From assembly GCF_900143215.1 (NCBI RefSeq), contig NZ_FRDM01000001.1, positions 124,001 through 188,000 on the forward strand: a stretch of 64,000 bases of DNA, read 5' to 3'. Under the pieces are notes generated by a model. It saw only the letters and a program-made list of their open reading frames with translations. It did no database searches and was not told where the DNA came from. Numbering within the stretch: position 1 is the stretch's first letter; each line of letters starts with the position of its first letter. Both the position numbers and the translations under genes were made by a program. This stretch comes from Geodermatophilus obscurus. GTDB lineage: Bacteria; Actinomycetota; Actinomycetes; Mycobacteriales; Geodermatophilaceae. Shown here piece after piece: positions 1 through 64,000 of the stretch.

Positions 1-1
1 G

Positions 2-796
2 CTGCGCCCCGACAGCGCTGACCGGCCCGGCGTCGTGTGGGCCGGCTGCGAGCCGCACTCGCTGTGGCGCAGCACCGACGGCGGCTGCAGCTTCGAGTTC
101 GTCCGCGGTCTGTGGGACCACCCGCACCGGCCGACCTGGGAGCCCGGCGGCGGAGGTGGAGCGGTGCACACGGTGCTGCCCGACCCCGCCTCGGACCGGG
201 TGACCGTGGCGATGAGCACCGGCGGTGTCTACGTCAGCGAGGACGGCGCCTCGACGTGGGAGCCGCGCAACGCCGGCATCAGCGCCGCCTTCCTGCCCGA
301 GCCCGCGCCCGAGTACGGCCAGTGCGTGCACAAGGTCGCCGTCGACGCGGCCGGCCCGGACCGGATGTACGCGCAGAACCACTTCGGCGTCTTCCGCACC
401 GACGACGCCGGGAAGGCCTGGACGTCGATCGCCGAGGGCCTGCCCGCCGACTTCGGCTTCCCGGTCGTCGCCTCGCCATCCACCCCCGGCACCGCCTGGG
501 TGGTGCCGCTGGTCGCCGACGTGCAGCGGGTGCCGCCGGAGGGCCGGCTGCAGGTGCACCGCACCCGCGACGCGGGGGAGACCTGGACCGCGCTGACCAC
601 CGGCCTGCCCGACGGCTGCTGGGCGGCCGTCGTGCGCGACGCCGTCTGCGCCGACCAGGCCGAACCGACCGGGCTCTACGTCGGCACCCGCGACGGGTGC
701 GTCTACGCCAGCGCCGACGAGGGCGACACCTTCGGCCTGGTGGCCGACCACCTGCCCGACGTGCTCGTCGTCCGCGCCGCCCGGATCCCGGCATGA
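2..796 (+). CDS. BNR/sialidase-fold repeat protein, C-terminal part
   Basis: Open at the window edge, so the N-terminus is missing; about 264 residues remain. The sequence contains repeated Asp-box-like units, such as STDGGCSFE, SEDGASTWEP, TDDAGKAWTS, TRDAGETWTA and SADEGDTF, spaced about 55-60 residues apart. This is typical of BNR/VPS10-type beta-propellers annotated as exo-alpha-sialidase-like or WD40/YVTN-like proteins. No catalytic sialidase Arg triad can be assigned, so enzymatic activity is not claimed. Its stop overlaps the start of the next gene in an ATGA, so the two are probably translationally coupled. In actinobacteria such propeller genes often sit beside a MoaD/ThiS-like gene, as here, but the shared role is not known to me. 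Confidence 0.75.
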   Translation: MRPDSADRPGVVWAGCEPHSLWRSTDGGCSFEFVRGLWDHPHRPTWEPGGGGGAVHTVLPDPASDRVTVAMSTGGVYVSEDGASTWEPRNAGISAAFLPEPAPEYGQCVHKVAVDAAGPDRMYAQNHFGVFRTDDAGKAWTSIAEGLPADFGFPVVASPSTPGTAWVVPLVADVQRVPPEGRLQVHRTRDAGETWTALTTGLPDGCWAAVVRDAVCADQAEPTGLYVGTRDGCVYASADEGDTFGLVADHLPDVLVVRAARIPA

Positions 797-1074
797 GGGT
801 CGAGGTGGTGCTGCCCGGCGTCCTCGCCGACCTGGCCGGCGGCACCCGGCACCTGGAGGTCGCCCCGAGCGGGGGCACGCTCGCCGACCTGCTCGACACG
901 CTGGCCGCCGTCCACCCGCGGCTGGCCCGCCGGATCCGGGACGAGGCCGGCGCGCTGCGGCGCTTCGTCAACGTCTACGTGGACGGCGACGACGTCCGGT
1001 TCACCGGGGGGCTGGCGGCTGCGGTGCCCGACGGCGCCGTCGTCCAGGTGCTGCCGTCGGTGGCCGGCGGGTGA
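793..1074 (+). CDS. MoaD/ThiS-family ubiquitin-like protein
   Basis: 93 residues, the usual MoaD/ThiS length, ending in Gly-Gly. That is the C-terminus activated by adenylation or thiocarboxylation in this family. The beta-grasp pattern is visible: an N-terminal MRVEVVLPG strand, a GGTLADLLDTL helix, a central FVNVYVDGDDVRF strand and a final VVQVLPSVAGG. It starts on an ATG overlapping the stop of the propeller gene. No MoaE, ThiG, E1-like activator or cysteine synthase is nearby, so the sulfur acceptor (molybdopterin, thiamine, cysteine or another) cannot be inferred. It could equally be a protein modifier. Confidence 0.8.
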   Translation: MRVEVVLPGVLADLAGGTRHLEVAPSGGTLADLLDTLAAVHPRLARRIRDEAGALRRFVNVYVDGDDVRFTGGLAAAVPDGAVVQVLPSVAGG

Positions 1075-1155
1075 GCGGACAGGGGCGGGAGCCCGGCAAC
1101 GAGCGCCGGCGAGCGAGGAGCGCAGCCTCCCGCGGGAGCGAACGGGATCGCTGGG

Positions 1156-1401
1156 TCACAGGACGGCGAGCGTCGCGCACTCCGCGCACAGCTGCGAGCT
1201 GTCGTAGTCCTCCGGCGGCCACACGGTCTGCTCGTCCACCGCGACGTAGGCCCCGCACAGCGCCTTGCGGCTGCGGCCGTTCACCTTGCCGATGGTCGCG
1301 TGCGCCGGCCCGATCTGCCGCGGGACGAGCCCCTCCGCGCTGCCCACCGAGCCGACCATCACGACGGCGTGAGCGGTTCCGTAGGAGTACGCGAGAGTCA
1401 T
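1156..1401 (-). CDS. small conserved protein with C-terminal CxxC
   Basis: About 81 residues from the ATG at 1399-1401; a longer upstream reading is possible but would run into the divergent chemoreceptor region. It shows an N-terminal [17 protein letters not shown] strand pair, a central [10 protein letters not shown] and a C-terminal [10 protein letters not shown]. Three cysteines including CxxC suggest a small metal or redox site, like the short zinc-ribbon-like proteins common in actinobacteria. I do not recognise a named family. It stands alone, divergent from the chemoreceptor gene. Function unknown. Confidence 0.5.
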
Positions 1402-1504
1402 GGCCCCAGGGTCGCCAGGAGGAGCCGGGCCGGGCAGCACCCGGGAGGTGCGTGTCGGCTGCACCCGTCCCAGCCGTCGCTGCCGTCACAGCGGAGCACT
1501 GCCG

Positions 1505-2896
1505 ATGGTGAGACCGGATCGGACTCAACTGTTCTGGTCCGGGGACCGAAGAGCGTTCGTGACCACCACGCCCGTGCGCACGGCGCACGCCGACGAGGAC
1601 GCCCCGAGCGGGTTCTGGGCGGCCGTCCCCCGGGGTGCCCGGCTCGACGCCCGCAGCTTCGGAGCCCGCCACCGGGTGACCACGGGGGTGCTGATCGCCC
1701 ACGTGCCCGTCCTCGCGGTGATCGGGCTCGTCCGCGATGTGGGCGGCTGGCTGCTGTGGGGGCAGCTCGCCGTCATCGCCGTCCTGGTGGTCCTCGGCCT
1801 GGCCCTGCGCGGCCAGGTGGCCCGGGCCGCCGCCGTCGGACTCGGGCTCATGGTCGGCGCCGACGTGCTGCTCCACGTCGGCGGCGGCCTCACCGACCTG
1901 CACATCTGGTTCTACGTGCTGCTCCCGCTGGTCGCGCTGTACCAGATGTGGACGCCGTTCCTGCTGGCCGTGGCCTTCGTCGCCGTCCACCACACGGTCA
2001 CGGGCATCTGGCTGCCGACGTCGGTGTCGACCACCCACCAGGCGCACGAGCACCCCATGGCCTTCGCCGCCCTGCACGCGGCCTTCCTGCTGGTGGAGGC
2101 GACCTTCCCGACCTACGGGTGGCGGTACGCCGAGCAGTCCGAGTCCGGGCGGCGCGCACAGCAGCGCCTGGCCGAGGAGCAGCGCGCCGCCCACGACCGG
2201 GCCGAGCTCGCGCTCGCCGAGGAGCGGGCGCGCACGGCGGACGACGCCGCCCGGCAGGCCCAGGACCGGGAGGACCGCGCCGCGCGGCTCGGGGAGCGCA
2301 TCTCCGGCCTCGTGGACGCCGGCCGCCGGCTGGACGAGAACGTCGCCACCGCCACCGACGTGATGGAGGGGCTGCGCTCGGCGATCGCCGAGATCGCCGC
2401 CGCGGCCAGCGGCGCGAGCACCACCGCCCGGGAGGCGAGCGCGCGGTCGCGCACCGGCGCCGCGACCGTCGACCGGCTGGCCGGGACCATGGCCGAGATC
2501 GACCAGATCGCCGGCAGCATCTCCTCGATCGCCGACCAGACCAACCTGCTGGCGCTCAACGCCACCATCGAGTCGGCCCGCGCGGGGGAGGCGGGCAAGG
2601 GGTTCGCCGTCGTCGCCGGGGAGGTCAAGGACCTCGCGCTGGAGACCGCACGGGCGACCGAGCGGATCCGGTCCGTCGTCGACGCCGTCCGCCAGGAGGT
2701 CGAGGCGGCCGGCACCGCGCTGGGCAGCGTCGAGGACATCATCCGCGGCGTCGTCGACGCGCAGGGCACGATCGCCGCCGCCGTCGAGGAGCAGAACGCG
2801 GCGACCGCGCAGGCGCAGGAGGCCATCGCCGGCGCCTCGCGCGAGGCGACGTGCATGGCCGCCGACCTGCAGCGGATCGTCGACGGAGGGCACTGA
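1505..2896 (+). CDS. membrane methyl-accepting chemotaxis protein
   Basis: 463 residues from the ATG at 1505, chosen because GGAG lies 8 nt upstream; a GTG at 1559 is an alternative. About six hydrophobic helices between residues 57 and 205 form an integral sensor with no large periplasmic domain. A charged Glu/Arg/Ala coiled coil follows. The C-terminal signalling hairpin contains the classic tip [20 protein letters not shown] and [11 protein letters not shown] around residues 335-370, the site that binds CheA and CheW. No che genes are in the window, so it must work with a remote chemosensory cluster. The ligand is unknown; a polytopic sensor suggests a membrane-derived or energy-state cue. 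Confidence 0.9.
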
Positions 2897-2947
2897 CCAC
2901 CCCGCGCCGCGCGGACCCGGTCTCACGACACGGCCCTCCGTGGGCGG

Positions 2948-3136
2948 CTACTCGCGGACCACCCACACCTCGGCCGGTCCCTGTGGCGTGGTCCGCACCT
3001 CCACGGGCTCGAAGCGCTGGTAGACCCCGAACCAGCGGGGCCCGTCGTAGACCAGCACCGAGGACGTCAAGAGCTCGGCGGCCACCTCGTCGATCTCGCC
3101 GTGCCGCGGGCCACCCCAGTGGAAGATCAACGGCAT
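2948..3136 (-). CDS. hypothetical protein, 62 aa
   Basis: Short ORF with a normal ATG (MPLIFHWGGPRHGEIDEV) and good high-GC codon use. It carries aromatic residues in a beta-rich pattern (VLVYDGPRWFGVYQRF, PAEVWVVRE). I recognise no family. It lies convergent to the chemoreceptor stop and divergent from the decayed GAF-ANTAR copy. The predicted composition is acidic and soluble, with no signal peptide. It resembles the short orphan proteins often found in Geodermatophilaceae intergenic space; function unknown. Confidence 0.5.
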   Translation of the reverse strand: MPLIFHWGGPRHGEIDEVAAELLTSSVLVYDGPRWFGVYQRFEPVEVRTTPQGPAEVWVVRE

Positions 3137-3234
3137 GGGGGCACGCTAGCCCTGTCCTGTCCCGACGTCGCCGGCAGGACGGCGCGAGACCGGTACGTCG
3201 GGTCGGTCCGACGCGGACGTCGGTGCCCACGTCC

Positions 3235-3545
3235 TCCTGGTGCGCGTAGGGTCGGAACCGGCGCGTGGGACGTCCACCGCCACCGCCGACCGCGCGTCGA
3301 GCAACGACGTGCAGCCCGCACGGGATCCGGGATCGGGTCCCGCGGCCGAGGTCACCAGCCCCCGGTTCGAGCAGACCGGATGCCCTCCGTGGCCCGCAGT
3401 CAGGACCCGCAGCCCGCGATCGCCGCGGAGGCGCTGGAGCGCCTGGGCCGGCTGTCGCTGCGCGAGCTGTCGATGGACGACCTGCTGCAGACCGTGGCCG
3501 ACCTGGTCAACACGGCGATGCCCGGCGACCCCCCCGGCACCGGCC
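3235..3545 (+). repeat. duplicated promoter plus 5' gene segment, copy 1 (decayed)
   Basis: This stretch aligns base by base, with small gaps, to about 5495-5800. It covers a TAGGGT -10-like hexamer (3247-3252; TAGTGT at 5506-5511 in the other copy), a shared GAGGTC...GAGCCCCCGGT-type leader and the first 45-50 codons of the GAF-ANTAR gene. Copy 2 drives an intact gene; this copy does not. Confidence 0.75.
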
Positions 3546-3939
3546 TCCTGCCCAGCGACCGCGCATAGCGACCGCCTCAGAGCCCGGAGCTGCGGGCCCG
3601 TCAGCGGCCACCGCGACCTCCCGGGGGTCCTGGCGGTCAGGCCCCGCCGCTCCGGACCACGGGGCGGCGGGGCCGCCCCCCGTGCTCGCGACGGCGCCCT
3701 GTGCTGTGCAACCAGGTCGTTCCCGCCGAACAGCGCAGAGCGCGCTGCGCAGCCGGATCGTGATCGAGCCGGCCAAGGGCGTGCTGTCGGCGCGGGCCGG
3801 CATCAGCGTGGGGGAGGCGTTCACCCGCATGCGGACCCACGCCCGGCACAGCGGTGGACAGCTGGCGACCGTCGCGGAGGCCGTGGTGACCGGCACGCTG
3901 GACCACGGCGACCTCGAGCCGGTGACCGACTCGTCGTGA
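3380..3939 (+). pseudogene. decayed GAF-ANTAR regulator (paralogue of the 5636-6364 gene)
   Basis: Two separated fragments of one ancestral gene. 3380-3568, in one frame, encodes an N-terminus almost identical to the downstream intact regulator (ALERLGRLSLRELSMDDLLQ) and stops after about 62 codons, just inside the GAF domain. From about 3748, in another frame, an ANTAR-like tail appears (RIVIEPAKGVLSARAGISV, EAFTRMRTHA, VVTGTLDH) ending at 3939. It matches the intact IDQAKGMLIERYKLTPDAAF. The GAF core is deleted and the frames disagree, so no full product is possible. The GGAGGG ribosome site of the intact copy is also degraded here. The short N-terminal peptide or the ANTAR piece could still be expressed, but I infer neither. 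Confidence 0.75.
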
Positions 3940-4036
3940 GCGAGACGCGGGCCCGCCGCGCCGCTGCCGGGGGCAGGAGCCGCCGGTGTCCACTACGTAG
4001 CCGCTCCAGGCACCGGTGGGCGCCTGAGGGCACGGA

Positions 4037-4086
4037 ACGACACGAGGCCCCTACGCGGCGCACCCATCACGCGGGCCTCGTGTCGT
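4037..4086 (+). terminator. perfect 14-bp hairpin
   Basis: Arms 4037-4050 (ACGACACGAGGCCC) and 4073-4086 are perfect reverse complements around a 22-nt loop. It has no T tract, as is usual for actinobacterial hairpin terminators. It separates the decayed GAF-ANTAR copy from the DUF1707 gene. Confidence 0.6.
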
Positions 4087-4177
4087 CGTGGACCCGCGCG
4101 CGCCGGAACCCGCCCGGTGGCCTGGGCGCAGGTGCAGGCTGTGGCCCTCTCCGCGTCGCACCTCGGGAGGAACGACC

Positions 4178-4660
4178 ATGCCACCCCTGATCGACCTGGA
4201 CAGCGCGGCTACGTCCGCACCGCGGATGCGCGCGTCAGACACCGACCGGCTGACCACCGTCGAGCGACTGCAGGACGCGGTGGCCCGCGGCCTGCTCACG
4301 CCGGACGAGGGCAGCGAGCGGATGGCCGACGCCTTCGCCGCCATCCACCTGACCGACCTCGACCCGCTGACCGAGGACCTGCCGCCGACGCCGCCCGAGC
4401 GCACGGCGCCGGGCTGGCGGTCGCTCGGGGCGCTCGCGGTCGAGCAGGTGCGGACCTCCGTGACCAGCGCCACCGGGCGTCTGGGGACGGCGCGGGTGGC
4501 GGTCGTGCTCCTCGTCACCTCCCTCGTCCTCGTTCTCGTCGGCGCCCTGGGCGGGGTGGCGCTGTCCGACAGCGGTGGCGGCGGGGGCGGTGACGGCGGC
4601 TGGCACGAGTACCGGCATCCCCACTGGGACGACGACCGGGATCACGACTGGGACGACTGA
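4178..4660 (+). CDS. DUF1707 (SHOCT-like) membrane protein with Gly/His/Asp/Trp tail
   Basis: 160 residues. The start at 4178 is fixed by GGGAGG seven bases upstream. Residues about 15-65 (MRASDTDRLTTVERLQDAVA, GLLTPDEGSERMADAF) match the DUF1707 domain, a short helical motif at the N-terminus of many actinobacterial membrane proteins, thought to mediate oligomerisation. A single hydrophobic helix (VAVVLLVTSLVLVLVGAL) lies near residues 105-125. The last 30 residues are a poly-Gly linker followed by a WHEYRHPHWDDD-type tail rich in His, Asp and Trp, which could bind divalent metals on the outside of the cell; that is inference. Monocistronic, flanked by hairpins on both sides. Confidence 0.75.
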   Translation: MPPLIDLDSAATSAPRMRASDTDRLTTVERLQDAVARGLLTPDEGSERMADAFAAIHLTDLDPLTEDLPPTPPERTAPGWRSLGALAVEQVRTSVTSATGRLGTARVAVVLLVTSLVLVLVGALGGVALSDSGGGGGGDGGWHEYRHPHWDDDRDHDWDD

Positions 4661-4715
4661 CAGTCGATCCCGCCGCTCCCCGGAGATCGGGTCGGGTGAG
4701 CGGCGGTGCGCGACT
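4661..4715 (+). terminator. hairpin after the DUF1707 gene
   Basis: CCGCCGCTC (4670-4678) pairs with GAGCGGCGG (4698-4706), and the flanking CAGTCG/CGACTG extends the stem. It begins immediately after the stop at 4660. No T tract. Confidence 0.6.
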
Positions 4716-5054
4716 GGCAGGCCTCGCCGAGGACCGCGGTGTGCTCGGCGCGTGCGAGTTGGAGGCGCCCGCCGGGTGGCAGGGCGCCGCGCTGCGACCC
4801 GGTCCTGGTCCGGAACGAGCTCCCGGGCTCCGGCCTCCTGTCGCTGCGTGCGACCGATCGCCGAGAGGCGACCGTCGGGCCGGTCGTCACCTACCGCGGC
4901 CGCGGGGTCCTGGTGAACGTCGGCGGCGCCGGAACGCAGGGAGGCCCTGGCCAGCGAACTGATGGCATGCTGCGCCTGGACCGTAGGGCTCGGTCGTGTT
5001 GCCCGGTGATCGTGCCGGCTGGTGACACGATGGCCGTCGTTCTGGCCTGCCGTT
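4716..5054. other. intergenic region with no supported gene
   Basis: About 340 bases. Open frames exist on both strands but show no domain, ribosome site or consistent codon pattern. I see no RNA gene or mobile element. Confidence 0.4.
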
Positions 5055-5345
5055 GTGCCCGTTCCTCGGCCCATCATCGACGCTGACGCGGCGCGTGTGC
5101 GCGCTGCCGTGGCAGGCGTTCGCGCAGCCCAGGAGAGGCTGGAGAAGGTCGTCGCCCAGGCGTTGAGGAACGGGGCGTCGGTGCGTTCGGTCGCCGAGCT
5201 CGGGCTGTCGGCGAACACGGTGCAGAAGTACGGTCGAGCGCACGGCTGGCCGACCGAGCAGAACCGGGAGCGCTTCTACGAATCTCGCTACGACCGGGAG
5301 GACCGCGAGGAGCAGGAGAGCCGGGACGGCGCGGAGCGGGCATAG
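5055..5345 (+). CDS. small helix-turn-helix-like protein
   Basis: About 96 residues from GTG 5055; GTG 5022 is also possible, and neither start has a clear ribosome site. A long N-terminal helix (ARVRAAVAGVRAAQERLEKV) leads into NGASVRSVAELGLSANTVQK, YGRAHGWP. That is a helix-turn-helix of the kind seen in short actinobacterial DNA-binding proteins, where GASVREVAE..GLS..TVQ..GRRHGW is typical. A charged tail ends the protein. It may be a plasmid- or phage-type accessory regulator. The target is unknown; it lies upstream of, and in the same direction as, the GAF-ANTAR gene, but 290 bp away. Confidence 0.5.
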   Translation: MPVPRPIIDADAARVRAAVAGVRAAQERLEKVVAQALRNGASVRSVAELGLSANTVQKYGRAHGWPTEQNRERFYESRYDREDREEQESRDGAERA

Positions 5346-5494
5346 GGCGGCCCCACCAGCTGCGCTGCAGGACCAGTGAGGCCTGACCTGCGAGGCTCTC
5401 CTGATGAACGCCACCGGCTGGAAGTGACGCTACGCCGCATTCCCGTGGCGAGCGGCGAGCAGTGCAACCGGTGACACGATCACCGGCGCGATCC

Positions 5495-5800
5495 TCAGCA
5501 ACCCGTAGTGTTCGTGCGGACGCGCGACAACGACCGCGGGTCGATCGTGCGTCAGGCAGCAGCGCACACCACGCGGGCCGCGACCCGCGACCGAGGTCGA
5601 CGAGCCCCCGGTGCCACCAGACCGGAGGGCCAGTCGTGGCCGACAGGCAGAACTCTCAACCAGCCGACCCCGCCGAGGCGCTGGAGCGCCTGGGTCGGCT
5701 GTCCTTGCGCGAGCTGTCGATGGACAACCTGCTGCAGATGGTGGCCGACCTGACGAAGTCGGTGATGCCCGGCGACACCGAGGCATCGGTGCTGCTGCTG
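5495..5800 (+). repeat. duplicated promoter plus 5' gene segment, copy 2 (intact)
   Basis: Partner of 3235-3545. The leader from the TAGTGT hexamer (5506-5511) to the GTG start at 5636 is about 130 nt and is shared between copies, so the duplication included the regulatory region. Confidence 0.75.
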
Positions 5801-6364
5801 GTCAAGGACACGCCGACAACGGTCGTCTCCACCGGTGCGCTCGCCACCGACCTCGACGAGACGCAGTACGACAGGGGACACGGTCCCTGCCTGCACGCCG
5901 CCCGCACCGGCGAGATGATCGAGATCTCCGACACTCGGGCCGAGGATCGCTGGCCCGACTACACGCCTCGCGCCGTCGAGCGCGGCAACCTCAGCTCGCT
6001 GTCGATCCCGCTCGCCATCGATCCGGACGAGCAGGTCACCGGCGCGCTGAACATCTACGCCCGTCGCCCCGACGCCTTCGACGAGGCCAGCCGGTCCGTG
6101 GCCACCCGGTTCGGCCCCTACGCCGCGATCGCCACCGGCAACCTGTACGCCTACCAGTCCGCGCGGGACCTGGCCGAGAACCTGCAGTTGGCCATGGAGT
6201 CGCGGGCGGTCATCGACCAGGCGAAGGGCATGCTGATCGAGCGCTACAAGCTCACCCCGGACGCAGCCTTCCAGCTGCTGGCGCGGGTCTCCATGACCTC
6301 CAACCAGAAGCTCCGCGACATCGCCGACGAACTCGTCCGGACCGGCGAGCTCCGCCTCCCGTAG
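5636..6364 (+). CDS. GAF and ANTAR domain regulator
   Basis: 242 residues from GTG 5636, with GGAGGG seven bases upstream. After an N-terminal helical leader, a GAF sensor domain spans roughly residues 35-170 (TTVVSTGALATDLDETQYD, GHGPCLHAARTGEMIEISDT, SSLSIPLAID). The C-terminal 55 residues form an ANTAR domain (VIDQAKGMLIERYKLTPDAA, FQLLARVS). ANTAR proteins bind paired stem-loops in nascent RNA and cause antitermination; this GAF-ANTAR architecture is abundant in soil and stone-dwelling actinobacteria. The likely target is its own or a distant leader RNA; no paired ANTAR hexaloop target was identified here. The gene has a truncated paralogue 2.3 kb upstream. Confidence 0.9.
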   Translation: MADRQNSQPADPAEALERLGRLSLRELSMDNLLQMVADLTKSVMPGDTEASVLLLVKDTPTTVVSTGALATDLDETQYDRGHGPCLHAARTGEMIEISDTRAEDRWPDYTPRAVERGNLSSLSIPLAIDPDEQVTGALNIYARRPDAFDEASRSVATRFGPYAAIATGNLYAYQSARDLAENLQLAMESRAVIDQAKGMLIERYKLTPDAAFQLLARVSMTSNQKLRDIADELVRTGELRLP

Positions 6365-6443
6365 CGCACCGCCCGCTCCGTCGCACCGCGCCGGCGGGGC
6401 GGGCCATACGAGCCGCGATTGCCGGCTACGCCACCAGCAGCCG

Positions 6444-6483
6444 CCGCTGCCCCCCGATCCGGCCCCGGGCGAGGGGGCAGCGG
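6444..6483. terminator. hairpin CCGCTGCCCCC...GGGGGCAGCGG
   Basis: 11-bp arms at 6444-6454 and 6473-6483. The arm sequence equals the outer stem of the stop-anchored palindromic element found at 45509, 57315 and 60419, so this is probably a shortened member. It lies between the GAF-ANTAR stop and tRNA-His. Confidence 0.55.
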
Positions 6484-6517
6484 GGTCCCGATTGCCGCCG
6501 TCGACGGCACCGGAACA

Positions 6518-6557
6518 GGTGGAGGCCCTGGTCAGGGAACCGACCAGGGCCTCCACC
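6518..6557 (-). terminator. 16-bp perfect hairpin beside tRNA-His
   Basis: GGTGGAGGCCCTGGTC (6518-6533) and its exact complement (6542-6557) with an 8-nt loop. It starts 4 nt beyond the CCA end of the minus-strand tRNA, so it is probably the tRNA terminator, and possibly bidirectional. Confidence 0.7.
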
Positions 6558-6560
6558 GCG

Positions 6561-6636
6561 TGGGGTGAGTGACGGGGCTCGAACCCGCGACACCCAGGAT
6601 CACAACCTGGTGCTCTACCAGCTGAGCTACACCCAC
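6561..6636 (-). tRNA. tRNA-His (GTG anticodon)
   Basis: On the minus strand a full cloverleaf reads from GTGGGTG at the 5' end to CACTCAC plus C73 and an encoded CCA. The anticodon loop TTGTGAT gives GTG, so histidine. The base before the 5' end (6637) is G on the tRNA strand and can supply the essential G-1 opposite C73. The D-loop AGCTCAGCTGGTAGAGC and T-loop GGTTCGAGCCC are canonical. Confidence 0.97.
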
Positions 6637-6703
6637 CACGTCTCCCGGACGGCCGCTCGACAGCGGGTCGTCCGGGGAACCGGCACCACGATACCGGAGA
6701 CCC

Positions 6704-7381
6704 TCAGGCGTCCGACGCGGCCGGGGGTTCCTGCGGGGGCACGCCGGCGTCCTCGGCGGCGAACAGCTCGGCGAAGGACGCCGTGACCGTCGCGGCGGCC
6801 GCCTGCGCCTGGGACGTCGAGGGGCCCGGGCCGTCGACGAACACGGTCCGCCGGTAGTACGCCAGCTCGCGCACCGACTCGATGATGTCGGCCAGCGCGC
6901 GGTGGGCCAGCCCCTTCTGCGGTTGGGCGAAGTACACCCGGGGGAACCAGCGACGGGCCAGCTCCTTGATCGAGGAGACATCGATCATCCGGTAGTGCAG
7001 GTGGTCGTCGAGCTCGGGCATGTCGCGGGCGAGGAAGCCGCGGTCGGTGCCGATCGAGTTGCCGCACAGCGGCGCCGTCCGCCGCTCGGGCACGAACCGC
7101 TTCAGGTAGGCCAGCAGCTGCTGCTCGGCCTCGGCGACGGTCAGCGTCGAGGCCCGCACCGCCTCGGTGAGACCGGACTTGGCGTGCATCTCGGTGACGA
7201 CGTCGACCATGCCCTCCAGCGCGGCATCGTCGGCGGAGATGACCAGGTCCAGGCCGGGGTCGAGGACGTTGAGCTCGGAGTCGGTGACCAGCACCGCGAC
7301 CTCGATGAGCTTGTCCCGGGTGAGGTCCAGCCCGGTCATCTCGCAGTCGATCCAGACCAGGTGTCCCGCGCTGTCCGCCAC
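6704..7381 (-). CDS. orn: oligoribonuclease (DEDDh 3'-5' exoribonuclease)
   Basis: 225 residues. It degrades 2-5 nt RNA fragments and linear dinucleotides such as pGpG to monomers in the cytoplasm. The DEDDh signature is complete: [11 protein letters not shown] near residue 12 supplies the first Asp/Glu pair, [15 protein letters not shown] the second Asp, and [14 protein letters not shown] the His and last Asp. The Ala/Pro-rich extension after about residue 180 exceeds the roughly 180-residue E. coli enzyme, as is common in actinobacteria. It follows tRNA-His on the same strand. Because the window also carries a GGDEF-EAL protein, pGpG clearance is a relevant role. Confidence 0.93.
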
Positions 7382-7527
7382 GGGGGTCGACCCTACGTCG
7401 CACCCCAGGCGGCTGCCCGCACGGCAGGCGATGCGGAACCCGCCACTCCCGTACTCCTCGGGAACCGGGATCGGGCCCTGCGCGCCGCTACGCTCCGCCG
7501 GACCGCCCCGAGTCCAGGAGTGCTCCC

Positions 7528-8739
7528 GTGCCCCGTGCCGCCCCCGTCGCCGACCGAGCGGCCTCGCCGGCCCCGGGCTCGGTGCGGACCGCCCTGCGCC
7601 ACCCGGTCGGGACCCTCCGGTGGCTGTGGCCGGCCTACGTCACGCCGGGCCGTCCCGGCCGCCCGACGACCCAGCAGGAGGTGCGCTGGATCTACTCGGC
7701 GTGGCTGGGGGCCTTCGCGCTCAAGATGCTCGGCTCGTCGTGGGACGTCTCCTGGCACTTCAGGTGGCTCCGCGACGACCTGGCCCCGCCGCACCTGCTC
7801 AACTCCGCCGGTACCGTCGTGGTCGTCGCGCTGGTGCTCTTCTCCAGCTACACCGGCTACGGCGTCGACCGCCGCGCGCTGCGGCTGATGCAGGGAGGCA
7901 CGGCGGTCTTCCTCCTCGCCGTCCCGATCGACATCGTCAACCACCGGATCAACGGGCTGGACATCACCAGCTGGAGCCCCAGCCACGCGCTGCTGTACCT
8001 CGGGACGGCGGTCATGCTGGCCGGAGCGGTCCGCGGCTGGTGGCTGTACGCCGCGCCGGGGCGCACCCGGAACCTGGTCGCCCTGGGCCTGTGGCTGTTC
8101 TTCGTCGAGAACGCCGTCTTCCCGAACCAGCACCAGGAGTACGGCGTCCTGTCGCTGCGCGCCTACGAGGCCGGCCGGACGACGGCCGAGCAGCAGCTGC
8201 TGGACTTCGCCGTCGCCCAGGCGCAGAGCCCGACGTCGTTCATGCTCCCCGTGCCGTCCTGGGTGCACCCGGCCTGGCTGCTGTGCGCCGGGCTGTTCTC
8301 CCTCGTCGTCGTCCGGCGGGTGACCGGCCTGCGCTGGGCCGCGACCGTCGTCGCCGCCGCCTACCTGGCCTACCGCGCCGCCACGTGGCTGGGACTGGTC
8401 GTGATCGGCTTCCCGCCGTCGGTGCTGCCGCTGGCGCTGCTCGCGGGCGCGGTCGCCGTCGACCTGGCTGTCTCTCACCGGCTGCCCGGCTGGTTGGCCG
8501 GACCGCTGGTGGCCGCGGTCACCTATCTGGCCGGCGCCCTGCTCGCCGCCGTCGGTGCCCTGCCCCCGTGGAACTGGGAGCCGGAGGTGGTGCTGCTCAC
8601 CGGCGCGGGGTTCACGCTGCTCTGGGCGGGCCTCGACGCCGTCGTCCGCAGCCGCTCGCTGGCCGCCTGGTGCACGCCCCTGGAGGAACACGGGGACACC
8701 CCGGCCGCCCCGGCAACGGGCGGCGCGCCGACCCGCTGA
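7528..8739 (+). CDS. polytopic membrane protein with intramembrane His/Asp motifs
   Basis: 403 residues from GTG 7528, with CAGGAG seven bases upstream. It has roughly nine to ten hydrophobic helices. Conserved-looking polar motifs lie at helix ends: [35 protein letters not shown] and [13 protein letters not shown]. The regular spacing of His, Asp and Trp in the first half recalls membrane metalloproteins, but I cannot assign a family. The last 40 residues are a cytoplasmic Pro/Ala tail. It is followed after 125 bp by another membrane-anchored protein in the same direction; they could be co-transcribed. The role is unknown; metal or heme binding is inference. Confidence 0.6.
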
Positions 8740-8864
8740 GCGTCCCGGACCGTCCCGTCACATGCCGTAGCGTCGGAGCCGGCCCTGCCGGTGACCGCGC
8801 TGCGGTCCGGCGCTCCGCGGCCACGCGCCGCCTCACCGCCCCTGCTCGCTCCCGGAGGACCGAC

Positions 8865-10634
8865 GTGCTGGCCCTGACCCCCCGGCCGCTGCAGACGGCG
8901 GGGGAGCGTGCGCTCTTCGCCGAACTGGCCCGCTGGGACACCGGCGGCGCGGTCCGGGGTGCGGTCGTCGCCTCGCTGCCGGTCCTCGACGGGCCGGTGG
9001 GCCGCCGGATCTCCGACGCGGTGCTCTTCGTGCCCGAGGGGCTGGCCGTCGTCCGCATCGCCGAGGTGCCCCGGCAGCGCGGCGTGGTCACCGCGCTGCC
9101 CGAGGCGTCGTGGACCATCGGCCCCGAGGCCGGCCGCCCGGGCGAGGTGCTGCAGCTCTCCGGGGGCGGGTCCACCCCGCTGGACGGGCTGATGCGCGCC
9201 GGCATGGACACCGCCGTGCGGCTGCGCCGCGCCGGCCTGGAGCCGGGCCGGATCGCCCGGCTGACCGTGCTGGTCGGCGACCTCTCCGGCCTGGTCCCCG
9301 CCGACGGCGACCTGGGCGAGGGTGACCAGGTCGCGCTGCTCGAGACCCGCTCGCTGCTGCTGGGCATCGCCCGCTCGGCCCGCTACACCGGCGTCGCCAA
9401 CCCGCGCCTGTGGACGACGGCCGACGTGCGCGCCGCCCTCGAGGCCCTCGAGCTCGACGGCCGGGTGCCGACCACCCAGGAGCTCAACGGCGAGGGCTTC
9501 CCCTACTCGCCCTACGTGCTGCGGACGCCCGAGCTGCTCGCCCCGGCCGCGATGGCCGCGGCGGTGGTGGGGACGGAGGTCGGGGGAGCGGCCCCGGTGC
9601 CGGCGGCGCACCACCCGGCGCCGCACGCCGCCGCGCCCGAGCCGCTGCGTCCGCTGGTCGACCCGGCGGCCGCCGCGGCGGTGGCCGCTGCCGCGATCCG
9701 CGCCGACGAGGAGGCCGCCCGCGCCGCAGCCCCCGCCTACGCGTGCGCCCGGGACCTGGCCGTCGCCCCGCCGGCCCGGCCGCTGGACACCCTCGTCGGG
9801 CCCACCGCCGGCGTGCGCGAGGACGAGAGCGGTGGCATCGGCGGGCTGTTCACCGGCGGAGAGCCGGTCGACGCCGAGCCGATCGCCTCCCAGCCCGCTG
9901 TGCCGCCGGCCCGCGTCGAGCCCCCGGCCGCGCCGCCCGCCTCCGGTGCCCGGCCCGTCGCCGTTCCCGTGGCCGCGCCGCGCCGGCGGCAGCGCTCGCC
10001 GCGGCGCACCGCGCTGTTCGTCGCGGCCGCCCTGCTGCTCGTCGTCCTCCTCGGGTTGGGCGTGACCACACTGTTCGGCGGGGACGACGAGGCGAGCGCC
10101 GGTGCGTCGCCGTCCACCGCCGCGCAGACCGGAGCGCGCGCCGGGACCGGCGGCGGGCCGCAGCCCGGGCAGATCGAGACGGTCGACGGCCGCACCTTCG
10201 TCCTCCAGCGGGTGCAGAGCGACCCGACCTGCGTCGGCAACGCCTATGGCACGGTGGCCGGCTTCTTCGCCGCCACCGACTGCGCGGGCCTGGCGCGGGC
10301 GCTGTACTCGACCGACGTCGGCGGCCGGCCGGTCGTCGTCTCGGTGTCGGCGGCCGACATGGGTGAGCAGAGCGGCGCCCTGGCGCTGCGCGCGCTGACC
10401 GACCAGAACGGCAGCGGCAACGTCAGCGACCTGCTGCGCGAGGGCGTCCGCTACCCGGGCGGTCCCGCGCAGCTGTCCGCAGCCGAGTACGCCAGCGCCG
10501 TGTCGGGCAGCACCGTGACGATCGTCGAGACCGCCTGGGCCGGGCCCGGGTCGACCAGCTCGACCGCCGACCTCGACGTCGTCGCCTCGACCGCGCTGGC
10601 GCTGCCCCTGCCGGCGCCGGTTTCCGGCGGCTAA
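8865..10634 (+). CDS. NERD-like, single-pass membrane-anchored protein
   Basis: 589 residues from GTG 8865 with GGAGG six bases upstream. The N-terminal 200 residues (GERALFAELARWDTGGAVRG, ISDAVLFVPEGLAVVRIAEV) resemble the nuclease-related NERD fold in its opening helix and strand pattern. I do not see the full catalytic set, so this is tentative. A Pro/Ala-rich linker of about 170 residues follows, then one transmembrane helix (TALFVAAALLLVVLLGLGV, about 383-405). The external domain of about 180 residues contains two Cys (DPTCVGNAYG, ATDCAGLARAL), a probable disulfide. The topology suggests a cytoplasmic sensor or enzyme head coupled to an extracellular domain. Function unknown. Confidence 0.6.
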   Translation: MLALTPRPLQTAGERALFAELARWDTGGAVRGAVVASLPVLDGPVGRRISDAVLFVPEGLAVVRIAEVPRQRGVVTALPEASWTIGPEAGRPGEVLQLSGGGSTPLDGLMRAGMDTAVRLRRAGLEPGRIARLTVLVGDLSGLVPADGDLGEGDQVALLETRSLLLGIARSARYTGVANPRLWTTADVRAALEALELDGRVPTTQELNGEGFPYSPYVLRTPELLAPAAMAAAVVGTEVGGAAPVPAAHHPAPHAAAPEPLRPLVDPAAAAAVAAAAIRADEEAARAAAPAYACARDLAVAPPARPLDTLVGPTAGVREDESGGIGGLFTGGEPVDAEPIASQPAVPPARVEPPAAPPASGARPVAVPVAAPRRRQRSPRRTALFVAAALLLVVLLGLGVTTLFGGDDEASAGASPSTAAQTGARAGTGGGPQPGQIETVDGRTFVLQRVQSDPTCVGNAYGTVAGFFAATDCAGLARALYSTDVGGRPVVVSVSAADMGEQSGALALRALTDQNGSGNVSDLLREGVRYPGGPAQLSAAEYASAVSGSTVTIVETAWAGPGSTSSTADLDVVASTALALPLPAPVSGG

Positions 10635-10648
10635 CGGCGGCTCTGGCC

Positions 10649-10739
10649 ATGATCAGGTGACCTGATCATCGAGTGTCCTCCCTCACCGCAGGAGGTCGGG
10701 GAGGACACCGCACGATCAGGGACCTCCTCACCTGATCAT
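10649..10739. repeat. cluster of three nested palindromes
   Basis: P1: 10649-10658 and 10660-10669 are 10-bp arms around a single base (ATGATCAGGT/ACCTGATCAT). P2: GTGTCCTCCC (10673-10682) pairs with GGGAGGACAC (10699-10708). P3: GATCAGG (10714-10720) pairs with CCTGATC (10731-10737). The ACCTGATCATC end of P1 recurs at the end of P3. It lies between convergent genes. It could act as a bidirectional terminator, but P1 looks more like a dimer-binding operator or REP-type element. Confidence 0.75.
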
Positions 10740-10781
10740 CCTCGACGCCGACGAGACGTCACCGGGACGCCGACGACACGC

Positions 10782-11378
10782 CTACGTCGCGGTCGCGGCG
10801 GCCTCGGCCATCGCAGCCAGCAGCGCCGCCGTCCGCCGGCGGGGCAGTCGCCCGGCGCTGTGCGGGGTCGAGTTGACCAAGCCGAAGACGGCGTGCGCCC
10901 GGGCCCGGTTGGTCGCGGCGTCCGAGGCCGGGTGCACCCGCCCCAGGACGTCGACCCAGACCTCCACGTAGCGGCGCTGCAGCCGGCGCACCTGCGCGGC
11001 GTCCTCGTCGGCCAGCGAGCCGAGATCGCGGTCGTGCACGGTGATCAGCGCGGGGTTGTCCAGCGCGAAGTCGACCTGGAAGGTGATCAGCGTGCGCAGC
11101 TGCGCCATCGGGTCGTCGCCGGCGGCGGCCACCCGGGCGGTGCCGCCCTCGAGCAGGCGCTCGCTGATCCGCAGCAGCATCTCGGCGAGCATCGCGTCCT
11201 TGCTGGCGAAGTGCCGGTAGATGGCCGGGCCGGTCACCCCGACGGCCGCGCCGACGTCGTCCACCCCCACGGCGCGCGAGCCGCGCTCGGCGAACAGCTG
11301 TGCGGCCGCCTGCAGGATCTGCTCGCGGCGCGACGGGCGGGCCGCGTCCGCGTGCAGCGCGGTGTTGGCCTCCGTCAC
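10782..11378 (-). CDS. TetR-family regulator of the adjacent acyl-CoA carboxylase operon
   Basis: 198 residues from a GTG at 11376-11378. The helix-turn-helix occupies about residues 18-65 (REQILQAAAQLFAERGSRAV, VTGPAIYRHFASKDAML). The C-terminal ligand domain is all-helical. It is transcribed divergently from accD1 with only 57 bp between the starts, and two near-palindromes in that gap (11389-11402, 11411-11426) fit TetR operators. The expected role is repression of the leucine/branched acyl-CoA genes with relief by an acyl-CoA; this follows from position, not from ligand residues. Confidence 0.88.
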   Translation of the reverse strand: MTEANTALHADAARPSRREQILQAAAQLFAERGSRAVGVDDVGAAVGVTGPAIYRHFASKDAMLAEMLLRISERLLEGGTARVAAAGDDPMAQLRTLITFQVDFALDNPALITVHDRDLGSLADEDAAQVRRLQRRYVEVWVDVLGRVHPASDAATNRARAHAVFGLVNSTPHSAGRLPRRRTAALLAAMAEAAATAT

Positions 11379-11388
11379 GGCGGCGATG

Positions 11389-11426
11389 TTAACGCTCGTT
11401 GACCCCGCTCGTGAACCACGGTTAAC
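11389..11426. promoter_or_regulatory. paired TetR-type operators in the divergent promoter
   Basis: Site 1, TTAACGCTCGTTGA (11389-11402), has 5 of 7 symmetric pairs and fits TNAACGNNCGTTNA. Site 2, GTGAACCACGGTTAAC (11411-11426), has 6 of 8. Together they fill the 57-bp gap between the regulator and accD1, and site 2 ends 9 nt before the accD1 GTG. Confidence 0.6.
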
Positions 11427-11435
11427 ATCCCGGCC

Positions 11436-13049
11436 GTGGACGCCCCCGTGCTGGCCGGCAGGCCGACGACCGACGGCGCGGCCGCCGCGCGGAACGCCGA
11501 GGCGCACGCCGGGCTCGTCGCCGACCTCGCCGAGCAGCTGCGCCGGGTGGCGCTCGGCGGCGGCGAGCGGGCCCGCGAGCGGCACACCGCGCGGGGCAAG
11601 CTGCTGCCGCGCGAGCGGGTCGACGCGCTGCTCGACCCGGGCAGCCCGTTCCTGGAGCTCTCGCCGCTGGCCGCGCACGGCATGTACGGCGGCGAGGCGC
11701 CGGCCGCCGGGATCATCACCGGCATCGGGCGGGTCGCCGGGCGCGAGGTCGTCGTCGTCGCCAACGACGCCACCGTCAAGGGCGGCACCTACTACCCGAT
11801 GACGGTCAAGAAGCACCTGCGCGCCCAGGAGGTGGCGCTGCACAACCGGCTGCCCTGCGTCTACCTGGTCGACTCCGGGGGCGCCTTCCTGCCGATGCAG
11901 GACGAGGTCTTCCCCGACCGCGAGCACTTCGGCCGGATCTTCTACAACCAGGCCACGATGTCGAAGGCCGGCGTCGCGCAGATCGCCGCCGTCCTCGGCT
12001 CGTGCACCGCCGGTGGCGCCTACGTCCCGGCGATGAGCGACGAGGCGGTCATCGTCCGCGAGCAGGGCACGATCTTCCTCGGCGGCCCGCCGCTGGTGAA
12101 GGCGGCGACCGGTGAGGTGGTCACCGCCGAGGAACTCGGCGGCGGGGACCTGCACAGCCGGGTCAGCGGGGTCACCGACCACCTGGCCGAGGACGACGCG
12201 CACGCGCTGCAGCTGGTCCGCCAGATCGTCGGCACCCTCGGCCCGCGCGCACCCCGGCCGTGGGACGTCGAACCGGCCGAGGAACCGCTGCACCCGCCGG
12301 AGTCGCTCTACGACGTGGTGCCGCCCGACCCGCGCACGCCCTACGACGTCCGCGAGGTGATCGCCCGGCTGGTCGACGGCAGCCGGTTCGCCGAGTTCAA
12401 GCCGCTCTACGGGCAGACGCTGGTCACCGGCTTCGCCCGGCTGCACGGCCATCCGGTCGGCATCGTCGCCAACAACGGCGTGCTGTTCGCCGAGTCCGCG
12501 CTCAAGGGCGCGCACTTCATCGAGCTGTGCGACCAGCGGTCGATCCCGCTGCTGTTCCTGCAGAACATCTCCGGGTTCATGGTCGGCCGCGACTACGAGG
12601 CCGGGGGCATCGCCAAGCACGGCGCGAAGATGGTCACCGCCGTCGCCTGCGCCCGGGTGCCCAAGCTGACCGTCGTCATCGGCGGCTCCTTCGGCGCCGG
12701 CAACTACTCGATGTGCGGCCGCGCCTACTCGCCCCGGTTCCTCTTCACCTGGCCCAACGCCCGCATCTCGGTCATGGGCGGGGACCAGGCGGCCTCGGTG
12801 CTGGCCCAGGTCCGCCGCGACGGCCTGGAGGCCCGCGGCGAGCAGTGGCCGGCCGACGAGGAGGAGGCGTTCAAGAAGCCGATCCGCGACCAGTACGAGA
12901 CCCAGGGCCACCCCTACTACGCCACCGCCCGGCTGTGGGACGACGGCGTTCTCGACCCCGCGCAGACCCGCACCGTGCTCGGCCTGGCCCTGTCCGCCTG
13001 CGCGAACGCGCCCCTCGAGGAGGTCGGCTATGGCGTCTTCCGGATGTGA
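11436..13049 (+). CDS. accD1: acyl-CoA carboxylase carboxyltransferase (methylcrotonyl-CoA carboxylase beta type)
   Basis: 537 residues, the usual length for MCC-beta. It transfers carboxyl from biotin on AccA1 to 3-methylcrotonyl-CoA in leucine breakdown. Both crotonase-like halves are present, with acyl-CoA oxyanion-type motifs [17 protein letters not shown] in the N-half and [16 protein letters not shown] in the C-half. The MCC-like [19 protein letters not shown] segment is also present. It starts on a GTG just downstream of the TetR operators and may be leaderless or have a very short leader. In mycobacteria accD1, accA1 and fadE19 are contiguous; here a ferritin and a small gene are inserted before accA1. 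Propionyl- or geranyl-CoA as substrate is less likely on motif grounds. Confidence 0.88.
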
Positions 13050-13068
13050 GCGGCGGATCGCCGCCGGT

Positions 13069-13593
13069 TCACGCCCCTGCGACCGGTGGCGCGGTCGGGT
13101 CGGCGGCCTCGGCGGTGACCTCCCGGAGCACGTAGTCCTCGATCGTCTCCAGGTCGTGGGTGGAGCGCTTCACGATGGTGAGCAGGTCGCTCATCTTGCT
13201 GACCTCCTCGATCTGCTCCTTGATGAACCACTGCATGAACTGATCGGAGGCGAAGTCGTTCTCCCGCCGGGCGACACCGATGAGCGCGTTGATCTGCTCG
13301 GTGACCCGCTTCTCCTGCTCCAGGGCGAGCGCCACGGGGGCGACGACGTCGGTGAACTCGTTGACCGGGGCGGGGATGCCCGGGATGCGGACCGGCGCGT
13401 CGGAGTCCAGCAGGTACTTGACCATCATCATGGCGTGCTCGCGCTCCTCGAGCGCCTGGTCGAAGAAGAGCTGCGCCGTCCTCGGCATGGTCAGCTCGTC
13501 GAAGTAGACGGCGCACGCCACGTACTGCTGGTGCGCGGCGAACTCGTTGCCGATCTGCGTGTTCAACAGCTCGACGAAGGCAGAGGCGGCCAT
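13069..13593 (-). CDS. ferritin (iron storage)
   Basis: 174 residues, four-helix non-heme ferritin of the mycobacterial BfrB type. Ferroxidase ligands are visible: the Glu of NTQIGNEFAAHQQY, the Glu and His of ALEEREHAMMM, and the Glu of LALEQEKRVTEQIN. FASDQFMQWFIKEQIEE completes the bundle. It oxidises Fe(II) and stores Fe(III) in a 24-mer cage. It is convergent with accD1 and divergent from the Cys-rich small gene. A candidate IdeR/DtxR box (13669-13687) lies about 76 bp upstream. In mycobacteria IdeR activates bfrB, so a similar arrangement is plausible. Confidence 0.93.
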   Translation of the reverse strand: MAASAFVELLNTQIGNEFAAHQQYVACAVYFDELTMPRTAQLFFDQALEEREHAMMMVKYLLDSDAPVRIPGIPAPVNEFTDVVAPVALALEQEKRVTEQINALIGVARRENDFASDQFMQWFIKEQIEEVSKMSDLLTIVKRSTHDLETIEDYVLREVTAEAADPTAPPVAGA

Positions 13594-13668
13594 CGGGACT
13601 CCCGGACGTGTGAGGTGGCGTTCACCGCACGCTATCCGGTGACACGCCGGTGCCCATGGACCACTGGA

Positions 13669-13687
13669 GAAGGCGAGGCTAACCTCA
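13669..13687. promoter_or_regulatory. candidate IdeR/DtxR iron box
   Basis: The 19-mer, with core AGGCGAGGCTAACCT, matches 14 of 19 positions of the consensus TWAGGTWAGSCTWACCTWA, including an uninterrupted AGGCTAACCT half. It lies 76 bp upstream of ferritin and 4 nt upstream of the divergent GTG of the small gene, where bound repressor would block initiation. Confidence 0.6.
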
Positions 13688-13691
13688 CCGA

Positions 13692-13877
13692 GTGGCCAAG
13701 TCCGCGCGCATGCCCAAGAAGAAGTGCTGCCAGGACAAGCCGCGCTGCAAGCGGTGCCCCCTGCGGGCCCTCGCCGAGGGGACGCTCCCGCCGGGCTACA
13801 CGGTCAAGAAGCGCCGCCTGGTCAAGCTGGACAAGGCCGACAGGGTGCTCGCGAAGAGCACCCGGAAGGCTGCCTGA
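13692..13877 (+). CDS. small basic Cys-rich protein, 61 aa
   Basis: Starts at GTG 13692. It has MPKKKCCQDKPRCKRCPLRA near the N-terminus: four cysteines in a CC-x5-C-x2-C pattern, embedded in Lys/Arg. A C-terminal KKRRLVKLDKADRVLAKS follows. The pattern suggests a small zinc or iron-sulfur binding, possibly nucleic-acid-binding protein. Short proteins of this type are conserved in actinobacteria without an assigned function. A candidate iron box ends four bases before the start codon, so iron-dependent repression is predicted. No classical ribosome site is separable from the box. Divergent from ferritin. Confidence 0.65.
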   Translation: MAKSARMPKKKCCQDKPRCKRCPLRALAEGTLPPGYTVKKRRLVKLDKADRVLAKSTRKAA

Positions 13878-13920
13878 CCCGTCTGGCTCCCGGCGCGCCC
13901 CCGCTGGGGGGTGCTGAGCA

Positions 13921-17090
<3,170 letters not shown>

Positions 17091-17110
17091 CAGCGAGGAT
17101 GCAGGCGGAC

Positions 17111-17144
17111 GGGGTCACCCCGGAGGGACCGCGGCGGTGACCCC
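17111..17144 (+). terminator. hairpin ending the acc/acyl-CoA dehydrogenase operon
   Basis: GGGGTCACC (17111-17119) and GGTGACCCC (17136-17144) form a perfect 9-bp stem 20 nt after the dehydrogenase stop. Confidence 0.65.
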
Positions 17145-17424
17145 GGGGCTGACTGCGGCCCGCCCGGATGCCGAGGTCCCCTGTCCACCCCGTCACCGCC
17201 ACCGTCTCGACGGGACGACCGGTGCGGGCGGCGGGCCGCTGCCGCGGCGACGTGGCCGCACTGACCGACCCGCACGTCCGCCAGGAGGACCCGGTCCATC
17301 CCGGCCGCCGGCCGGACGGGCACGACGCACCCTGGTTCCGCCACGGCCGGCTCGACGTGCGGGGCGGGTCGGGCGCTGGGACGCTCGGGGGACTCACGCC
17401 CTGTCCGGCGTTCGGAGGGATGCC
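17145..17424. other. intergenic region without a supported gene
   Basis: About 280 bases. An 86-codon open frame is present, but its product is Pro/Arg/Gly-rich, lacks a ribosome site and resembles no family. A GGAGGGA site at 17415-17421 belongs to the next gene. Confidence 0.4.
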
Positions 17425-17964
17425 ATGAGCGCTCCGCAGCAGGTCCAGAGCAACCGCCTGGTCGCCGTCATCAACGACGAGAACCGCGAGATGGAGGCGC
17501 TGTTCCAGCAGTTCGAGTCGGAGTGGTCCGACCCGGAGGAGGGCCCTCGGCTCGCCGGGGAGATCATCTACGTGCTGGTTCGCCGCGTGGTGCTACGGGA
17601 GAAGCTCGTCTACCCGGCGATCCAACGATCGCTCGACGACGGGGACGACGTCGTCGACCTCGAGGTCCTCGCCGACGACGAGGTCGAGCGGCTGCTGAAG
17701 CTGATCGCGGACACGCCGACCACGTCGGGGACGTTCGAGCCGTTGGTGGCGCGCCTGATCGAGCAGGTCCGCGAGCGCATGGCGGACGAGCAGGCGGACC
17801 TGTTGCCCCCACTCGTGGAGGCGCTCGGCGCCGAGGACGCGGACGAGCTCGGGAACGAGCTGGCGCGGGCCCGGGATGCCGCGCCGTCCGCCCCCGAGAA
17901 CGCCCATGGGGGCCCCGACGTCGTCGAGCGGTTCCGCGCGCAGGTGTCCACCAGCACCTCCTGA
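17425..17964 (+). CDS. hemerythrin-like four-helix protein lacking metal ligands
   Basis: 179 residues from ATG 17425 with GGAGGGA upstream. The helix pattern matches hemerythrin HHE proteins (ENREMEALFQQFES, VRRVVLREKLVYPAIQ, LEVLADDEVERLLKLI, VRERMADEQADLLPPLVEAL). In that family these segments normally carry His at DH, RH, ADHE and REH. Here all four positions are other residues (Glu/Asn, Arg, Asp, Arg), so iron binding is not expected. The 20-30 residue tail is disordered. It may be a scaffold or sensor derived from an oxygen or iron binder. Monocistronic, closed by a strong hairpin. Confidence 0.65.
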   Translation: MSAPQQVQSNRLVAVINDENREMEALFQQFESEWSDPEEGPRLAGEIIYVLVRRVVLREKLVYPAIQRSLDDGDDVVDLEVLADDEVERLLKLIADTPTTSGTFEPLVARLIEQVRERMADEQADLLPPLVEALGAEDADELGNELARARDAAPSAPENAHGGPDVVERFRAQVSTSTS

Positions 17965-17972
17965 CGCACGAC

Positions 17973-18008
17973 GGTGACCGGCCGGCGACGTCCCGCCGGC
18001 CGGTCACC
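17973..18008 (+). terminator. perfect 14-bp hairpin
   Basis: GGTGACCGGCCGGC (17973-17986) and its exact complement (17995-18008) with an 8-nt loop, 8 nt after the hemerythrin-like stop. Confidence 0.75.
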
Positions 18009-18235
18009 GGAGGGCGGCCGGTTCTCGACGGGCCGCCTCGATCTGCATGGCCGATCCGGCCCGCCCCGGACGTCGCATCCGTGCGAGTCCGGTGGTCTCG
18101 CCGGGTCAGGAGGCGCTCCGCTCGGCAGCCGGCACCGCGCGGCAGCGTGCGGTCCCGCGGCCGGACCCGGGGCTATGGTCGCGGGCGCCTGACACCCAGG
18201 GCGCCCGATCACGACCGGAATGACGGAGACCGCGC

Positions 18236-19090
18236 ATGTGCACGGAGCACACCGGCAGGGTGGCGCAGCAGTGCCGCGACGGGACCGGGGCCGGCTTCTC
18301 CCGGCGGACAGCGCTGGTGGGCGGGGCGGCCGCGGCCGTGACCGCTGCGCTGGCCGGTACCGCTCGGGCCGAGGACCGGACACCGCGAGCCCCGAGCTGG
18401 GGCCGGCGCGGCCTGTGCGACCTCACGCACCCGTTGACCACGAGCCTGCCGATGTTCGTGCCGACCGAGGCCCCGTCGCGCCGCACCGCCGTGACGATCG
18501 AGCAGAACGGCTACTACCAGCAGGAGTGGCGCGTCCTCGAGCACACCGGCACCCACGTCGACGCGCCGGGACACTTCACGCCGGGCGGTCGCCTCGCGCC
18601 CGAGCTGCGGATCGACGAGCTCATCACGCCCGCCGTCGTCATCGACATCAGCACGCGCGCGGCGGACGAGCCCGACACCGTCGTGTCGATCGACGACGTC
18701 CGCGCGCACGAGCAGCGCCACGGCCGCATCCCGGACGGCGCCGCCGTCCTCGTGGACTCCGGCTGGGGCAGCCGGATCGGCGATCCGGCGGCCTACCGCG
18801 GCGCGGACGCGGCCGGGACGCTGCACTTCCCCGGCTTCGGTGCGGACACCTGCGAGTGGCTGCTGGAACGCCGGCGCATCCGCAGCCTCGGCGTCGACAC
18901 GCTCAGCATCGACCCGGGCGTGTCCACGACCTTCGACACCCACCTGCTGCTCACCGGCGCCGACCGCTACGGGCTGGAAAACCTCGCCCACCTCGACCGC
19001 ATCCCACCCACGGGCGCGACGATCGTGGTCGGCCTCATCCCGTTCGAGGAGGGCTCGGGCGGTCCCGCGCGCGTCTTCGCCTCCTGGTGA
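18236..19090 (+). CDS. Tat-exported cyclase/kynurenine formamidase-like hydrolase
   Basis: 284 residues. A twin-arginine signal (FSRRTALVGGAAAAVTAALA, then ARA) spans about residues 21-45, so the enzyme should be exported folded. The mature part has the cyclase-family metal motif HTGTHVDAPGHF near residues 103-114, plus LCDLTHPL at the start, VLVDSGWGSR and GVDTLSIDPG further on. Family members are Mn/Zn amidohydrolases, including kynurenine formamidase and isatin hydrolase. The substrate here is not determinable; a kynureninase gene lies 42 kb away, so a kynurenine link is weak. ATG 18236 was chosen for its ACGGAG upstream. Confidence 0.85.
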   Translation: MCTEHTGRVAQQCRDGTGAGFSRRTALVGGAAAAVTAALAGTARAEDRTPRAPSWGRRGLCDLTHPLTTSLPMFVPTEAPSRRTAVTIEQNGYYQQEWRVLEHTGTHVDAPGHFTPGGRLAPELRIDELITPAVVIDISTRAADEPDTVVSIDDVRAHEQRHGRIPDGAAVLVDSGWGSRIGDPAAYRGADAAGTLHFPGFGADTCEWLLERRRIRSLGVDTLSIDPGVSTTFDTHLLLTGADRYGLENLAHLDRIPPTGATIVVGLIPFEEGSGGPARVFASW

Positions 19091-19129
19091 CCCCGCGGGC
19101 GCGGCGCGCCGGCACGCTCGAGCTCATCG

Positions 19130-20263
19130 TCAGGCCGGGGTCGGCAGGTGCTCGGCGGCGACGTGCTGTGCCAGGCGTTCGAGCAGCGGGCCGGCCTCGG
19201 CCATGCAGCGCTCGGGGTCCGGCTCGAGGTCGGTGAGCGCGGCGGCGGCGTCGATGCCGGCTTCCCGCAGCGCCGCGTCGGCCAGGTCGCGCCGCCCGCA
19301 GACGGCGACCACCACGGGGACGCCGGCCGCCCGGGCCCGCCGGGCCACGCCGACCGGCGCCTTGCCGCGCAGGCTCTGCTCGTCCAGCGACCCCTCGCCC
19401 ACCACGACGAGGTCGGCGCCGGCCACCAGCCGCTCGAAGCCGAGCAGGTCCAGCAGCAGGTCGATGCCCGGCCGCAGCTGGGCCCCGAGGACGGCGAGGG
19501 CGGCGAACCCGACCCCGCCGGCGGCGCCCGCTCCCGGCTCGTCGCGCAGGTCCTGCCCGGTGGCGTCGCCGACGGCGTCGGCCAGCCGGGTCAGGCAGCG
19601 GTCGAGGTAGGCGACGTCGTCCGGGTCGGCACCCTTCTGCGGGCCGTAGACCGCGGCGGCGCCCGAGGCGCCGGTCAGCGGGTTGTCCACGTCGCAGGCG
19701 ACGACGACCTCGGCGCCGCCCAGCGCAGCGGTGACCCCGCTGACGTCGACCCGGGCCAGCCGCTCCAGCCCCGCGCCGCCGGGCCCGACCGGTGCGCCGT
19801 CCGCGTCGAGCAGCTCGGCACCGAGGGCCTGCAGCAGCCCCGCGCCGCCGTCGGTGGTGGCGCTGCCGCCGATGCCCAGGACGACGCGGCGGGCGCCGGC
19901 GGCCAGCGCCGCGGCGACCACCTCGCCGGTGCCGCGGCTGGTGGCGGTGCGGGCCGCGGGCCGGCCACCGGGCAGCTGCGCCAACCCCGAGACGGCGGCC
20001 ATCTCCACCACGGCGACATCCCCGAGCCGGGCGTACGCGGTCTCCACCGGCTCACCGGTCGGCCCGGTCGCGGTCACCGGGACCGCCTCGAACCCGGCGG
20101 CCAGGGCGGCGGCGAGGGTGCCGTCACCGCCGTCGGCGACGGGCAGGCAGCTCACCTCGACGTCGGAGCGGCCGGCGCTGAGCCCACGCGCCACCGCCGC
20201 GGCCACCTCCGTGGCGGTCAGCGATCCCTTGAACTTGTCCGGGGCGACGAAGACGCGAGGCAC
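19130..20263 (-). CDS. glycerate kinase
   Basis: 377 residues, type II glycerate kinase (GlxK/GarK family) making phosphoglycerate from D-glycerate and ATP in the cytoplasm. Markers are VAPDKFKGSLTATEVAAAV at the N-terminus, PVADGGDGTLAAAL, GIGGSATTDGGAGLLQALGA, DVDNPLTGASGAAAVYGPQK, and the C-terminal VVGEGSLDEQSLRGKAP. It starts on a GTG, 12 nt downstream of the quinone reductase stop, so the two are probably co-transcribed. This enzyme usually serves glyoxylate/glycerate assimilation; no glyoxylate carboligase or tartronate reductase gene is nearby. Confidence 0.93.
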   Translation of the reverse strand: MPRVFVAPDKFKGSLTATEVAAAVARGLSAGRSDVEVSCLPVADGGDGTLAAALAAGFEAVPVTATGPTGEPVETAYARLGDVAVVEMAAVSGLAQLPGGRPAARTATSRGTGEVVAAALAAGARRVVLGIGGSATTDGGAGLLQALGAELLDADGAPVGPGGAGLERLARVDVSGVTAALGGAEVVVACDVDNPLTGASGAAAVYGPQKGADPDDVAYLDRCLTRLADAVGDATGQDLRDEPGAGAAGGVGFAALAVLGAQLRPGIDLLLDLLGFERLVAGADLVVVGEGSLDEQSLRGKAPVGVARRARAAGVPVVVAVCGRRDLADAALREAGIDAAAALTDLEPDPERCMAEAGPLLERLAQHVAAEHLPTPA

Positions 20264-20275
20264 TCCGCGATCCTG

Positions 20276-21289
20276 TCAGGCCGTCACGTCGACCAGCACC
20301 TTGCCGACGGCGCCGTCCTCCACCGCGCGGTGCGCCTGCGCGGTCTCGGCCAGCGGGAAGACGTGCAGCGGCAGGCCGGCGTCCGCACCGACCCGCACCG
20401 CGCCGTCCAGGACGGCGGCGTTGACGTCCTCCACGCCGATCGCCTTGGCCCGCTCCGGCTCGGTGTAGACGAGCACGAACTGCCAGCGCGCGTTGGGGGT
20501 CATCTGCGCGCGGACCGGCACGGTGACCTCCGCGCCGCCGTCGTCGGCGTACATCGCCACCGCCCCGTGCAGGCCGATCACCCGCGCGTCGACGGCGGCG
20601 TTGGCGGCGGCGGAGACCTCGACGATGGCGTCCACGCCCTGCGGTGCGACCTTGCGGACCTCGGCGACGACGTCCTGCTGGCGGTAGTCGACGACGTGCG
20701 TGGCCCCGGCCGCCGCGGCCAGCTGCGCCTTCCGCGGGCTGCTGACCGTGGCGATGACCGTCGCGTCGGCCCAGCGGGCCAGCTGGATCGCGGCGTTGCC
20801 GACCGCGCCGGCTCCGCCCTGCACGAGGACGGTGGAGCCGGTCAACGCCCCGGGCCCGAGCCGGTCGGGCAGCGACTCGGCCACGGTCAGGCAGCGGTGC
20901 GCGGTGAGGAAGGGGATGCCCAGTGCCGCGCCGAGCTCGAAGGACGGCCCGGCGCCGAGCAGCACGACCTGCCGCGCCGGGACGACGGTGTACTCGGCTG
21001 CCGTCCCGTGCGGACGCTGCCAGGCCGCCTCCCAGATCCACACCCGCTCGCCGACGAGCACGGGGTCCACGCCCTCGCCGACGGCGTCGACGGTGCCGGA
21101 GCCGTCCTGGTCCGGTACCTGGCCATCGGAGCCGGGCGGGTTCGTGCGCCGGGACTTCCAGTCGGTCGGGTTGACGCCGGAGAGGGCCAGCCGGACCCGC
21201 ACCTCACCCGGGCCGGGCTCGGGGGTGGGGCGCTCGACCAGCTGCAGGACGTCGGGGTCGCCGTTCTCGGTGTAGACGATGGCTCGCAC
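20276..21289 (-). CDS. NADPH:quinone reductase / zeta-crystallin-like MDR oxidoreductase
   Basis: 337 residues, GTG start. It is a medium-chain dehydrogenase without zinc ligands, so of the QOR subclass. An N-terminal GroES-like half (GVNPTDWKSRRTN, DQDGSGTVDAVGEGV) is followed by a Rossmann half with VQGGAGAVGNAAIQLARW around residues 150-168 and the C-terminal GKVLVDV. It is predicted to reduce quinones or enones with NADPH in the cytoplasm. First gene of a short minus-strand pair with glycerate kinase; the connection is not obvious. Confidence 0.88.
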   Translation of the reverse strand: MRAIVYTENGDPDVLQLVERPTPEPGPGEVRVRLALSGVNPTDWKSRRTNPPGSDGQVPDQDGSGTVDAVGEGVDPVLVGERVWIWEAAWQRPHGTAAEYTVVPARQVVLLGAGPSFELGAALGIPFLTAHRCLTVAESLPDRLGPGALTGSTVLVQGGAGAVGNAAIQLARWADATVIATVSSPRKAQLAAAAGATHVVDYRQQDVVAEVRKVAPQGVDAIVEVSAAANAAVDARVIGLHGAVAMYADDGGAEVTVPVRAQMTPNARWQFVLVYTEPERAKAIGVEDVNAAVLDGAVRVGADAGLPLHVFPLAETAQAHRAVEDGAVGKVLVDVTA

Positions 21290-21331
21290 CGTCCCGTCCT
21301 ACCCGGTCCCGCCCGGGCGCGCGCGGTCGGT

Positions 21332-21727
21332 TCAGGCCAGGTTGAGCTGCCAGGAGACGCCGTAGCGGTCGTTGACCCAGCCGAACCGGCGGCTGAAGCC
21401 GTGGTCGCCGAGTTCCATCAGCACTCCGCCGCCCTCGGACAGGCCCGCGAACAGCCGCTCGATCTCCTCCTCCGACGCCGTCTCGACCCAGATCGAGAAG
21501 GACGGCGTGAAGGTGAAGTCGTGGACCGGAGGGCTGTCGAAGCAGCGGAACTGCTGGCCGGCGATGGAGAAGGTGGCGCCCTGCACCGTGCCTTCGGCGC
21601 CGGGACCGTCGGCCCCCCACCGGGTGAGGTCGAGGACGCGTGCGTCGTCGAACAGCGACGTGTAGAGGTCGAGCGCCGGCCCCGCGTCGCCCTGAAACAT
21701 GAGGAATGGGATCACCTGCTTCGGCAT
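21332..21727 (-). CDS. VOC-superfamily (PhnB/DUF-type glyoxalase fold) protein
   Basis: About 131 residues from ATG 21727; an in-frame GTG at 21736 is possible, and no ribosome site favours either. The opening KQVIPFLMFQGDAGPALDLY, central FSIAGQQFRCFDS and the ending GVSWQLNLA are hallmarks of the 3-demethylubiquinone-methyltransferase-like/PhnB branch of the VOC fold. In this branch metal ligands are often lost, and function is unassigned. It stands 36 nt from the lipoprotein stop on the same strand. Confidence 0.85.
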   Translation of the reverse strand: MPKQVIPFLMFQGDAGPALDLYTSLFDDARVLDLTRWGADGPGAEGTVQGATFSIAGQQFRCFDSPPVHDFTFTPSFSIWVETASEEEIERLFAGLSEGGGVLMELGDHGFSRRFGWVNDRYGVSWQLNLA

Positions 21728-21763
21728 GGCGGTCACCGTAGGGGGAGCTGCTGACGGAAGTGC

Positions 21764-22351
21764 TCAGCCCAGTCGGTCGGCGACCGCGGCCAGGTAGTCC
21801 TCGACCCACCGGAGGTCGGGCTCGTCTCCCGTTGCGACGACGAGCACGACCACCTCCTCGGCGCGCACCAGGCGGGTCTCGCCCACTGCCGGGTCCGGTC
21901 CGGAGACCTCGGTGCGGATGGTGACGCCGCTCCACCCCGATCCGGTCCAGCCGTCCACCGTCCGGGCACCCGCGCCGCCACCGGGGGACGGCGGTGCCGA
22001 CACGCAGTCCGGGACCTCCATCGCCGCCTGACCGAGGATCGCCTCCGCGACCATCGGCGCCGACGTCGCCCACGCGTACGCGTGCAGGGTCGCCTCGTCC
22101 GAGGCGTAGCCCCTGGTCACCGGATCGCCGAGCGCAGGGTCCAGGTGGGGTGCTGGGGTACCCGGCGCCGTCGTGCAGAGCTGCCAGGGCGGCGGGGGCG
22201 GGTCGGCCGGGCGGAGGCCGGGGAGCGGGACGGACAGGGCGGCCTCGAGGTCGGGCGGCCCGCCGGGGGACGCGGTCCCCGCGACGGTCGAGGTGCAGGC
22301 GGTCAGCCCGCCGACGACCACGGCCGCGGCCCATCCCACCGCCGTCCGCAT
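21764..22351 (-). CDS. lipoprotein, function unknown
   Basis: 195 residues from ATG 22351, with GGAGG six bases upstream. The signal peptide MRTAVGWAAAVVVGGLTAC ends in a lipobox LTAC, so it is anchored in the outer leaflet by a diacylated Cys near residue 19. The mature protein has two further Cys (WQLCTTAPGT, VPDCVSAPP), a probable disulfide, and a compact alpha/beta pattern ending LRWVEDYLAAVADRLG. This is similar to small actinobacterial lipoproteins of the DUF/PknH-sensor type, but no family can be named. Divergent from the TupA-like gene. Confidence 0.8.
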   Translation of the reverse strand: MRTAVGWAAAVVVGGLTACTSTVAGTASPGGPPDLEAALSVPLPGLRPADPPPPPWQLCTTAPGTPAPHLDPALGDPVTRGYASDEATLHAYAWATSAPMVAEAILGQAAMEVPDCVSAPPSPGGGAGARTVDGWTGSGWSGVTIRTEVSGPDPAVGETRLVRAEEVVVLVVATGDEPDLRWVEDYLAAVADRLG

Positions 22352-22449
22352 CACCGTCCTCCGCCGGCAGGTGGTATCCGGCCGGAACTGGAGGCACGCG
22401 GCCCGGGCCTGCGGTTGCCGGTCGCCGTCCCGGCTGTTGGGGTTGCCAG

Positions 22450-23340
22450 GTGCTCGTCCCGCGCTCCGGCGTCCTGCCCGCGCCGGTGCGTCGGACCCTG
22501 CTGTACCGGCAGGCCACCGGGCGCCTCCCGCCGCTGCGGCGGCCGCACACCTTCACCGAGAAGCTGAACTGGCGGATCACGTTCGACCGGCGCGAGCTGC
22601 TCGCGCCCACCTGCGACAAGCTCGCGATGAAGGAGCACGCCCGGAGGTTGGCACCAGGCCTGGTGCGCGTCCCGGAGACCCTCTGGTCCGGCACCGACGT
22701 CGGCGAGCTGGCGGACGTCGACCTGCCCGGCCACTGGGTGCTCAAGCCCAACCACTCCTGCATTCGGAGGCTGTTCGGCCGCGGGCCGGCCGACGTCGAC
22801 GAGCTGCGCCGGCGCACGGCCGGGTGGGTGCGGGAGCGGTACTGGCGCAAGAGCGAGGAGTGGGCCTACCGGCGGGCGCGGCCGTGCCTGCTGGTCGAGG
22901 AGTTCGTCGGCGTCCCGGGTGTGGTGCCGGCCGACCTCAAGGTGCTCGTCGTTGGCAGCGAGCCCCGGCTGGTCGAGCTGCACACCGGCCGGGACGACCA
23001 CCACGGCACCCGGCTCTACTCCCCGGAGTGGACGCCGCTGCCCTGGACCATCGGCTACCGGCCCGGTCCGGACGCCGACCCGCCCGAGCGCCTCGACGAC
23101 CTGCTCAAGGTCGCCACGGCGCTCGCCGACGGCTTCGACATGCTGCGAGTCGACTGCTACGAGGTTGACGGTGAGCTGTGGTTCGGCGAGCTCACCCCGT
23201 ACCCGGGCGCCGGGCTGTCCCCGCTCGAGCCGGACCTCGACGCCTGGTTGGGCGAGGCGTGGACGCTGCCGCCCCCTCCGGCGCACCCGCGGCTGACCCG
23301 CGGCCATCTCCGCGGGAGTGGTCGGTTCACACCGGGGTGA
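22450..23340 (+). CDS. TupA-like ATP-grasp protein
   Basis: 296 residues from GTG 22450. The segment [17 protein letters not shown], then [35 protein letters not shown] and the late metal-binding [20 protein letters not shown] identify the ATPgrasp_TupA family. That family is named after the teichuronopeptide ligase of Bacillus and often sits in polysaccharide or glycan clusters. It probably ligates an amino acid or similar amine to a carboxylate using ATP. There is no glycosyltransferase neighbourhood here, so the substrate is open. Its end overlaps the end of fbiC by 14 bp on the opposite strand. Confidence 0.8.
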
Positions 23341-25930
23341 TCGACAGGTCCAGCGCGCGGCGGCCCTCCTCGGAGCGGGCCGTGGCCAGCCGCTCGGCCG
23401 AGGGGGTGCCGTACTCCGTCGTCCGCTGGCGGGCCGGGCGGCCGATCGCGGCGGCCACGGCCTCCAGTTCTGCGATGGTCTTCAGCGAGCCGTTCTCGCT
23501 GCCGGCCATCCGGCTGATCGTCTCCTCCATCAGCGTGCCACCGAGGTCGTTGGCCCCGCCCTGCAGCACCGACTGCGTGCCGACCTCGCCGAGCTTCACC
23601 CACGAGGTCTGGATGTTCGGGATCCGCCCGTGCAGGAGCAACCGAGCGACGGCGTGCACCGCCCGGTTCTCCCGCACCGTCGGCCCGGGGCGGGCGACGC
23701 CGGCCAGGTAGATCGGCGAGCTGTGGTGCACGAACGGCAGCAGCACGAACTCGGTGAAGCCGCCGGTCTCGTCCTGCACCCGCGCCAGCGTGCGCAGGTG
23801 CGCCACCCAGTGGGTGGGCGTGTCGACGTGGCCGTACATCATCGTCGACGTCGTCGGGATGCCCACTCGGTGCGCCGTCGTGACGATCTCCAGCCAGGTG
23901 GCCGTCGGCAGCTTGCCCTTGGTGAGCACCCAGCGGACGTCGTCGTCGAGGATCTCCGCCGCCGTCCCGGGCACGGAGTCGAGACCCGCCTCCTTCGCGG
24001 CGGTGAGGAAGTCGGCGAACGACAGCCCCGTGCGGGCCGCGCCGTTGACGATCTCCATGGGCGAGAAGGCGTGCAGGTGGATGCCGGGCCGGCGGCGCTT
24101 CACCTCGCGGGCGAGGTCGAGGTAGGCGGTGCCGGGGAGGTCGGGGTGGATGCCGCCCTGCATGCAGATCTCGGTGGCCCCGGCCGCCCACGCCCGGTCC
24201 ACGCGCGTCCCGACCTCCTCGAGGGACAGCGTGTACGCGTCGGTGTCGGTGCGCCGCTGGGCGAAGGCGCAGAACCGGCAGCCGGTGTAGCAGACGTTGG
24301 TGAAGTTGATGTTCCGGTTGACGACGTAGGTGACGTCGTCGCCGTTGACGTCGGCCCGCACGGCGTCGGCCAGCGCGCACAGGTTCTCGAGGTCGGTGCC
24401 GTCGGCGCCCAGCAGTGCCAGGTACTCGGCGTCCGACAGCCCCGCGGGGTCGTTCTCGGCGTGGCGCAGGGCCGCGTGCACCGCCGGGTCCCCGGCGGCC
24501 AGCGCGGTCGAGTGCCCGTCGCGGGCGCTCTCGGTGCGCGAGCGCAGCTCGGCCCAGTCGCCGTAGACGGCGTCGAAGTCGCTGCGCCGGTCACCGGTCC
24601 GCCCGGTGGTGTCCACCTCGACGTGCAGGTCGGTGCGCCCGGACGACGTCCACGCCTCGTCCGGCTCCTGCCACGGCAGCCCGGCGGGCAGGCGGCCCTC
24701 CACCGCCAGCCCGTCCGGGCCGGCCAGCGCGGCGACGTGCGGGCGCACCCGCGGGTCCAGCCACGGCTCGGGGGAGAGCACGTACGGCGGCTGGACGGCC
24801 AGCCGCTCACGCAGCTCGAACCCTGCCCCGGCGGACAGCGCGGCCAGCTCGTCGGTGTGGGGCCACGGGCGCTCGGGGTTGACGTGGTCGGGGGTGAGCG
24901 GGGAGACGCCGCCCCAGTCGTCGACCCCGGCGCGGAGCAGCAGGCCGAGCTCGGCGGAGTCCGACAGGTTCGGCGGCGCCTGCACCCGCGCCTTGGGGCC
25001 GAGCAGCAGCCGGGTGACGGCGACCGCGGCCACGTACTCCTGCAGTTCGAGGTCGTCGTGCGCGGCCATCGCGGTCCGCGGCTTGGCCCGGAAGTTCTGG
25101 ACGATGACCTCCTGCACGTGCCCGTGCCGCTGTGCGGCGGCCCGGATCTGCAGGACGGCGTCGACCCGCTCGGCGTAGTCCTCGCCGATGCCCAGCAGCA
25201 CGCCGGTGGTGAAGGGGACGGCGGAGCGGCCGGCGTCCTCCAGCACCCGCAGCCGGACGGCGGGCTCCTTGTCGGGGCTGCCGAAGTGCGGGCCGCCAGG
25301 CTCCGACCACAGCCGGGTCGCGGTCGTCTCGAGCATCATCCCCATCGAGGCGGCGACGGGCTTGAGCCGCTGGATCTCCTCCCAGCTCAGCACCCCGGGG
25401 TTGAGGTGGGGGAGCAGCCCGGTCTCCTCCAGCACCCGGATCGCCATGGCGCGCAGGTAGGCCGGCGTGGAGTCGAAGCCGTGGGCCGCCAGCCACTCGG
25501 CCGCGACCGGCCAGCGGTCCTCCGGGCGGTCGCCGAGGGTGAACAGCGCCTCCTTGCAACCGAGCGCGGCACCGGCGCGGGCCACCTCGAGCACCTCGTC
25601 GGGGGACAGGAACGGTGCCTCGCCCTGCGCGCGCAACTGCCCTGGCGTGGTGACGAACGTGCAGTAGTGGCAGCGGTCGCGGCACAGGCGGGTCAGCGGG
25701 ATGAACACCTTGCGGCTGTAGGTCACCACCCCCGGCCGCCCGGCGGAGGCGAGCCCCGCGTCGCGGACCCGGCCGGCCGCGGTCAGCAGCCGGTCCAGCG
25801 GCTCACCCTCGCCCAGGCCACGGGCGTGCAGCAGCGTCTCGGCCTCGACGGCGTCCAGGGTCACCCCGCGCTCGGCGCGGGCCAGTGCGCGGCGCACGGC
25901 GGACGGCGAGGGGTTCAGCGGCTCGGTCAT
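23327..25930 (-). CDS. fbiC: bifunctional FO synthase (CofG/CofH fusion)
   Basis: 867 residues, ATG 25930. It makes the deazaflavin FO, precursor of coenzyme F420, from tyrosine and 5-amino-6-ribitylamino-uracil. Two radical-SAM domains each carry a CxxxCxxC cluster: CRDRCHYC at about residues 83-90 (CofG half) and CYTGCRFC near residue 545 (CofH half). Supporting motifs are [37 protein letters not shown] and [20 protein letters not shown]. Full-length fusions of about 850-870 residues are the actinobacterial norm. Convergent with the TupA-like gene. It implies that F420-dependent enzymes operate; an LLM flavoprotein at 35.6 kb is a candidate client. Confidence 0.97.
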
Positions 25931-25947
25931 CGCTCCCGACGCTAGTC

Positions 25948-26094
25948 GAAGGACCCCCTGCCCCCGGCCGTGGAAGGACCCCGACCTCCCCACCCTTCGC
26001 GGGCCCAGGGCGGTGCTTCGGACGGGACCGCGGCGCGCCTCGGGACGGGGCCGCCCCGGACGGGACCGCGGCGAGCCTCGGGGACGGGGTCGCC
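25948..26094 (+). repeat. degenerate palindromic-element fragments and a 38-bp tandem repeat
   Basis: GAAGGACCCC begins twice (25948 and 25973), each time followed by the 5' half of the element seen at 45509 and 57315. Next come two copies of GACGGGACCGCGGCG(C/A)GCCTCG at 26021-26055 and 26059-26094, 38 bp apart. The region separates the fbiC start from the end of the ABC permease gene. Confidence 0.6.
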
Positions 26095-26111
26095 GGGGGC
26101 GGAGGGCCCTG

Positions 26112-26960
26112 CTACAGGTCGCGGCGCTGGAAGGACAGCGCGGTCAGGCCCCAGATCACCGCGATCCACACCGCTGCCCACGCCAGGTAGGCGACGGTCA
26201 ACGAGCCGTCGCTGAGGAACGGGAACCCGGCCTCGCCCGGGCCCATCTGGACCAGGGCGATCGGGTCCTGAAAGGCGTTCATGGCCCCGCGCCACAGGCC
26301 GTCGGTGGGCAGGATGACCCGCGACACGGTGCCCACGCGCTCGACGCCCTCGTTGCCCAGGGCCCGGCCGATCCCGCCGACCACGCCGGCGACCCAGGTG
26401 GCCCCGAAGAGCCCGACCGCGACGATGCCCGACGCCATCGGGGAGACGACGCTGGAGAGCAGCAGAGCCAGCGTCAGCAGCACGACGGTCTGGGCCGCGA
26501 GCAGCGCGAGCCCCCCGGCGGGTGAGGGTGGCCAGTAGCCGACCGCCGCGCGGACGACCAGGATCTGGGCGAGGCCGGCCAGGACCACGTAGCCGGAGCC
26601 GAAGGCCACCAGACCCAGCCACTTGCCGAGCAGGACGGCCGAGCGGCGGACCGGGCGGGCGAGCATCGCCAGCGCCTGCCCCGACTCGACCTCGCCGGCC
26701 AGCGTGGGCCCGGCGAGGAACGCCGTGCCGATCGCCGCGATGAGGCTGAACCCGAACATGATCAGGTTGAGCAGCACCGAGGCCACGAGGCGGGCCTCAC
26801 CGCTGGTCATGGTGCCCAGCTCGGTGTCCAGGCCGATCAGCTTCGAGAAGCCCCAGCCGCTGAGCGCGAGCAGCGCGACCGTCAGGATCAGCAACGCCCA
26901 GACGACCCGCCGACGGAAGGCCTCCCGCAGGGTGAGCCCGGCGACGGTCAGCGCGGTCAT
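26112..26960 (-). CDS. ABC-2 type transporter permease
   Basis: 282 residues with six hydrophobic helices. The N-terminal [20 protein letters not shown], a loop with [20 protein letters not shown], then [20 protein letters not shown] are typical of ABC-2 permeases of the NosY/CcmB-like type. It starts within the last four bases of the ATPase gene (ATGA overlap), so the two form one exporter. The substrate is unknown. Position downstream of an ECF sigma/anti-sigma pair suggests envelope-stress-linked export; that is inference. Confidence 0.88.
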
Positions 26961-27973
26961 CGGTTCGCCTCCTCGTGACCGGCTCCGTCGTGGGCGGGCT
27001 CGTCGTGCCGGAGGACGGCGAGCAGGCGCTCCTCGAGACTGATCCGCACCGGCTCGACGGCGTGCACCCGGACACCGAGGCCGACGAGGTCGCGCACCAG
27101 GTCGGGCACGGTGACGCCGTCGTCGTCCGCCGGGAGCTGGACGGTGAACCAGTCACCGCTCCGCGTCAGCGACCCGGCGGCCCGCAGCCGCTCCTCGGCT
27201 CGGCCCTCCGCACCGACCAGCCGCAGCCGCACCTCGCGCTGGCCGAGCAGCTCCGCCAGGGTGCCCGAGGCGGCCACCCGGCCCTGGTCGAGGATGACCA
27301 CCCGGTCGCACACGCGCTCCACCTCGCCGATGAGGTGGGAGTTGAGCAGCACGGCCACGCCGCGCGACTTCAGCGAGAGCACGATGTCGCGGACGTCGAC
27401 GCGGCCCAGCGGGTCCAGCGCGCTGGTCGGCTCGTCGAGGACGACGAGCTCGGGCCGGGCGACCAGCGCGACGGCGAGCCCGAGCCGCTGCTGCATGCCC
27501 TTCGAGAAGCCGCCGACCCGGTCGCCCGCGCGGTCGCCGAGGCCGACGAGCGCCAGGCACTCCCGCCGCCCGGCAGCCGGGACCGGCACCCGGGCCAGCC
27601 GGACGTGCAGGTCCAGCACCTCGGCCGCGGTCAGCCACGGCTGGTAGCGGAACAGCTCGGGCAGGTACCCGACGGCGCTGCGGGACCGCGGGTCGGTGGC
27701 CCGCCGTCCCAGCAGCAGCACCTCGCCGGCGTCGGGCCGCACGAGGCCCAGCAGCATCTTGATGACGCTGGTCTTCCCGGCGCCGTTGGGACCGAGCAGG
27801 CCGAGCACCTCCCCCCGGGCGACCGAGAACGAGACGTCGTCGACGGCGGTCCGGCGTCCGTACCGCTTGCGCAGGCCGGAGCACCAGACCGCCGGGGACG
27901 GCGGCAGACCGGCGAGCTCGTCGGCTCCCGATCCCGGGGCCCCGGGACGCGCGGCGGCGGTGTCGGAGGTCAT
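26957..27973 (-). CDS. ABC transporter ATP-binding protein
   Basis: 338 residues from ATG 27973; a GTG at 28006 would overlap the anti-sigma gene and is less likely. Walker A LLGPNGAGKTSVIKML, signature FSKGMQQRLGLAVAL, Walker B LVVLDEPTSALDPLGR and the His switch LLNSHLIGEVERV are all intact. The N-terminal 35 residues are Ala/Gly/Pro-rich linker, and a C-terminal domain of about 100 residues follows the ATPase. It powers the adjacent permease at the inner face of the membrane. It lies only 20 nt from the anti-sigma stop, so it is likely in the same transcript. Confidence 0.92.
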   Translation of the reverse strand: MTSDTAAARPGAPGSGADELAGLPPSPAVWCSGLRKRYGRRTAVDDVSFSVARGEVLGLLGPNGAGKTSVIKMLLGLVRPDAGEVLLLGRRATDPRSRSAVGYLPELFRYQPWLTAAEVLDLHVRLARVPVPAAGRRECLALVGLGDRAGDRVGGFSKGMQQRLGLAVALVARPELVVLDEPTSALDPLGRVDVRDIVLSLKSRGVAVLLNSHLIGEVERVCDRVVILDQGRVAASGTLAELLGQREVRLRLVGAEGRAEERLRAAGSLTRSGDWFTVQLPADDDGVTVPDLVRDLVGLGVRVHAVEPVRISLEERLLAVLRHDEPAHDGAGHEEANR

Positions 27974-27992
27974 CCCGGGGACGGTAGCGGCG

Positions 27993-29063
27993 TCAGCGGA
28001 GCTCACGGGCGACCGACAGCAGCTCCTCGGCGCTGAGCGACCCGGCCACCCCGGTCATCACGCCGTCCTCCACCCAGACCACCGCGGCGATGAGGCCGTC
28101 GCGGGAGCTGAGCACGGTGGCCTCGGCGCCGCCGACGTCCGCCGTGGAGCTGGTCACCAGTTCCGCCGGGACGGGCAGGGGCAGGGTGGCGGCGTCGGCG
28201 GAGAGGTCGCGCAGCTGGTCGGCCAGACCGTCGGGCAGGCCCGGCAGGGACAGCAGGTAGTCGCGGACGGTCTCGAACGGCACGCCGGACGAGTAGACGG
28301 TGGGCGCCACCACGCGGGCGACGACGAGCGTCGGCACACCGGTGGGCTGGGACCAGACCGCCGCGACGCCCGGACCGGCCTCGATCCGCAGCGTGCTCCC
28401 GTCCAGTCCGGCGGGCGGGGGCGGCAGGACCTCGCCCTCGACGGCCGCCGCCTGCGCGGCCTCCTCGGCCGAGAAGGTGAACGTCGCGCCGACGGTGCCG
28501 GCCGCCTGGTAGGCCGGTTCCCCGGTCACGCCCTCGGGCAGCGCGGCGACCTCGGGGACGGCCAGACCGGTGCGCTCCCGCGCGGTCGCGGCATCGGCCA
28601 CCTGCTCGGTGCCGGGCTCCTGGGTGACCTCGAGGTCGCCGTAGGCGGAGAGGTCGGGCAGCTGGACGAGCTCGGTCGAGGTGACCTCGATCGGGTCGAC
28701 GCGCTCGGTCTGGAAGATCGGCAGCCAGTCGTTGGCCGCCGCCACCCCGGCCCCGGTCATGAGCAGGACCGCGCTGAGGGCCGCGACGGCGGGACGGCGC
28801 ACCGTCGCGCCCCACCGGCCGCGGGCCACGCGCGCCCGCCGCGCCGGCGTCGCCGGGGTGGTCGCCAGCCGGGACCAGGCGGCATCGGTGTCGACGGCGC
28901 CGGGCGTGGTCAACGCGGCACCGACGAGCCGCGCCTCGGTGCGTGCGGTGTCCACCGCGCGCAGGCAGGCCGGGCAGCCGACGACGTGGGCGCGGTCGGC
29001 GTCGGTCACGCCGGCCGGCTCGTCGACCAGTCGGCGCAGGACGCCCTCACTCGGGTGACGCAT
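27993..29063 (-). CDS. zinc anti-sigma factor with extracellular domain
   Basis: 356 residues. The N-terminal anti-sigma zinc site HVVGCPAC (His26, Cys30, Cys33) is followed by a transmembrane helix (AVAALSAVLLMTGAGVAAAN, about 90-110). A roughly 240-residue extracytoplasmic domain, rich in Ala/Pro and ending LLSVARELR, follows. It should hold the ECF sigma factor at the membrane and release it on an envelope signal or proteolysis. Its start overlaps the sigma gene by 17 nt, the usual coupling of such pairs. The external part resembles the sensor region of RsgI/DUF4367-like proteins but is not firmly assignable. Confidence 0.88.
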   Translation of the reverse strand: MRHPSEGVLRRLVDEPAGVTDADRAHVVGCPACLRAVDTARTEARLVGAALTTPGAVDTDAAWSRLATTPATPARRARVARGRWGATVRRPAVAALSAVLLMTGAGVAAANDWLPIFQTERVDPIEVTSTELVQLPDLSAYGDLEVTQEPGTEQVADAATARERTGLAVPEVAALPEGVTGEPAYQAAGTVGATFTFSAEEAAQAAAVEGEVLPPPPAGLDGSTLRIEAGPGVAAVWSQPTGVPTLVVARVVAPTVYSSGVPFETVRDYLLSLPGLPDGLADQLRDLSADAATLPLPVPAELVTSSTADVGGAEATVLSSRDGLIAAVVWVEDGVMTGVAGSLSAEELLSVARELR

Positions 29064-29559
29064 GGCGGTTCAGCTCCTTGAGCAGGACGGATTCGGCGCG
29101 GCGCACGGTGGTGCCCACGCTCCCGGGGGACATGTCGAGGGCGGCCGCGACCTCGGCGTAGCTGAGGCCGCTGTGCCGTAGCACCAGCGCGGCCGCCTGT
29201 CTGTGCGGCAGCCGGGCCAGCGCGGCGCGGACGGAACTCCGTTCCTCGCGGGTGATCACCAGGTCGGCGACGTCGGGGACGACGGCCGGACCGTCGTCGG
29301 CGGCCTCCTCCCGGGCGCTGCGACGGCGACCGGAGCGGAGCAGGTTCAGGGCGGTGTGGGTCGCCGCCACGGTCAGCCAGCCGCCGGCGTCGCCGGCCGG
29401 CACCGCGGAGCGCCCGAACGAGAGGAACACCTCCTGGGCGACGTCCTCGGCCTGGTCACGGGAGCCGAGCACGCGCGCGGCGACGGCGACGACCCGCGCG
29501 TAGTGGCCGCGGAAGACCTCCTCGAGGTCCGTCCGGACGTCGACCCGTCCCCGTGGCAT
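29047..29559 (-). CDS. ECF-subfamily RNA polymerase sigma factor
   Basis: 170 residues from ATG 29559. Region 2 (FRGHYARVVAVAARVLGSRD, QAEDVAQEVFLSFGR) binds the -10 element and core polymerase. Region 4 (LPHRQAAALVLRHSGLSYAE, VAAALDMSPGSVGTTVRRAE) contains the -35 reading helix-turn-helix. No SnoaL or other C-terminal extension is present. Overlap with the downstream anti-sigma gene marks them as a regulatory pair; the ABC exporter follows within the same directional run and is the obvious candidate regulon member. Many family members autoregulate, but I could not define the promoter motif. Confidence 0.93.
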   Translation of the reverse strand: MPRGRVDVRTDLEEVFRGHYARVVAVAARVLGSRDQAEDVAQEVFLSFGRSAVPAGDAGGWLTVAATHTALNLLRSGRRRSAREEAADDGPAVVPDVADLVITREERSSVRAALARLPHRQAAALVLRHSGLSYAEVAAALDMSPGSVGTTVRRAESVLLKELNRHASPE

Positions 29560-29711
29560 GCCCACGCCCCGCTCAGTCCAGGGCCGGGCCGCGCCGCGCG
29601 ACCCGGGGAGGGGCACTGGTGCGGTGACCGATGGCCGTACGAGTTCCACACCCGGTCAGCACCGCCGGGGCCCCGGATGTGACACCGACCGGCGATTCGC
29701 TGCCGTGCCCG

Positions 29712-30224
29712 TCACGGCCGGGCGGAGGGTTGGCCCGACTCGTCGACGTACCGGCCCCGCAGGCGCAGCAGCGGGCGGGCGCCCGGGTCGACCAGGGGCA
29801 CGTCGGTCACCTCGAGCAGCGCCAGCACGTGGTCGCCGGCCGCCACCAGCCGCTCGAGCCGGCAGTCCAGCGCGGCCAGCCCGCCCTCGAGCACGATCGC
29901 CCCGCTGTCCGCCGCCCGGCGCCACGGCACCGACTCGAGCAGGTGGCGGGCGCTGGGCCGCCCGGCGGAGGAGAAGCGGCTCGCGACGATGGCGTGCCCG
30001 GCGGCCAGCACGGTCAGCGCGCCGCGGCCCACCTCCTCGAGCACCTCGGCCGGGTAGCCGCCCGCGGACAGGCTGACGGCGACCAGTGGCGGTTGCGCGG
30101 ACACGCTCATCACCGAGGAGACGGTGGTGCCGACGTCGTCGATGTCGTCCCGGACCGTCAGCAGGCACACCCCGGCGGCGTACTGGCGCAGGGCCTCGGC
30201 GAACGAGGCGGGGTCGACGGGCAT
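29712..30224 (-). CDS. flavin reductase-like domain protein
   Basis: 170 residues. It has the flavin reductase split-barrel pattern: FAEALRQYAAGVCLLTVRDD, the FMN-contact TTVSSVMSVSAQPPLVAVSL, then ASRFSSAGRPSARHLLES and a final LLRLRGRYV. Such proteins supply reduced FMN/FAD to two-component monooxygenases using NAD(P)H. No oxygenase partner is adjacent, although an LLM flavoprotein lies 5.4 kb away. It is divergent from the disulfide oxidoreductase, with 81 bp between them. Confidence 0.88.
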   Translation of the reverse strand: MPVDPASFAEALRQYAAGVCLLTVRDDIDDVGTTVSSVMSVSAQPPLVAVSLSAGGYPAEVLEEVGRGALTVLAAGHAIVASRFSSAGRPSARHLLESVPWRRAADSGAIVLEGGLAALDCRLERLVAAGDHVLALLEVTDVPLVDPGARPLLRLRGRYVDESGQPSARP

Positions 30225-30305
30225 GGCGGCCAGTCGACCACACGCCGGGTCGCCGCCCTGCCCGGGCCGAGCTGGTCCGCACGGCGCGCGGGGGACGATG
30301 GCCCG

Positions 30306-31730
30306 ATGGGCAGTGCAGGAACTCGTGAGTTCGACGTGGTGGTCCTCGGGGGCGGGTCGACGGGGGAGAACGTCGCCGACGTCGTCGTCCGCGGCGGGCT
30401 GACCGCGGCGCTGGTCGAGGCCGAGCTGGTCGGCGGGGAGTGCTCGTACTGGGCGTGCATGCCCAGCAAGGCACTGCTGCGCGGCTCCGAGGCGCTGGCT
30501 GCCGCGCGCGCGGTCGACGGCGCCCGCCAGGCGGTCACCGGCGGGCAGGAGGTCGCGGCGACCCTGGCCCGGCGCGACTCGTTCGCGTCGAACTGGGACG
30601 ACTCCGGCCAGGAGAAGTGGGTCGACGACGCCGGCATCGAGCTGGTCCGCGGGGTGGGCAGGCTCGACGGCGAGCGCGCCGTCGTCGTGACCGCGCCGGA
30701 CGGCGGGACCGTCCGGCTCACCGCCCGCTCCGCGGTCGCCGTCTGCACCGGGTCGGCACCCCGGGTGCCCCGGGTGGACGGGCTGCGCGACGTCGACCCG
30801 TGGACGTCGCGGGAGGCGACCAGCGCGCAGCAGGTACCCGGCCGGCTACTCGTCGTCGGCGGCGGGTACGTCGGCTGCGAGATGGCGACGGCCTGGGCGG
30901 CGCTCGGGGCGCAGGTGACGGTGCTGCAGCGCGGGCAGCGGCTGCTGGCCACGCTGGAGCCCGAGGCCGGGGACGCCGTGGCCGCGTCGCTGCGCGCCCT
31001 CGGCGTCGACGTCCGGCTCGGCACGGAGGTGACCGCGGCCCACCGCGAGGGTGGCGAGGTGGTCCTCGCCACCGGCGACGGCGAGCTGCGCGGGGACGAG
31101 GTGCTCGTCGCGACCGGACGCCGGGCGCGCACCGACGACCTGGGCGTCGACACCGTCGGGCTGGAGCCGGGTCGCTACCTCGACGTCGACGACACGCTCC
31201 GGGTGCGCGGCGTCCCGTGGCTGTACGGCGTGGGCGACGTCAACGGCCGCCGCCAGCTCACCCACATGGGCAAGTACCAGGCACGCCAGGCCGGCGCGGC
31301 GATCGTGGCCCGCGCCCGCGGCGAGCAGGCCTCGGACGCCGACTGGGCGCCCACCGCGGCCACCGCCGACCGGCTGGCCACGCCGTCGGTGGTCTTCACC
31401 GACCCGCAGGTGGCCGCCGTTGGGCTCTCCCGCGCCCGAGCGCAGGCGGACGGGGTGCCCCACCGGGTGGTCACGCACCCCATCGGCTCGGTCGGCGGCG
31501 CTGCTCTGCACGCCGACGGCTACAGCGGGACGGCGGTGGCGCTGGTCGACCCGGAGCGCGAGGTGCTGCTCGGCGTCACCTTCGTCGGGCCGGGCGTGGG
31601 GGAGCTGCTGCACGCGGCGACGGTCGCGATCGTCGGTGAGGTGCCGATTCCCCGGCTGTGGCACGCCGTCCCGTCCTACCCGACGATCAGCGAGGTGTGG
31701 CTGCGCCTGCTGGAGGCCTACCGCGGCTGA
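30306..31730 (+). CDS. class I pyridine nucleotide-disulfide oxidoreductase
   Basis: 474 residues from ATG 30306. FAD Rossmann motif GGGSTGENVAD near residue 15; redox-active pair ECSYWACMPSKAL with Cys46 and Cys51; NAD(P) Rossmann motif LLVVGGGYVGCEMATAWAAL near residue 180. The second FAD contact is YGVGDVNGRRQLTHMG, and the C-terminal active-site His/Glu lies in HAVPSYPTISE. It is related to lipoamide dehydrogenase and mercuric reductase, but it lacks an HMA domain and 2-oxo acid dehydrogenase neighbours, so the disulfide substrate is unknown. Soluble homodimer expected. Confidence 0.9.
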   Translation: MGSAGTREFDVVVLGGGSTGENVADVVVRGGLTAALVEAELVGGECSYWACMPSKALLRGSEALAAARAVDGARQAVTGGQEVAATLARRDSFASNWDDSGQEKWVDDAGIELVRGVGRLDGERAVVVTAPDGGTVRLTARSAVAVCTGSAPRVPRVDGLRDVDPWTSREATSAQQVPGRLLVVGGGYVGCEMATAWAALGAQVTVLQRGQRLLATLEPEAGDAVAASLRALGVDVRLGTEVTAAHREGGEVVLATGDGELRGDEVLVATGRRARTDDLGVDTVGLEPGRYLDVDDTLRVRGVPWLYGVGDVNGRRQLTHMGKYQARQAGAAIVARARGEQASDADWAPTAATADRLATPSVVFTDPQVAAVGLSRARAQADGVPHRVVTHPIGSVGGAALHADGYSGTAVALVDPEREVLLGVTFVGPGVGELLHAATVAIVGEVPIPRLWHAVPSYPTISEVWLRLLEAYRG

Positions 31731-31938
31731 GCGGCCCCGTCCCGGGCCTCGCCCCGAGACCTCGTCGCCCTCCGGGCCGCCTCGAACGGGGGGGGGGGGG
31801 GGAGATCGTCGATGTCCCTCCCGACGAGCCCCGTCGGTGAGTGCGGGTGCACGCACCGACGGAGGTCTGGTCCGAGGAGGTCGACGAGGCCGGCCGGTCC
31901 GCCCGGCGCCGATGTCCGGCCCCGTCGCGCGCCTCGCC
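31731..31938. other. intergenic region with a 15-G homopolymer
   Basis: No gene is supported between the oxidoreductase stop and the palindromic element at 31939. The only striking feature is an uninterrupted run of 15 G at 31788-31802, long for any bacterial genome and prone to slippage. Confidence 0.6.
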
Positions 31939-31993
31939 GGCCCCTGCACGGTCCTGCCGCGAGTTCGCACGTGGCGCGGCAGGAGGTCCTTCC
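31939..31993 (-). repeat. palindromic intergenic element, degenerate minus-oriented copy
   Basis: Read on the minus strand it begins GGAAGGACCTCCTGCCGCG and ends GCAGGGGCC, matching the stop-anchored element at 60419-60482 with substitutions. It lies 27 nt beyond the NUDIX stop. Confidence 0.55.
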
Positions 31994-32020
31994 CCGACGG
32001 GGAGGGCAGGGGGGCCCTGC

Positions 32021-32548
32021 TCAGCCGTGGTCGAGGAGGAGCAGGCTGTAGGCGGCGAGGCTCGGCCCGTCGGTGAACCGGCCGTCGCGGACCATCGACC
32101 GGAGCTCGGCCTCGCTGACGAAGGCCGACCGCATGTCGGCCTCGCTCGCCTCCCGCGCGGTCGGCCCCTGGCTCAGGTCGGTGGCCAGCCAGACGTCGAA
32201 CTCCTGCGTGGACAGCCCCGGCGCGAGGTCCAGGTGCCCGAGGTGGCGCAGCGAACCGGCGCGCAGCCCGGTCTCCTCGGCCAGCTCCGCGCGGGCGAGG
32301 TCCTCGGCCGAGCCGCCCGGCCCCGCCGTCCAGGTGCCCTGCGGGAACTCCCAGGCCCGCCGCCCGACCGGGTACCGGTACTGCTCGACCAGCCAGAAGC
32401 CGTCACGCTCGTACGGCAGCACGAGCGCGAAGTGCGGCTTCTCCACCACGCCGTAGATGCCGGGGCTGCCGTCGGCGCGCTCGACCTCGTCCTCCCGCAC
32501 CCGGATCCACGGGTTGCGGTAGACCTCCCTGCTGCCCGTCGTCCGCAC
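32021..32548 (-). CDS. NUDIX hydrolase (ADP-ribose pyrophosphatase-like)
   Basis: 175 residues from a GTG at 32546-32548, the last start before the divergent SGNH gene. The Nudix box runs through GGSAEDLARAELAEETGL; the Arg of the canonical REUxEE is Ala, as in a number of ADP-sugar hydrolases. The preceding YRYPVGRRAWEFPQGT and following APGLSTQEFDVWLATDL fit the ADP-ribose pyrophosphatase/UDP-sugar branch. Cytoplasmic, Mg-dependent cleavage of nucleoside-diphosphate-linked molecules is expected. Confidence 0.88.
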   Translation of the reverse strand: MRTTGSREVYRNPWIRVREDEVERADGSPGIYGVVEKPHFALVLPYERDGFWLVEQYRYPVGRRAWEFPQGTWTAGPGGSAEDLARAELAEETGLRAGSLRHLGHLDLAPGLSTQEFDVWLATDLSQGPTAREASEADMRSAFVSEAELRSMVRDGRFTDGPSLAAYSLLLLDHG

Positions 32549-32606
32549 GCGGCCAGCCTCCCAGGGCGGCCCGGCGTGTGCCCGGTCACCGTGCTGGAGT
32601 GGAGGC

Positions 32607-33401
32607 GTGCAGCTCGAGCCCACCCGTACCTCCTGGCGCCGCTACGTCGCCCTCGGCGACTCCTTCACCGAGGGGCTGGCCGACGCCGACCCGCACCGCC
32701 CCGGCGAGTTCCGGGGCTGGGCCGACCGGCTGGCCGACCACCTGGCGGCCGCGGCCGACGGCGACGTGGAGTACGCCAACCTGGCCATCCGCGGCCGGCT
32801 GCTCGCGCAGGTGCTCGACGAGCAGGTGCCGGTCGCGCTGGCCGCCGGGCCGGACCTGGTGAGCCTGGTCGCCGGCGGCAACGACCTGCTGCGCCCCGGC
32901 GCCGACCCCGACCGGCTGGCCGCCGACCTGGAGGACGCCGTCGCCCGCTTCCGGGCCGCCGGCGCCGACGTGCTGCTGGCGACCGGCGTCGACCCGCGGC
33001 AGACGCCGATCCTGCGCCGCACCCGCGGCCGGGTCGCCGTGTTCAACGCCTCGCTGTGGTCGATCGCGGCCCGGCACGGCGCCGTCGTCCTCGACCAGTG
33101 GGGCGCCCGGTGGGTGCAGGACTGGCGGATGTGGGACAGCGACCGCATCCACCTCACCGCCGAGGGCCACCGGCGGACGGCGCTGGCTGCGGCGACCGCG
33201 CTGGGCCTGCGGGTGGACGACGACTGGCGCACCCCGCTGCCCCCGCAGCCGCGCCGCGCACTGCGGGCGGCGCTGGCCGAGGAGGCCGCCTGGGTGCGCG
33301 GCTTCGTCGCGCCGTGGATCGGCCGGCGGCTGCGCGGCCGGTCCTCGGGGGACGGCCGCGCAGCCAAGCGGCCGGTGCCGCTGGCGCTGCCGCGCGGCTG
33401 A
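32607..33401 (+). CDS. SGNH/GDSL-family hydrolase
   Basis: 264 residues from GTG 32607. Block I ALGDSFTEG carries the nucleophile Ser19, block II is LAIRGRLL, block III AGGNDLL near residues 90-94, and block V DSDRIHLT supplies Asp and His near 178-181. All four S-G-N-H positions are therefore present. No signal peptide is visible, so a cytoplasmic esterase or acyl hydrolase is expected. The C-terminal 60 residues are Arg-rich. It is divergent from the NUDIX gene (58 bp between starts) and followed at once by a palindromic element. Confidence 0.92.
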   Translation: MQLEPTRTSWRRYVALGDSFTEGLADADPHRPGEFRGWADRLADHLAAAADGDVEYANLAIRGRLLAQVLDEQVPVALAAGPDLVSLVAGGNDLLRPGADPDRLAADLEDAVARFRAAGADVLLATGVDPRQTPILRRTRGRVAVFNASLWSIAARHGAVVLDQWGARWVQDWRMWDSDRIHLTAEGHRRTALAAATALGLRVDDDWRTPLPPQPRRALRAALAEEAAWVRGFVAPWIGRRLRGRSSGDGRAAKRPVPLALPRG

Positions 33402-33460
33402 AAGAGGATCCCGTCCTCCGCCCCGTTCGCAGGCTCACGGCGAGCCTCTGGACGGGGCCG
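33402..33460 (+). repeat. palindromic intergenic element, stop-anchored copy
   Basis: Starts at the base after the SGNH stop: AAGAGGATCCCGTCC at the left and GGACGGGGCC at the right, with an inner TTCGCAGGCTC shared with the copy at 57315. Outer stem CCCGTCC/GGACGGG. Confidence 0.65.
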
Positions 33461-33501
33461 GGCGGTGCCGAGCGGGAGGGCCGGAGTCGGCTCTGGCCCT
33501 C

Positions 33502-35409
33502 CTACTCCGTGTCGAGCCGGCGGTCCTCGGTGGGCAGGCCGTCGGCGATCAGCTCGTCGACGGTCATGGTCCGGGTCGCCGGCGGCACCGGCGGAGGAAC
33601 GGGTGGCAGCCCGGAGGTGACCACGGCCTCGCCGTCCAGCACGTCCTGCACGGTCACCTCGCCCGGCGGCAGGGTGCCGGTCAGGTCGACGTCCCCGGTG
33701 CTCGGGATGGTGGCGGGCAGCGGCGCCGGCCGGCCGAAGGCGTAGCCCTGGGCCATCTCGCAGCCGTGCTCGCGCAGCCAGTCGGCCTGGTCGAGGTCCT
33801 CGATGCCCTCGGCGATGACCTGCAGGCCCATGCCCAGGCCCAGCTGGACCAGGCCCTGCACGAGCGCCGCCGTCGAGGGCTCGGTGACCACGTCGGCGAC
33901 GAACGAGCGGTCGATCTTCACCGTGTGGATGGGCAGCCGGTGCAGTGCGGTGATCGCCGAGTAGCCGGTGCCGAAGTCGTCGAGGGCGAGGGTGACGCCC
34001 GCGTCGGTCACCTCGGACACCGCGTGCAGGGTCGCGTCGGCGGCGAACAGCGCGGTCGACTCGGTGATCTCCAGCTCCAGTCGCTCCGGGGGCAGGCCGG
34101 ACTCGACCAGCGCGTCGGTGACCAGCTCGGCGAAGCCGGGCTCGGCGAGGTGCCGGGCGGAGATGTTGACGTGCACCCGCAGTCCGGCCGGCCAGCCGGC
34201 CGCGTCGAAGCAGGCCTGGCGGAGCACCCACTCGCCGAGCCGGGAGGTGAGCCGGTTGTCCTCCGCGGCGGCGAGGAAGGCCCCCGGCGGCAGCAGCCCG
34301 CGGGTGGGGTGCTGCCAGCGGATGAGCGCCTCGTAGCCCAGCAGCGTCTCGTCGTGCAGCGACACGATCGGCTGGTAGAAGAGCCGCAGCTCGTCGGACT
34401 CCAGGGCGTTGCGCAGGTCGGCCTCCAGCTGCAGCTGGTCGACCTCGCTGTCGGACAGCCCGCCGTCGTGCACCTCGATGCGGGCGCGGCTGCCGTCGGC
34501 CTTGGCGCGGGTGAGCGCGGCGTGCGCCTGGCGCAGCAGGTCGTCGGGGGCGACGTCGGACCCGAGGGTCAGGCCCACGCTGGCCGACAGCACGATCTCG
34601 CGCTTGCCGATGAGGAACGGGTCGTCGAGCACGCCGAGCAGCCGGTCGGCCATGGTGCGCAGTCCGTCGAGGTCCTCGACGTCCTCGGCGAGGATGAGGA
34701 ACTCGTCGCCGCCCAGCCGGACGGCGGTGTCCTCGACGCGCGTGCTGCGGCGCAGCCGGTCGGCGACCTGGATGAGCAGCTGGTCGCCGGCCTCGTTGCC
34801 GAGGACGTCGTTGACCGCCTGGAACCGGTCGAGGTTGAGGTGCACCAGCCCGACCTGCAGTCCGCGGCGGCGGGACAGCGCGAGGGCGTGGTTGAGCCGG
34901 TCGTTGAGGGCCCGCCGGTTGGGCAGGCCGGTCAACGGGTCGGTGAAGGCCCGCCGGACCAGGTCCTCCTCCGCGCGGCGGCGGCCGGTCACGTCGACCA
35001 GCGAGAGGACGACGAACTGCGGCGTCCCGGTGCTGGTGTGGATGACCTCGTGCGACTGGGTGGCCCACAGCTCGCCGCCGTCGGCGCGGCGCAGCCGCCG
35101 TTCGCCGTCCACCCGGAGCCACGGGTCCAGCGGGCCGTCGGCGCGGTCGGGCACCGGGGCCTCGTCGGGGTGGGCGAGCAGGTCGACGTGCCGGCCGACC
35201 ATGTCCTCGGGCGTGCGGCCGGTCATCGTGCACAGCGCGTCGTTGACGACGAGCAGGTGGCCGTCGAGGTCGACGAGGGCCTTGGGGATCGGCGCGGCGA
35301 CGAACAGGGCGCGGAAGAGCTGTCCGCGGTCGGCCAGCAGGGTGTCGATCGCGCGGAGCCTCGAGCCGGCGGCGGCACCGGCGGTCACGTCGGGGGCGCT
35401 CAGGTTCAC
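33502..35409 (-). CDS. PAS-GGDEF-EAL protein (cyclic di-GMP turnover)
   Basis: 635 residues from GTG 35409; an in-frame ATG at 35493 would add 28 residues, and neither start has a clear ribosome site. A PAS domain (FVAAPIPKALVDLDGHLLVV, NDALCTMTGRTPEDMVG) spans about 40-165. The GGDEF domain has an intact RLGGDEFLIL near 232, so cyclase activity is possible. The EAL domain keeps LGYEALIRW near 357 and DDFGTGYSAITALHRLPIHT, consistent with phosphodiesterase activity. No transmembrane segment, so a cytosolic sensor. The last 60 residues are a Pro-rich tail. The net direction of c-di-GMP change cannot be told from sequence. Divergent from the LLM gene. Confidence 0.93.
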   Translation of the reverse strand: MNLSAPDVTAGAAAGSRLRAIDTLLADRGQLFRALFVAAPIPKALVDLDGHLLVVNDALCTMTGRTPEDMVGRHVDLLAHPDEAPVPDRADGPLDPWLRVDGERRLRRADGGELWATQSHEVIHTSTGTPQFVVLSLVDVTGRRRAEEDLVRRAFTDPLTGLPNRRALNDRLNHALALSRRRGLQVGLVHLNLDRFQAVNDVLGNEAGDQLLIQVADRLRRSTRVEDTAVRLGGDEFLILAEDVEDLDGLRTMADRLLGVLDDPFLIGKREIVLSASVGLTLGSDVAPDDLLRQAHAALTRAKADGSRARIEVHDGGLSDSEVDQLQLEADLRNALESDELRLFYQPIVSLHDETLLGYEALIRWQHPTRGLLPPGAFLAAAEDNRLTSRLGEWVLRQACFDAAGWPAGLRVHVNISARHLAEPGFAELVTDALVESGLPPERLELEITESTALFAADATLHAVSEVTDAGVTLALDDFGTGYSAITALHRLPIHTVKIDRSFVADVVTEPSTAALVQGLVQLGLGMGLQVIAEGIEDLDQADWLREHGCEMAQGYAFGRPAPLPATIPSTGDVDLTGTLPPGEVTVQDVLDGEAVVTSGLPPVPPPVPPATRTMTVDELIADGLPTEDRRLDTE

Positions 35410-35476
35410 CCGGACAGCCTGCGGGACCGGACCCGTCGAGCCCGGTAACCCGTGTACGGAGAGTCGTGGTCGATTC

Positions 35477-35491
35477 GTCACAGATCGTGAC
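35477..35491. promoter_or_regulatory. palindrome GTCAC-N5-GTGAC
   Basis: Perfect 5-bp arms around AGATC in the gap between the divergent GGDEF-EAL and LLM genes. It could be an operator. If the GGDEF-EAL gene starts at 35493, the site would lie inside its first codons. Confidence 0.35.
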
Positions 35492-35625
35492 ATTTCGCGT
35501 ACGGTGAGCCAGGGGAGGTGGGTGGGGCCGCTGAGGTCGACATCCCGGGTGGCGCCGAACGCCTGCGGGAACACGCGTGGGGCTCCCGGTGCTCGACGAC
35601 AGCAGAGCGACGAGAGGTGAGGGTG

Positions 35626-36663
35626 ATGGAGAAGCGGATCGGGTTCCTGTCCTTCGGGCACTGGCAGCCGATCCCGGGCTCGCAGGTGCGGACCGGGCGG
35701 GACGCGCTCGTGCAGAGCGTGGAGCTGGCCGTCGCGGCCGAGGAGGTCGGGCTCGACGGCGCCTACGTGCGGGTGCACCACTTCGCCCGGCAGTTGGCCT
35801 CGCCGTTCCCGCTGCTGGCCGCCATGGCCGCCCGGACCCGCCGGATCGAGGTGGGCACCGGCGTCATCGACATGCGCTACGAGAACCCGCTGTACATGGC
35901 CGAGGAGGCGGCGGCGACCGACCTGCTCGGCGACGGGCGGCTGCAGCTCGGGGTGAGCCGGGGGTCGCCCGAGACGGCGCTGCGCGGCTCGGAGGCCTTC
36001 GGGTACGTCCCGCCGGAGGGCTCGACGGACGCCGACCTCGCCCGGCAGAAGACGGCGCTGTTCCTGGCCGCCATCCAGGGGAAGCGCCTGGTGGACGCCG
36101 ATCCGCGGATGACCGGCGGCATGCCGGGCGAGCTCGCGGTCCAGCCGCAGTCGCCAGGCCTGGCCGAGCGCATCTGGTGGGGAGCCGGCACCCGGGCGAC
36201 GGGGGAGTGGGCCGCCCGCCAGGGACTGAACCTGATGAGCTCCACGCTGCTCAGCGAGGACACCGGTGTGCCCTTCGACGAGCTGCAGGCCGACCAGATC
36301 GCCCGCTACCGCGCCGCCTGGACCGGGGCCGGCTGGGAGCGGACGCCGCGGGTGTCGGTGAGCCGCAGCGTGCTGCCGATCACCAGCGACGTCGACCGGC
36401 AGTACTTCGGCGAGCGCTCGGGCGAGGACCAGGTCGGCCTGCTCGAGGGCGTGCGCGCCCGCTTCGGCAAGGGCTACGTCGGCGAGCCCGACCGGCTCGC
36501 CGAGGAGCTGGCCAAGGACGCCGCCGTCCGCGAGGCCGACACCCTGCTGCTCACCGTGCCCAACATGCTCGGCGTCGAGTACAACGCCCGGCTGCTGGAG
36601 ACGATCGCCCGCCACGTCGCCCCGTCGATCGGCTGGGTGCCGCCGGAGCAGCGCGGCCGCTGA
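35626..36663 (+). CDS. LLM-class flavin-dependent oxidoreductase
   Basis: 345 residues from ATG 35626, preceded by GAGAGGTGAGGG. It has the bacterial luciferase-like TIM-barrel pattern: RIGFLSFGHWQP, LDGAYVRVHHFARQLASPFP, IEVGTGVIDMRYENPLYMAE, RLQLGVSRGSPE, IWWGAGTRATGEWAARQGLN. Members use FMN or F420. The presence of fbiC makes F420 possible, but no specific F420 motif was identified. The reaction is unknown. Monocistronic; a decayed CsbD gene follows on the other strand. Confidence 0.88.
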   Translation: MEKRIGFLSFGHWQPIPGSQVRTGRDALVQSVELAVAAEEVGLDGAYVRVHHFARQLASPFPLLAAMAARTRRIEVGTGVIDMRYENPLYMAEEAAATDLLGDGRLQLGVSRGSPETALRGSEAFGYVPPEGSTDADLARQKTALFLAAIQGKRLVDADPRMTGGMPGELAVQPQSPGLAERIWWGAGTRATGEWAARQGLNLMSSTLLSEDTGVPFDELQADQIARYRAAWTGAGWERTPRVSVSRSVLPITSDVDRQYFGERSGEDQVGLLEGVRARFGKGYVGEPDRLAEELAKDAAVREADTLLLTVPNMLGVEYNARLLETIARHVAPSIGWVPPEQRGR

Positions 36664-36707
36664 CCTGCCCGCCCCGCGACCGGTCGGTCCGGCGGTGAGC
36701 GTCCCGC

Positions 36708-36877
36708 CTACGTGAAGACGTCCTCGACCTCTCGCCGGCCTGCTCGAGGTTGCTGGTGGCCCGCTCAGCCCTGCCCTCGGCCTCCGGGCCGGGGTTGCCG
36801 GTGGCGCGACCGGCGACCTCCTCGCCTTTGCCGGACAGCTCGTCGGTCTTGCCGCTGATCGTGTCCTCGGTGTTCAT
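36708..36877 (-). pseudogene. CsbD-family stress protein gene with a one-base deletion
   Basis: From ATG 36877 the frame encodes a typical CsbD opening (MNTEDTISGKTDELSGKGEE, VAGRATGNPGPEAEGRAE, ATSNLEQAGER), then runs into Arg-rich nonsense. Shifting frame near 36725-36732 restores the usual CsbD ending VEDVFT followed directly by a stop at 36708-36710, giving 56 residues. The region is 170 nt instead of 171, so exactly one base is missing, most simply a G from an AGGG run. CsbD proteins are short hydrophilic general-stress proteins. Either a real recent pseudogene or a base-calling error. Confidence 0.75.
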
Positions 36878-37027
36878 GCCGGCGCTGCCATCCGGCGGCT
36901 CCAGCCGGCATGCCGGACCCGGCTCCGGACACCCCGGCTCGGTGCGTCGCGGCCCGGACGCCGCGCGGAACGGGGGTGTGGCCGGGCTCGGGTGAGATCC
37001 CGGCCACACCCCCGTTCAGGCCGCTGT

Positions 37028-38065
37028 TCAGGCCGCCGGGTCGGCCGGCGCGGTCGCCGGCTTCGGGAACAGCCGGCGCAGCACGTCCGAGAGCGTGATG
37101 ACGCCGATGACCGCGCCGGCGTCGGTGACGACGGCGAGGTGGTTGCGCGTCTCGCGCATCGCCTTGAGCGCGGCGTGCACGCTGGTGTCGGCCGCGAGCG
37201 CGAACACCGGCCGAGCGAACGCCGCCGCCGCCGCCGACCCGGGTGCGGTGAGGGTGTCGCGGACGTGCACCACGCCGGTGATCTCCTCGCCGTCGGACGC
37301 GCCCAGCAGGATCCGCAGGTGCCCCGAGGCCCGGGTGAGCTCCCGGACCTCGCCGACCGTCGCACCCGAGCGCACGCCGGTCGGCTGGGAGGCCGGCCCG
37401 ACCAGCTCCCGGACGGTGAGGCGCTCGAGCTCGAGGGCGCCGGAGATCTGCGCCGAGAAGCTCGCGTCCAGGGCGCCGACGTTGGCCGAGTGCTCCACCA
37501 GGTGGCGCAGCGTGTCGGGGCTGTGGCCGACGGCGAGCTCGTCGAGGGGCTGGACGCCGACCCTGCGGACGAGGCGGTTGGCTGCGGCGTTCAGGACCCG
37601 CAGCAGCGGCCGGAACACCGCCATGAACACCCGCATCGGTGCTGCGAGCAGCGTGGCCGAGCGCTCCGGATGGGCGATCGCCCACGACTTCGGCGCCATC
37701 TCGCCGACCACCAGGTGGATGAACGTCACGACCAGCAGCGCGAGGACGAAGCCGGCGACGTCGGCGGCGACCAGCGGCAGGCCCCAGGTCTCGAACAGCG
37801 GGGTGAGCCAGTGGTGCACCGCCGGTTTGCTGATGGCCCCCAGGGCCAGGGTGGCCGCGGTGATGCCCAGCTGCGAGCCGGCCAGCAGCAGCGTGAGCTC
37901 CGAGGAGTTGCGCAACGCGGCCCGGGCCGAACGGCTGGTGGGCGCCGCCTCCTCCAGCCGGTGCCGCTTGGCGGCCAGCGCGGCGAACTCCACCGCGACG
38001 AAGAACGCGGACAGGGCGACGATGGCCACGGTCGCGGCGATGACCACCCACGGGTCGTCGCTCAT
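37028..38065 (-). CDS. CNNM/CorC-family membrane protein with CBS pair
   Basis: 345 residues from ATG 38065. The DUF21/CNNM transmembrane domain covers the first 175 residues (SAFFVAVEFAALAAKRHRLE, LAGSQLGITAATLALGAISK, LVVGEMAPKSWAI). A CBS pair spans about 205-335 (VRELVGPASQPTGVRSGATV, NHLAVVTDAGAVIGVITLSD). No CorC_HlyC C-terminal domain, unlike its partner. The family contains magnesium/cobalt transport-linked and hemolysin-annotated proteins. It overlaps the upstream paralogue by four bases (ATGA) and probably works with it as a heteromer. Confidence 0.9.
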   Translation of the reverse strand: MSDDPWVVIAATVAIVALSAFFVAVEFAALAAKRHRLEEAAPTSRSARAALRNSSELTLLLAGSQLGITAATLALGAISKPAVHHWLTPLFETWGLPLVAADVAGFVLALLVVTFIHLVVGEMAPKSWAIAHPERSATLLAAPMRVFMAVFRPLLRVLNAAANRLVRRVGVQPLDELAVGHSPDTLRHLVEHSANVGALDASFSAQISGALELERLTVRELVGPASQPTGVRSGATVGEVRELTRASGHLRILLGASDGEEITGVVHVRDTLTAPGSAAAAAFARPVFALAADTSVHAALKAMRETRNHLAVVTDAGAVIGVITLSDVLRRLFPKPATAPADPAA

Positions 38066-39492
38066 CGGGGGTCCTCCTCGGCGGTGGCGGCCGCGCGGCC
38101 GGCCCTGCCGGTGTCGGGGGCTGTGGCGTCGGTCCGCATGCGGTCGGGGAGCTCCAGTCGCACCCGGGAGGGCACGTGACGCTCGACGGCGAGCACCGCG
38201 ACGTGCAGGTGCCGCGGGGCGGGGTCGTCGGCGTGCACCAGGTCGCCCGGATCCGGTGGCAGCTCGACGGTCAGGCGGGTGCCGGCTTCGGGCAGGGTGC
38301 CGGCAGCGGCGATGACCAGGCCGGCGATCGTCTCGTAGTGCCCGCGCGGCAGGTCGACACCCAGGGCGCGTTCGACCTCGTCGACGTGCACGTCGCCGGG
38401 CATCTCCCACACGCCGTCGCCCTGGACGGGGACGTACTCGGGGTCGACATCGGCGTCGTGCTCGTCGGTGATCTCGCCGACCAGTTCCTCGGCGAGGTCC
38501 TCCAGCGTGATGACGCCGGCGAATCCGCCGTACTCGTCGATGACGCAGGCCATCTGGTTGTGGGTGTCGGCGAGCCGGCGCAGTGCGTCCGGCAGTGGGG
38601 TGAACGGGGTCACGGCCAGGCACTCGCGAGCGATGGCGGTCACCGGTGCGGTGTCCGGTTCCTGCGTGGTCAGCAGGTCGGCCAGGTGCACCGCGCCGAC
38701 CACGTCGCCGGTCCCGGCTTCCAGCACCGGATAGCGGGAGTGGCCGTGGCTCATGAGCGCCCGCAGGTGGCCGAGGGTGTCGGTGTTCTCGACGGTGCCG
38801 ACCCGCGGGCGGGGGATCATCGCGTGCCCGACGTCGCGGTGGGGGAAGTCGAGGATCCGGTCGACCATCATCGACAGCTCCGCGGGCAGGTCGCCGCTCT
38901 CCCGGGACTCCTCGACGATGTGCTCGAGGTCGCGGGCGGTGGCGGCGTGCTCGACGTCGTGGACCGGCTCCATCCTCAGCGCGCGCAGCAGCAGGTTGGA
39001 CGCCTGGTCGAACACCCAGATCAGCCAGCCGAACACCTTCAGGTAGACGGTGGTGGAGGCGGCCAGCCAGCGGGCGACCGGCTCCGGGCGGGCGATGGCG
39101 AGGTTCTTGGGGAACAGCTCGCCGAAGAGCATCTGCACGACCGTGGAGAACAGCAGCGCCAGCACCGCGCCGATGCCGACGCCGACCGCGGTGGGGATGC
39201 CGACGCCACCGAGCAGCGCGCCCAGGGACTCACCGATCAGCGGCTCGGCGACGTAGCCGACCAGCAGGCCGGTCACGGTGATGCCCAGCTGCGCGCCCGA
39301 CAGCATGAAGGAGGTGCGGCGGGTGACGCCCAGGGCGCGCTGGGCCGCGGCGTCACCGGCGCCGGCGCGCGCGGCCAGGGTGGCCCGGTCGACCGCCATG
39401 TAGGCGAACTCCTGGGCCACGAAGTACCCGGTGACCGCGGTGATCGCCAGGACGACCAGCACACCGAGCAGCAGTGTGAGCACTTCGGTCAC
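38062..39492 (-). CDS. CNNM/CorC-family membrane protein (DUF21-CBS-CorC_HlyC)
   Basis: 476 residues, GTG start at 39490-39492. It has the complete architecture: a DUF21 membrane domain (FVAQEFAYMAVDRATLAARA, MLSGAQLGITVTGLLVGYVA, LFGELFPKNLAIARP); a CBS pair (VGHAMIPRPRVGTVENTDTL, CVIDEYGGFAGVITLEDLAE); and a C-terminal CorC_HlyC domain (DPEYVPVQGDGVWEMPGDVH). A Pro/Ala tail ends it. Likely a Mg2+ efflux or homeostasis component, regulated by ATP-Mg binding to CBS. First gene of a two-gene operon with the shorter paralogue. Confidence 0.92.
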   Translation of the reverse strand: MTEVLTLLLGVLVVLAITAVTGYFVAQEFAYMAVDRATLAARAGAGDAAAQRALGVTRRTSFMLSGAQLGITVTGLLVGYVAEPLIGESLGALLGGVGIPTAVGVGIGAVLALLFSTVVQMLFGELFPKNLAIARPEPVARWLAASTTVYLKVFGWLIWVFDQASNLLLRALRMEPVHDVEHAATARDLEHIVEESRESGDLPAELSMMVDRILDFPHRDVGHAMIPRPRVGTVENTDTLGHLRALMSHGHSRYPVLEAGTGDVVGAVHLADLLTTQEPDTAPVTAIARECLAVTPFTPLPDALRRLADTHNQMACVIDEYGGFAGVITLEDLAEELVGEITDEHDADVDPEYVPVQGDGVWEMPGDVHVDEVERALGVDLPRGHYETIAGLVIAAAGTLPEAGTRLTVELPPDPGDLVHADDPAPRHLHVAVLAVERHVPSRVRLELPDRMRTDATAPDTGRAGRAAATAEEDPR

Positions 39493-39788
39493 CGGCCGCG
39501 CACCCCCTCACCGAGCTGGAGGTGCGCGGCCTGGGGACTGTGATACGGGCTCATGGCTCTCTTCGAGGGAGGTGGTCGGGGCGGGCAGAAGGCCCCCCTG
39601 GTCAACGAAGCGACGACGGTTGGCGTTCCGTGACCGGCCCCACCCGGTCACCCAACGCCGCGACCCCGAGCCCCCGCGGCGCGAGCAGCCACTGCGGGCA
39701 GCTGAGGTCCCGGGTGCTGGTGCGGAGGACCGAGACCTGCCCCGGTCGGGCGATCGCCGCCGCAGGCGCCCACCACTGCGCCGGATCC
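39493..39788. other. intergenic region upstream of the CNNM operon
   Basis: About 300 bases between the CNNM start and the tRNA-Arg terminator. A 26-codon frame from ATG 39553 has no ribosome site. No other gene or RNA is evident; it presumably holds the CNNM promoter and any Mg-responsive leader, but I cannot fold one convincingly. Confidence 0.4.
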
Positions 39789-39837
39789 GATGGAGGGCAC
39801 TACCGGTACCCGTTCCGGGTTCGGCGGGCCCTCCATC
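39789..39837 (-). terminator. hairpin downstream of tRNA-Arg
   Basis: GATGGAGGG (39789-39797) and CCCTCCATC (39829-39837) form a 9-bp stem, 59 nt beyond the tRNA 3' end on its strand. Confidence 0.5.
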
Positions 39838-39895
39838 ATGTGATCGGTGACCGGCGACCGGCCGGCTGCTCGACCGACGACCGGCACGGGGTGGG

Positions 39896-39968
39896 CGCGC
39901 CCGGCAGGGATCGAACCTGCGACCAAGTGCTTAGAAGGCACCTGCTCTATCCGCTGAGCTACGGGCGC
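39896..39968 (-). tRNA. tRNA-Arg (TCT anticodon)
   Basis: Minus-strand cloverleaf: acceptor GCGCCCG pairs with CGGGCGC, D-arm AGCTCAGCGGATAGAGC, anticodon loop CTTCTAA giving TCT (reads AGA/AGG), T-arm GCAGGTTCGATCCCTGC, discriminator G73. CCA is not encoded (CCC follows). Confidence 0.96.
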
Positions 39969-40058
39969 TCGCGCTCCGATCATCGCACCGCTGTGGTGAC
40001 CCGCCGGAGCGGGCCGCGCGCGGGGCGGTCCTGGATCGCACCGCCCCGCGCTCCCGGC

Positions 40059-40421
40059 TCAGCCGAGCTTGGCCCGCGCGTGCTCGTTGAACTGCCGCAT
40101 GGCCGCGACCGGGCCCACCTCGAAGAAGGCGGTGTCGTCGTCCATCCGGGCGGTGTGCCCGGCCGGCCAGTAGAACGCCTCGCCGGCGTGGGTGACCGAC
40201 TCGGTCTTGTCGGCCGCCGTGACCCGCACGGCCCCTTCGAGCACGATGCCCCAGTGGGGGCTGGGGCAACGATCCCCCGGCAGTCCCTCGAGGAGCGGGC
40301 CCATGTCGGTGCCGGCGGGCACGCGCGCGAAGCGGACGGCCATGTCACCCCACTCGGCGTACCGGGTGACCAGCGTTCCTTGCTCGACCTCGATCGGGAG
40401 GTCGTCGAGTGCGCCGTTCAT
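40059..40421 (-). CDS. cupin-fold protein
   Basis: 120 residues from ATG 40421. The double-stranded beta-helix pattern includes MAVRFARVPAGTDMGPLLEG, PHWGIVLEGAVRVTAADKTE, THAGEAFYWPAGHTARMDDD and TAFFEVGPVAAMRQFNEH. Only a few His are left in the metal positions, so a ligand-binding rather than enzymatic role is possible. Transcribed divergently from the large helical-repeat regulator with 164 bp between them. It may be a small-molecule sensor; function unknown. Confidence 0.8.
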   Translation of the reverse strand: MNGALDDLPIEVEQGTLVTRYAEWGDMAVRFARVPAGTDMGPLLEGLPGDRCPSPHWGIVLEGAVRVTAADKTESVTHAGEAFYWPAGHTARMDDDTAFFEVGPVAAMRQFNEHARAKLG

Positions 40422-40585
40422 CGTGGTTGCCTCTCTCTTGGTGTCAGCACCGGCCGTCGGACCGGTCACCTGAAGAGGCGGGACAAGACGTGTCCCGGCG
40501 GGGACAACGCCGCTCCCGCACCCGCGCGGACGGTCCTAGGGTCGGCCCTCCGAGGCTCCGGACACCGGCGGAGGGAGCGAGGACC

Positions 40586-42601
40586 GTGCACGGACTCGAC
40601 CGCGCGGCACCCCCGACCGACCCCGGCGCGGCGCTGGCCGCAGGCCACTTCACCGACGCCCTGGACCTCCTGCGCGAGGCCCGGGCCCGCCGCCCGCTGT
40701 CCCTGGCGGAGCTCGACCAGTTGGCGCAGGCCGCCTACGGGGCCGGTGAACCCGAGGCGGCGATCACCGCCTGGGAGGAGGTCTGCGCCCGCGCTGCAGC
40801 CGAGGGTGACCACCCGGCCGCGGCCGCCGCCGCGGCGACCGTCGCGGTGTACCTGATGATGGACACCGGGCTCATGGCTCCCGTCCGTGGATGGCTGGCG
40901 CGCGCCGAGCGCCATCTCGGGGACACCGGTGAATCGCCCACCCACGCCCTCGTCGCGATGACCCGCACCTACGAGCGGTTCATGACCGGGGACATGGACG
41001 CAGCCCGGCGTTCCGCACAGCGGGCGGTCGAGCTGGGTGCGCGGCACGGTCCACCCGTCGCGGCCGCCCTGGGGCGGGTGGCGACCGCGCGGCTGGTGAT
41101 CCTCGACGGGGACGTCGACCGGGGCCTCGAACTGCTCGACGAGGCGGCGGTGAGCGTGGTCTCCGGGGAACTCGATGCCCTCGCGACCGGGATGGTCTAC
41201 TGCGAGCTGATCTGCGCCATGCAGGGCCTGGCCCAGTACGACCGCGCCGAGCAGTGGACCGAGGCCATGGAGCACTGGCGCGCCGGGACCGCCTTCGGCG
41301 GCATCAACGGTCGTTGCCGCGTCCACCGCGCCGAGATCCTCCGGCTCCGCGGGTCGTGCGCCGAGGCCGAGGACGAGGCCCTCGGTGCCTGCCGGGAGCT
41401 GCGCCGGTGGATGCGCCGCGAGTACGGCTGGCCGCTGACGGAGCTCGGTGTCATCCGGCTCCGCCGCGGCGACCTCCCCGGTGCCGAGGAGGCGCTGCTC
41501 TCCGCCGCCGAGCACGGGTGGGAGCCGCAACCCGGCCTCGCCCTGCTGCGGTTGGCGCAGGGCGACGCCGGTACGGCCGCCGAGATGCTGGGTGAGGCGC
41601 TCGACCACCCGTGTTCCGTCCCGTCCAAGGAGTGGCCGCCCGCCGGCGCGCTCCGGCGGGCGCCCCTGCTCGCCGCTCAGGTCGAGGTCACCGTGACGAC
41701 CGGGGACCTGCGGTGCGCCCGGACGGCCGCCGCCGAGCTCTCCTCCATAGCCGTGACCTTCCGCAGTCGTGCTCTGGAGGCGAGCGCCGCGCTGGCCCGA
41801 GGTCGGGTCGCTCTCGCCGAGGGGGATGCCGCCGCTGCCGTCGCCGCCTGCGAGCAGGCCCTAGCCGGATGGGACGACGTGGGTGCGCCGTACGAGACCG
41901 CGTTCGTGCTCGAGGTGCTGGCGCGGGCGCACCGGGCCCTTGACCGGCCGGCCCTCGCCGAGCGGGAGGAGGCCGCCGCGCGGGCCGCGCTGGATCGCAT
42001 CGGTGCGGCGCCGCCCCGACTGCGGCCGCTCCCGGAGCCGCACGCCGTCGATGCGGAGACCGGTGTCTTCCGCCTCGACGGCGACACGCGCACGCTCGCC
42101 TTCGCCGGTCGCACCGTGCTCCTGCAGGACCTCAAGGGGATGCGGTACCTGGCCCGGCTGCTGACCGCGCCCGACCGGGAGCTGCACGCGCTCGACCTGC
42201 TCGCCGCCGAGCTGGGTGCCGTCCCCGACACCGGGGACCTCGGGCCGGTGGTCGACGCGCAGGCGCGGGCCGCCTACCGGCGGCGGCTCGCCGAGATCGA
42301 CGAGGACATCGAGGAGGCGCGGGACCTCGGCGACGAGGGTCGGGCCGAGCGGGCACAGGCCGATCGCGACTACCTCGTCCACGAGCTGTCGCGCGCCCTC
42401 GGGCTGGGCTGGCGGGTGCGGTCGGCAGCTTCGGCCGCCGAGCGGGCCCGCACCAGCGTCGGTCGGGCCGTCCGCTACGCGCTCGCCCGCATCGCCCAGC
42501 ACCATCCACCGCTCGCCGACCACCTGGGCCGCACCGTGCGGCTGGGCACGTACTGCTCCTACGTGCCCGACCCGAGGCTCCCGGTCCGCTGGCGGGTCTG
42601 A
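40586..42601 (+). CDS. large TPR/helical-repeat regulatory protein
   Basis: 671 residues from GTG 40586, preceded by GGAGGGAGCGAGGA. A TAGGGT hexamer at 40541-40546 is a good -10 with a short leader. The first 470 residues are Ala-rich helical pairs in TPR fashion (AAITAWEEVCARAAAEGDHP, ARRSAQRAVELGARHGPPVA, LAEGDAAAAVAACEQALAGW). The last 180 residues form a distinct domain (FAGRTVLLQDLKGMRYLARL, AAYRRRLAEIDEDIEEARDL, RARTSVGRAVRYALARI) that is found C-terminal to actinobacterial AAA/adenylate cyclase or LuxR-type regulators. No helix-turn-helix or ATPase is present, so it may be a stand-alone adaptor. The exact role is unknown. Confidence 0.75.
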   Translation: MHGLDRAAPPTDPGAALAAGHFTDALDLLREARARRPLSLAELDQLAQAAYGAGEPEAAITAWEEVCARAAAEGDHPAAAAAAATVAVYLMMDTGLMAPVRGWLARAERHLGDTGESPTHALVAMTRTYERFMTGDMDAARRSAQRAVELGARHGPPVAAALGRVATARLVILDGDVDRGLELLDEAAVSVVSGELDALATGMVYCELICAMQGLAQYDRAEQWTEAMEHWRAGTAFGGINGRCRVHRAEILRLRGSCAEAEDEALGACRELRRWMRREYGWPLTELGVIRLRRGDLPGAEEALLSAAEHGWEPQPGLALLRLAQGDAGTAAEMLGEALDHPCSVPSKEWPPAGALRRAPLLAAQVEVTVTTGDLRCARTAAAELSSIAVTFRSRALEASAALARGRVALAEGDAAAAVAACEQALAGWDDVGAPYETAFVLEVLARAHRALDRPALAEREEAAARAALDRIGAAPPRLRPLPEPHAVDAETGVFRLDGDTRTLAFAGRTVLLQDLKGMRYLARLLTAPDRELHALDLLAAELGAVPDTGDLGPVVDAQARAAYRRRLAEIDEDIEEARDLGDEGRAERAQADRDYLVHELSRALGLGWRVRSAASAAERARTSVGRAVRYALARIAQHHPPLADHLGRTVRLGTYCSYVPDPRLPVRWRV

Positions 42602-42637
42602 CCCACGCCGAGCCGCGACGCCACCGGGGGAGTTGCC

Positions 42638-43055
42638 GTGGTGAACCAGGTCGGGCCACCCGGCGGATGGGTCGACGGCCGCGCTTCCGAGTCCTGCATC
42701 GGGCGCTGGAGTCGCCCGGTCGCCCACCGCTTCGTCGGCTGGTCCGGGCTCCCGGCCGGGCGGCGCCGGCACCGGCGTGCTCTCCGCGGACGTGCTGGCG
42801 GCGGCCCCGCCGCAGTGGGTGGCTCGAGGCGGTCGAGGCGCGAGACGTCGTCGTCCCACGGTCTTCGCCGACCTCGACGACCCCTGGCGCCCTCTCCTCG
42901 GCGCCACGGGTCCGGTCCGCGGCTACGGCACCTCCCTCGACGAGCGGTCCCGGGACCGGCTGCGGCTGGCGCTGGGGGCACGCCTGTCGAGCGCCGCTGA
43001 CGGGCGGCCGCCCTTGAGCACCCACGCCGGGGCGGTGCGGGGACGGCGTCCCTGA
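42638..43055 (+). pseudogene. wrecked class I SAM-dependent methyltransferase gene
   Basis: Pieces of one methyltransferase appear in three frames. 42638 onward: a start and WVDGRASESCIGRWSRPVAH, FVGWSGLPAG (frame 2). Then GGAGTGVLSADVLAAAPPQW, the SAM-binding glycine loop, in frame 3. Then GWLEAVEARDVVVP in frame 1. Finally TVFADLDDPWRPLLGATGP, SLDERSRDRLRLALGARL, ending 43055 in frame 3. This order matches the family, where RWSRPVA..F..W..LP.G precedes the GCGTG loop and TVF.DL.DYW.PFL ends the protein. Most of the middle (about 130 residues) is deleted, plus single-base shifts. No functional product is expected. Confidence 0.7.
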
Positions 43056-43237
43056 GTCGGTCGCTCGGGTCGGAGCCCCGGGTCCGACATCCCCAGGCGG
43101 GCCGTCCACAGGGGGTCGGACAGTCCACAGATGGCCGTCCGCGGCTCCGCGCCGGTCTACGGCGGCCGAGGGTCCTCGGTGCACCGGCACCGCGCCGGTG
43201 CCCGCCGGATCAGGCGGGCAGCCCCCTGAGGAGCACC

Positions 43238-43735
43238 GTGAACGACACGCACGTCACCGTCGTCGGCAACGTCGTCGACTCACCCCGCCGCGTCAGCCTG
43301 GAGAGCGGCACGGTCACCAACTTCCGCCTGGCCTCCACCGCGCGCCGCTTCGATCCCCGGTCCCAGGAGTTCGTCGACGCCGGAACCTTCTGGGTCGACG
43401 TCGAGTGCTGGAACGAGCTGTCCGGCAACGTCTCCGGCAGCGTCAGCAAGGGCGATCCGGTCATCGTCCAGGGTGCCTTGACCACGCACAGCTGGGAGGG
43501 CGAGAACGGGAAGCGCAGCACGCCGCGGATCCGGGCCGCCGCCGTCGGCCACAACCTGGCGCGCGGCGCCGGGGTGTTCAGGCGAAGCCGCCCGGCCCGC
43601 CCGGCGGAGCCGGTGCCGGCCCCGGCGGACCCGGGGAACGGGGAGTTGGTGCGCGGTCGGGACTACGAGGACGGTCCCGAGGCGTTGCACTCCGTGGACA
43701 CCGCCGACCTCGCCACGGAGCCCGCGCACAGCTGA
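43238..43735 (+). CDS. ssb: single-stranded DNA-binding protein
   Basis: 165 residues, GTG start with GAGGAGC upstream. The OB fold is clear: THVTVVGNVVDSPRRVSLES, TNFRLASTARRFDPRSQEFV, TFWVDVECWNELSGNVSGSV, KGDPVIVQGALTTHSWEGEN. A C-terminal tail of about 55 residues lacks the usual acidic DDDIPF tip. It ends TADLATEPAHS, so partner recruitment may differ and this may be a secondary SSB (SsbB-like) rather than the replication SSB. It lies 102 bp upstream of ettA in the same direction. Confidence 0.9.
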   Translation: MNDTHVTVVGNVVDSPRRVSLESGTVTNFRLASTARRFDPRSQEFVDAGTFWVDVECWNELSGNVSGSVSKGDPVIVQGALTTHSWEGENGKRSTPRIRAAAVGHNLARGAGVFRRSRPARPAEPVPAPADPGNGELVRGRDYEDGPEALHSVDTADLATEPAHS

Positions 43736-43837
43736 GCGCCCCGGCTGGGAGGATCGGAGGGGAGAACGGACGGGGGCGGGCCGGCAGTCGGCCGGCCCGC
43801 CCGCCACTCGCGAACCGACGGAAGGCCTCGAAGCCCA

Positions 43838-45508
<1,671 letters not shown>

Positions 45509-45572
45509 GGGAGGACCCCGCTGCCCCCACCCCTCGCACGCTCGGGTCGGGGCCCTGCAGCGGGGCCGTTCC
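45509..45572 (+). repeat. palindromic intergenic element, reference copy
   Basis: Runs from GGAGGACCCCGCTGC to GCAGCGGGGCCGTTCC, with an inner CCCCACCC...GGTCGGGG stem and a CTCGCACGCTCG loop. Outer stem CCCCGCTGC/GCAGCGGGG is perfect. It starts directly after the ettA TGA and probably terminates transcription. Confidence 0.75.
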
Positions 45573-45673
45573 AGCACGCCGCCGACGGCCGGACGGAGCG
45601 TTCGCTCCGGCCGGCCGTCGTGGTGGGCGGGGTGTCCCGGGGTCGGCCGGATGGATGCGGCAGGGTGTCGGTC

Positions 45674-46090
45674 GTGAGGCACACCGTGCAGGTCCCCATG
45701 CGCTGGTCGGACATGGACGCCTACGGCCACGTCAACAACGTCGTCTTCCTGACGTACTTCGAGATGGCCCGCGTCGACTTGTTCTTCGACCGGGCCTCGC
45801 TGGAGGAGCAGACCGGCCTGCGGCGGGGGACCGTCGTCGCGGCCCACGACGTCCGGTACAAGCTGCCGGTGGTCTACTCCCGCGACCTCCTCGACGTGCA
45901 GATCTGGGTCTCCGGCATCCGGGCCGCCGCCTTCACCTGCCACTACGAGCTCTTCGACCACGGACGGCAGGCGGTCACCGGCAGCACTCTGCTGGTGCCG
46001 TTCGACTTCGGCATCGACCGCCCCCGCCGGCTCACCCCGGCGGAGAAGGCGTTCCTCGCCCGCTACGCCGACGAGCAGCCCGCGGACTGA
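45674..46090 (+). CDS. acyl-CoA thioesterase (4HBT hot-dog fold)
   Basis: 138 residues from GTG 45674; GTG 45665 is an alternative. Motif RWSDMDAYGHVNNVVFLTYF carries the 4HBT active-site Asp and the GHVNN helix start. VVAAHDVRYKLPVVYSRDLL, then CHYELFDHGRQAVTGSTLLV, complete the hot-dog strands. It hydrolyses acyl-CoA thioesters of unknown chain length in the cytoplasm, probably as a tetramer. It is convergent with the MBL gene, with 10 nt between the stops. Confidence 0.92.
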   Translation: MRHTVQVPMRWSDMDAYGHVNNVVFLTYFEMARVDLFFDRASLEEQTGLRRGTVVAAHDVRYKLPVVYSRDLLDVQIWVSGIRAAAFTCHYELFDHGRQAVTGSTLLVPFDFGIDRPRRLTPAEKAFLARYADEQPAD

Positions 46091-46100
46091 GCCAGATCCC

Positions 46101-46850
46101 TCACGCGCCGCCGGGAGCGACCGGACCGTGGAGGCGTGCCCCCTCGGTGGCCAGCCGCTGGTCGTACGCGTCGCCGAGGTCGGCCAGGGCCTGCGAGCAG
46201 TCCCCGGTGAACGCAGGGCCGTGCATCAACCCGAGGGTCGCCGGCCGCAGGTCGGCCAGCGCCCGGATGGTCGGCCCCGTCGCCGGTGTCAGGCAGGTCG
46301 CCCGGAACAGGTCCTCCGCCTGCAGCGCCGGGCCGGTGATCTCCTGCTCGGTGATGGCCGGGCCCGCGCCCACGGCGGTGAACAGATCACCGCACAGGAG
46401 CGTGCCCGTCGTCTCTTCGTACACCAGCCCGGCGTCCCAGCCGTGCGGGACGTGCGGCGTCTCGATGCGCCGGATCCTACGCCCGCCCAGGTCGAGCACC
46501 TCGCCGTCCTGGAGCGGGCGGGGCGGCCGGTCAGCCAGGTCGGCGACGGAGACCGCGCACCCGAGGGCGCCGTGCGCCACCTCGGCCCGCGGTGCAGCCG
46601 CCAGCCACAGGTTCATGGCGCCGCACTCGTCCGCCTCCACGTGGCCGAACGTGATCCAGCGCAGCTCTGGCACAGGGACGATGCGCGCGACCGCCGCTGA
46701 CACCACGGGGAACAACGCCCGGGGGCCGCTGTGGAACAGCAGGGGCTCGTCAGCGGCGACGAGGAACTGGTTGAAGACGATGTCCGCATCGCTGACGTAG
46801 GTCGACAGCCGGTAGACGTCCGGAGCGATCTCGGTGACCTGAGTCTCCAT
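46101..46850 (-). CDS. metallo-beta-lactamase-fold diiron protein (flavodiiron/ODP type)
   Basis: 249 residues. The diiron motif of the oxygen-binding ODP branch is present as GHVEADECGAMN (HxExDE, about residues 68-76). A later TPHVPHGWDAGLVYEETTGT, the bridging Asp in LLCGDLFTAVG and the final His in LMHGPAFTGD complete it. There is no C-terminal flavodoxin domain, so reductant must come from a separate partner. Family members reduce O2 or NO or sense them. The start ATG 46850 has AGGAG just upstream. A truncated globin lies 5 kb away, another gas-binding protein. Confidence 0.82.
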   Translation of the reverse strand: METQVTEIAPDVYRLSTYVSDADIVFNQFLVAADEPLLFHSGPRALFPVVSAAVARIVPVPELRWITFGHVEADECGAMNLWLAAAPRAEVAHGALGCAVSVADLADRPPRPLQDGEVLDLGGRRIRRIETPHVPHGWDAGLVYEETTGTLLCGDLFTAVGAGPAITEQEITGPALQAEDLFRATCLTPATGPTIRALADLRPATLGLMHGPAFTGDCSQALADLGDAYDQRLATEGARLHGPVAPGGA

Positions 46851-46940
46851 GGAGGACTCCTCGAGGACGATGTGAGGCCGGACAGTGTCCTCCTGCGCGA
46901 GCCGACCGGACCACAGCCACGCGTCCCGCCGTCCTCACTG

Positions 46941-47381
46941 TCAGCGGACCGGCGCGCCGTGCACCACGCCGCTGCCGGCGTGCACCCAGTCCCGCGGCGG
47001 CGCGGTCTCCACGACCCGCTTGCCCAGCGGGAACAGACCCACCGCGGCCAGCTTGAACGAGGCGATGCCGAACGGGATGCCGATGATCGTCAGGCAGAAG
47101 CCGATGCCCGCGACGACGTGGATCAGCGCCAGCCACCACCCGGCCACGAGGAACCACACGAGGTTGCCCACGGCCGAGGCCACCCCGGCGTCGGGAGCGC
47201 GCACCGTCGTCCGGCCGAAGGGCCAGACGACGAAGCCGGCCAGGCGGAAGGCGGCGATCCCGAAGGGGATGGTGACGACCAGCAGGCAGGCGATCAGCCC
47301 GGCCAGGGCGTAGGCGAGGGCGAGCAGCCAGCCCTGCAGGACCAGCCACACCAGGTTCAGCAACGTGCGAAGAGCGTCCAC
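46941..47381 (-). CDS. YccF-domain inner membrane protein
   Basis: 146 residues with four hydrophobic helices in two homologous halves. Each ends with the YccF motif: VVTIPFGIAAFRLAGFVVWPFGR in the first half (quoted in part: TIPFGIAAFRLAGF) and IIGIPFGIASFKLAAVGLFP in the second. DUF307/YccF proteins are small membrane proteins of unknown function, sometimes linked to acid or membrane stress. It stands alone between the MBL and MOSC genes. Confidence 0.9.
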   Translation of the reverse strand: MDALRTLLNLVWLVLQGWLLALAYALAGLIACLLVVTIPFGIAAFRLAGFVVWPFGRTTVRAPDAGVASAVGNLVWFLVAGWWLALIHVVAGIGFCLTIIGIPFGIASFKLAAVGLFPLGKRVVETAPPRDWVHAGSGVVHGAPVR

Positions 47382-47469
47382 ACCCGACTCACGGCCGGCA
47401 GCGGCCGCCGGTTCCCCCGACGGGCGGGTTCACAGCGGTTCGCCAGGGGATCCTCAGGGACTCCCGGGG

Positions 47470-48006
47470 TCAGCCGCCGACGATCCGCGGCACCGGGCGG
47501 TCAGCACCGGCGGGCGCACCCCGCCGCGCCGCCTCCTCCTCGGACACCGGCCGCACGACCGCGCCCTCCGCGATCAGGGCCGAGGCGAAGACCGCCGCGT
47601 TGATGCCGCCGCGGTGCACCATCGCCTTCACCAGCCGGGCGCCGGTCAGCCGCTCCAGGTGCGTGCACGGCGGACAGCGCTTGACCCCGAACAGCAGCGC
47701 CTCGCCGACGGCGAACCAGCGGCCCACCAGCGACGGCAGGTCGACGCCGGCAGTCACCAGGTTCCGGCGGGTGTCGCCCGGGGTCAGCGGCACGCCGGCG
47801 TCCGCGGCGACGGCGGCGACGTCCGCGGCGTCGATCAGCGTCAGCTGCTTCTCCAGGTCGGGGTACTGCGCCCACGTCCCGCCGCCCAGCGCGTAGCGGT
47901 CGCCCTGCAGCCCGCGCCCGGCCAGCAGCCGCGCCGAGGGCACCCGCCGCATCGGCGCGGCCGCCTCGGACGTCAGCCAGATCCCGGTCAGCACGCCGCC
48001 GTCCAT
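47470..48006 (-). CDS. MOSC-domain protein
   Basis: 178 residues, ATG 48006 with GAGGAGGG upstream, overlapping the ecfT stop by one base. The MOSC beta-barrel pattern includes RLLAGRGLQGDRYALGGGTW, QLTLIDAADVAAVAADAGVP, PGDTRRNLVTAGVDLPSLVG and the Cys-bearing LLFGVKRCPPCTHLERLTGA. Such proteins bind molybdenum cofactor sulfur or act as YiiM-like reductases of N-hydroxylated bases. Being last in the biotin transporter operon is unusual; whether it acts on a biotin-related sulfur chemistry is speculative. Confidence 0.88.
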   Translation of the reverse strand: MDGGVLTGIWLTSEAAAPMRRVPSARLLAGRGLQGDRYALGGGTWAQYPDLEKQLTLIDAADVAAVAADAGVPLTPGDTRRNLVTAGVDLPSLVGRWFAVGEALLFGVKRCPPCTHLERLTGARLVKAMVHRGGINAAVFASALIAEGAVVRPVSEEEAARRGAPAGADRPVPRIVGG

Positions 48007-48632
48007 CACGCCCTCCTCGGCCGGCGCGCCGGCACGTCGTCCGCGCCCCGCGCGTCCAGCGCCTCGCCGAGCGTGGCCGCCAGCTGCAGGACCTGGATCA
48101 GCAGCGGCACCAGCAGCCCCAGCCGCATCCCCGACGCCCCCCGGGCCGCCTGCGCCTCGCGGATCCGCGCGGCCCGCTCGGCCACCACCGGGATGAACCG
48201 CAGCGTCATCGCGACCATCAGGCCCACCCGTGCTGGCCGCACGCCGACCACCTCGAGCGGCCGCAGCAGCCACTCCACGACGGCCACCAGCGCGGTCACC
48301 CGGGTGGTCGCGGTGACCACGGCCGCGGCCAGCACCAGGGTGAGCAGTCGCAGCACCGCCACCGCCCCGGTCAGCGGGTCGGTGAGCAGCAGGTGGAAGA
48401 CGAACAGGCCGGTCAGCAGCAGCCACACCGGCCGCACCTGCGCCCACAGGACCCCGGCCGGCAGCCGGGCCACCAGCAGCCCGGCGGCCAGCACGCCGAT
48501 CAGCGCCGCGACGACCACCTCGATGCGGGCAACGGCGAACAGCCCGGTTCCGAGGGCCGCGAGCGCCGCCAGCTTCAACCCGGCCCGCGCGCGGTGCACG
48601 AGGCTGGTGCCCGGTCGGTACAGCGACAGCAT
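48006..48632 (-). CDS. bioN: ECF transporter transmembrane protein (BioN/EcfT type)
   Basis: 208 residues from ATG 48632, overlapping the ATPase TGA by one base. Opening [20 protein letters not shown], several hydrophobic helices, and the two ATPase-coupling Ala-Arg-Gly motifs in RIREAQAARGASGMRLG and ALDARGADDVP. It couples the ATPase to the BioY substrate subunit in the membrane. Gene order BioY-ATPase-T is that of a dedicated biotin transporter. Confidence 0.88.
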   Translation of the reverse strand: MLSLYRPGTSLVHRARAGLKLAALAALGTGLFAVARIEVVVAALIGVLAAGLLVARLPAGVLWAQVRPVWLLLTGLFVFHLLLTDPLTGAVAVLRLLTLVLAAAVVTATTRVTALVAVVEWLLRPLEVVGVRPARVGLMVAMTLRFIPVVAERAARIREAQAARGASGMRLGLLVPLLIQVLQLAATLGEALDARGADDVPARRPRRA

Positions 48633-49363
48633 CAGCCGCACCGGGCCACGTACCAGGGCACCGTCTCGGCCGGCGTCCCGTCGGCGGCCACCCGGCCGTC
48701 CTCGAAGACCAGCACCCGGTCGAACGCGGCGAGCAGATCGAGGTGGTGGGTGACCACGACGACGTCCTGCTCGAGCCCGTCGACGACCCGCGCGACCCGG
48801 CGGGTGTTGCCCAGGTCCAGCAGCGTCGTCGGCTCGTCGAAGACCACCCGCTGCGGCTCCATGACGAGCACGCCGGCGATCGCCAGCAGCTGCTTCTGCC
48901 CGCCGGACAGCAGGTGGGCGGGGTGGTCGCGGTGTCCGTCGAGCCCGTACTGGACCAGCACCTCGTCGACCCGCCGGGCGATCTCGTCGGCCGGCACGCC
49001 CTGGTTGGTCAGCCCGAACGCCACGTCCTCGGCGACCGTGGGGTGCACGATCTGCGCGTCGGGGTCCTGGAACACGAAGCCGACCCGCCGGCGGACCTCG
49101 CGGACCTGCGTGCGGGTGTCCAGCCCGTCGACCAGCACGGTGCCGGCGGTGGGCACCACCAGCCCGTTGAGCAGCCGGGCGAACGTGCTCTTGCCCGACC
49201 CGTTGGCCCCGATGACCCCGATCCGCGCCTCGGTCAGCGTCAGCGAGACGCCGGCCAGCACGGTGCGCTCGCCGTAGGCGTGGGTGACGTCGCGCAGTTC
49301 GACGGCGGTCCGGGGCAGAGGTGGCGCGGCTGCTGCCGTGGCGCCGCGCCGTCCCCACCGCAT
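48632..49363 (-). CDS. bioM: ECF transporter ATPase (BioM type)
   Basis: 243 residues from ATG 49363; a GTG at 49375 is possible. Walker [18 protein letters not shown]-loop [20 protein letters not shown], signature [16 protein letters not shown], Walker [16 protein letters not shown] and the switch His in [11 protein letters not shown]. All are typical of CbiO/BioM ATPases. It energises biotin import with BioN and BioY encoded on either side, and lies 18 nt downstream of the bioY stop. Confidence 0.9.
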
Positions 49364-49381
49364 GGCAGCGACCACCCGGTC

Positions 49382-49948
49382 TCAGCCCGCGGTCGCGCGC
49401 CGGCTGGGCAGCTCGATCACCGGGTAGGCGCGACGCACCGCCACGGCGACCACCGAGGCCGCCACGGCCTTGACGACGTCCCCGGGGATGAACGCCAGCG
49501 AGCCGATGGCCGAGGCCGACAGCGGGATGTCGGCGTAGAGGCTGGTGAACGGGATGCCGATCGCGTAGATCACCGCGATGCCGCCGACCAGGTTGGCGAC
49601 CAGCGCCCAGGCGAGGTTGTACCGCCGCCAGAACCGCTCGGTCAGCCAGCCGACGACGAACGCGGCGATCGGCCAGCTGTAGAGGTAGCCGGCCGTCGGT
49701 CCGACGAAGACGCCCAGGCCGCCGGCACCGCTGGCCAGCAGGGGTGCCCCCATCGCCACGACGGCCAGGAAGAGCAGCAGCGCCAGCCCGCCGCGCCTGG
49801 CGCCGAGCACCGAGCCGGCCAGCATCACGCCGAGCGTCTGGGCGGTGATGGGCACCGGGATGCCCGGCACCGGGACCGGCGGGATCTGGCCGAGCACGGC
49901 GACGATGGCCGCGAAGAGCGCGACGTAGGCGAGGTCCCTGGTCTTCAC
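49382..49948 (-). CDS. bioY: biotin transporter substrate-binding subunit BioY
   Basis: 188 residues from GTG 49948 with GGAGGAG upstream. Six hydrophobic helices. The signature regions include IPPVPVPGIPVPITAQTLGV, MLAGSVLGARRGGLALLLFL and GPTAGYLYSWPIAAFVVGWL, followed by IPFTSLYADIPLSAS. BioY is the high-affinity biotin S-component. First gene of bioY-bioM-bioN-MOSC. Biotin is required here by AccA1. No BirA/BioR box could be recognised upstream. Confidence 0.95.
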   Translation of the reverse strand: MKTRDLAYVALFAAIVAVLGQIPPVPVPGIPVPITAQTLGVMLAGSVLGARRGGLALLLFLAVVAMGAPLLASGAGGLGVFVGPTAGYLYSWPIAAFVVGWLTERFWRRYNLAWALVANLVGGIAVIYAIGIPFTSLYADIPLSASAIGSLAFIPGDVVKAVAASVVAVAVRRAYPVIELPSRRATAG

Positions 49949-50037
49949 GGCGATCTCCTCCCGGGGTGCGCGGAACACACCACGCAGCTCCCGGCGGAAG
50001 GTACCCGAGGACCGGCGCGTTGCCGCCGCCCGCCCGC

Positions 50038-51630
50038 TCAGGCGCGGAGCCACACCGCCGTGTCCGCCGGGACGCTCCCGCCGCTGACGTCGGCGCTGGC
50101 CAGCAGGACCTCGCCCTCGGGCAGCGCGACGTCGCCGCCCGAGACGTTGAGCAGGCAGACCAGCCCGCCCGGGCGACGGAACGCCAGACACCCCTCCGGC
50201 GCGGGCAGCCACGCCAGCGAGTCGCCGGCGAAGGCGGGCGAGGTCCGCCGCAGCGCGAGCGCCGCTCGGTACAGCGACAGCACCGAACGGGGGTCGCCGG
50301 CCTGTGCCTCGGCGGTCAGCGCTCCCCAGCCCTCCGGCATCGGCAGCCAGGTCCCGGTGCGCGAGGAGAAGCCGTAGGACGGGGTCGTGCCCGACCACGG
50401 CACCGGGATGCGGCAGGCGTCGCGCCCGCGCTCGGTGCGTCCGGACCGCTCCCAGATCGGGTCCTGCAGCACCTCGTCGGGCAGGTCGACGTCCGGCATG
50501 CCGAGCTCGTCGCCGTTGTAGAGGTAGGCCGCCCCGGGCAGCGCCAGCTGCAGCAGCGCCGCGGCCCGGGCCCGCCGGGTGCCCTGCGCGCCGCCGCCGT
50601 AGCGGGTGACGTGCCGCGGGCGGTCGTGGTTGGACAGCACCCAGCAGGCCGGCGCCGGCGTGCCGGCCACGGTGGCCAGCGAGTGGACGACGGCGTCGCG
50701 CAGCTCGTCGACGTCCCAGTCGGCGGTCAGCAGCTTGAAGTTGAAGGCCAGCTGCAGCTCGTCGGGACGCAGGTACTGCGCCAACCGGTCGTCGTCGGAG
50801 ACCCAGACCTCGCCGACGGCCATGGCCCCGGGGTACCGGTCGAGGACGGCGCGGACCCGCCGGTGCACGTCGTGCACCCCGTCGTCGTCGAACCGGTGGT
50901 CGCCGGGGCCGTGGTCGTCGAGCAGGCCGGTGTCCTCCATCGGCTCCATGTCCGGCAGGCCCGCCGGCTTGGCCATGCCGTGCGCGACGTCGATGCGGAA
51001 GCCGTCGACCCCGCGGTCGAGCCAGAACCGCATCGTGGTCTCGAGGTCGGCGAGCACCTCGGGGTCGGTGAAGTCCAGGTCGGGCTGCTCCGGCGCGAAG
51101 ACGTGCAGGTACCACTGCCCGTCGTCGACCCGGGTCCAGGCCGGCCCGCCGAAGACCGAGGGCCAGTTGTTGGGCGGCTCGGCGCCGTCGGGGCCGCGGC
51201 CGTTCCGGAACAGGTAACGGGCCCGCTCCGGCGATCCGGGGCCGGCGTCCAGTGCGGCCTGGAACCAGGCGTGCCGGTCGGAGGTGTGGTTGGGCACCAG
51301 GTCGACGGTCACCCGGATGCCGAGCGCGTGCGCCTCGGCCAGGAGCGCGTCGAACTCGGCGAGGTCGCCGAAGACCGGCTCGACGTCGCGCGGGTCGGCG
51401 ACGTCGTAGCCGTGGTCGGCCATGGGCGAGGGGTAGAAGGGCGTGATCCACAGCGCGTCGATGCCGAGCGCGGCCAGGTGCGGCAGGCGGGCGCGGATGC
51501 CGGCCAGATCGCCGACGCCGTCACCGTTCCCGTCGGCGAAGCTGCGGATGTAGACCTGGTAGAAGACCGCGTCGCGCCACCAGTCGACGTCGGCGCGGCG
51601 GGCGGCGGGCAGGGTCGTGTCCGGGCTCAC
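50038..51630 (-). CDS. glycoside hydrolase family 13 (alpha-glucosidase type)
   Basis: 530 residues, GTG start. Family 13 regions are clear: VYQVYIRSFADGNGDGVGDL, region I VTVDLVPNHTSD, region II GVDGFRIDVAHGM with the nucleophile Asp, region III AMAVGEVWVSDD with the acid/base Glu, and region IV CWVLSNHDRPR. The QVYIRSF and GDGVGDL features and the overall length fit oligo-1,6-/alpha-glucosidases of the AglA type. No signal peptide, so a cytoplasmic enzyme acting on imported malto- or isomalto-oligosaccharides. It is separate from the bioY operon by 89 bp. Confidence 0.93.
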   Translation of the reverse strand: MSPDTTLPAARRADVDWWRDAVFYQVYIRSFADGNGDGVGDLAGIRARLPHLAALGIDALWITPFYPSPMADHGYDVADPRDVEPVFGDLAEFDALLAEAHALGIRVTVDLVPNHTSDRHAWFQAALDAGPGSPERARYLFRNGRGPDGAEPPNNWPSVFGGPAWTRVDDGQWYLHVFAPEQPDLDFTDPEVLADLETTMRFWLDRGVDGFRIDVAHGMAKPAGLPDMEPMEDTGLLDDHGPGDHRFDDDGVHDVHRRVRAVLDRYPGAMAVGEVWVSDDDRLAQYLRPDELQLAFNFKLLTADWDVDELRDAVVHSLATVAGTPAPACWVLSNHDRPRHVTRYGGGAQGTRRARAAALLQLALPGAAYLYNGDELGMPDVDLPDEVLQDPIWERSGRTERGRDACRIPVPWSGTTPSYGFSSRTGTWLPMPEGWGALTAEAQAGDPRSVLSLYRAALALRRTSPAFAGDSLAWLPAPEGCLAFRRPGGLVCLLNVSGGDVALPEGEVLLASADVSGGSVPADTAVWLRA

Positions 51631-51705
51631 CGGTCTCCTCGAGATGTCGACGGCCCCTCGCAGGAACCCGCCTCCAGTGTGCGATCGGCGGGGGCCGCGG
51701 GTCCG

Positions 51706-52095
51706 TCAGCGGTTCTGCATGCTGTGCGCGGCCATCTCCAGGTACCCCCACAGCGTCGCGTCCTGCTCGGGGGTCAGCTCCAGGGAGTCGACGGCGTCGC
51801 GCATGTGGCGCAGCCACGCGTCGCGCTCGGCGGGGCCGATGGCGAAGGGCGCGTGGCGCATGCGCAGCCGGGGGTGGCCGCGCGCGTCGGAGTAGGTGGT
51901 CGGACCGCCCCAGTACTGCTCCAGGAACGTGCGCAGCCGGGTCTCGGCGCCCGCCCAGTCGTCCTGGGGGTACAGCGGCGCGAGCACCGGGTCGGCGCGC
52001 ACGCCGGCGTAGAAGCGGGCCACGAGCCGGGAGAAGGTGGGCGCGCCGCCGACCTCCTCGTAGAAGGTCCGGGCCGACGGCAGGGATCGGCTCAT
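51706..52095 (-). CDS. glbO: group II truncated hemoglobin
   Basis: 129 residues. TrHbII markers: SFYEEVGG-like opening ([20 protein letters not shown]), then [40 protein letters not shown], the proximal His in [15 protein letters not shown], and the G-helix Trp of [11 protein letters not shown] heme protein for O2/peroxide or NO chemistry in the cytoplasm. Its ATG overlaps the MFS stop in an ATGA, placing it last in an mscS-MFS-glbO operon. Confidence 0.95.
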
Positions 52096-53408
52096 GTCCT
52101 CGATCGTCCCGCAGCGGCCGGGGCCGCTGCCACGTGACCCTGGGTACGCACGTAGCCGACGAGCGGCGGGAGGACGGCCAGCAGCCCCACCCCGCCGATC
52201 AGGGCCACCACGCCGCCGGGCGCGAGCCCCTCGGCCGCGGCGCCGGCGGCGAGCACGCCGATGCCCTGGACGCCGTAGAGCCCGCTGACCGCGACCCCGA
52301 AGGCGCGGCCCCGGTAGGCCGGCGGCACGGCCTGCACGAAGGCGACGTTGAGCGGGATCGTCCAGGCCAGACCCAGCCCGGCGACGAACATGAGCGCGAC
52401 GACGGCCGCGTAGGCGCCCTGGCCGGGTGCCCCCCACACGGTGACCAGCCCGGCCACCAGGATCGGGAGCAGCGACAGGACGACGAGGTGCGGCACCAGC
52501 TGCTCGCGGCGCTGCTGGGTGAGCCCGCGGGCGACGAGCAGCCCGCCCACGGTGACCCCGGCGGGGTTGGCCGCGAGCAGCACGCCGATCTGGGTCGCGC
52601 CCTGGCCGAGCTGCTCGACCAGCGGTGCGGCGATGCCCTCCGGGGCGTTGGCGAACAGGGTGCCCACCCAGGTGACGGCGATGATCGCCCGCAGCCGGGG
52701 TGTCCGGCCGATCAGCCGCAGCCCCTCGGCGGCGTCCCGCCACATCGAGCGGGGTCCCTCGGCCTCGCCGCCGTCGTCCGGGGCCGGGCGGCGCTGCAGC
52801 CGGGCCCACAGCCAGACGGCGGAGACGGCGAAGGTGGCCGCGTCGAGCAGCAGCGCCGCCGACGGGTCCAGCACGGCGACCAGCGCGCCGCCCAGCACGA
52901 ACCCGAGGACCTGGGCCACCTGCGAGCCGACGTTGGTCAGGGACGTCGCCAGCGCGTACCCCTCGCCGTCGAGGACGTCGGCCATGAGCGCCGACCGGGC
53001 GGACTCGAACGGCGGCCCGCACACCGCCACGACGAACAGCAGGACCAGCAGCACCGGCAGCGGCGTCCCGGGGACGGCCATGAGGGCGACCAGCAGGGCG
53101 CGCGCGGTGTCGCTGGCGATGAGCACCCGGTGCCGCGGGAGCCGGTCGGCGAGGGTGGACAGCAGCGGCCCGCCCAGCAGCCACGGCAGGTAGCTGATCG
53201 CGAAGGTCACCGCGGACAGCAGCGGCGAGTCGGTGCGCTGGTAGACCAGCACGGTCAGCGCGACGCGGGCCAGCTCGTCGCCGATGGTCGACAGCAGGTA
53301 GCTGCCGAACAGCGGCCGGAACTCCCGGACGGCGAACAGCCCGCGGAAGGTCGCCGGGCGGGGGGCTGCGCCGGCCGGGCTCCCGCCGGCCGGCGCGCTG
53401 CCGCTCAG
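52092..53408 (-). CDS. MFS transporter
   Basis: 438 residues if translation starts at CTG 53408; no ATG, GTG or TTG occurs between the mscS stop and the first helix. The CTG overlaps the mscS TGA as CTGA, like an ATGA coupling, with GGCGGGGG upstream. Twelve helices; the opening [20 protein letters not shown], the loop [37 protein letters not shown] and [20 protein letters not shown] fit enterobactin-exporter-like/tetracycline-type MFS proteins. The substrate is unknown. It ends in an ATGA overlap with glbO. Confidence 0.85.
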
Positions 53409-54415
53409 CGGGCCCCCGCCGGGGCGCCGGCCGCGGACAGCAGCGGCAGGGGCGTGCGGATGCCCTCGGCGACGAAGCGCTCCTTGAGCCGCATGCGCAG
53501 CTCGCGGCCGACCCGCCACTGGTCGGCGTTGGTGGTGCGGACCTGCAGGCGCATGAACACACCCTCCGAGGTGATCTGCTCGACGCCGAGGGACTCCGGC
53601 TCGGACAGCAGCACCCCGGCCCACTCGTCCTCGACGTACAGCGCGTCGGCCACCTCCTGCATCACCGCCCGGCAGCGCTCGAGGTCGGTGTCGTGGGCCA
53701 CCGGCATGTCGATGACCACCTGGGCGTAACCCTGGCTCTTGTTGCCGACCCGCAGGATCTCGCCGTTGCGGGCGTACCAAACCACGCCGTTGACGTCGCG
53801 CACGCGGGTGATCCGCAGGCCGACCGCCTCCACCGTGCCGCTGGCCTCGCCGAGGTCGACGACGTCACCGACGCCGTACTGGTCCTCGAGGATGATCCCG
53901 ATCCCGGCGATGAAGTCCTTGACCAGATTCTGCGCGCCGAAGCCCAGCGCGACACCCACCACGCCCGCGCTGGCCAGGATCGGCGCCAGGTTGATGCCGA
54001 GCTCGCCGAGCACCAGCACCACGGCGATGCCCAGCACCACGATCGAGGCGCAGCTGCGCAGCACCGACCCGATGGCCTCGGCCCGCTGGGTGCGCCGGGC
54101 GGCGACCTGCTCCGCGCCGTCCCCCACGGCGGCCGCGCGCAGCCGGCGGGCCCGCAGGATCGAGGGGACCGGGCTGCCGGCGGTGGAGTCGGTCAGCCGG
54201 CGGATCGCCCGGTGCGCCAGGTGCCGCACCAGGACGGCGACGACGACGATCAGCAGGATCCGCGCCGGTGTGGCGATCAGCGCCTCGGCGTTCTCCGCCA
54301 GCCACGCGGTCCCCCACCAGTCGTAGACCTGCTGGCAGAGCCAGTAGTCGGCGCAGTCGGGCATGGAGCCGGTCCCGCCGTCTGCGGCGGCGATCACGGA
54401 CGGTGAAGCAGTCAT
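53405..54415 (-). CDS. mscS: small-conductance mechanosensitive channel (MscS)
   Basis: 336 residues from ATG 54415. N-terminal external segment and helices, then the pore-lining TM3 region [40 protein letters not shown], and the beta domain [40 protein letters not shown] cytoplasmic cage domain follows. It opens under membrane tension to release solutes. The length is close to YggB-like MscS. First gene of the overlapping operon with the MFS and glbO genes. Confidence 0.92.
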
Positions 54416-54487
54416 CACGCCGATACTCTCAGGTGCGGGAAGGCAACCCCAGGTGCATGCCGCATGGCGCGGCACACGAACCAGGGA

Positions 54488-56563
<2,076 letters not shown>

Positions 56564-56777
56564 GCGCCCACGGTAGTGAGGACGGGACGGGTGTCCCCGG
56601 ACCGTCCGGGACTTCCCGGGAGCGCCGGAGCGCGGTCCCAGGTCAGAATGGGAGCGCCCACGGGTCGCACTGCACCCGGCGCGCGGCCCCGGGCGCCGGA
56701 GGTGCCCCGTGCCGCGTACCGCGTCCGGGTCGTCCGCAGGCCATCCAGGTCCGCGGCGCGACCACCACTCCCATCTG

Positions 56778-57314
56778 ATGACACCTGTCCCGGCGCGGTC
56801 GACCGCCGCCGCGACGCTGCTGCTCAACGCCACCTACGAGCCGCTGTGCGTGGTCTCCAGCCGGCGCGCCATCGTGCTCGTGCTCGCCGACAAGGCGGTC
56901 TCGGTGCACAGCGCGCCCGAGGAGGTGCACGCCGAGACGGTGGTCCTGCCCGTTCCGGTGGTGGTGCGCCTGACCCGTTACGTGCGGGTGCCCTACCCGG
57001 CGCAGGTCCCGCTCTCCCGGCGGGCGGTGTTCCACCGCGACGCCTCGACCTGCGTCTACTGCGGCAGCTCGGCCACGAGCATCGACCACGTCGTCCCGCG
57101 CAGCCGCGGCGGCACGCACACCTGGGACAACGTCGTCGCGGCCTGCCGGCGGTGCAACCACACCAAGGCCGACCGGTCGCTGGCCGAGCTCGGGTGGAAG
57201 CTGCCGCACCCGCCGCGTACCCCCAGCGGCGCGGCCTGGCGGCTGCTCGGCGCGCGCACCGTCGACCCGCGCTGGCGGGAGTGGCTGGGCATGCCGGAGA
57301 GCGTGTCGGCCTGA
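56778..57314 (+). CDS. HNH endonuclease family protein
   Basis: 178 residues from ATG 56778. The N-terminal [20 protein letters not shown], and then [60 protein letters not shown], give a zinc-stabilised HNH fold (two CxxC) with the catalytic His-Asn-His. This compact HNH family, with the LNATYEPL opening, is common and single-copy in actinobacteria. The biological role (repair or restriction-like) is not defined. A palindromic element begins one base after its stop. Confidence 0.92.
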
Positions 57315-57376
57315 TGGAAGGACCCTCCTGCCCCCCACCACTCGCAGGCTCGCGGCGGGCCCCTGCCGTGGGGCCG
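57315..57376 (+). repeat. palindromic intergenic element, stop-anchored copy
   Basis: TGGAAGGACCCTCCTGCC to GCCGTGGGGCC, with inner CCCCCCACCACTCGCAGGCT. It fills almost the entire 67-bp gap between the HNH stop and the next ATG, so it may attenuate transcription into the next gene. Confidence 0.7.
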
Positions 57377-57381
57377 CACCC

Positions 57382-58257
57382 ATGACGTCGCCGGCGACGG
57401 CGCGGCGGATGTGGGCGCTGGGCGAGCCCTACCACGCGCTCACCTACTTCGCCGACGAGTGCCGGACGGCCGCCGAGGCGACCGGGCTGCGTGGCTTCTG
57501 GCGCGGCTACTTCGCCATGCGGGCCGCGCCCATGGGCCCGGTCGGAGCCGAGGTGGTGACGGCCACCTTCTACAACTTCGCGCCCGCGTTCGTGGCCGGC
57601 CGCGTACCGGACGTGTGGCAGGTGGTCGATCCCGCGTCGGTGCTGGCCGCGCGGCTGGCCGGGGTGGCCGCCGCGGTGCGCCGGACGCTGGGGGAGGAGT
57701 GGCCGGCCTCCGCCGCGGCGGCGGAGGCCGCCGAGCTGCTCACCGCGGCAGCGGCCGCGGTGGACGCCCCCGGCCGGCCGCTCGCGGCGGCGAACGCCGG
57801 GCTGCCGGTGCCTGCGGAGCCGCACCTGGCCGTCTGGCAGTCGCTGACCACGCTGCGGGAGCACCGCGGCGACGGGCACAACGCCGCGCTGCTGCAGCGG
57901 GGCATCTCCGGGGTCGGCGCACACGTGCTGGCCGCCGCGGCCGGCCGGACGGCCCGGGAGTGGCTGCTCCGCGCCCGCGGGTGGGACGACGACGCGTGGA
58001 CGACCGCCGCCGAGGAGCTCGCCGCCCGCGGCTGGCTGGCCGGCGAGGAGCTCACCGCGGAGGGCGCCGCGATCGTCGCCGCGGTGGAGGCCGACACCGA
58101 CCGGCTGGCGCTGGCACCGTGGCAGGCACTGGGTGACCGGCGGTGCGACCGGCTGGCGGAGCTGCTCGCGCCGGTGCGCCGCGCCGTCGTCGCGGCGGGC
58201 GCCTGGCCGGAGGTCAACCCGATCGGCGTTCCGGACCCGGACCGTGGCGCACCTTGA
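57382..58257 (+). CDS. SCO6745-family protein
   Basis: 291 residues from ATG 57382. Opening [20 protein letters not shown], then [40 protein letters not shown] and the late [40 protein letters not shown]. This combination is the SCO6745 family of actinobacteria: helical, with a winged-helix-like C-terminal part related to MarR-type folds. No catalytic motif or DNA-binding role is established. The preceding element leaves only 5 nt to the start codon; no ribosome site is distinct. Confidence 0.75.
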
Positions 58258-58479
58258 GTTCGCGCGGACGGCGCGCCCCGTTCGGGGAGGTGCCCGGATG
58301 ACCCCGATCGTCCGCACCCGGCGCGGTCCGGTGCCCGGGGACGGGACGCCGGGGGACTGAGGGCGAGAGGGTTGGCGACATCACCGACTCCTCGCCCGTT
58401 GGCCCGTCCGAACCTGCCAGTCGGTGCGGCTCACGTCCTCCGCCGACGGGCAAGAGCTGCCGACGGCTCGGTCGTCCCG
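58258..58479. other. intergenic region upstream of the surface-protein operon
   Basis: With the repeats at 58480-58508 and the leader to 58615, this makes a 358-bp gene-free gap. Open frames here have no domains or ribosome sites. Confidence 0.4.
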
Positions 58480-58508
58480 GGTCACACTGTGGTCACACCA
58501 GGTCACAC
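58480..58508. promoter_or_regulatory. three phased GGTCACAC repeats
   Basis: Direct repeats at 58480-58487, 58491-58498 and 58501-58508, spaced 11 and 10 bp, so on one helical face. GTCACA direct repeats resemble the binding motif described for the actinobacterial response regulator MtrA. A further GGTCACGTCAC lies at about 58549-58560. They sit 108 bp before the surface-protein start. Confidence 0.5.
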
Positions 58509-58615
58509 ATGACTCATGCCGCGTGTTCAGCACTCAGGCGAACTGACTGGTCACGTCACGTTCCCGCCGCAGCCAGCGCCGACGGGGTGCTGCGGTCGCC
58601 GGAAGGTGTCCTCTC

Positions 58616-59758
58616 ATGTCCAGCTCCACGCAGAACCGCCGGCGGCAGGTGCAGCGCCTCGCCCTCACCGGTGTCGGCTCCGCCGTCCTGCTCGTCGGGA
58701 TCGCCTCCACCGCGGGTGCCGCCCCTGGCGTCGTCATCCCCCTCGCGCCGACCGAGGTCGCGCTGTTCAACTACCCGATCGAGAAATACGACTGGGCGCC
58801 CATGGACCCGGTGAACGGCCCCGCGGGAGCCGCCGAGCCCATCATCGTCCAGTACGGCGAGTTGCTGACCGTGGACCTGGCCGACGAGCTCGACCCCATC
58901 AACGCCGTGGTCGAGCTGGAGTTCCCCGACGGTGCCGACCCCGACACCCTCCCGGACAAGACGTACTCCACGGACCCGAGCGCGACAGACCCGCTGGTCG
59001 TGGCCGTGGTCAACGGCAACGACCTGGAGATCACCCTGCCGCCGGACGACGGTGTGAACGGGCCGCAGGCCACCCTCCGCATCGCGCCCATCGAGCCCGA
59101 CGCCACCGTCCTCGGGCCGGAGTTCACCGTCGACCCGCTGCTGGAGTACGAGCTGGACCTCAGCGCCACGGCACCCACCGCGACCACCCTGTACCCCGAG
59201 CTGGTGGCGCTCGCCCAGGTGCCCTGCGCCCTGACCTCGACCACGCCGTGCCCGGTCGCGGTGACCGCCGGCACGACCTTCACCCTCGAGCTGACCGCGG
59301 ACTCGGCGCTGCGGGACCTCGACCTCACCGACCTCACCGGCATCGAGGTCGCGCTGCAGAGCACCGCCGACTCCGCCGCCGCCCCCGTGCTGCTCGCCGT
59401 CGAGGCGAGCGGTTCCACGGCGACGGTCACCCTGCCCGCCGAGCTGGCCGCCGGCTCCTACGCCCTCGTCCTCGGCCAGCCGATGACGTCGGGGCTCTCC
59501 ATCGTGGTCGCGGAGCTGACCGTGTCGGCTCCGGCCGTTCCGCCGCCTGCGACGGAGACCGTGGCCCCGGCGCCCCAGGCTGTCGCGGTCAACGCCGGCC
59601 TGCGCTCCAACACCGGCGTCGAGGCAGTCGAGACCGGCTCCACCGGAACCGTCGCGGTCACCGCGGGTGCCGGGATGCTGGTCCTCGCGGGCGTGGGTGG
59701 CATCGCCGTCGCCCGCACCCGTCGTCGTCCGGCGGCCGAGGGCGGCACGTGCGCCTGA
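58616..59758 (+). CDS. secreted surface protein with sortase-type C-terminal signal
   Basis: 380 residues. A Sec signal peptide (RLALTGVGSAVLLVGIASTA, cleavage after GAA) is followed by an all-beta, Asp/Glu- and Thr-rich region with Ig-like strand periodicity and a Cys pair (VPCALTSTTPC). A Pro-rich linker (VPPPATETVAPAP) precedes the C-terminal sorting pattern: LRSNTGVEA, a hydrophobic helix (VAVTAGAGMLVLAGVGGIAV) and RTRRR. The motif is not a textbook LPXTG but has the same order. The adjacent overlapping sortase gene makes it the probable cognate substrate. Function unknown; likely cell-wall anchored. Confidence 0.75.
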   Translation: MSSSTQNRRRQVQRLALTGVGSAVLLVGIASTAGAAPGVVIPLAPTEVALFNYPIEKYDWAPMDPVNGPAGAAEPIIVQYGELLTVDLADELDPINAVVELEFPDGADPDTLPDKTYSTDPSATDPLVVAVVNGNDLEITLPPDDGVNGPQATLRIAPIEPDATVLGPEFTVDPLLEYELDLSATAPTATTLYPELVALAQVPCALTSTTPCPVAVTAGTTFTLELTADSALRDLDLTDLTGIEVALQSTADSAAAPVLLAVEASGSTATVTLPAELAAGSYALVLGQPMTSGLSIVVAELTVSAPAVPPPATETVAPAPQAVAVNAGLRSNTGVEAVETGSTGTVAVTAGAGMLVLAGVGGIAVARTRRRPAAEGGTCA

Positions 59759-60402
59759 CCCGGCCGAGCCGGCGCACCACCGCGGTCGCGGCGGTCGTCG
59801 CCCTCGGGTTCGCCGTCGGCCTGGCCGACGGCGGGCAGCCGGCCGCGGCCACCGGGTCCCCGGACCCGGTGGCCGCGGCCACCGCCCCGCCTGCCGTCGA
59901 GGAGGCGCAGCCCACGCTGCCGCCGGAAGGGGTCGCCCTGCCGACGCCCTCGTCCGACGTGCACGTGACCGTGGACGCGCTGGGCATGGACCTGCCGGTG
60001 CTGCCGCTGACCCCGCGCAACGGCACGATCAACCCGCCGACGCTCACCGCGGCCTACTGGATCCAGCCCTACGGCGACCCGGTCGGCGCGGCCGAGCAGG
60101 CGGACAACACGCTGTACCTCGCAGCGCACTCGACCGGCACCGGCGAGTACGGCTTCGACCCGCTGATGGAGTCCGACGGCGGCGGCAGCACCCTGGCGGC
60201 CGGCAACGTCATCGAGGTGAGCACCCCGCAGGGCACGGTCGACTACACCGTCGAGCGGACCCAGCGGTACGCCAAGGGCGAGCTGCCCGGGGTCACCGAG
60301 GTGTGGGAGTCCTCGCCCGGACGGCTGGTGCTCATCACCTGCTTCCAGCGCGGCAGCGGCCGGGCCTCGACCGAGAACCTCGTCGTCTTCGCCGAGTCCT
60401 GA
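59749..60402 (+). CDS. class F-type sortase
   Basis: 217 residues from GTG 59749, overlapping the surface-protein stop by 10 nt. An N-terminal anchor/signal helix (TTAVAAVVALGFAVGLADGG) is followed by a Pro-rich stalk and the sortase barrel. DNTLYLAAHSTGTGEYGFD carries the catalytic His, GRLVLITCFQRGSGRAS carries the catalytic Cys in LITC and the Arg. The compact length and the single N-terminal membrane segment fit actinobacterial class F enzymes. It would cleave at the Thr of the neighbour's signal and link it to peptidoglycan. Confidence 0.85.
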   Translation: MRLTRPSRRTTAVAAVVALGFAVGLADGGQPAAATGSPDPVAAATAPPAVEEAQPTLPPEGVALPTPSSDVHVTVDALGMDLPVLPLTPRNGTINPPTLTAAYWIQPYGDPVGAAEQADNTLYLAAHSTGTGEYGFDPLMESDGGGSTLAAGNVIEVSTPQGTVDYTVERTQRYAKGELPGVTEVWESSPGRLVLITCFQRGSGRASTENLVVFAES

Positions 60403-60418
60403 GCCGCAGCGACGTACG

Positions 60419-60482
60419 GGAACGGCCCCGCTGCAGGGCCCACGCCGAGCGGGCGAGGCGTGGGGGGCAGCGGGGTCCTTCC
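60419..60482 (-). repeat. palindromic intergenic element, minus-oriented stop-anchored copy
   Basis: On the minus strand it starts GGAAGGACCCCGCTGCCCC directly after the kynureninase stop and ends GCAGCGGGGCCGTTCC. Nearly the same sequence as the copy at 45509, 15 kb away. It also lies beyond the convergent sortase stop, so it can terminate both. Confidence 0.75.
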
Positions 60483-61739
60483 TCAGGTCACCCGGCTGCG
60501 CTCGGTGGGGTAGCCCTCGTGCGCCCCGCTCGCCAGCACCTCGCGGAAGCAGTCCATCGCGTCCCAGACGTCGACGAAGCGGGTGTAGAGCGGCGCCGGG
60601 CCGAGGCGCACCCGGTCCGGGGTCCGGAAGTCGGGGACCACGCCGCGGTCGACCAGCGCCTGGGTGAGCCGCCAGGCGTCGGGGGAGGCGAGGGTCACGT
60701 GCGAGCCGCGGCGCGCCGGGTCGCGGGGCGAGGCCAGCAACACGCCGTGCGGAGCCAGCCAGGCGTCGGCGAGGGCGACGACCAGGTCGCCGAGCGCCCG
60801 ACCCTTGGCCACCAGCCGGTCGATACCGGCCTCGGCCACCAGCCGGGCGCCGACCTCCACCGCCACCGTGGCGAGCACCGGTGGCGTCCCGACGGCGAAG
60901 CGCTCGATCCCCGGCGCCGGGTCGTACGCCGGGCCCATGGCGAACTGGTCGCGCTGGCCGAACCAACCCCAGATCGGCTGCCGCAGCTGCTCCTGCAGCT
61001 CGTGGCGCACGTAGAGGAAGGCCGGCGCGCCCGGCCCGCCGTTCAGGTACTTGTAGGTGCACCCGACGGCGAGGTCCGCGCCGTTCGCCGTGAGGTCGAC
61101 CGGCACCGCGCCGGCGGCGTGCGAGAGGTCCCACACCACCAGCGCCCCGGCCTCCCGGGCCACCGCCGTGACGGCGGCGACGTCGGCGAGCGCCCCGGAC
61201 CGGTAGGCGACCGCCGACAGGACGACGACGGCGACCCGGTCGTCCAGGGCCGCGGCCAGCACCGCCGGGTCCAGCCCCTCGTCGACGTCGGCCGGGACCT
61301 CGCGCACCGTCATCCCGCGGGCCTGCGCCACCCCGGCGACGACGTAGCGGTCGGTGGGGAAGTCGTCGGCGCAGCAGACCAGCACGTCGCGGCCGGGCCG
61401 GGCGTCGGCGGCGGCCACCAGCAGCTTGTAGAGGTCGACCGTCGTCGAGTCGGCCACCAGGACCTCGCCGGGCCGGGCACCGAGCACGCCCTCGGCGAGC
61501 AGGTCGCCCACCCGGGTGGCGGCGCCGATCCACGACGACCAGGAGCGCACCAGGCCCCGCGCCCACTCCTCCTCGACCACCCGCGCGAGCGCCGCGGGTG
61601 TCTCCACCGGCATCCGGCCCAGCGAGTTGCCGTCCAGGTAGAGCAGCCCGTCCTCCGCGGCGCCGGCGAACCGCACGCGGAAGCCGGCCAGCGGGTCGGC
61701 GGCGTCGAGGGCCTCGGCGGCGGCCCGGGTCAGGTCCAC
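60483..61739 (-). CDS. kynU: kynureninase
   Basis: 418 residues, GTG start. It splits kynurenine to anthranilate and alanine with PLP. Motifs: LYLDGNSLGRMPVETPAAL, WSSWIGAATRVGDLLAE, DSTTVDLYKLLVAAA, VVWDLSHAAGAVPVDLT, and the PLP Lys in GCTYKYLNGGPGAPAFLYV near residue 228. IWGWFGQRDQFAMGPAYDP is the substrate-site segment. Tryptophan dioxygenase is not in the window. Divergent from an amidase, with 33 bp between the starts. Soluble homodimer. Confidence 0.94.
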   Translation of the reverse strand: MDLTRAAAEALDAADPLAGFRVRFAGAAEDGLLYLDGNSLGRMPVETPAALARVVEEEWARGLVRSWSSWIGAATRVGDLLAEGVLGARPGEVLVADSTTVDLYKLLVAAADARPGRDVLVCCADDFPTDRYVVAGVAQARGMTVREVPADVDEGLDPAVLAAALDDRVAVVVLSAVAYRSGALADVAAVTAVAREAGALVVWDLSHAAGAVPVDLTANGADLAVGCTYKYLNGGPGAPAFLYVRHELQEQLRQPIWGWFGQRDQFAMGPAYDPAPGIERFAVGTPPVLATVAVEVGARLVAEAGIDRLVAKGRALGDLVVALADAWLAPHGVLLASPRDPARRGSHVTLASPDAWRLTQALVDRGVVPDFRTPDRVRLGPAPLYTRFVDVWDAMDCFREVLASGAHEGYPTERSRVT

Positions 61740-61772
61740 ACCGAGCTGTCTACCCGGTTACGGTCGCCAGCC

Positions 61773-63206
61773 GTGACCCCCGGGACGCAGCTGCACGACC
61801 TGACCGCGCTCGAGCAGGCCGCTGCCGTCCGGGCGGGGGAGGTCAGCCCGGTCGAGCTCGTCGAGCACGCGCTGCGCCGGATCGAGAGCCTCGACCCGGG
61901 GCTCGGCGCCTTCCTCACCGTGACCCCCGAGCGCGCCCTGGCCGCCGCCGGTCACGCCGAGCGCCGGGTCCGCCAGGGCGGCCGGCTGCCCCCGCTCCAC
62001 GGCGTCCCGACGGCGATCAAGGACCTCAACAACACCGCCGGCGTCCGGACGACGTTCGGCAGCACCGTCCTCGCCGACAACGTGCCCACCGTCGACGACG
62101 CGGTGGTCACCCGGCTGGCCGACGCCGGGACGATCAGCCTCGGCAAGACCAACACACCCGAGTTCGGCTTCCCCTGCTACACCGACAACGAGCTGGTCGG
62201 CCCGGCCCGCTGCCCGTGGGACCCGACCCGGCTGGCCGGCGGCTCCAGCGGGGGCGCGGCGGTCGCGGTCGCCGCCGGGATGCTGCCGATCGCCCAGGGC
62301 AGCGACGGCGGCGGGTCGATCCGCATCCCGGCGAGCATCAACGGCCTGGTCGGCCTCAAGCCCAGCCGCGGCCGGGTGAGCAACGCACCCTTCGGCAGCG
62401 ACGTCACGGGGCTGGGCACCAACGGGCCGCTCGCGCGCACCGTCCGGGACGCCGCGGCACTGCTCGACGCGATGGCGGGGCCGGTGCTCGGCGACCCGGC
62501 CTGGGCGCCGCCGCTGCCGCCGGGGGAGACCTTCCTCGGCGCGGTCGACCGCCCGCCGGGCCGGCTGCGGATCGGCCGGCACCTGGAGTCGCCCATGGCC
62601 GACGCCGGCCTGGAGCGGGAGGTGCAGACGGCGTTCGACGACGCCGCCCGGCTGCTCGAGGAACTCGGCCACGAGGTCGAGGACGTGCCGGCCGGGCTGC
62701 TCGACGCCGACGTCCTGGCCGCCTTCGAGCAGGTGTGGAGCCTGTCGGGGACGCTGCTGCCGGTCCCGCCGGGGCGCGAGGGCGAGCTGCGGCCGCTCAC
62801 CCGGGAGCTGCGGGCCCGCGGCCTGGCGCTGTCGGCACGGGAGGCGATGGAGGCGCTGACCGCGCTGCGGCTGTTCGCCCGCCGCTTCACCACCGCCACG
62901 GCCGGTTACGACGTGCTGCTCGCGCCGGTCACCACGATGACGCCGCGGCCGTTGGGCTGGTTCGACGCCGACGGGGACGGCGCGGCGGACTTCGAGCGGC
63001 AGAAGCGGTACGCCGCCTTCACCGCGGTGTTCAACGTGACGGGCCACCCGGCGGTGAGCGTCCCGCTCTACTGGACCCCCGACGGGCTGCCGGTCGGGAC
63101 GATGCTCGTCGGGCGCCCGGCCGACGAGGTCACGCTGGTCGCGCTGGCCGCCCAGCTGGAGGCCGCGCGGCCCTGGGCCCAACGGCACCCGCCGTCCTGG
63201 GACTGA
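61773..63206 (+). CDS. amidase-signature hydrolase
   Basis: 477 residues from GTG 61773. The Ser-cisSer-Lys triad is complete: GVPTAIKDLNNTAG (Lys), RLAGGSSGGAAVAVAAGMLP (cis-Ser) and GSDGGGSIRIPASINGLVGL (nucleophile Ser). It lacks the extra C-terminal features of GatA, and there are no gatB/C genes nearby, so a general amide or acylamide hydrolase is likely. A TACGGT hexamer 9 nt before the GTG suggests a leaderless transcript. Being divergent from kynureninase, it could act on formyl-kynurenine or another aromatic amide; not shown. Confidence 0.92.
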   Translation: MTPGTQLHDLTALEQAAAVRAGEVSPVELVEHALRRIESLDPGLGAFLTVTPERALAAAGHAERRVRQGGRLPPLHGVPTAIKDLNNTAGVRTTFGSTVLADNVPTVDDAVVTRLADAGTISLGKTNTPEFGFPCYTDNELVGPARCPWDPTRLAGGSSGGAAVAVAAGMLPIAQGSDGGGSIRIPASINGLVGLKPSRGRVSNAPFGSDVTGLGTNGPLARTVRDAAALLDAMAGPVLGDPAWAPPLPPGETFLGAVDRPPGRLRIGRHLESPMADAGLEREVQTAFDDAARLLEELGHEVEDVPAGLLDADVLAAFEQVWSLSGTLLPVPPGREGELRPLTRELRARGLALSAREAMEALTALRLFARRFTTATAGYDVLLAPVTTMTPRPLGWFDADGDGAADFERQKRYAAFTAVFNVTGHPAVSVPLYWTPDGLPVGTMLVGRPADEVTLVALAAQLEAARPWAQRHPPSWD

Positions 63207-63244
63207 TCATGAGGGCGGGTGCGACTGCCGGTAGGTTGAGGGGC

Positions 63245-63625
63245 GTGACCGTCGTCGAGACCATCCTCGTCTACGCGGTGGCCCCGCTGGCCCTGGTGGC
63301 CGTCCTGGCCCTGCTCACCCTCGTCCCCGGGCGGCCCAAGCGGCTGCGGTACAAGCCGGGGCAGCCATGGGAGCACGAGCCAGTCTGGTACGAGCCGCAC
63401 CCGGTGGGCGGCGGCGGCCACGGCCCGGCCGGCGTCCCCGGCGACGGGACGACCGCGCTCGGCTCGTCGATGTACCCCGAGCAGCACGGCCCGGGGGCTC
63501 CCGGCCAGTCCGGCGCGTACGGCGAGGGTGACTCGCACGGCGCCACCAGCGTGCGCGCCCTGGCCGCCGGGCCGTCGGCCGCGGCCGCGGCGCGTCCCTT
63601 CGGCGGCGCCCGCGGCACCTGGTGA
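63245..63625 (+). CDS. small membrane protein, CtaJ-like (putative cytochrome aa3 accessory)
   Basis: 126 residues from GTG 63245, with TAGGTT 9 nt upstream, so probably leaderless. A single N-terminal helix (TILVYAVAPLALVAVLALLT) is followed by RPKRLRYKPGQPWEHEPVWY, then a Gly/Pro/Ala-rich cytoplasmic tail. The RYxPGQPWEHEPVW segment after one helix recalls the actinobacterial small subunits annotated CtaJ, associated with the aa3 cytochrome oxidase; I hold this at moderate confidence. A DUF5130 gene follows directly. Confidence 0.6.
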   Translation: MTVVETILVYAVAPLALVAVLALLTLVPGRPKRLRYKPGQPWEHEPVWYEPHPVGGGGHGPAGVPGDGTTALGSSMYPEQHGPGAPGQSGAYGEGDSHGATSVRALAAGPSAAAAARPFGGARGTW

Positions 63626-63677
63626 CCGGCGTGAGCGCCCACCGCAGCACCCCTGAGACCCCCCACGGAGGCCGGAG

Positions 63678-64000
63678 ATGACCCGCGTGCTCGAAGGGAC
63701 GTCGCACGACACCGCGACGTCCGACGGCACCATGGCGACGCGCACCGACGAGGCCGAGGCGCCCGACTCGCTCTTCAGCTACCGCGAGCTGCTGCGCCTC
63801 GACGAGGCGCTGACCATGTCCTCCCGGGAGACCGGGCTGCGCTTCACCCTCTACATCGGCGACCTCGGGCAGCAGACCCGGGCCCGCGCCGAGGAGCTCT
63901 TCGAGCGCTCCGGGCACGACCTGCCGGAGTCGGTGCTGCTCGCCATCTCCCCGGGACAGCGGGTCGTCGAGGTCGTCACCGGCGCCGCGGCGGCGCGCCG
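63678..64000 (+). CDS. DUF5130 family protein, N-terminal part
   Basis: Starts at ATG 63678 with GGAGG upstream and runs off the window; 107 codons are visible with no stop. The segments SLFSYRELLRLDEALTMSSR, GLRFTLYIGDLGQQTRARAE and LPESVLLAISPGQRVVEVVT match DUF5130, a TPM/Psb32-like fold found in actinobacteria, usually about 150-170 residues. Function unknown; adjacency to the CtaJ-like gene is typical as far as I recall. Confidence 0.75.
   Translation, partial: MTRVLEGTSHDTATSDGTMATRTDEAEAPDSLFSYRELLRLDEALTMSSRETGLRFTLYIGDLGQQTRARAEELFERSGHDLPESVLLAISPGQRVVEVVTGAAAAR

Follow-up and report, generated by a model that had tools for sequence, protein, structure and literature searches.

The window, a 64,000-nucleotide stretch of a Geodermatophilus obscurus genome (contig NZ_FRDM01000001.1, positions 124,001 to 188,000), carries a set of short palindromic elements directly behind protein-coding genes. 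The initial annotation had described four of them, each about 60 bp long, at 33402, 45509, 57315 and 60419, starting within 1–2 nt of a gene stop and oriented with the gene that they follow. All four are present, with scores of 40.3–75.3 bits against a covariance model built on 47 copies, and they start 0 or 1 nt after the respective stops, each pointing the same way as its gene. The elements and the features belonging to them are listed below, with window bit scores from the same model:

25948..26029, plus strand: degenerate composite, a form A left arm followed by a form B copy (25972-26029; 32.4 bits, E 3.6e-4)
31939..32020, minus strand: degenerate composite, its outer left arm directly past the stop of a minus-strand gene (32021-32548), its inner copy at 31939-31993 (32.2 bits, E 3.9e-4)
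33402..33459, plus strand: form B element, 0 nt past the TGA that ends a GDSL/SGNH hydrolase gene (32607-33401); 40.3 bits
45509..45567, plus strand: form A element, 0 nt past the TGA of ettA (43838-45508); 66.4 bits; extends to 45572 when the GTTCC tail is counted
45583..45620, no strand assigned: separate inverted repeat, probably the ettA terminator; 18-nt arms, 94% complementary
51652..51708, minus strand: weak copy, its first three bases being the TGA that ends the gene upstream (51706-52095, minus strand); 28.4 bits, E 0.0027; excluded from the 29/54 stop-distance count given below
57316..57375 (start 57315/57316), plus strand: form A element, 1 nt past the TGA that ends an HNH endonuclease gene (56778-57314); 67.7 bits
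60424..60482, minus strand, starting at 60482: form A element, 0 nt past the TGA of kynU (60483-61739, minus strand); 75.3 bits; extends to 60419 when the GTTCC tail is counted

The name ettA is that of the initial annotation; Pfam identifies an ABC-F-like protein. Degenerate copies had been proposed at 6444, 25948 and 31939. The latter two are genuine, although nested, each following a left arm that belongs to a different copy, whereas 6444 gave no covariance-model match at E ≤ 1. By eye, the sequence at 6444 looks like two left arms placed face to face.

The element occurs in two main forms, A and B, and folds into an imperfect hairpin roughly 60 nt long. A short 5′ foot, AGAA, stays unpaired; it is followed by an outer stem, which is rich in GC and carries an extra A, and by an inner stem, with an asymmetric internal loop (CC opposite nCCCT) and a conserved terminal loop, CTCGCnnGCTCG. 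In the 47 model copies the consensus foot is AGAAGGACC, and a GTAG or CGTC foot is absent. The arms that all four elements had been said to share are common to the form A copies at 45509, 57316 and 60482, but not to the one at 33402, which is form B and has a GTCCTCC/GGACGGG stem rather than the GCTGC form. Composite (nested) and inverted forms also occur, and genome comparison revealed form A opposite form B at one orthologous stop. The covariation score was 0.135, compared to 0.038 ± 0.006 for shuffled and ≤ 0.027 for slid versions. Because the 47 copies had been chosen by both arms, which raises the proportion of paired cells, changes on both sides of a pair are stronger evidence for the hairpin; one outer-stem pair is CG in 59, GC in 40 and TA in 5 of 111 distinct copies from the G. 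obscurus genome itself. A search against Rfam 15 returned two tRNAs alone at gathering level in the window, and four matches at E ≤ 5 across six loci, none of them on an element.

Distances to stop codons were tabulated in two related genomes, over a total of about 0.8 Mb. Here, 29 of 54 copies start no more than 3 nt past a stop on the same strand, compared to 3/648 for shifted positions and 1/54 for the opposite end of the element. The two halves of this sample (C48, 12/26; G015, 17/28) are not independent and the pattern is largely inheritance, because the sites are often old. Judging by eye, 16 of the 17 flush sites in G000 with an orthologue are occupied in G015 by an element or a remnant. 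The 33402 site, which was missed by the pattern behind this count, is a further one with no element in G015. The same seat was found for 44 of 73 copies at named loci (controls, 7/880) and for 41 of the 70 best copies of the G. obscurus genome, while 17 of the 25 non-flush copies are nested in or adjoin another copy according to a motif rule. Some copies form the stop codon themselves (T|AG). A stop supplied by the element was rejected as a general rule, as within the genus the C-termini of ettA and kynU are the same whether or not the element is there; at ndk, several element-free genomes also differ in C-terminal length.

A GC-rich hairpin behind a stop codon, with pairing kept by compensatory change, is what one would expect of a terminator family, in which sense transcripts stop at the hairpin and termination is the reason why copies spread or were retained. 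Consistent with this, 30 of 38 flush gene ends have a gap of at least 100 nt to the next gene and a single one has less than 25 nt, although this figure is partly forced by the length of the element itself. Some ordinary hairpins also abut stops (3/88 start at 0 nt and 3/88 at 1 nt, per nucleotide as dense as at 10–14 nt), and in several kynU spacers of congeneric genomes an unrelated palindrome sits against the gene. However, ordinary hairpins are widely spread, with 7/88 at 0–3 nt from the stop and 25/88 at 10–19 nt, compared to 29 of 54 elements within 3 nt. This comparison and the shifted-position controls support the view, argued earlier from the window, that the position and orientation of the elements exceed what independent terminators would give. 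Furthermore, a separate hairpin persists beside the element at ettA, being visible by eye 3′ of this gene in 19/19 genomes of the genus, with or without the element, and further hairpins are not depleted at flush gene ends (7/29, compared to 52/297 for others, in windows that are not identical). In the copies read, no U-run follows the hairpin on the sense strand, where the tails appear by eye as GTTCC or as variable and GC-rich, and the letters of the terminal and internal loops are conserved beyond what a terminator needs. These results lend little support to recruitment as a terminator, one of the two origins suggested in the initial annotation, and we consider it unlikely.

The elements might instead be read as borders on the antisense (bottom) strand, on which the tail is UCCUUCU. 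Folding is more favourable on the bottom than on the top strand in 114 of 117 copies (mean −37.4 versus −31.2 kcal/mol); two inner-stem positions are A·C on the top strand, hence G·U on the bottom one, in 64 and 29 of 111 copies; and all 47 model copies have an unchanged AGGA, which is complementary to a stretch of the U-rich tail. However, the A·C positions may have been inherited from a founder, and at other positions the two kinds of wobble pair are nearly balanced (22 versus 18 and 26 versus 14). The wobble-pair argument is therefore a hint only, because two positions, possibly inherited, carry it. Flush sites are also not enriched for convergent genes (14/38 versus 158/461), and we regard a border function on this strand as quite improbable.

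The element was detected in 101 of 112 Geodermatophilaceae genomes, representing 9 of 12 genera; outside the family, but within the order, 2 of at most 106 genomes matched. Copy number varies within genera, in which some genomes (G031, G059, G047, G037 and G087) have 0–5 copies and others many. The G. obscurus genome has at least 152 matches at E ≤ 0.1, a lower bound obtained by scoring 150 first-look candidates. Given a genome of 75% GC and 80 inverted-repeat pairs in the window, some hairpins could resemble each other by chance and convergence. The chance of this being the case here is negligible in view of sequence identity across genera, the covariation and position controls, and the near absence outside the family. 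The covariation, position and outside-family controls, together with the comparison to ordinary hairpins, likewise led us to reject independent terminators or chance hairpins as the whole explanation. The term dispersed element, used early on, was apt: the copies belong to a single, family-wide sequence family with nested and inverted composites.

Individual sites differ in occupancy between genomes. The 33402 locus spans 100 bp, compared to 1 bp in G015, where two convergent stops sit 1 bp apart; the element of the HNH gene (57316..57375) is missing from the G015 orthologue; and at ndk the element is found in 6 of 25 genomes, at four scattered tips of a 19-genome tree. Together with the nested and inverted forms, the near-empty sites and this patchy distribution at ndk suggest a REP-like repeat that was once mobile. 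Among the genomes compared, which are different species with about 92% identity in the nearest pair, no clean single insertion was seen, nor was a target-site duplication apparent by eye at near-empty sites. Mobilisation by a Y1 tyrosine transposase, as in REP/RAYT systems, would fit an unpaired foot next to a hairpin, high copy number, composites and proximity to stops. However, Y1_Tnp (PF01797) was detected in 0 of 112 family genomes, with a positive control matching 5 of 14 known genomes, and was not detected in the G. obscurus genome (0/1); the consensus also lacks the GTAG foot. RAYT mobilisation was thus rejected for the searched genomes, although a RAYT may have been lost in an ancestor; overall, such a system appears highly improbable. 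Mobilisation by a Y2 (IS91) transposase was rejected as well: PF04986 matched 1 of 112 genomes, G078, which is element-free, and since the control matched 0/14 genomes, the G078 match is the one indication of a working search. A transposase with matching ends was not found, and a crude search for long versions, covering C48, G015 C12 and 46 named loci for unpaired arms separated by 180–5000 bp, yielded four pairings, none convincing.

Our preferred reading, to which we assign a probability of roughly 0.58, is that of a REP-like, non-autonomous palindromic repeat family of Geodermatophilaceae seated at gene ends. Copies would have spread in the past, singly or as composites, presumably through mobility and with a 5′ end that would prefer gene ends, and would settle where the foot abuts a gene's stop codon or provides it. 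The hairpin of a seated copy may then be kept by compensatory change, lost by collapse or altered in form; by analogy with stop-proximal REPs of E. coli, a retained hairpin would act on the transcript through ribosome stalling, or would protect its 3′ end. A mobile palindrome targeting stops, the other origin suggested initially, fits the near-empty sites and patchy presence, but the targeting is something we infer and no mobilising enzyme was found in the searches above. Selection may keep flush copies, instead of the repeat being targeted to them. Delivery of a non-autonomous hairpin repeat to stop codons as such, by a machinery different from the Y1 and Y2 HUH transposases and linked for instance to the transcript or to translation termination, would make gene ends the target itself; we hold this to be possible but doubtful.

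The likeness of the repeat family to GTAG and CGTC REPs lies in a short hairpin, one end of which has an unpaired foot, in many intergenic copies near gene 3′ ends, and in composites. It differs from them in length and shape (60 nt with an asymmetric internal loop, compared to 20–40 bp), in its AGAA foot, in the absence of Y1 transposase and in a tighter, one-sided seat, mostly at 0–3 nt. According to a REP survey, the TAG stop codon is often provided by a GTAG terminus, and CGTC REPs have no dedicated transposase, a case which the survey leaves open and which a REP-like family without a REP transposase resembles (PMC3733652). E. coli REPs also place a hairpin close behind the stop codon, where they are reported to stall ribosomes: PMC12306157 cites an earlier study with 260 of 496 within 15 nt of stops and gives its own count as 446/4,072. 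Their sequence is unrelated, the Geodermatophilaceae element abuts the stop itself, and a stalling role would be one of analogy. Mycobacterial MIRUs are likewise actinobacterial interspersed repeats at a coding boundary, but they are described as inserting at start codons, together with a small ORF that is coupled (PMC12548453), whereas the present elements are hairpins behind stops. Intrinsic terminators share the GC-rich hairpin after genes and differ in that the elements belong to one dispersed family with conserved loops, a seat mostly at 0–3 nt and no sense-strand U-run. Integron attC sites are imperfect hairpins directly behind a gene, with the end motifs GTTRRRY/RYYYAAC. The elements share this fold and location, but the motifs are not evident by eye, and the genes concerned, such as ettA, kynU and ndk, are ordinary chromosomal ones.

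We found no description of this element family in the literature searched, which lay mostly outside subscription journals. An element core lies within 12 nt of the stop at about 8% of the gene ends in the sample (43/522, from a one-mismatch core pattern that by eye includes a few non-elements), and the element may accordingly influence transcript 3′ ends across a large part of the family's transcriptome. Its exact seat makes it possible to ask whether the repeat finds stops or whether a hairpin must abut the stop to be kept. Finally, with regard to a possible spread by phages, viral_contigs contained one exact 19-mer match.

The initial annotation had placed four palindromic elements of about 60 nt at window positions 33402, 45509, 57315 and 60419, behind the stops of the SGNH, ettA, HNH and kynU genes, and a sequence check of the window (75% GC) found all four there. 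Across the 5.24-Mb genome of Geodermatophilus obscurus (G000), a 16-mer search allowing up to two mismatches returned 70 places, compared to 7 with a reversed control pattern, and a covariance model built from 47 copies of one of the two main forms (form A) gave at least 152 matches. Scaling the density on the window's contig (C48) extrapolates to about 300 copies.

Positions were counted with a purpose-written codon-model gene finder, whose starts are rough and in which stops are decisive; controls were given the same test. The first sample comprised model matches at E < 1e-3 in C48, the window's contig (28, minus 2 overlapping at locus L019, leaving 26), and in C12, a contig of the nearest relative G015 chosen for synteny (29, minus 1 partial, leaving 28). 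With inherited sites therefore partly double-counted, 12/26 and 17/28 copies, respectively (29/54 in total), began at −3 to +3 nt of a same-strand coding stop, 22 of these 29 flush copies at exactly 0 nt, as compared to 3/648 shifted positions and 1/54 element 3′ ends measured against convergent stops. Among 70 of the 74 best-scoring of the 152 own matches, a coding stop lay ≤60 nt upstream in 45, at −3 to +1 in 41 and at 0 in 26. In the third sample (73 scorable of 74 matches in 45 named loci), 44/73 were flush, against 7/880 controls and 6/74 3′ ends. These loci were selected by a 16-mer beginning with AG, possibly biasing them to T|AG stops; contrary to such a bias, the stop was TGA in 32 of the 44 flush copies. 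The seat right after stops, as originally proposed, is enriched in the first and third samples. By a motif rule, 17 of the 25 non-flush copies of the first sample lay within or beside another copy and 8 were solitary.

The core pattern occurred ≤12 nt from the stop at 43/522 gene ends. Of the remaining 479, 88 had a hairpin within 120 nt (28 after shuffling), starting at 0–3 nt in 7 and at 10–19 nt in 25, and per nucleotide positions 0 and 1 were as dense as 10–14. Since 7/88 begin at 0–3 nt, non-element hairpins abut stops too, although far less regularly than the element. Neighbours were convergent at 14/38 flush gene ends and 158/461 others.

The alignment of 47 form A copies, picked by both arms, supports a hairpin: 91.9% of cells were paired, two-sided changes occurred in 10 pairs versus 4.6 in shuffles, and the covariation score was 0.135, compared to 0.038 ± 0.006 shuffled and ≤0.027 with the partner slid. 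In 111 distinct own copies, whose alignment by the model favours its structure, a single pair of the outer stem was CG in 59, GC in 40 and TA in 5. The left AGGACC, most of the loop CTCGC..GCTCG and the right CCCTG were invariant or nearly so in the 47 copies. Form B shares the foot and loop of form A and has the stem GTCCTCC/GGACGGG; it stands alone (window 33402), nested in form A in several species, or inverted within form A. At six loci (L034, L035, L074, L032, L070 and L007), tandem repeats with a unit of ~46 bp consist of the right half of form A and its tail. The bottom strand gave the more stable fold in 114/117 copies, which we attribute mostly to two A·C positions that may be inherited.

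Scanning named genomes with the left-arm 16-mer gave at least 114 stretches. Among the 80 listed, 46 had titles placing them in the Geodermatophilaceae (Blastococcus, Geodermatophilus, Modestobacter, Goekera and unnamed relatives), most with the whole element; judged by eye, none of the other 34 had it, and two or three of them carried an unrelated hairpin at the 16-mer. The model matched in 101/112 family genomes and 9/12 genera; copy numbers are lower bounds, as up to 48 candidates were scored per genome and most matching genomes reached that number. Only 0–5 matches were found in G031, G059, G047, G037 and G087, though their genera are otherwise rich. A draw of 121 genomes from the order yielded 17 with a match; 15 of these belong to the family, and the remaining 2, with 1–2 copies each, to other families; non-family genomes numbered at most 106, those without a match being only partly listed. 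At ~3580 of L040, a Modestobacter MAG locus, repeated CTTTCGGCGCCGAAAG palindromes lie right behind an element foot at a stop.

Behind the ettA stop, compared by eye in 19 same-genus genomes including G000, form A was present in nine (G000, G015, G003, G016, G008, G014, G006, G007 and G002), inverted form B in two (G011 and G001) and an odd form in G013. Four genomes (G017, G012, G009 and G004) showed remnants or collapsed hairpins, and in G018, G005 and G010 no element could be recognised. All 19 have a separate GGCCGGCCGGAGC-type hairpin downstream of ettA. The element state at the kynU stop likewise differs among congeners, several having unrelated palindromes, and in G011 two convergent stops touch; shared stem types (GTGC/GCAC) argue that inheritance contributes too. 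At gene ends of relatives (L220, L362, L308 and L366: kynU, its neighbour and ndk), some congeners have other palindromes, with arms GGAAGCAAT...ATTGCTTCC or similar, close behind stops.

G000 and G015 are ~92% identical. At 33402, one has 100 bp where the other has 1 bp. By eye, G015 was also occupied, by an element or remnant, at 16/17 G000 flush sites with an orthologue, several with form A opposite form B, and about seven G015 flush sites had no element in G000. Many sites are thus old while their content turns over. The ndk stop carries the element in 6/25 genomes; on a 19-genome tree the four carriers are scattered, with element-free sister tips, requiring either four gains or, as we count them, about ten losses. 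Of the sister pairs, G015/G000 and G013/G008 have good support, unlike those of G001 and G005. Separately, a 76-bp stretch behind a stop at window 1076-1151 is absent from G015, and has GAGGAGCG-type repeats, possibly a further dispersed element, in common with stretches at three further G000/G015 breaks.

The copies, composites and presence/absence look like those of a mobile repeat. Of the transposases known to act on hairpins of this sort, Y1 was found in 0/112 family genomes and Y2 in only 1/112. Both TAG stops contributed by the ends of REPs and transposase-less REP families are documented in passages of PMC3733652; given these precedents, and as our literature search found no earlier description and Rfam no matching model, we file the element as REP-like, of a new form and outside the RAYT system. 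Termination is probably not its whole reason, judging from the separate ettA hairpin, the spread of ordinary hairpins and the further hairpins, about as frequent at flush ends as at others (a comparison in which windows differ and the element was skipped at flush gene ends). Compensatory changes argue that the paired form may have some function. E. coli REPs ≤15 nt from stops are said to stall ribosomes (work cited in a passage of PMC12306157), and by analogy the most likely role of retained copies would be to act on the transcript or on translation at the stop.

The two longest inverted repeats of the window, at 36949-37036 and 59830-59891 (41-nt and 30-nt arms), bear no relation to the element by eye. 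Two tRNA genes also lie in the window:
6564-6636, minus strand, tRNA gene
39896-39968, minus strand, tRNA gene
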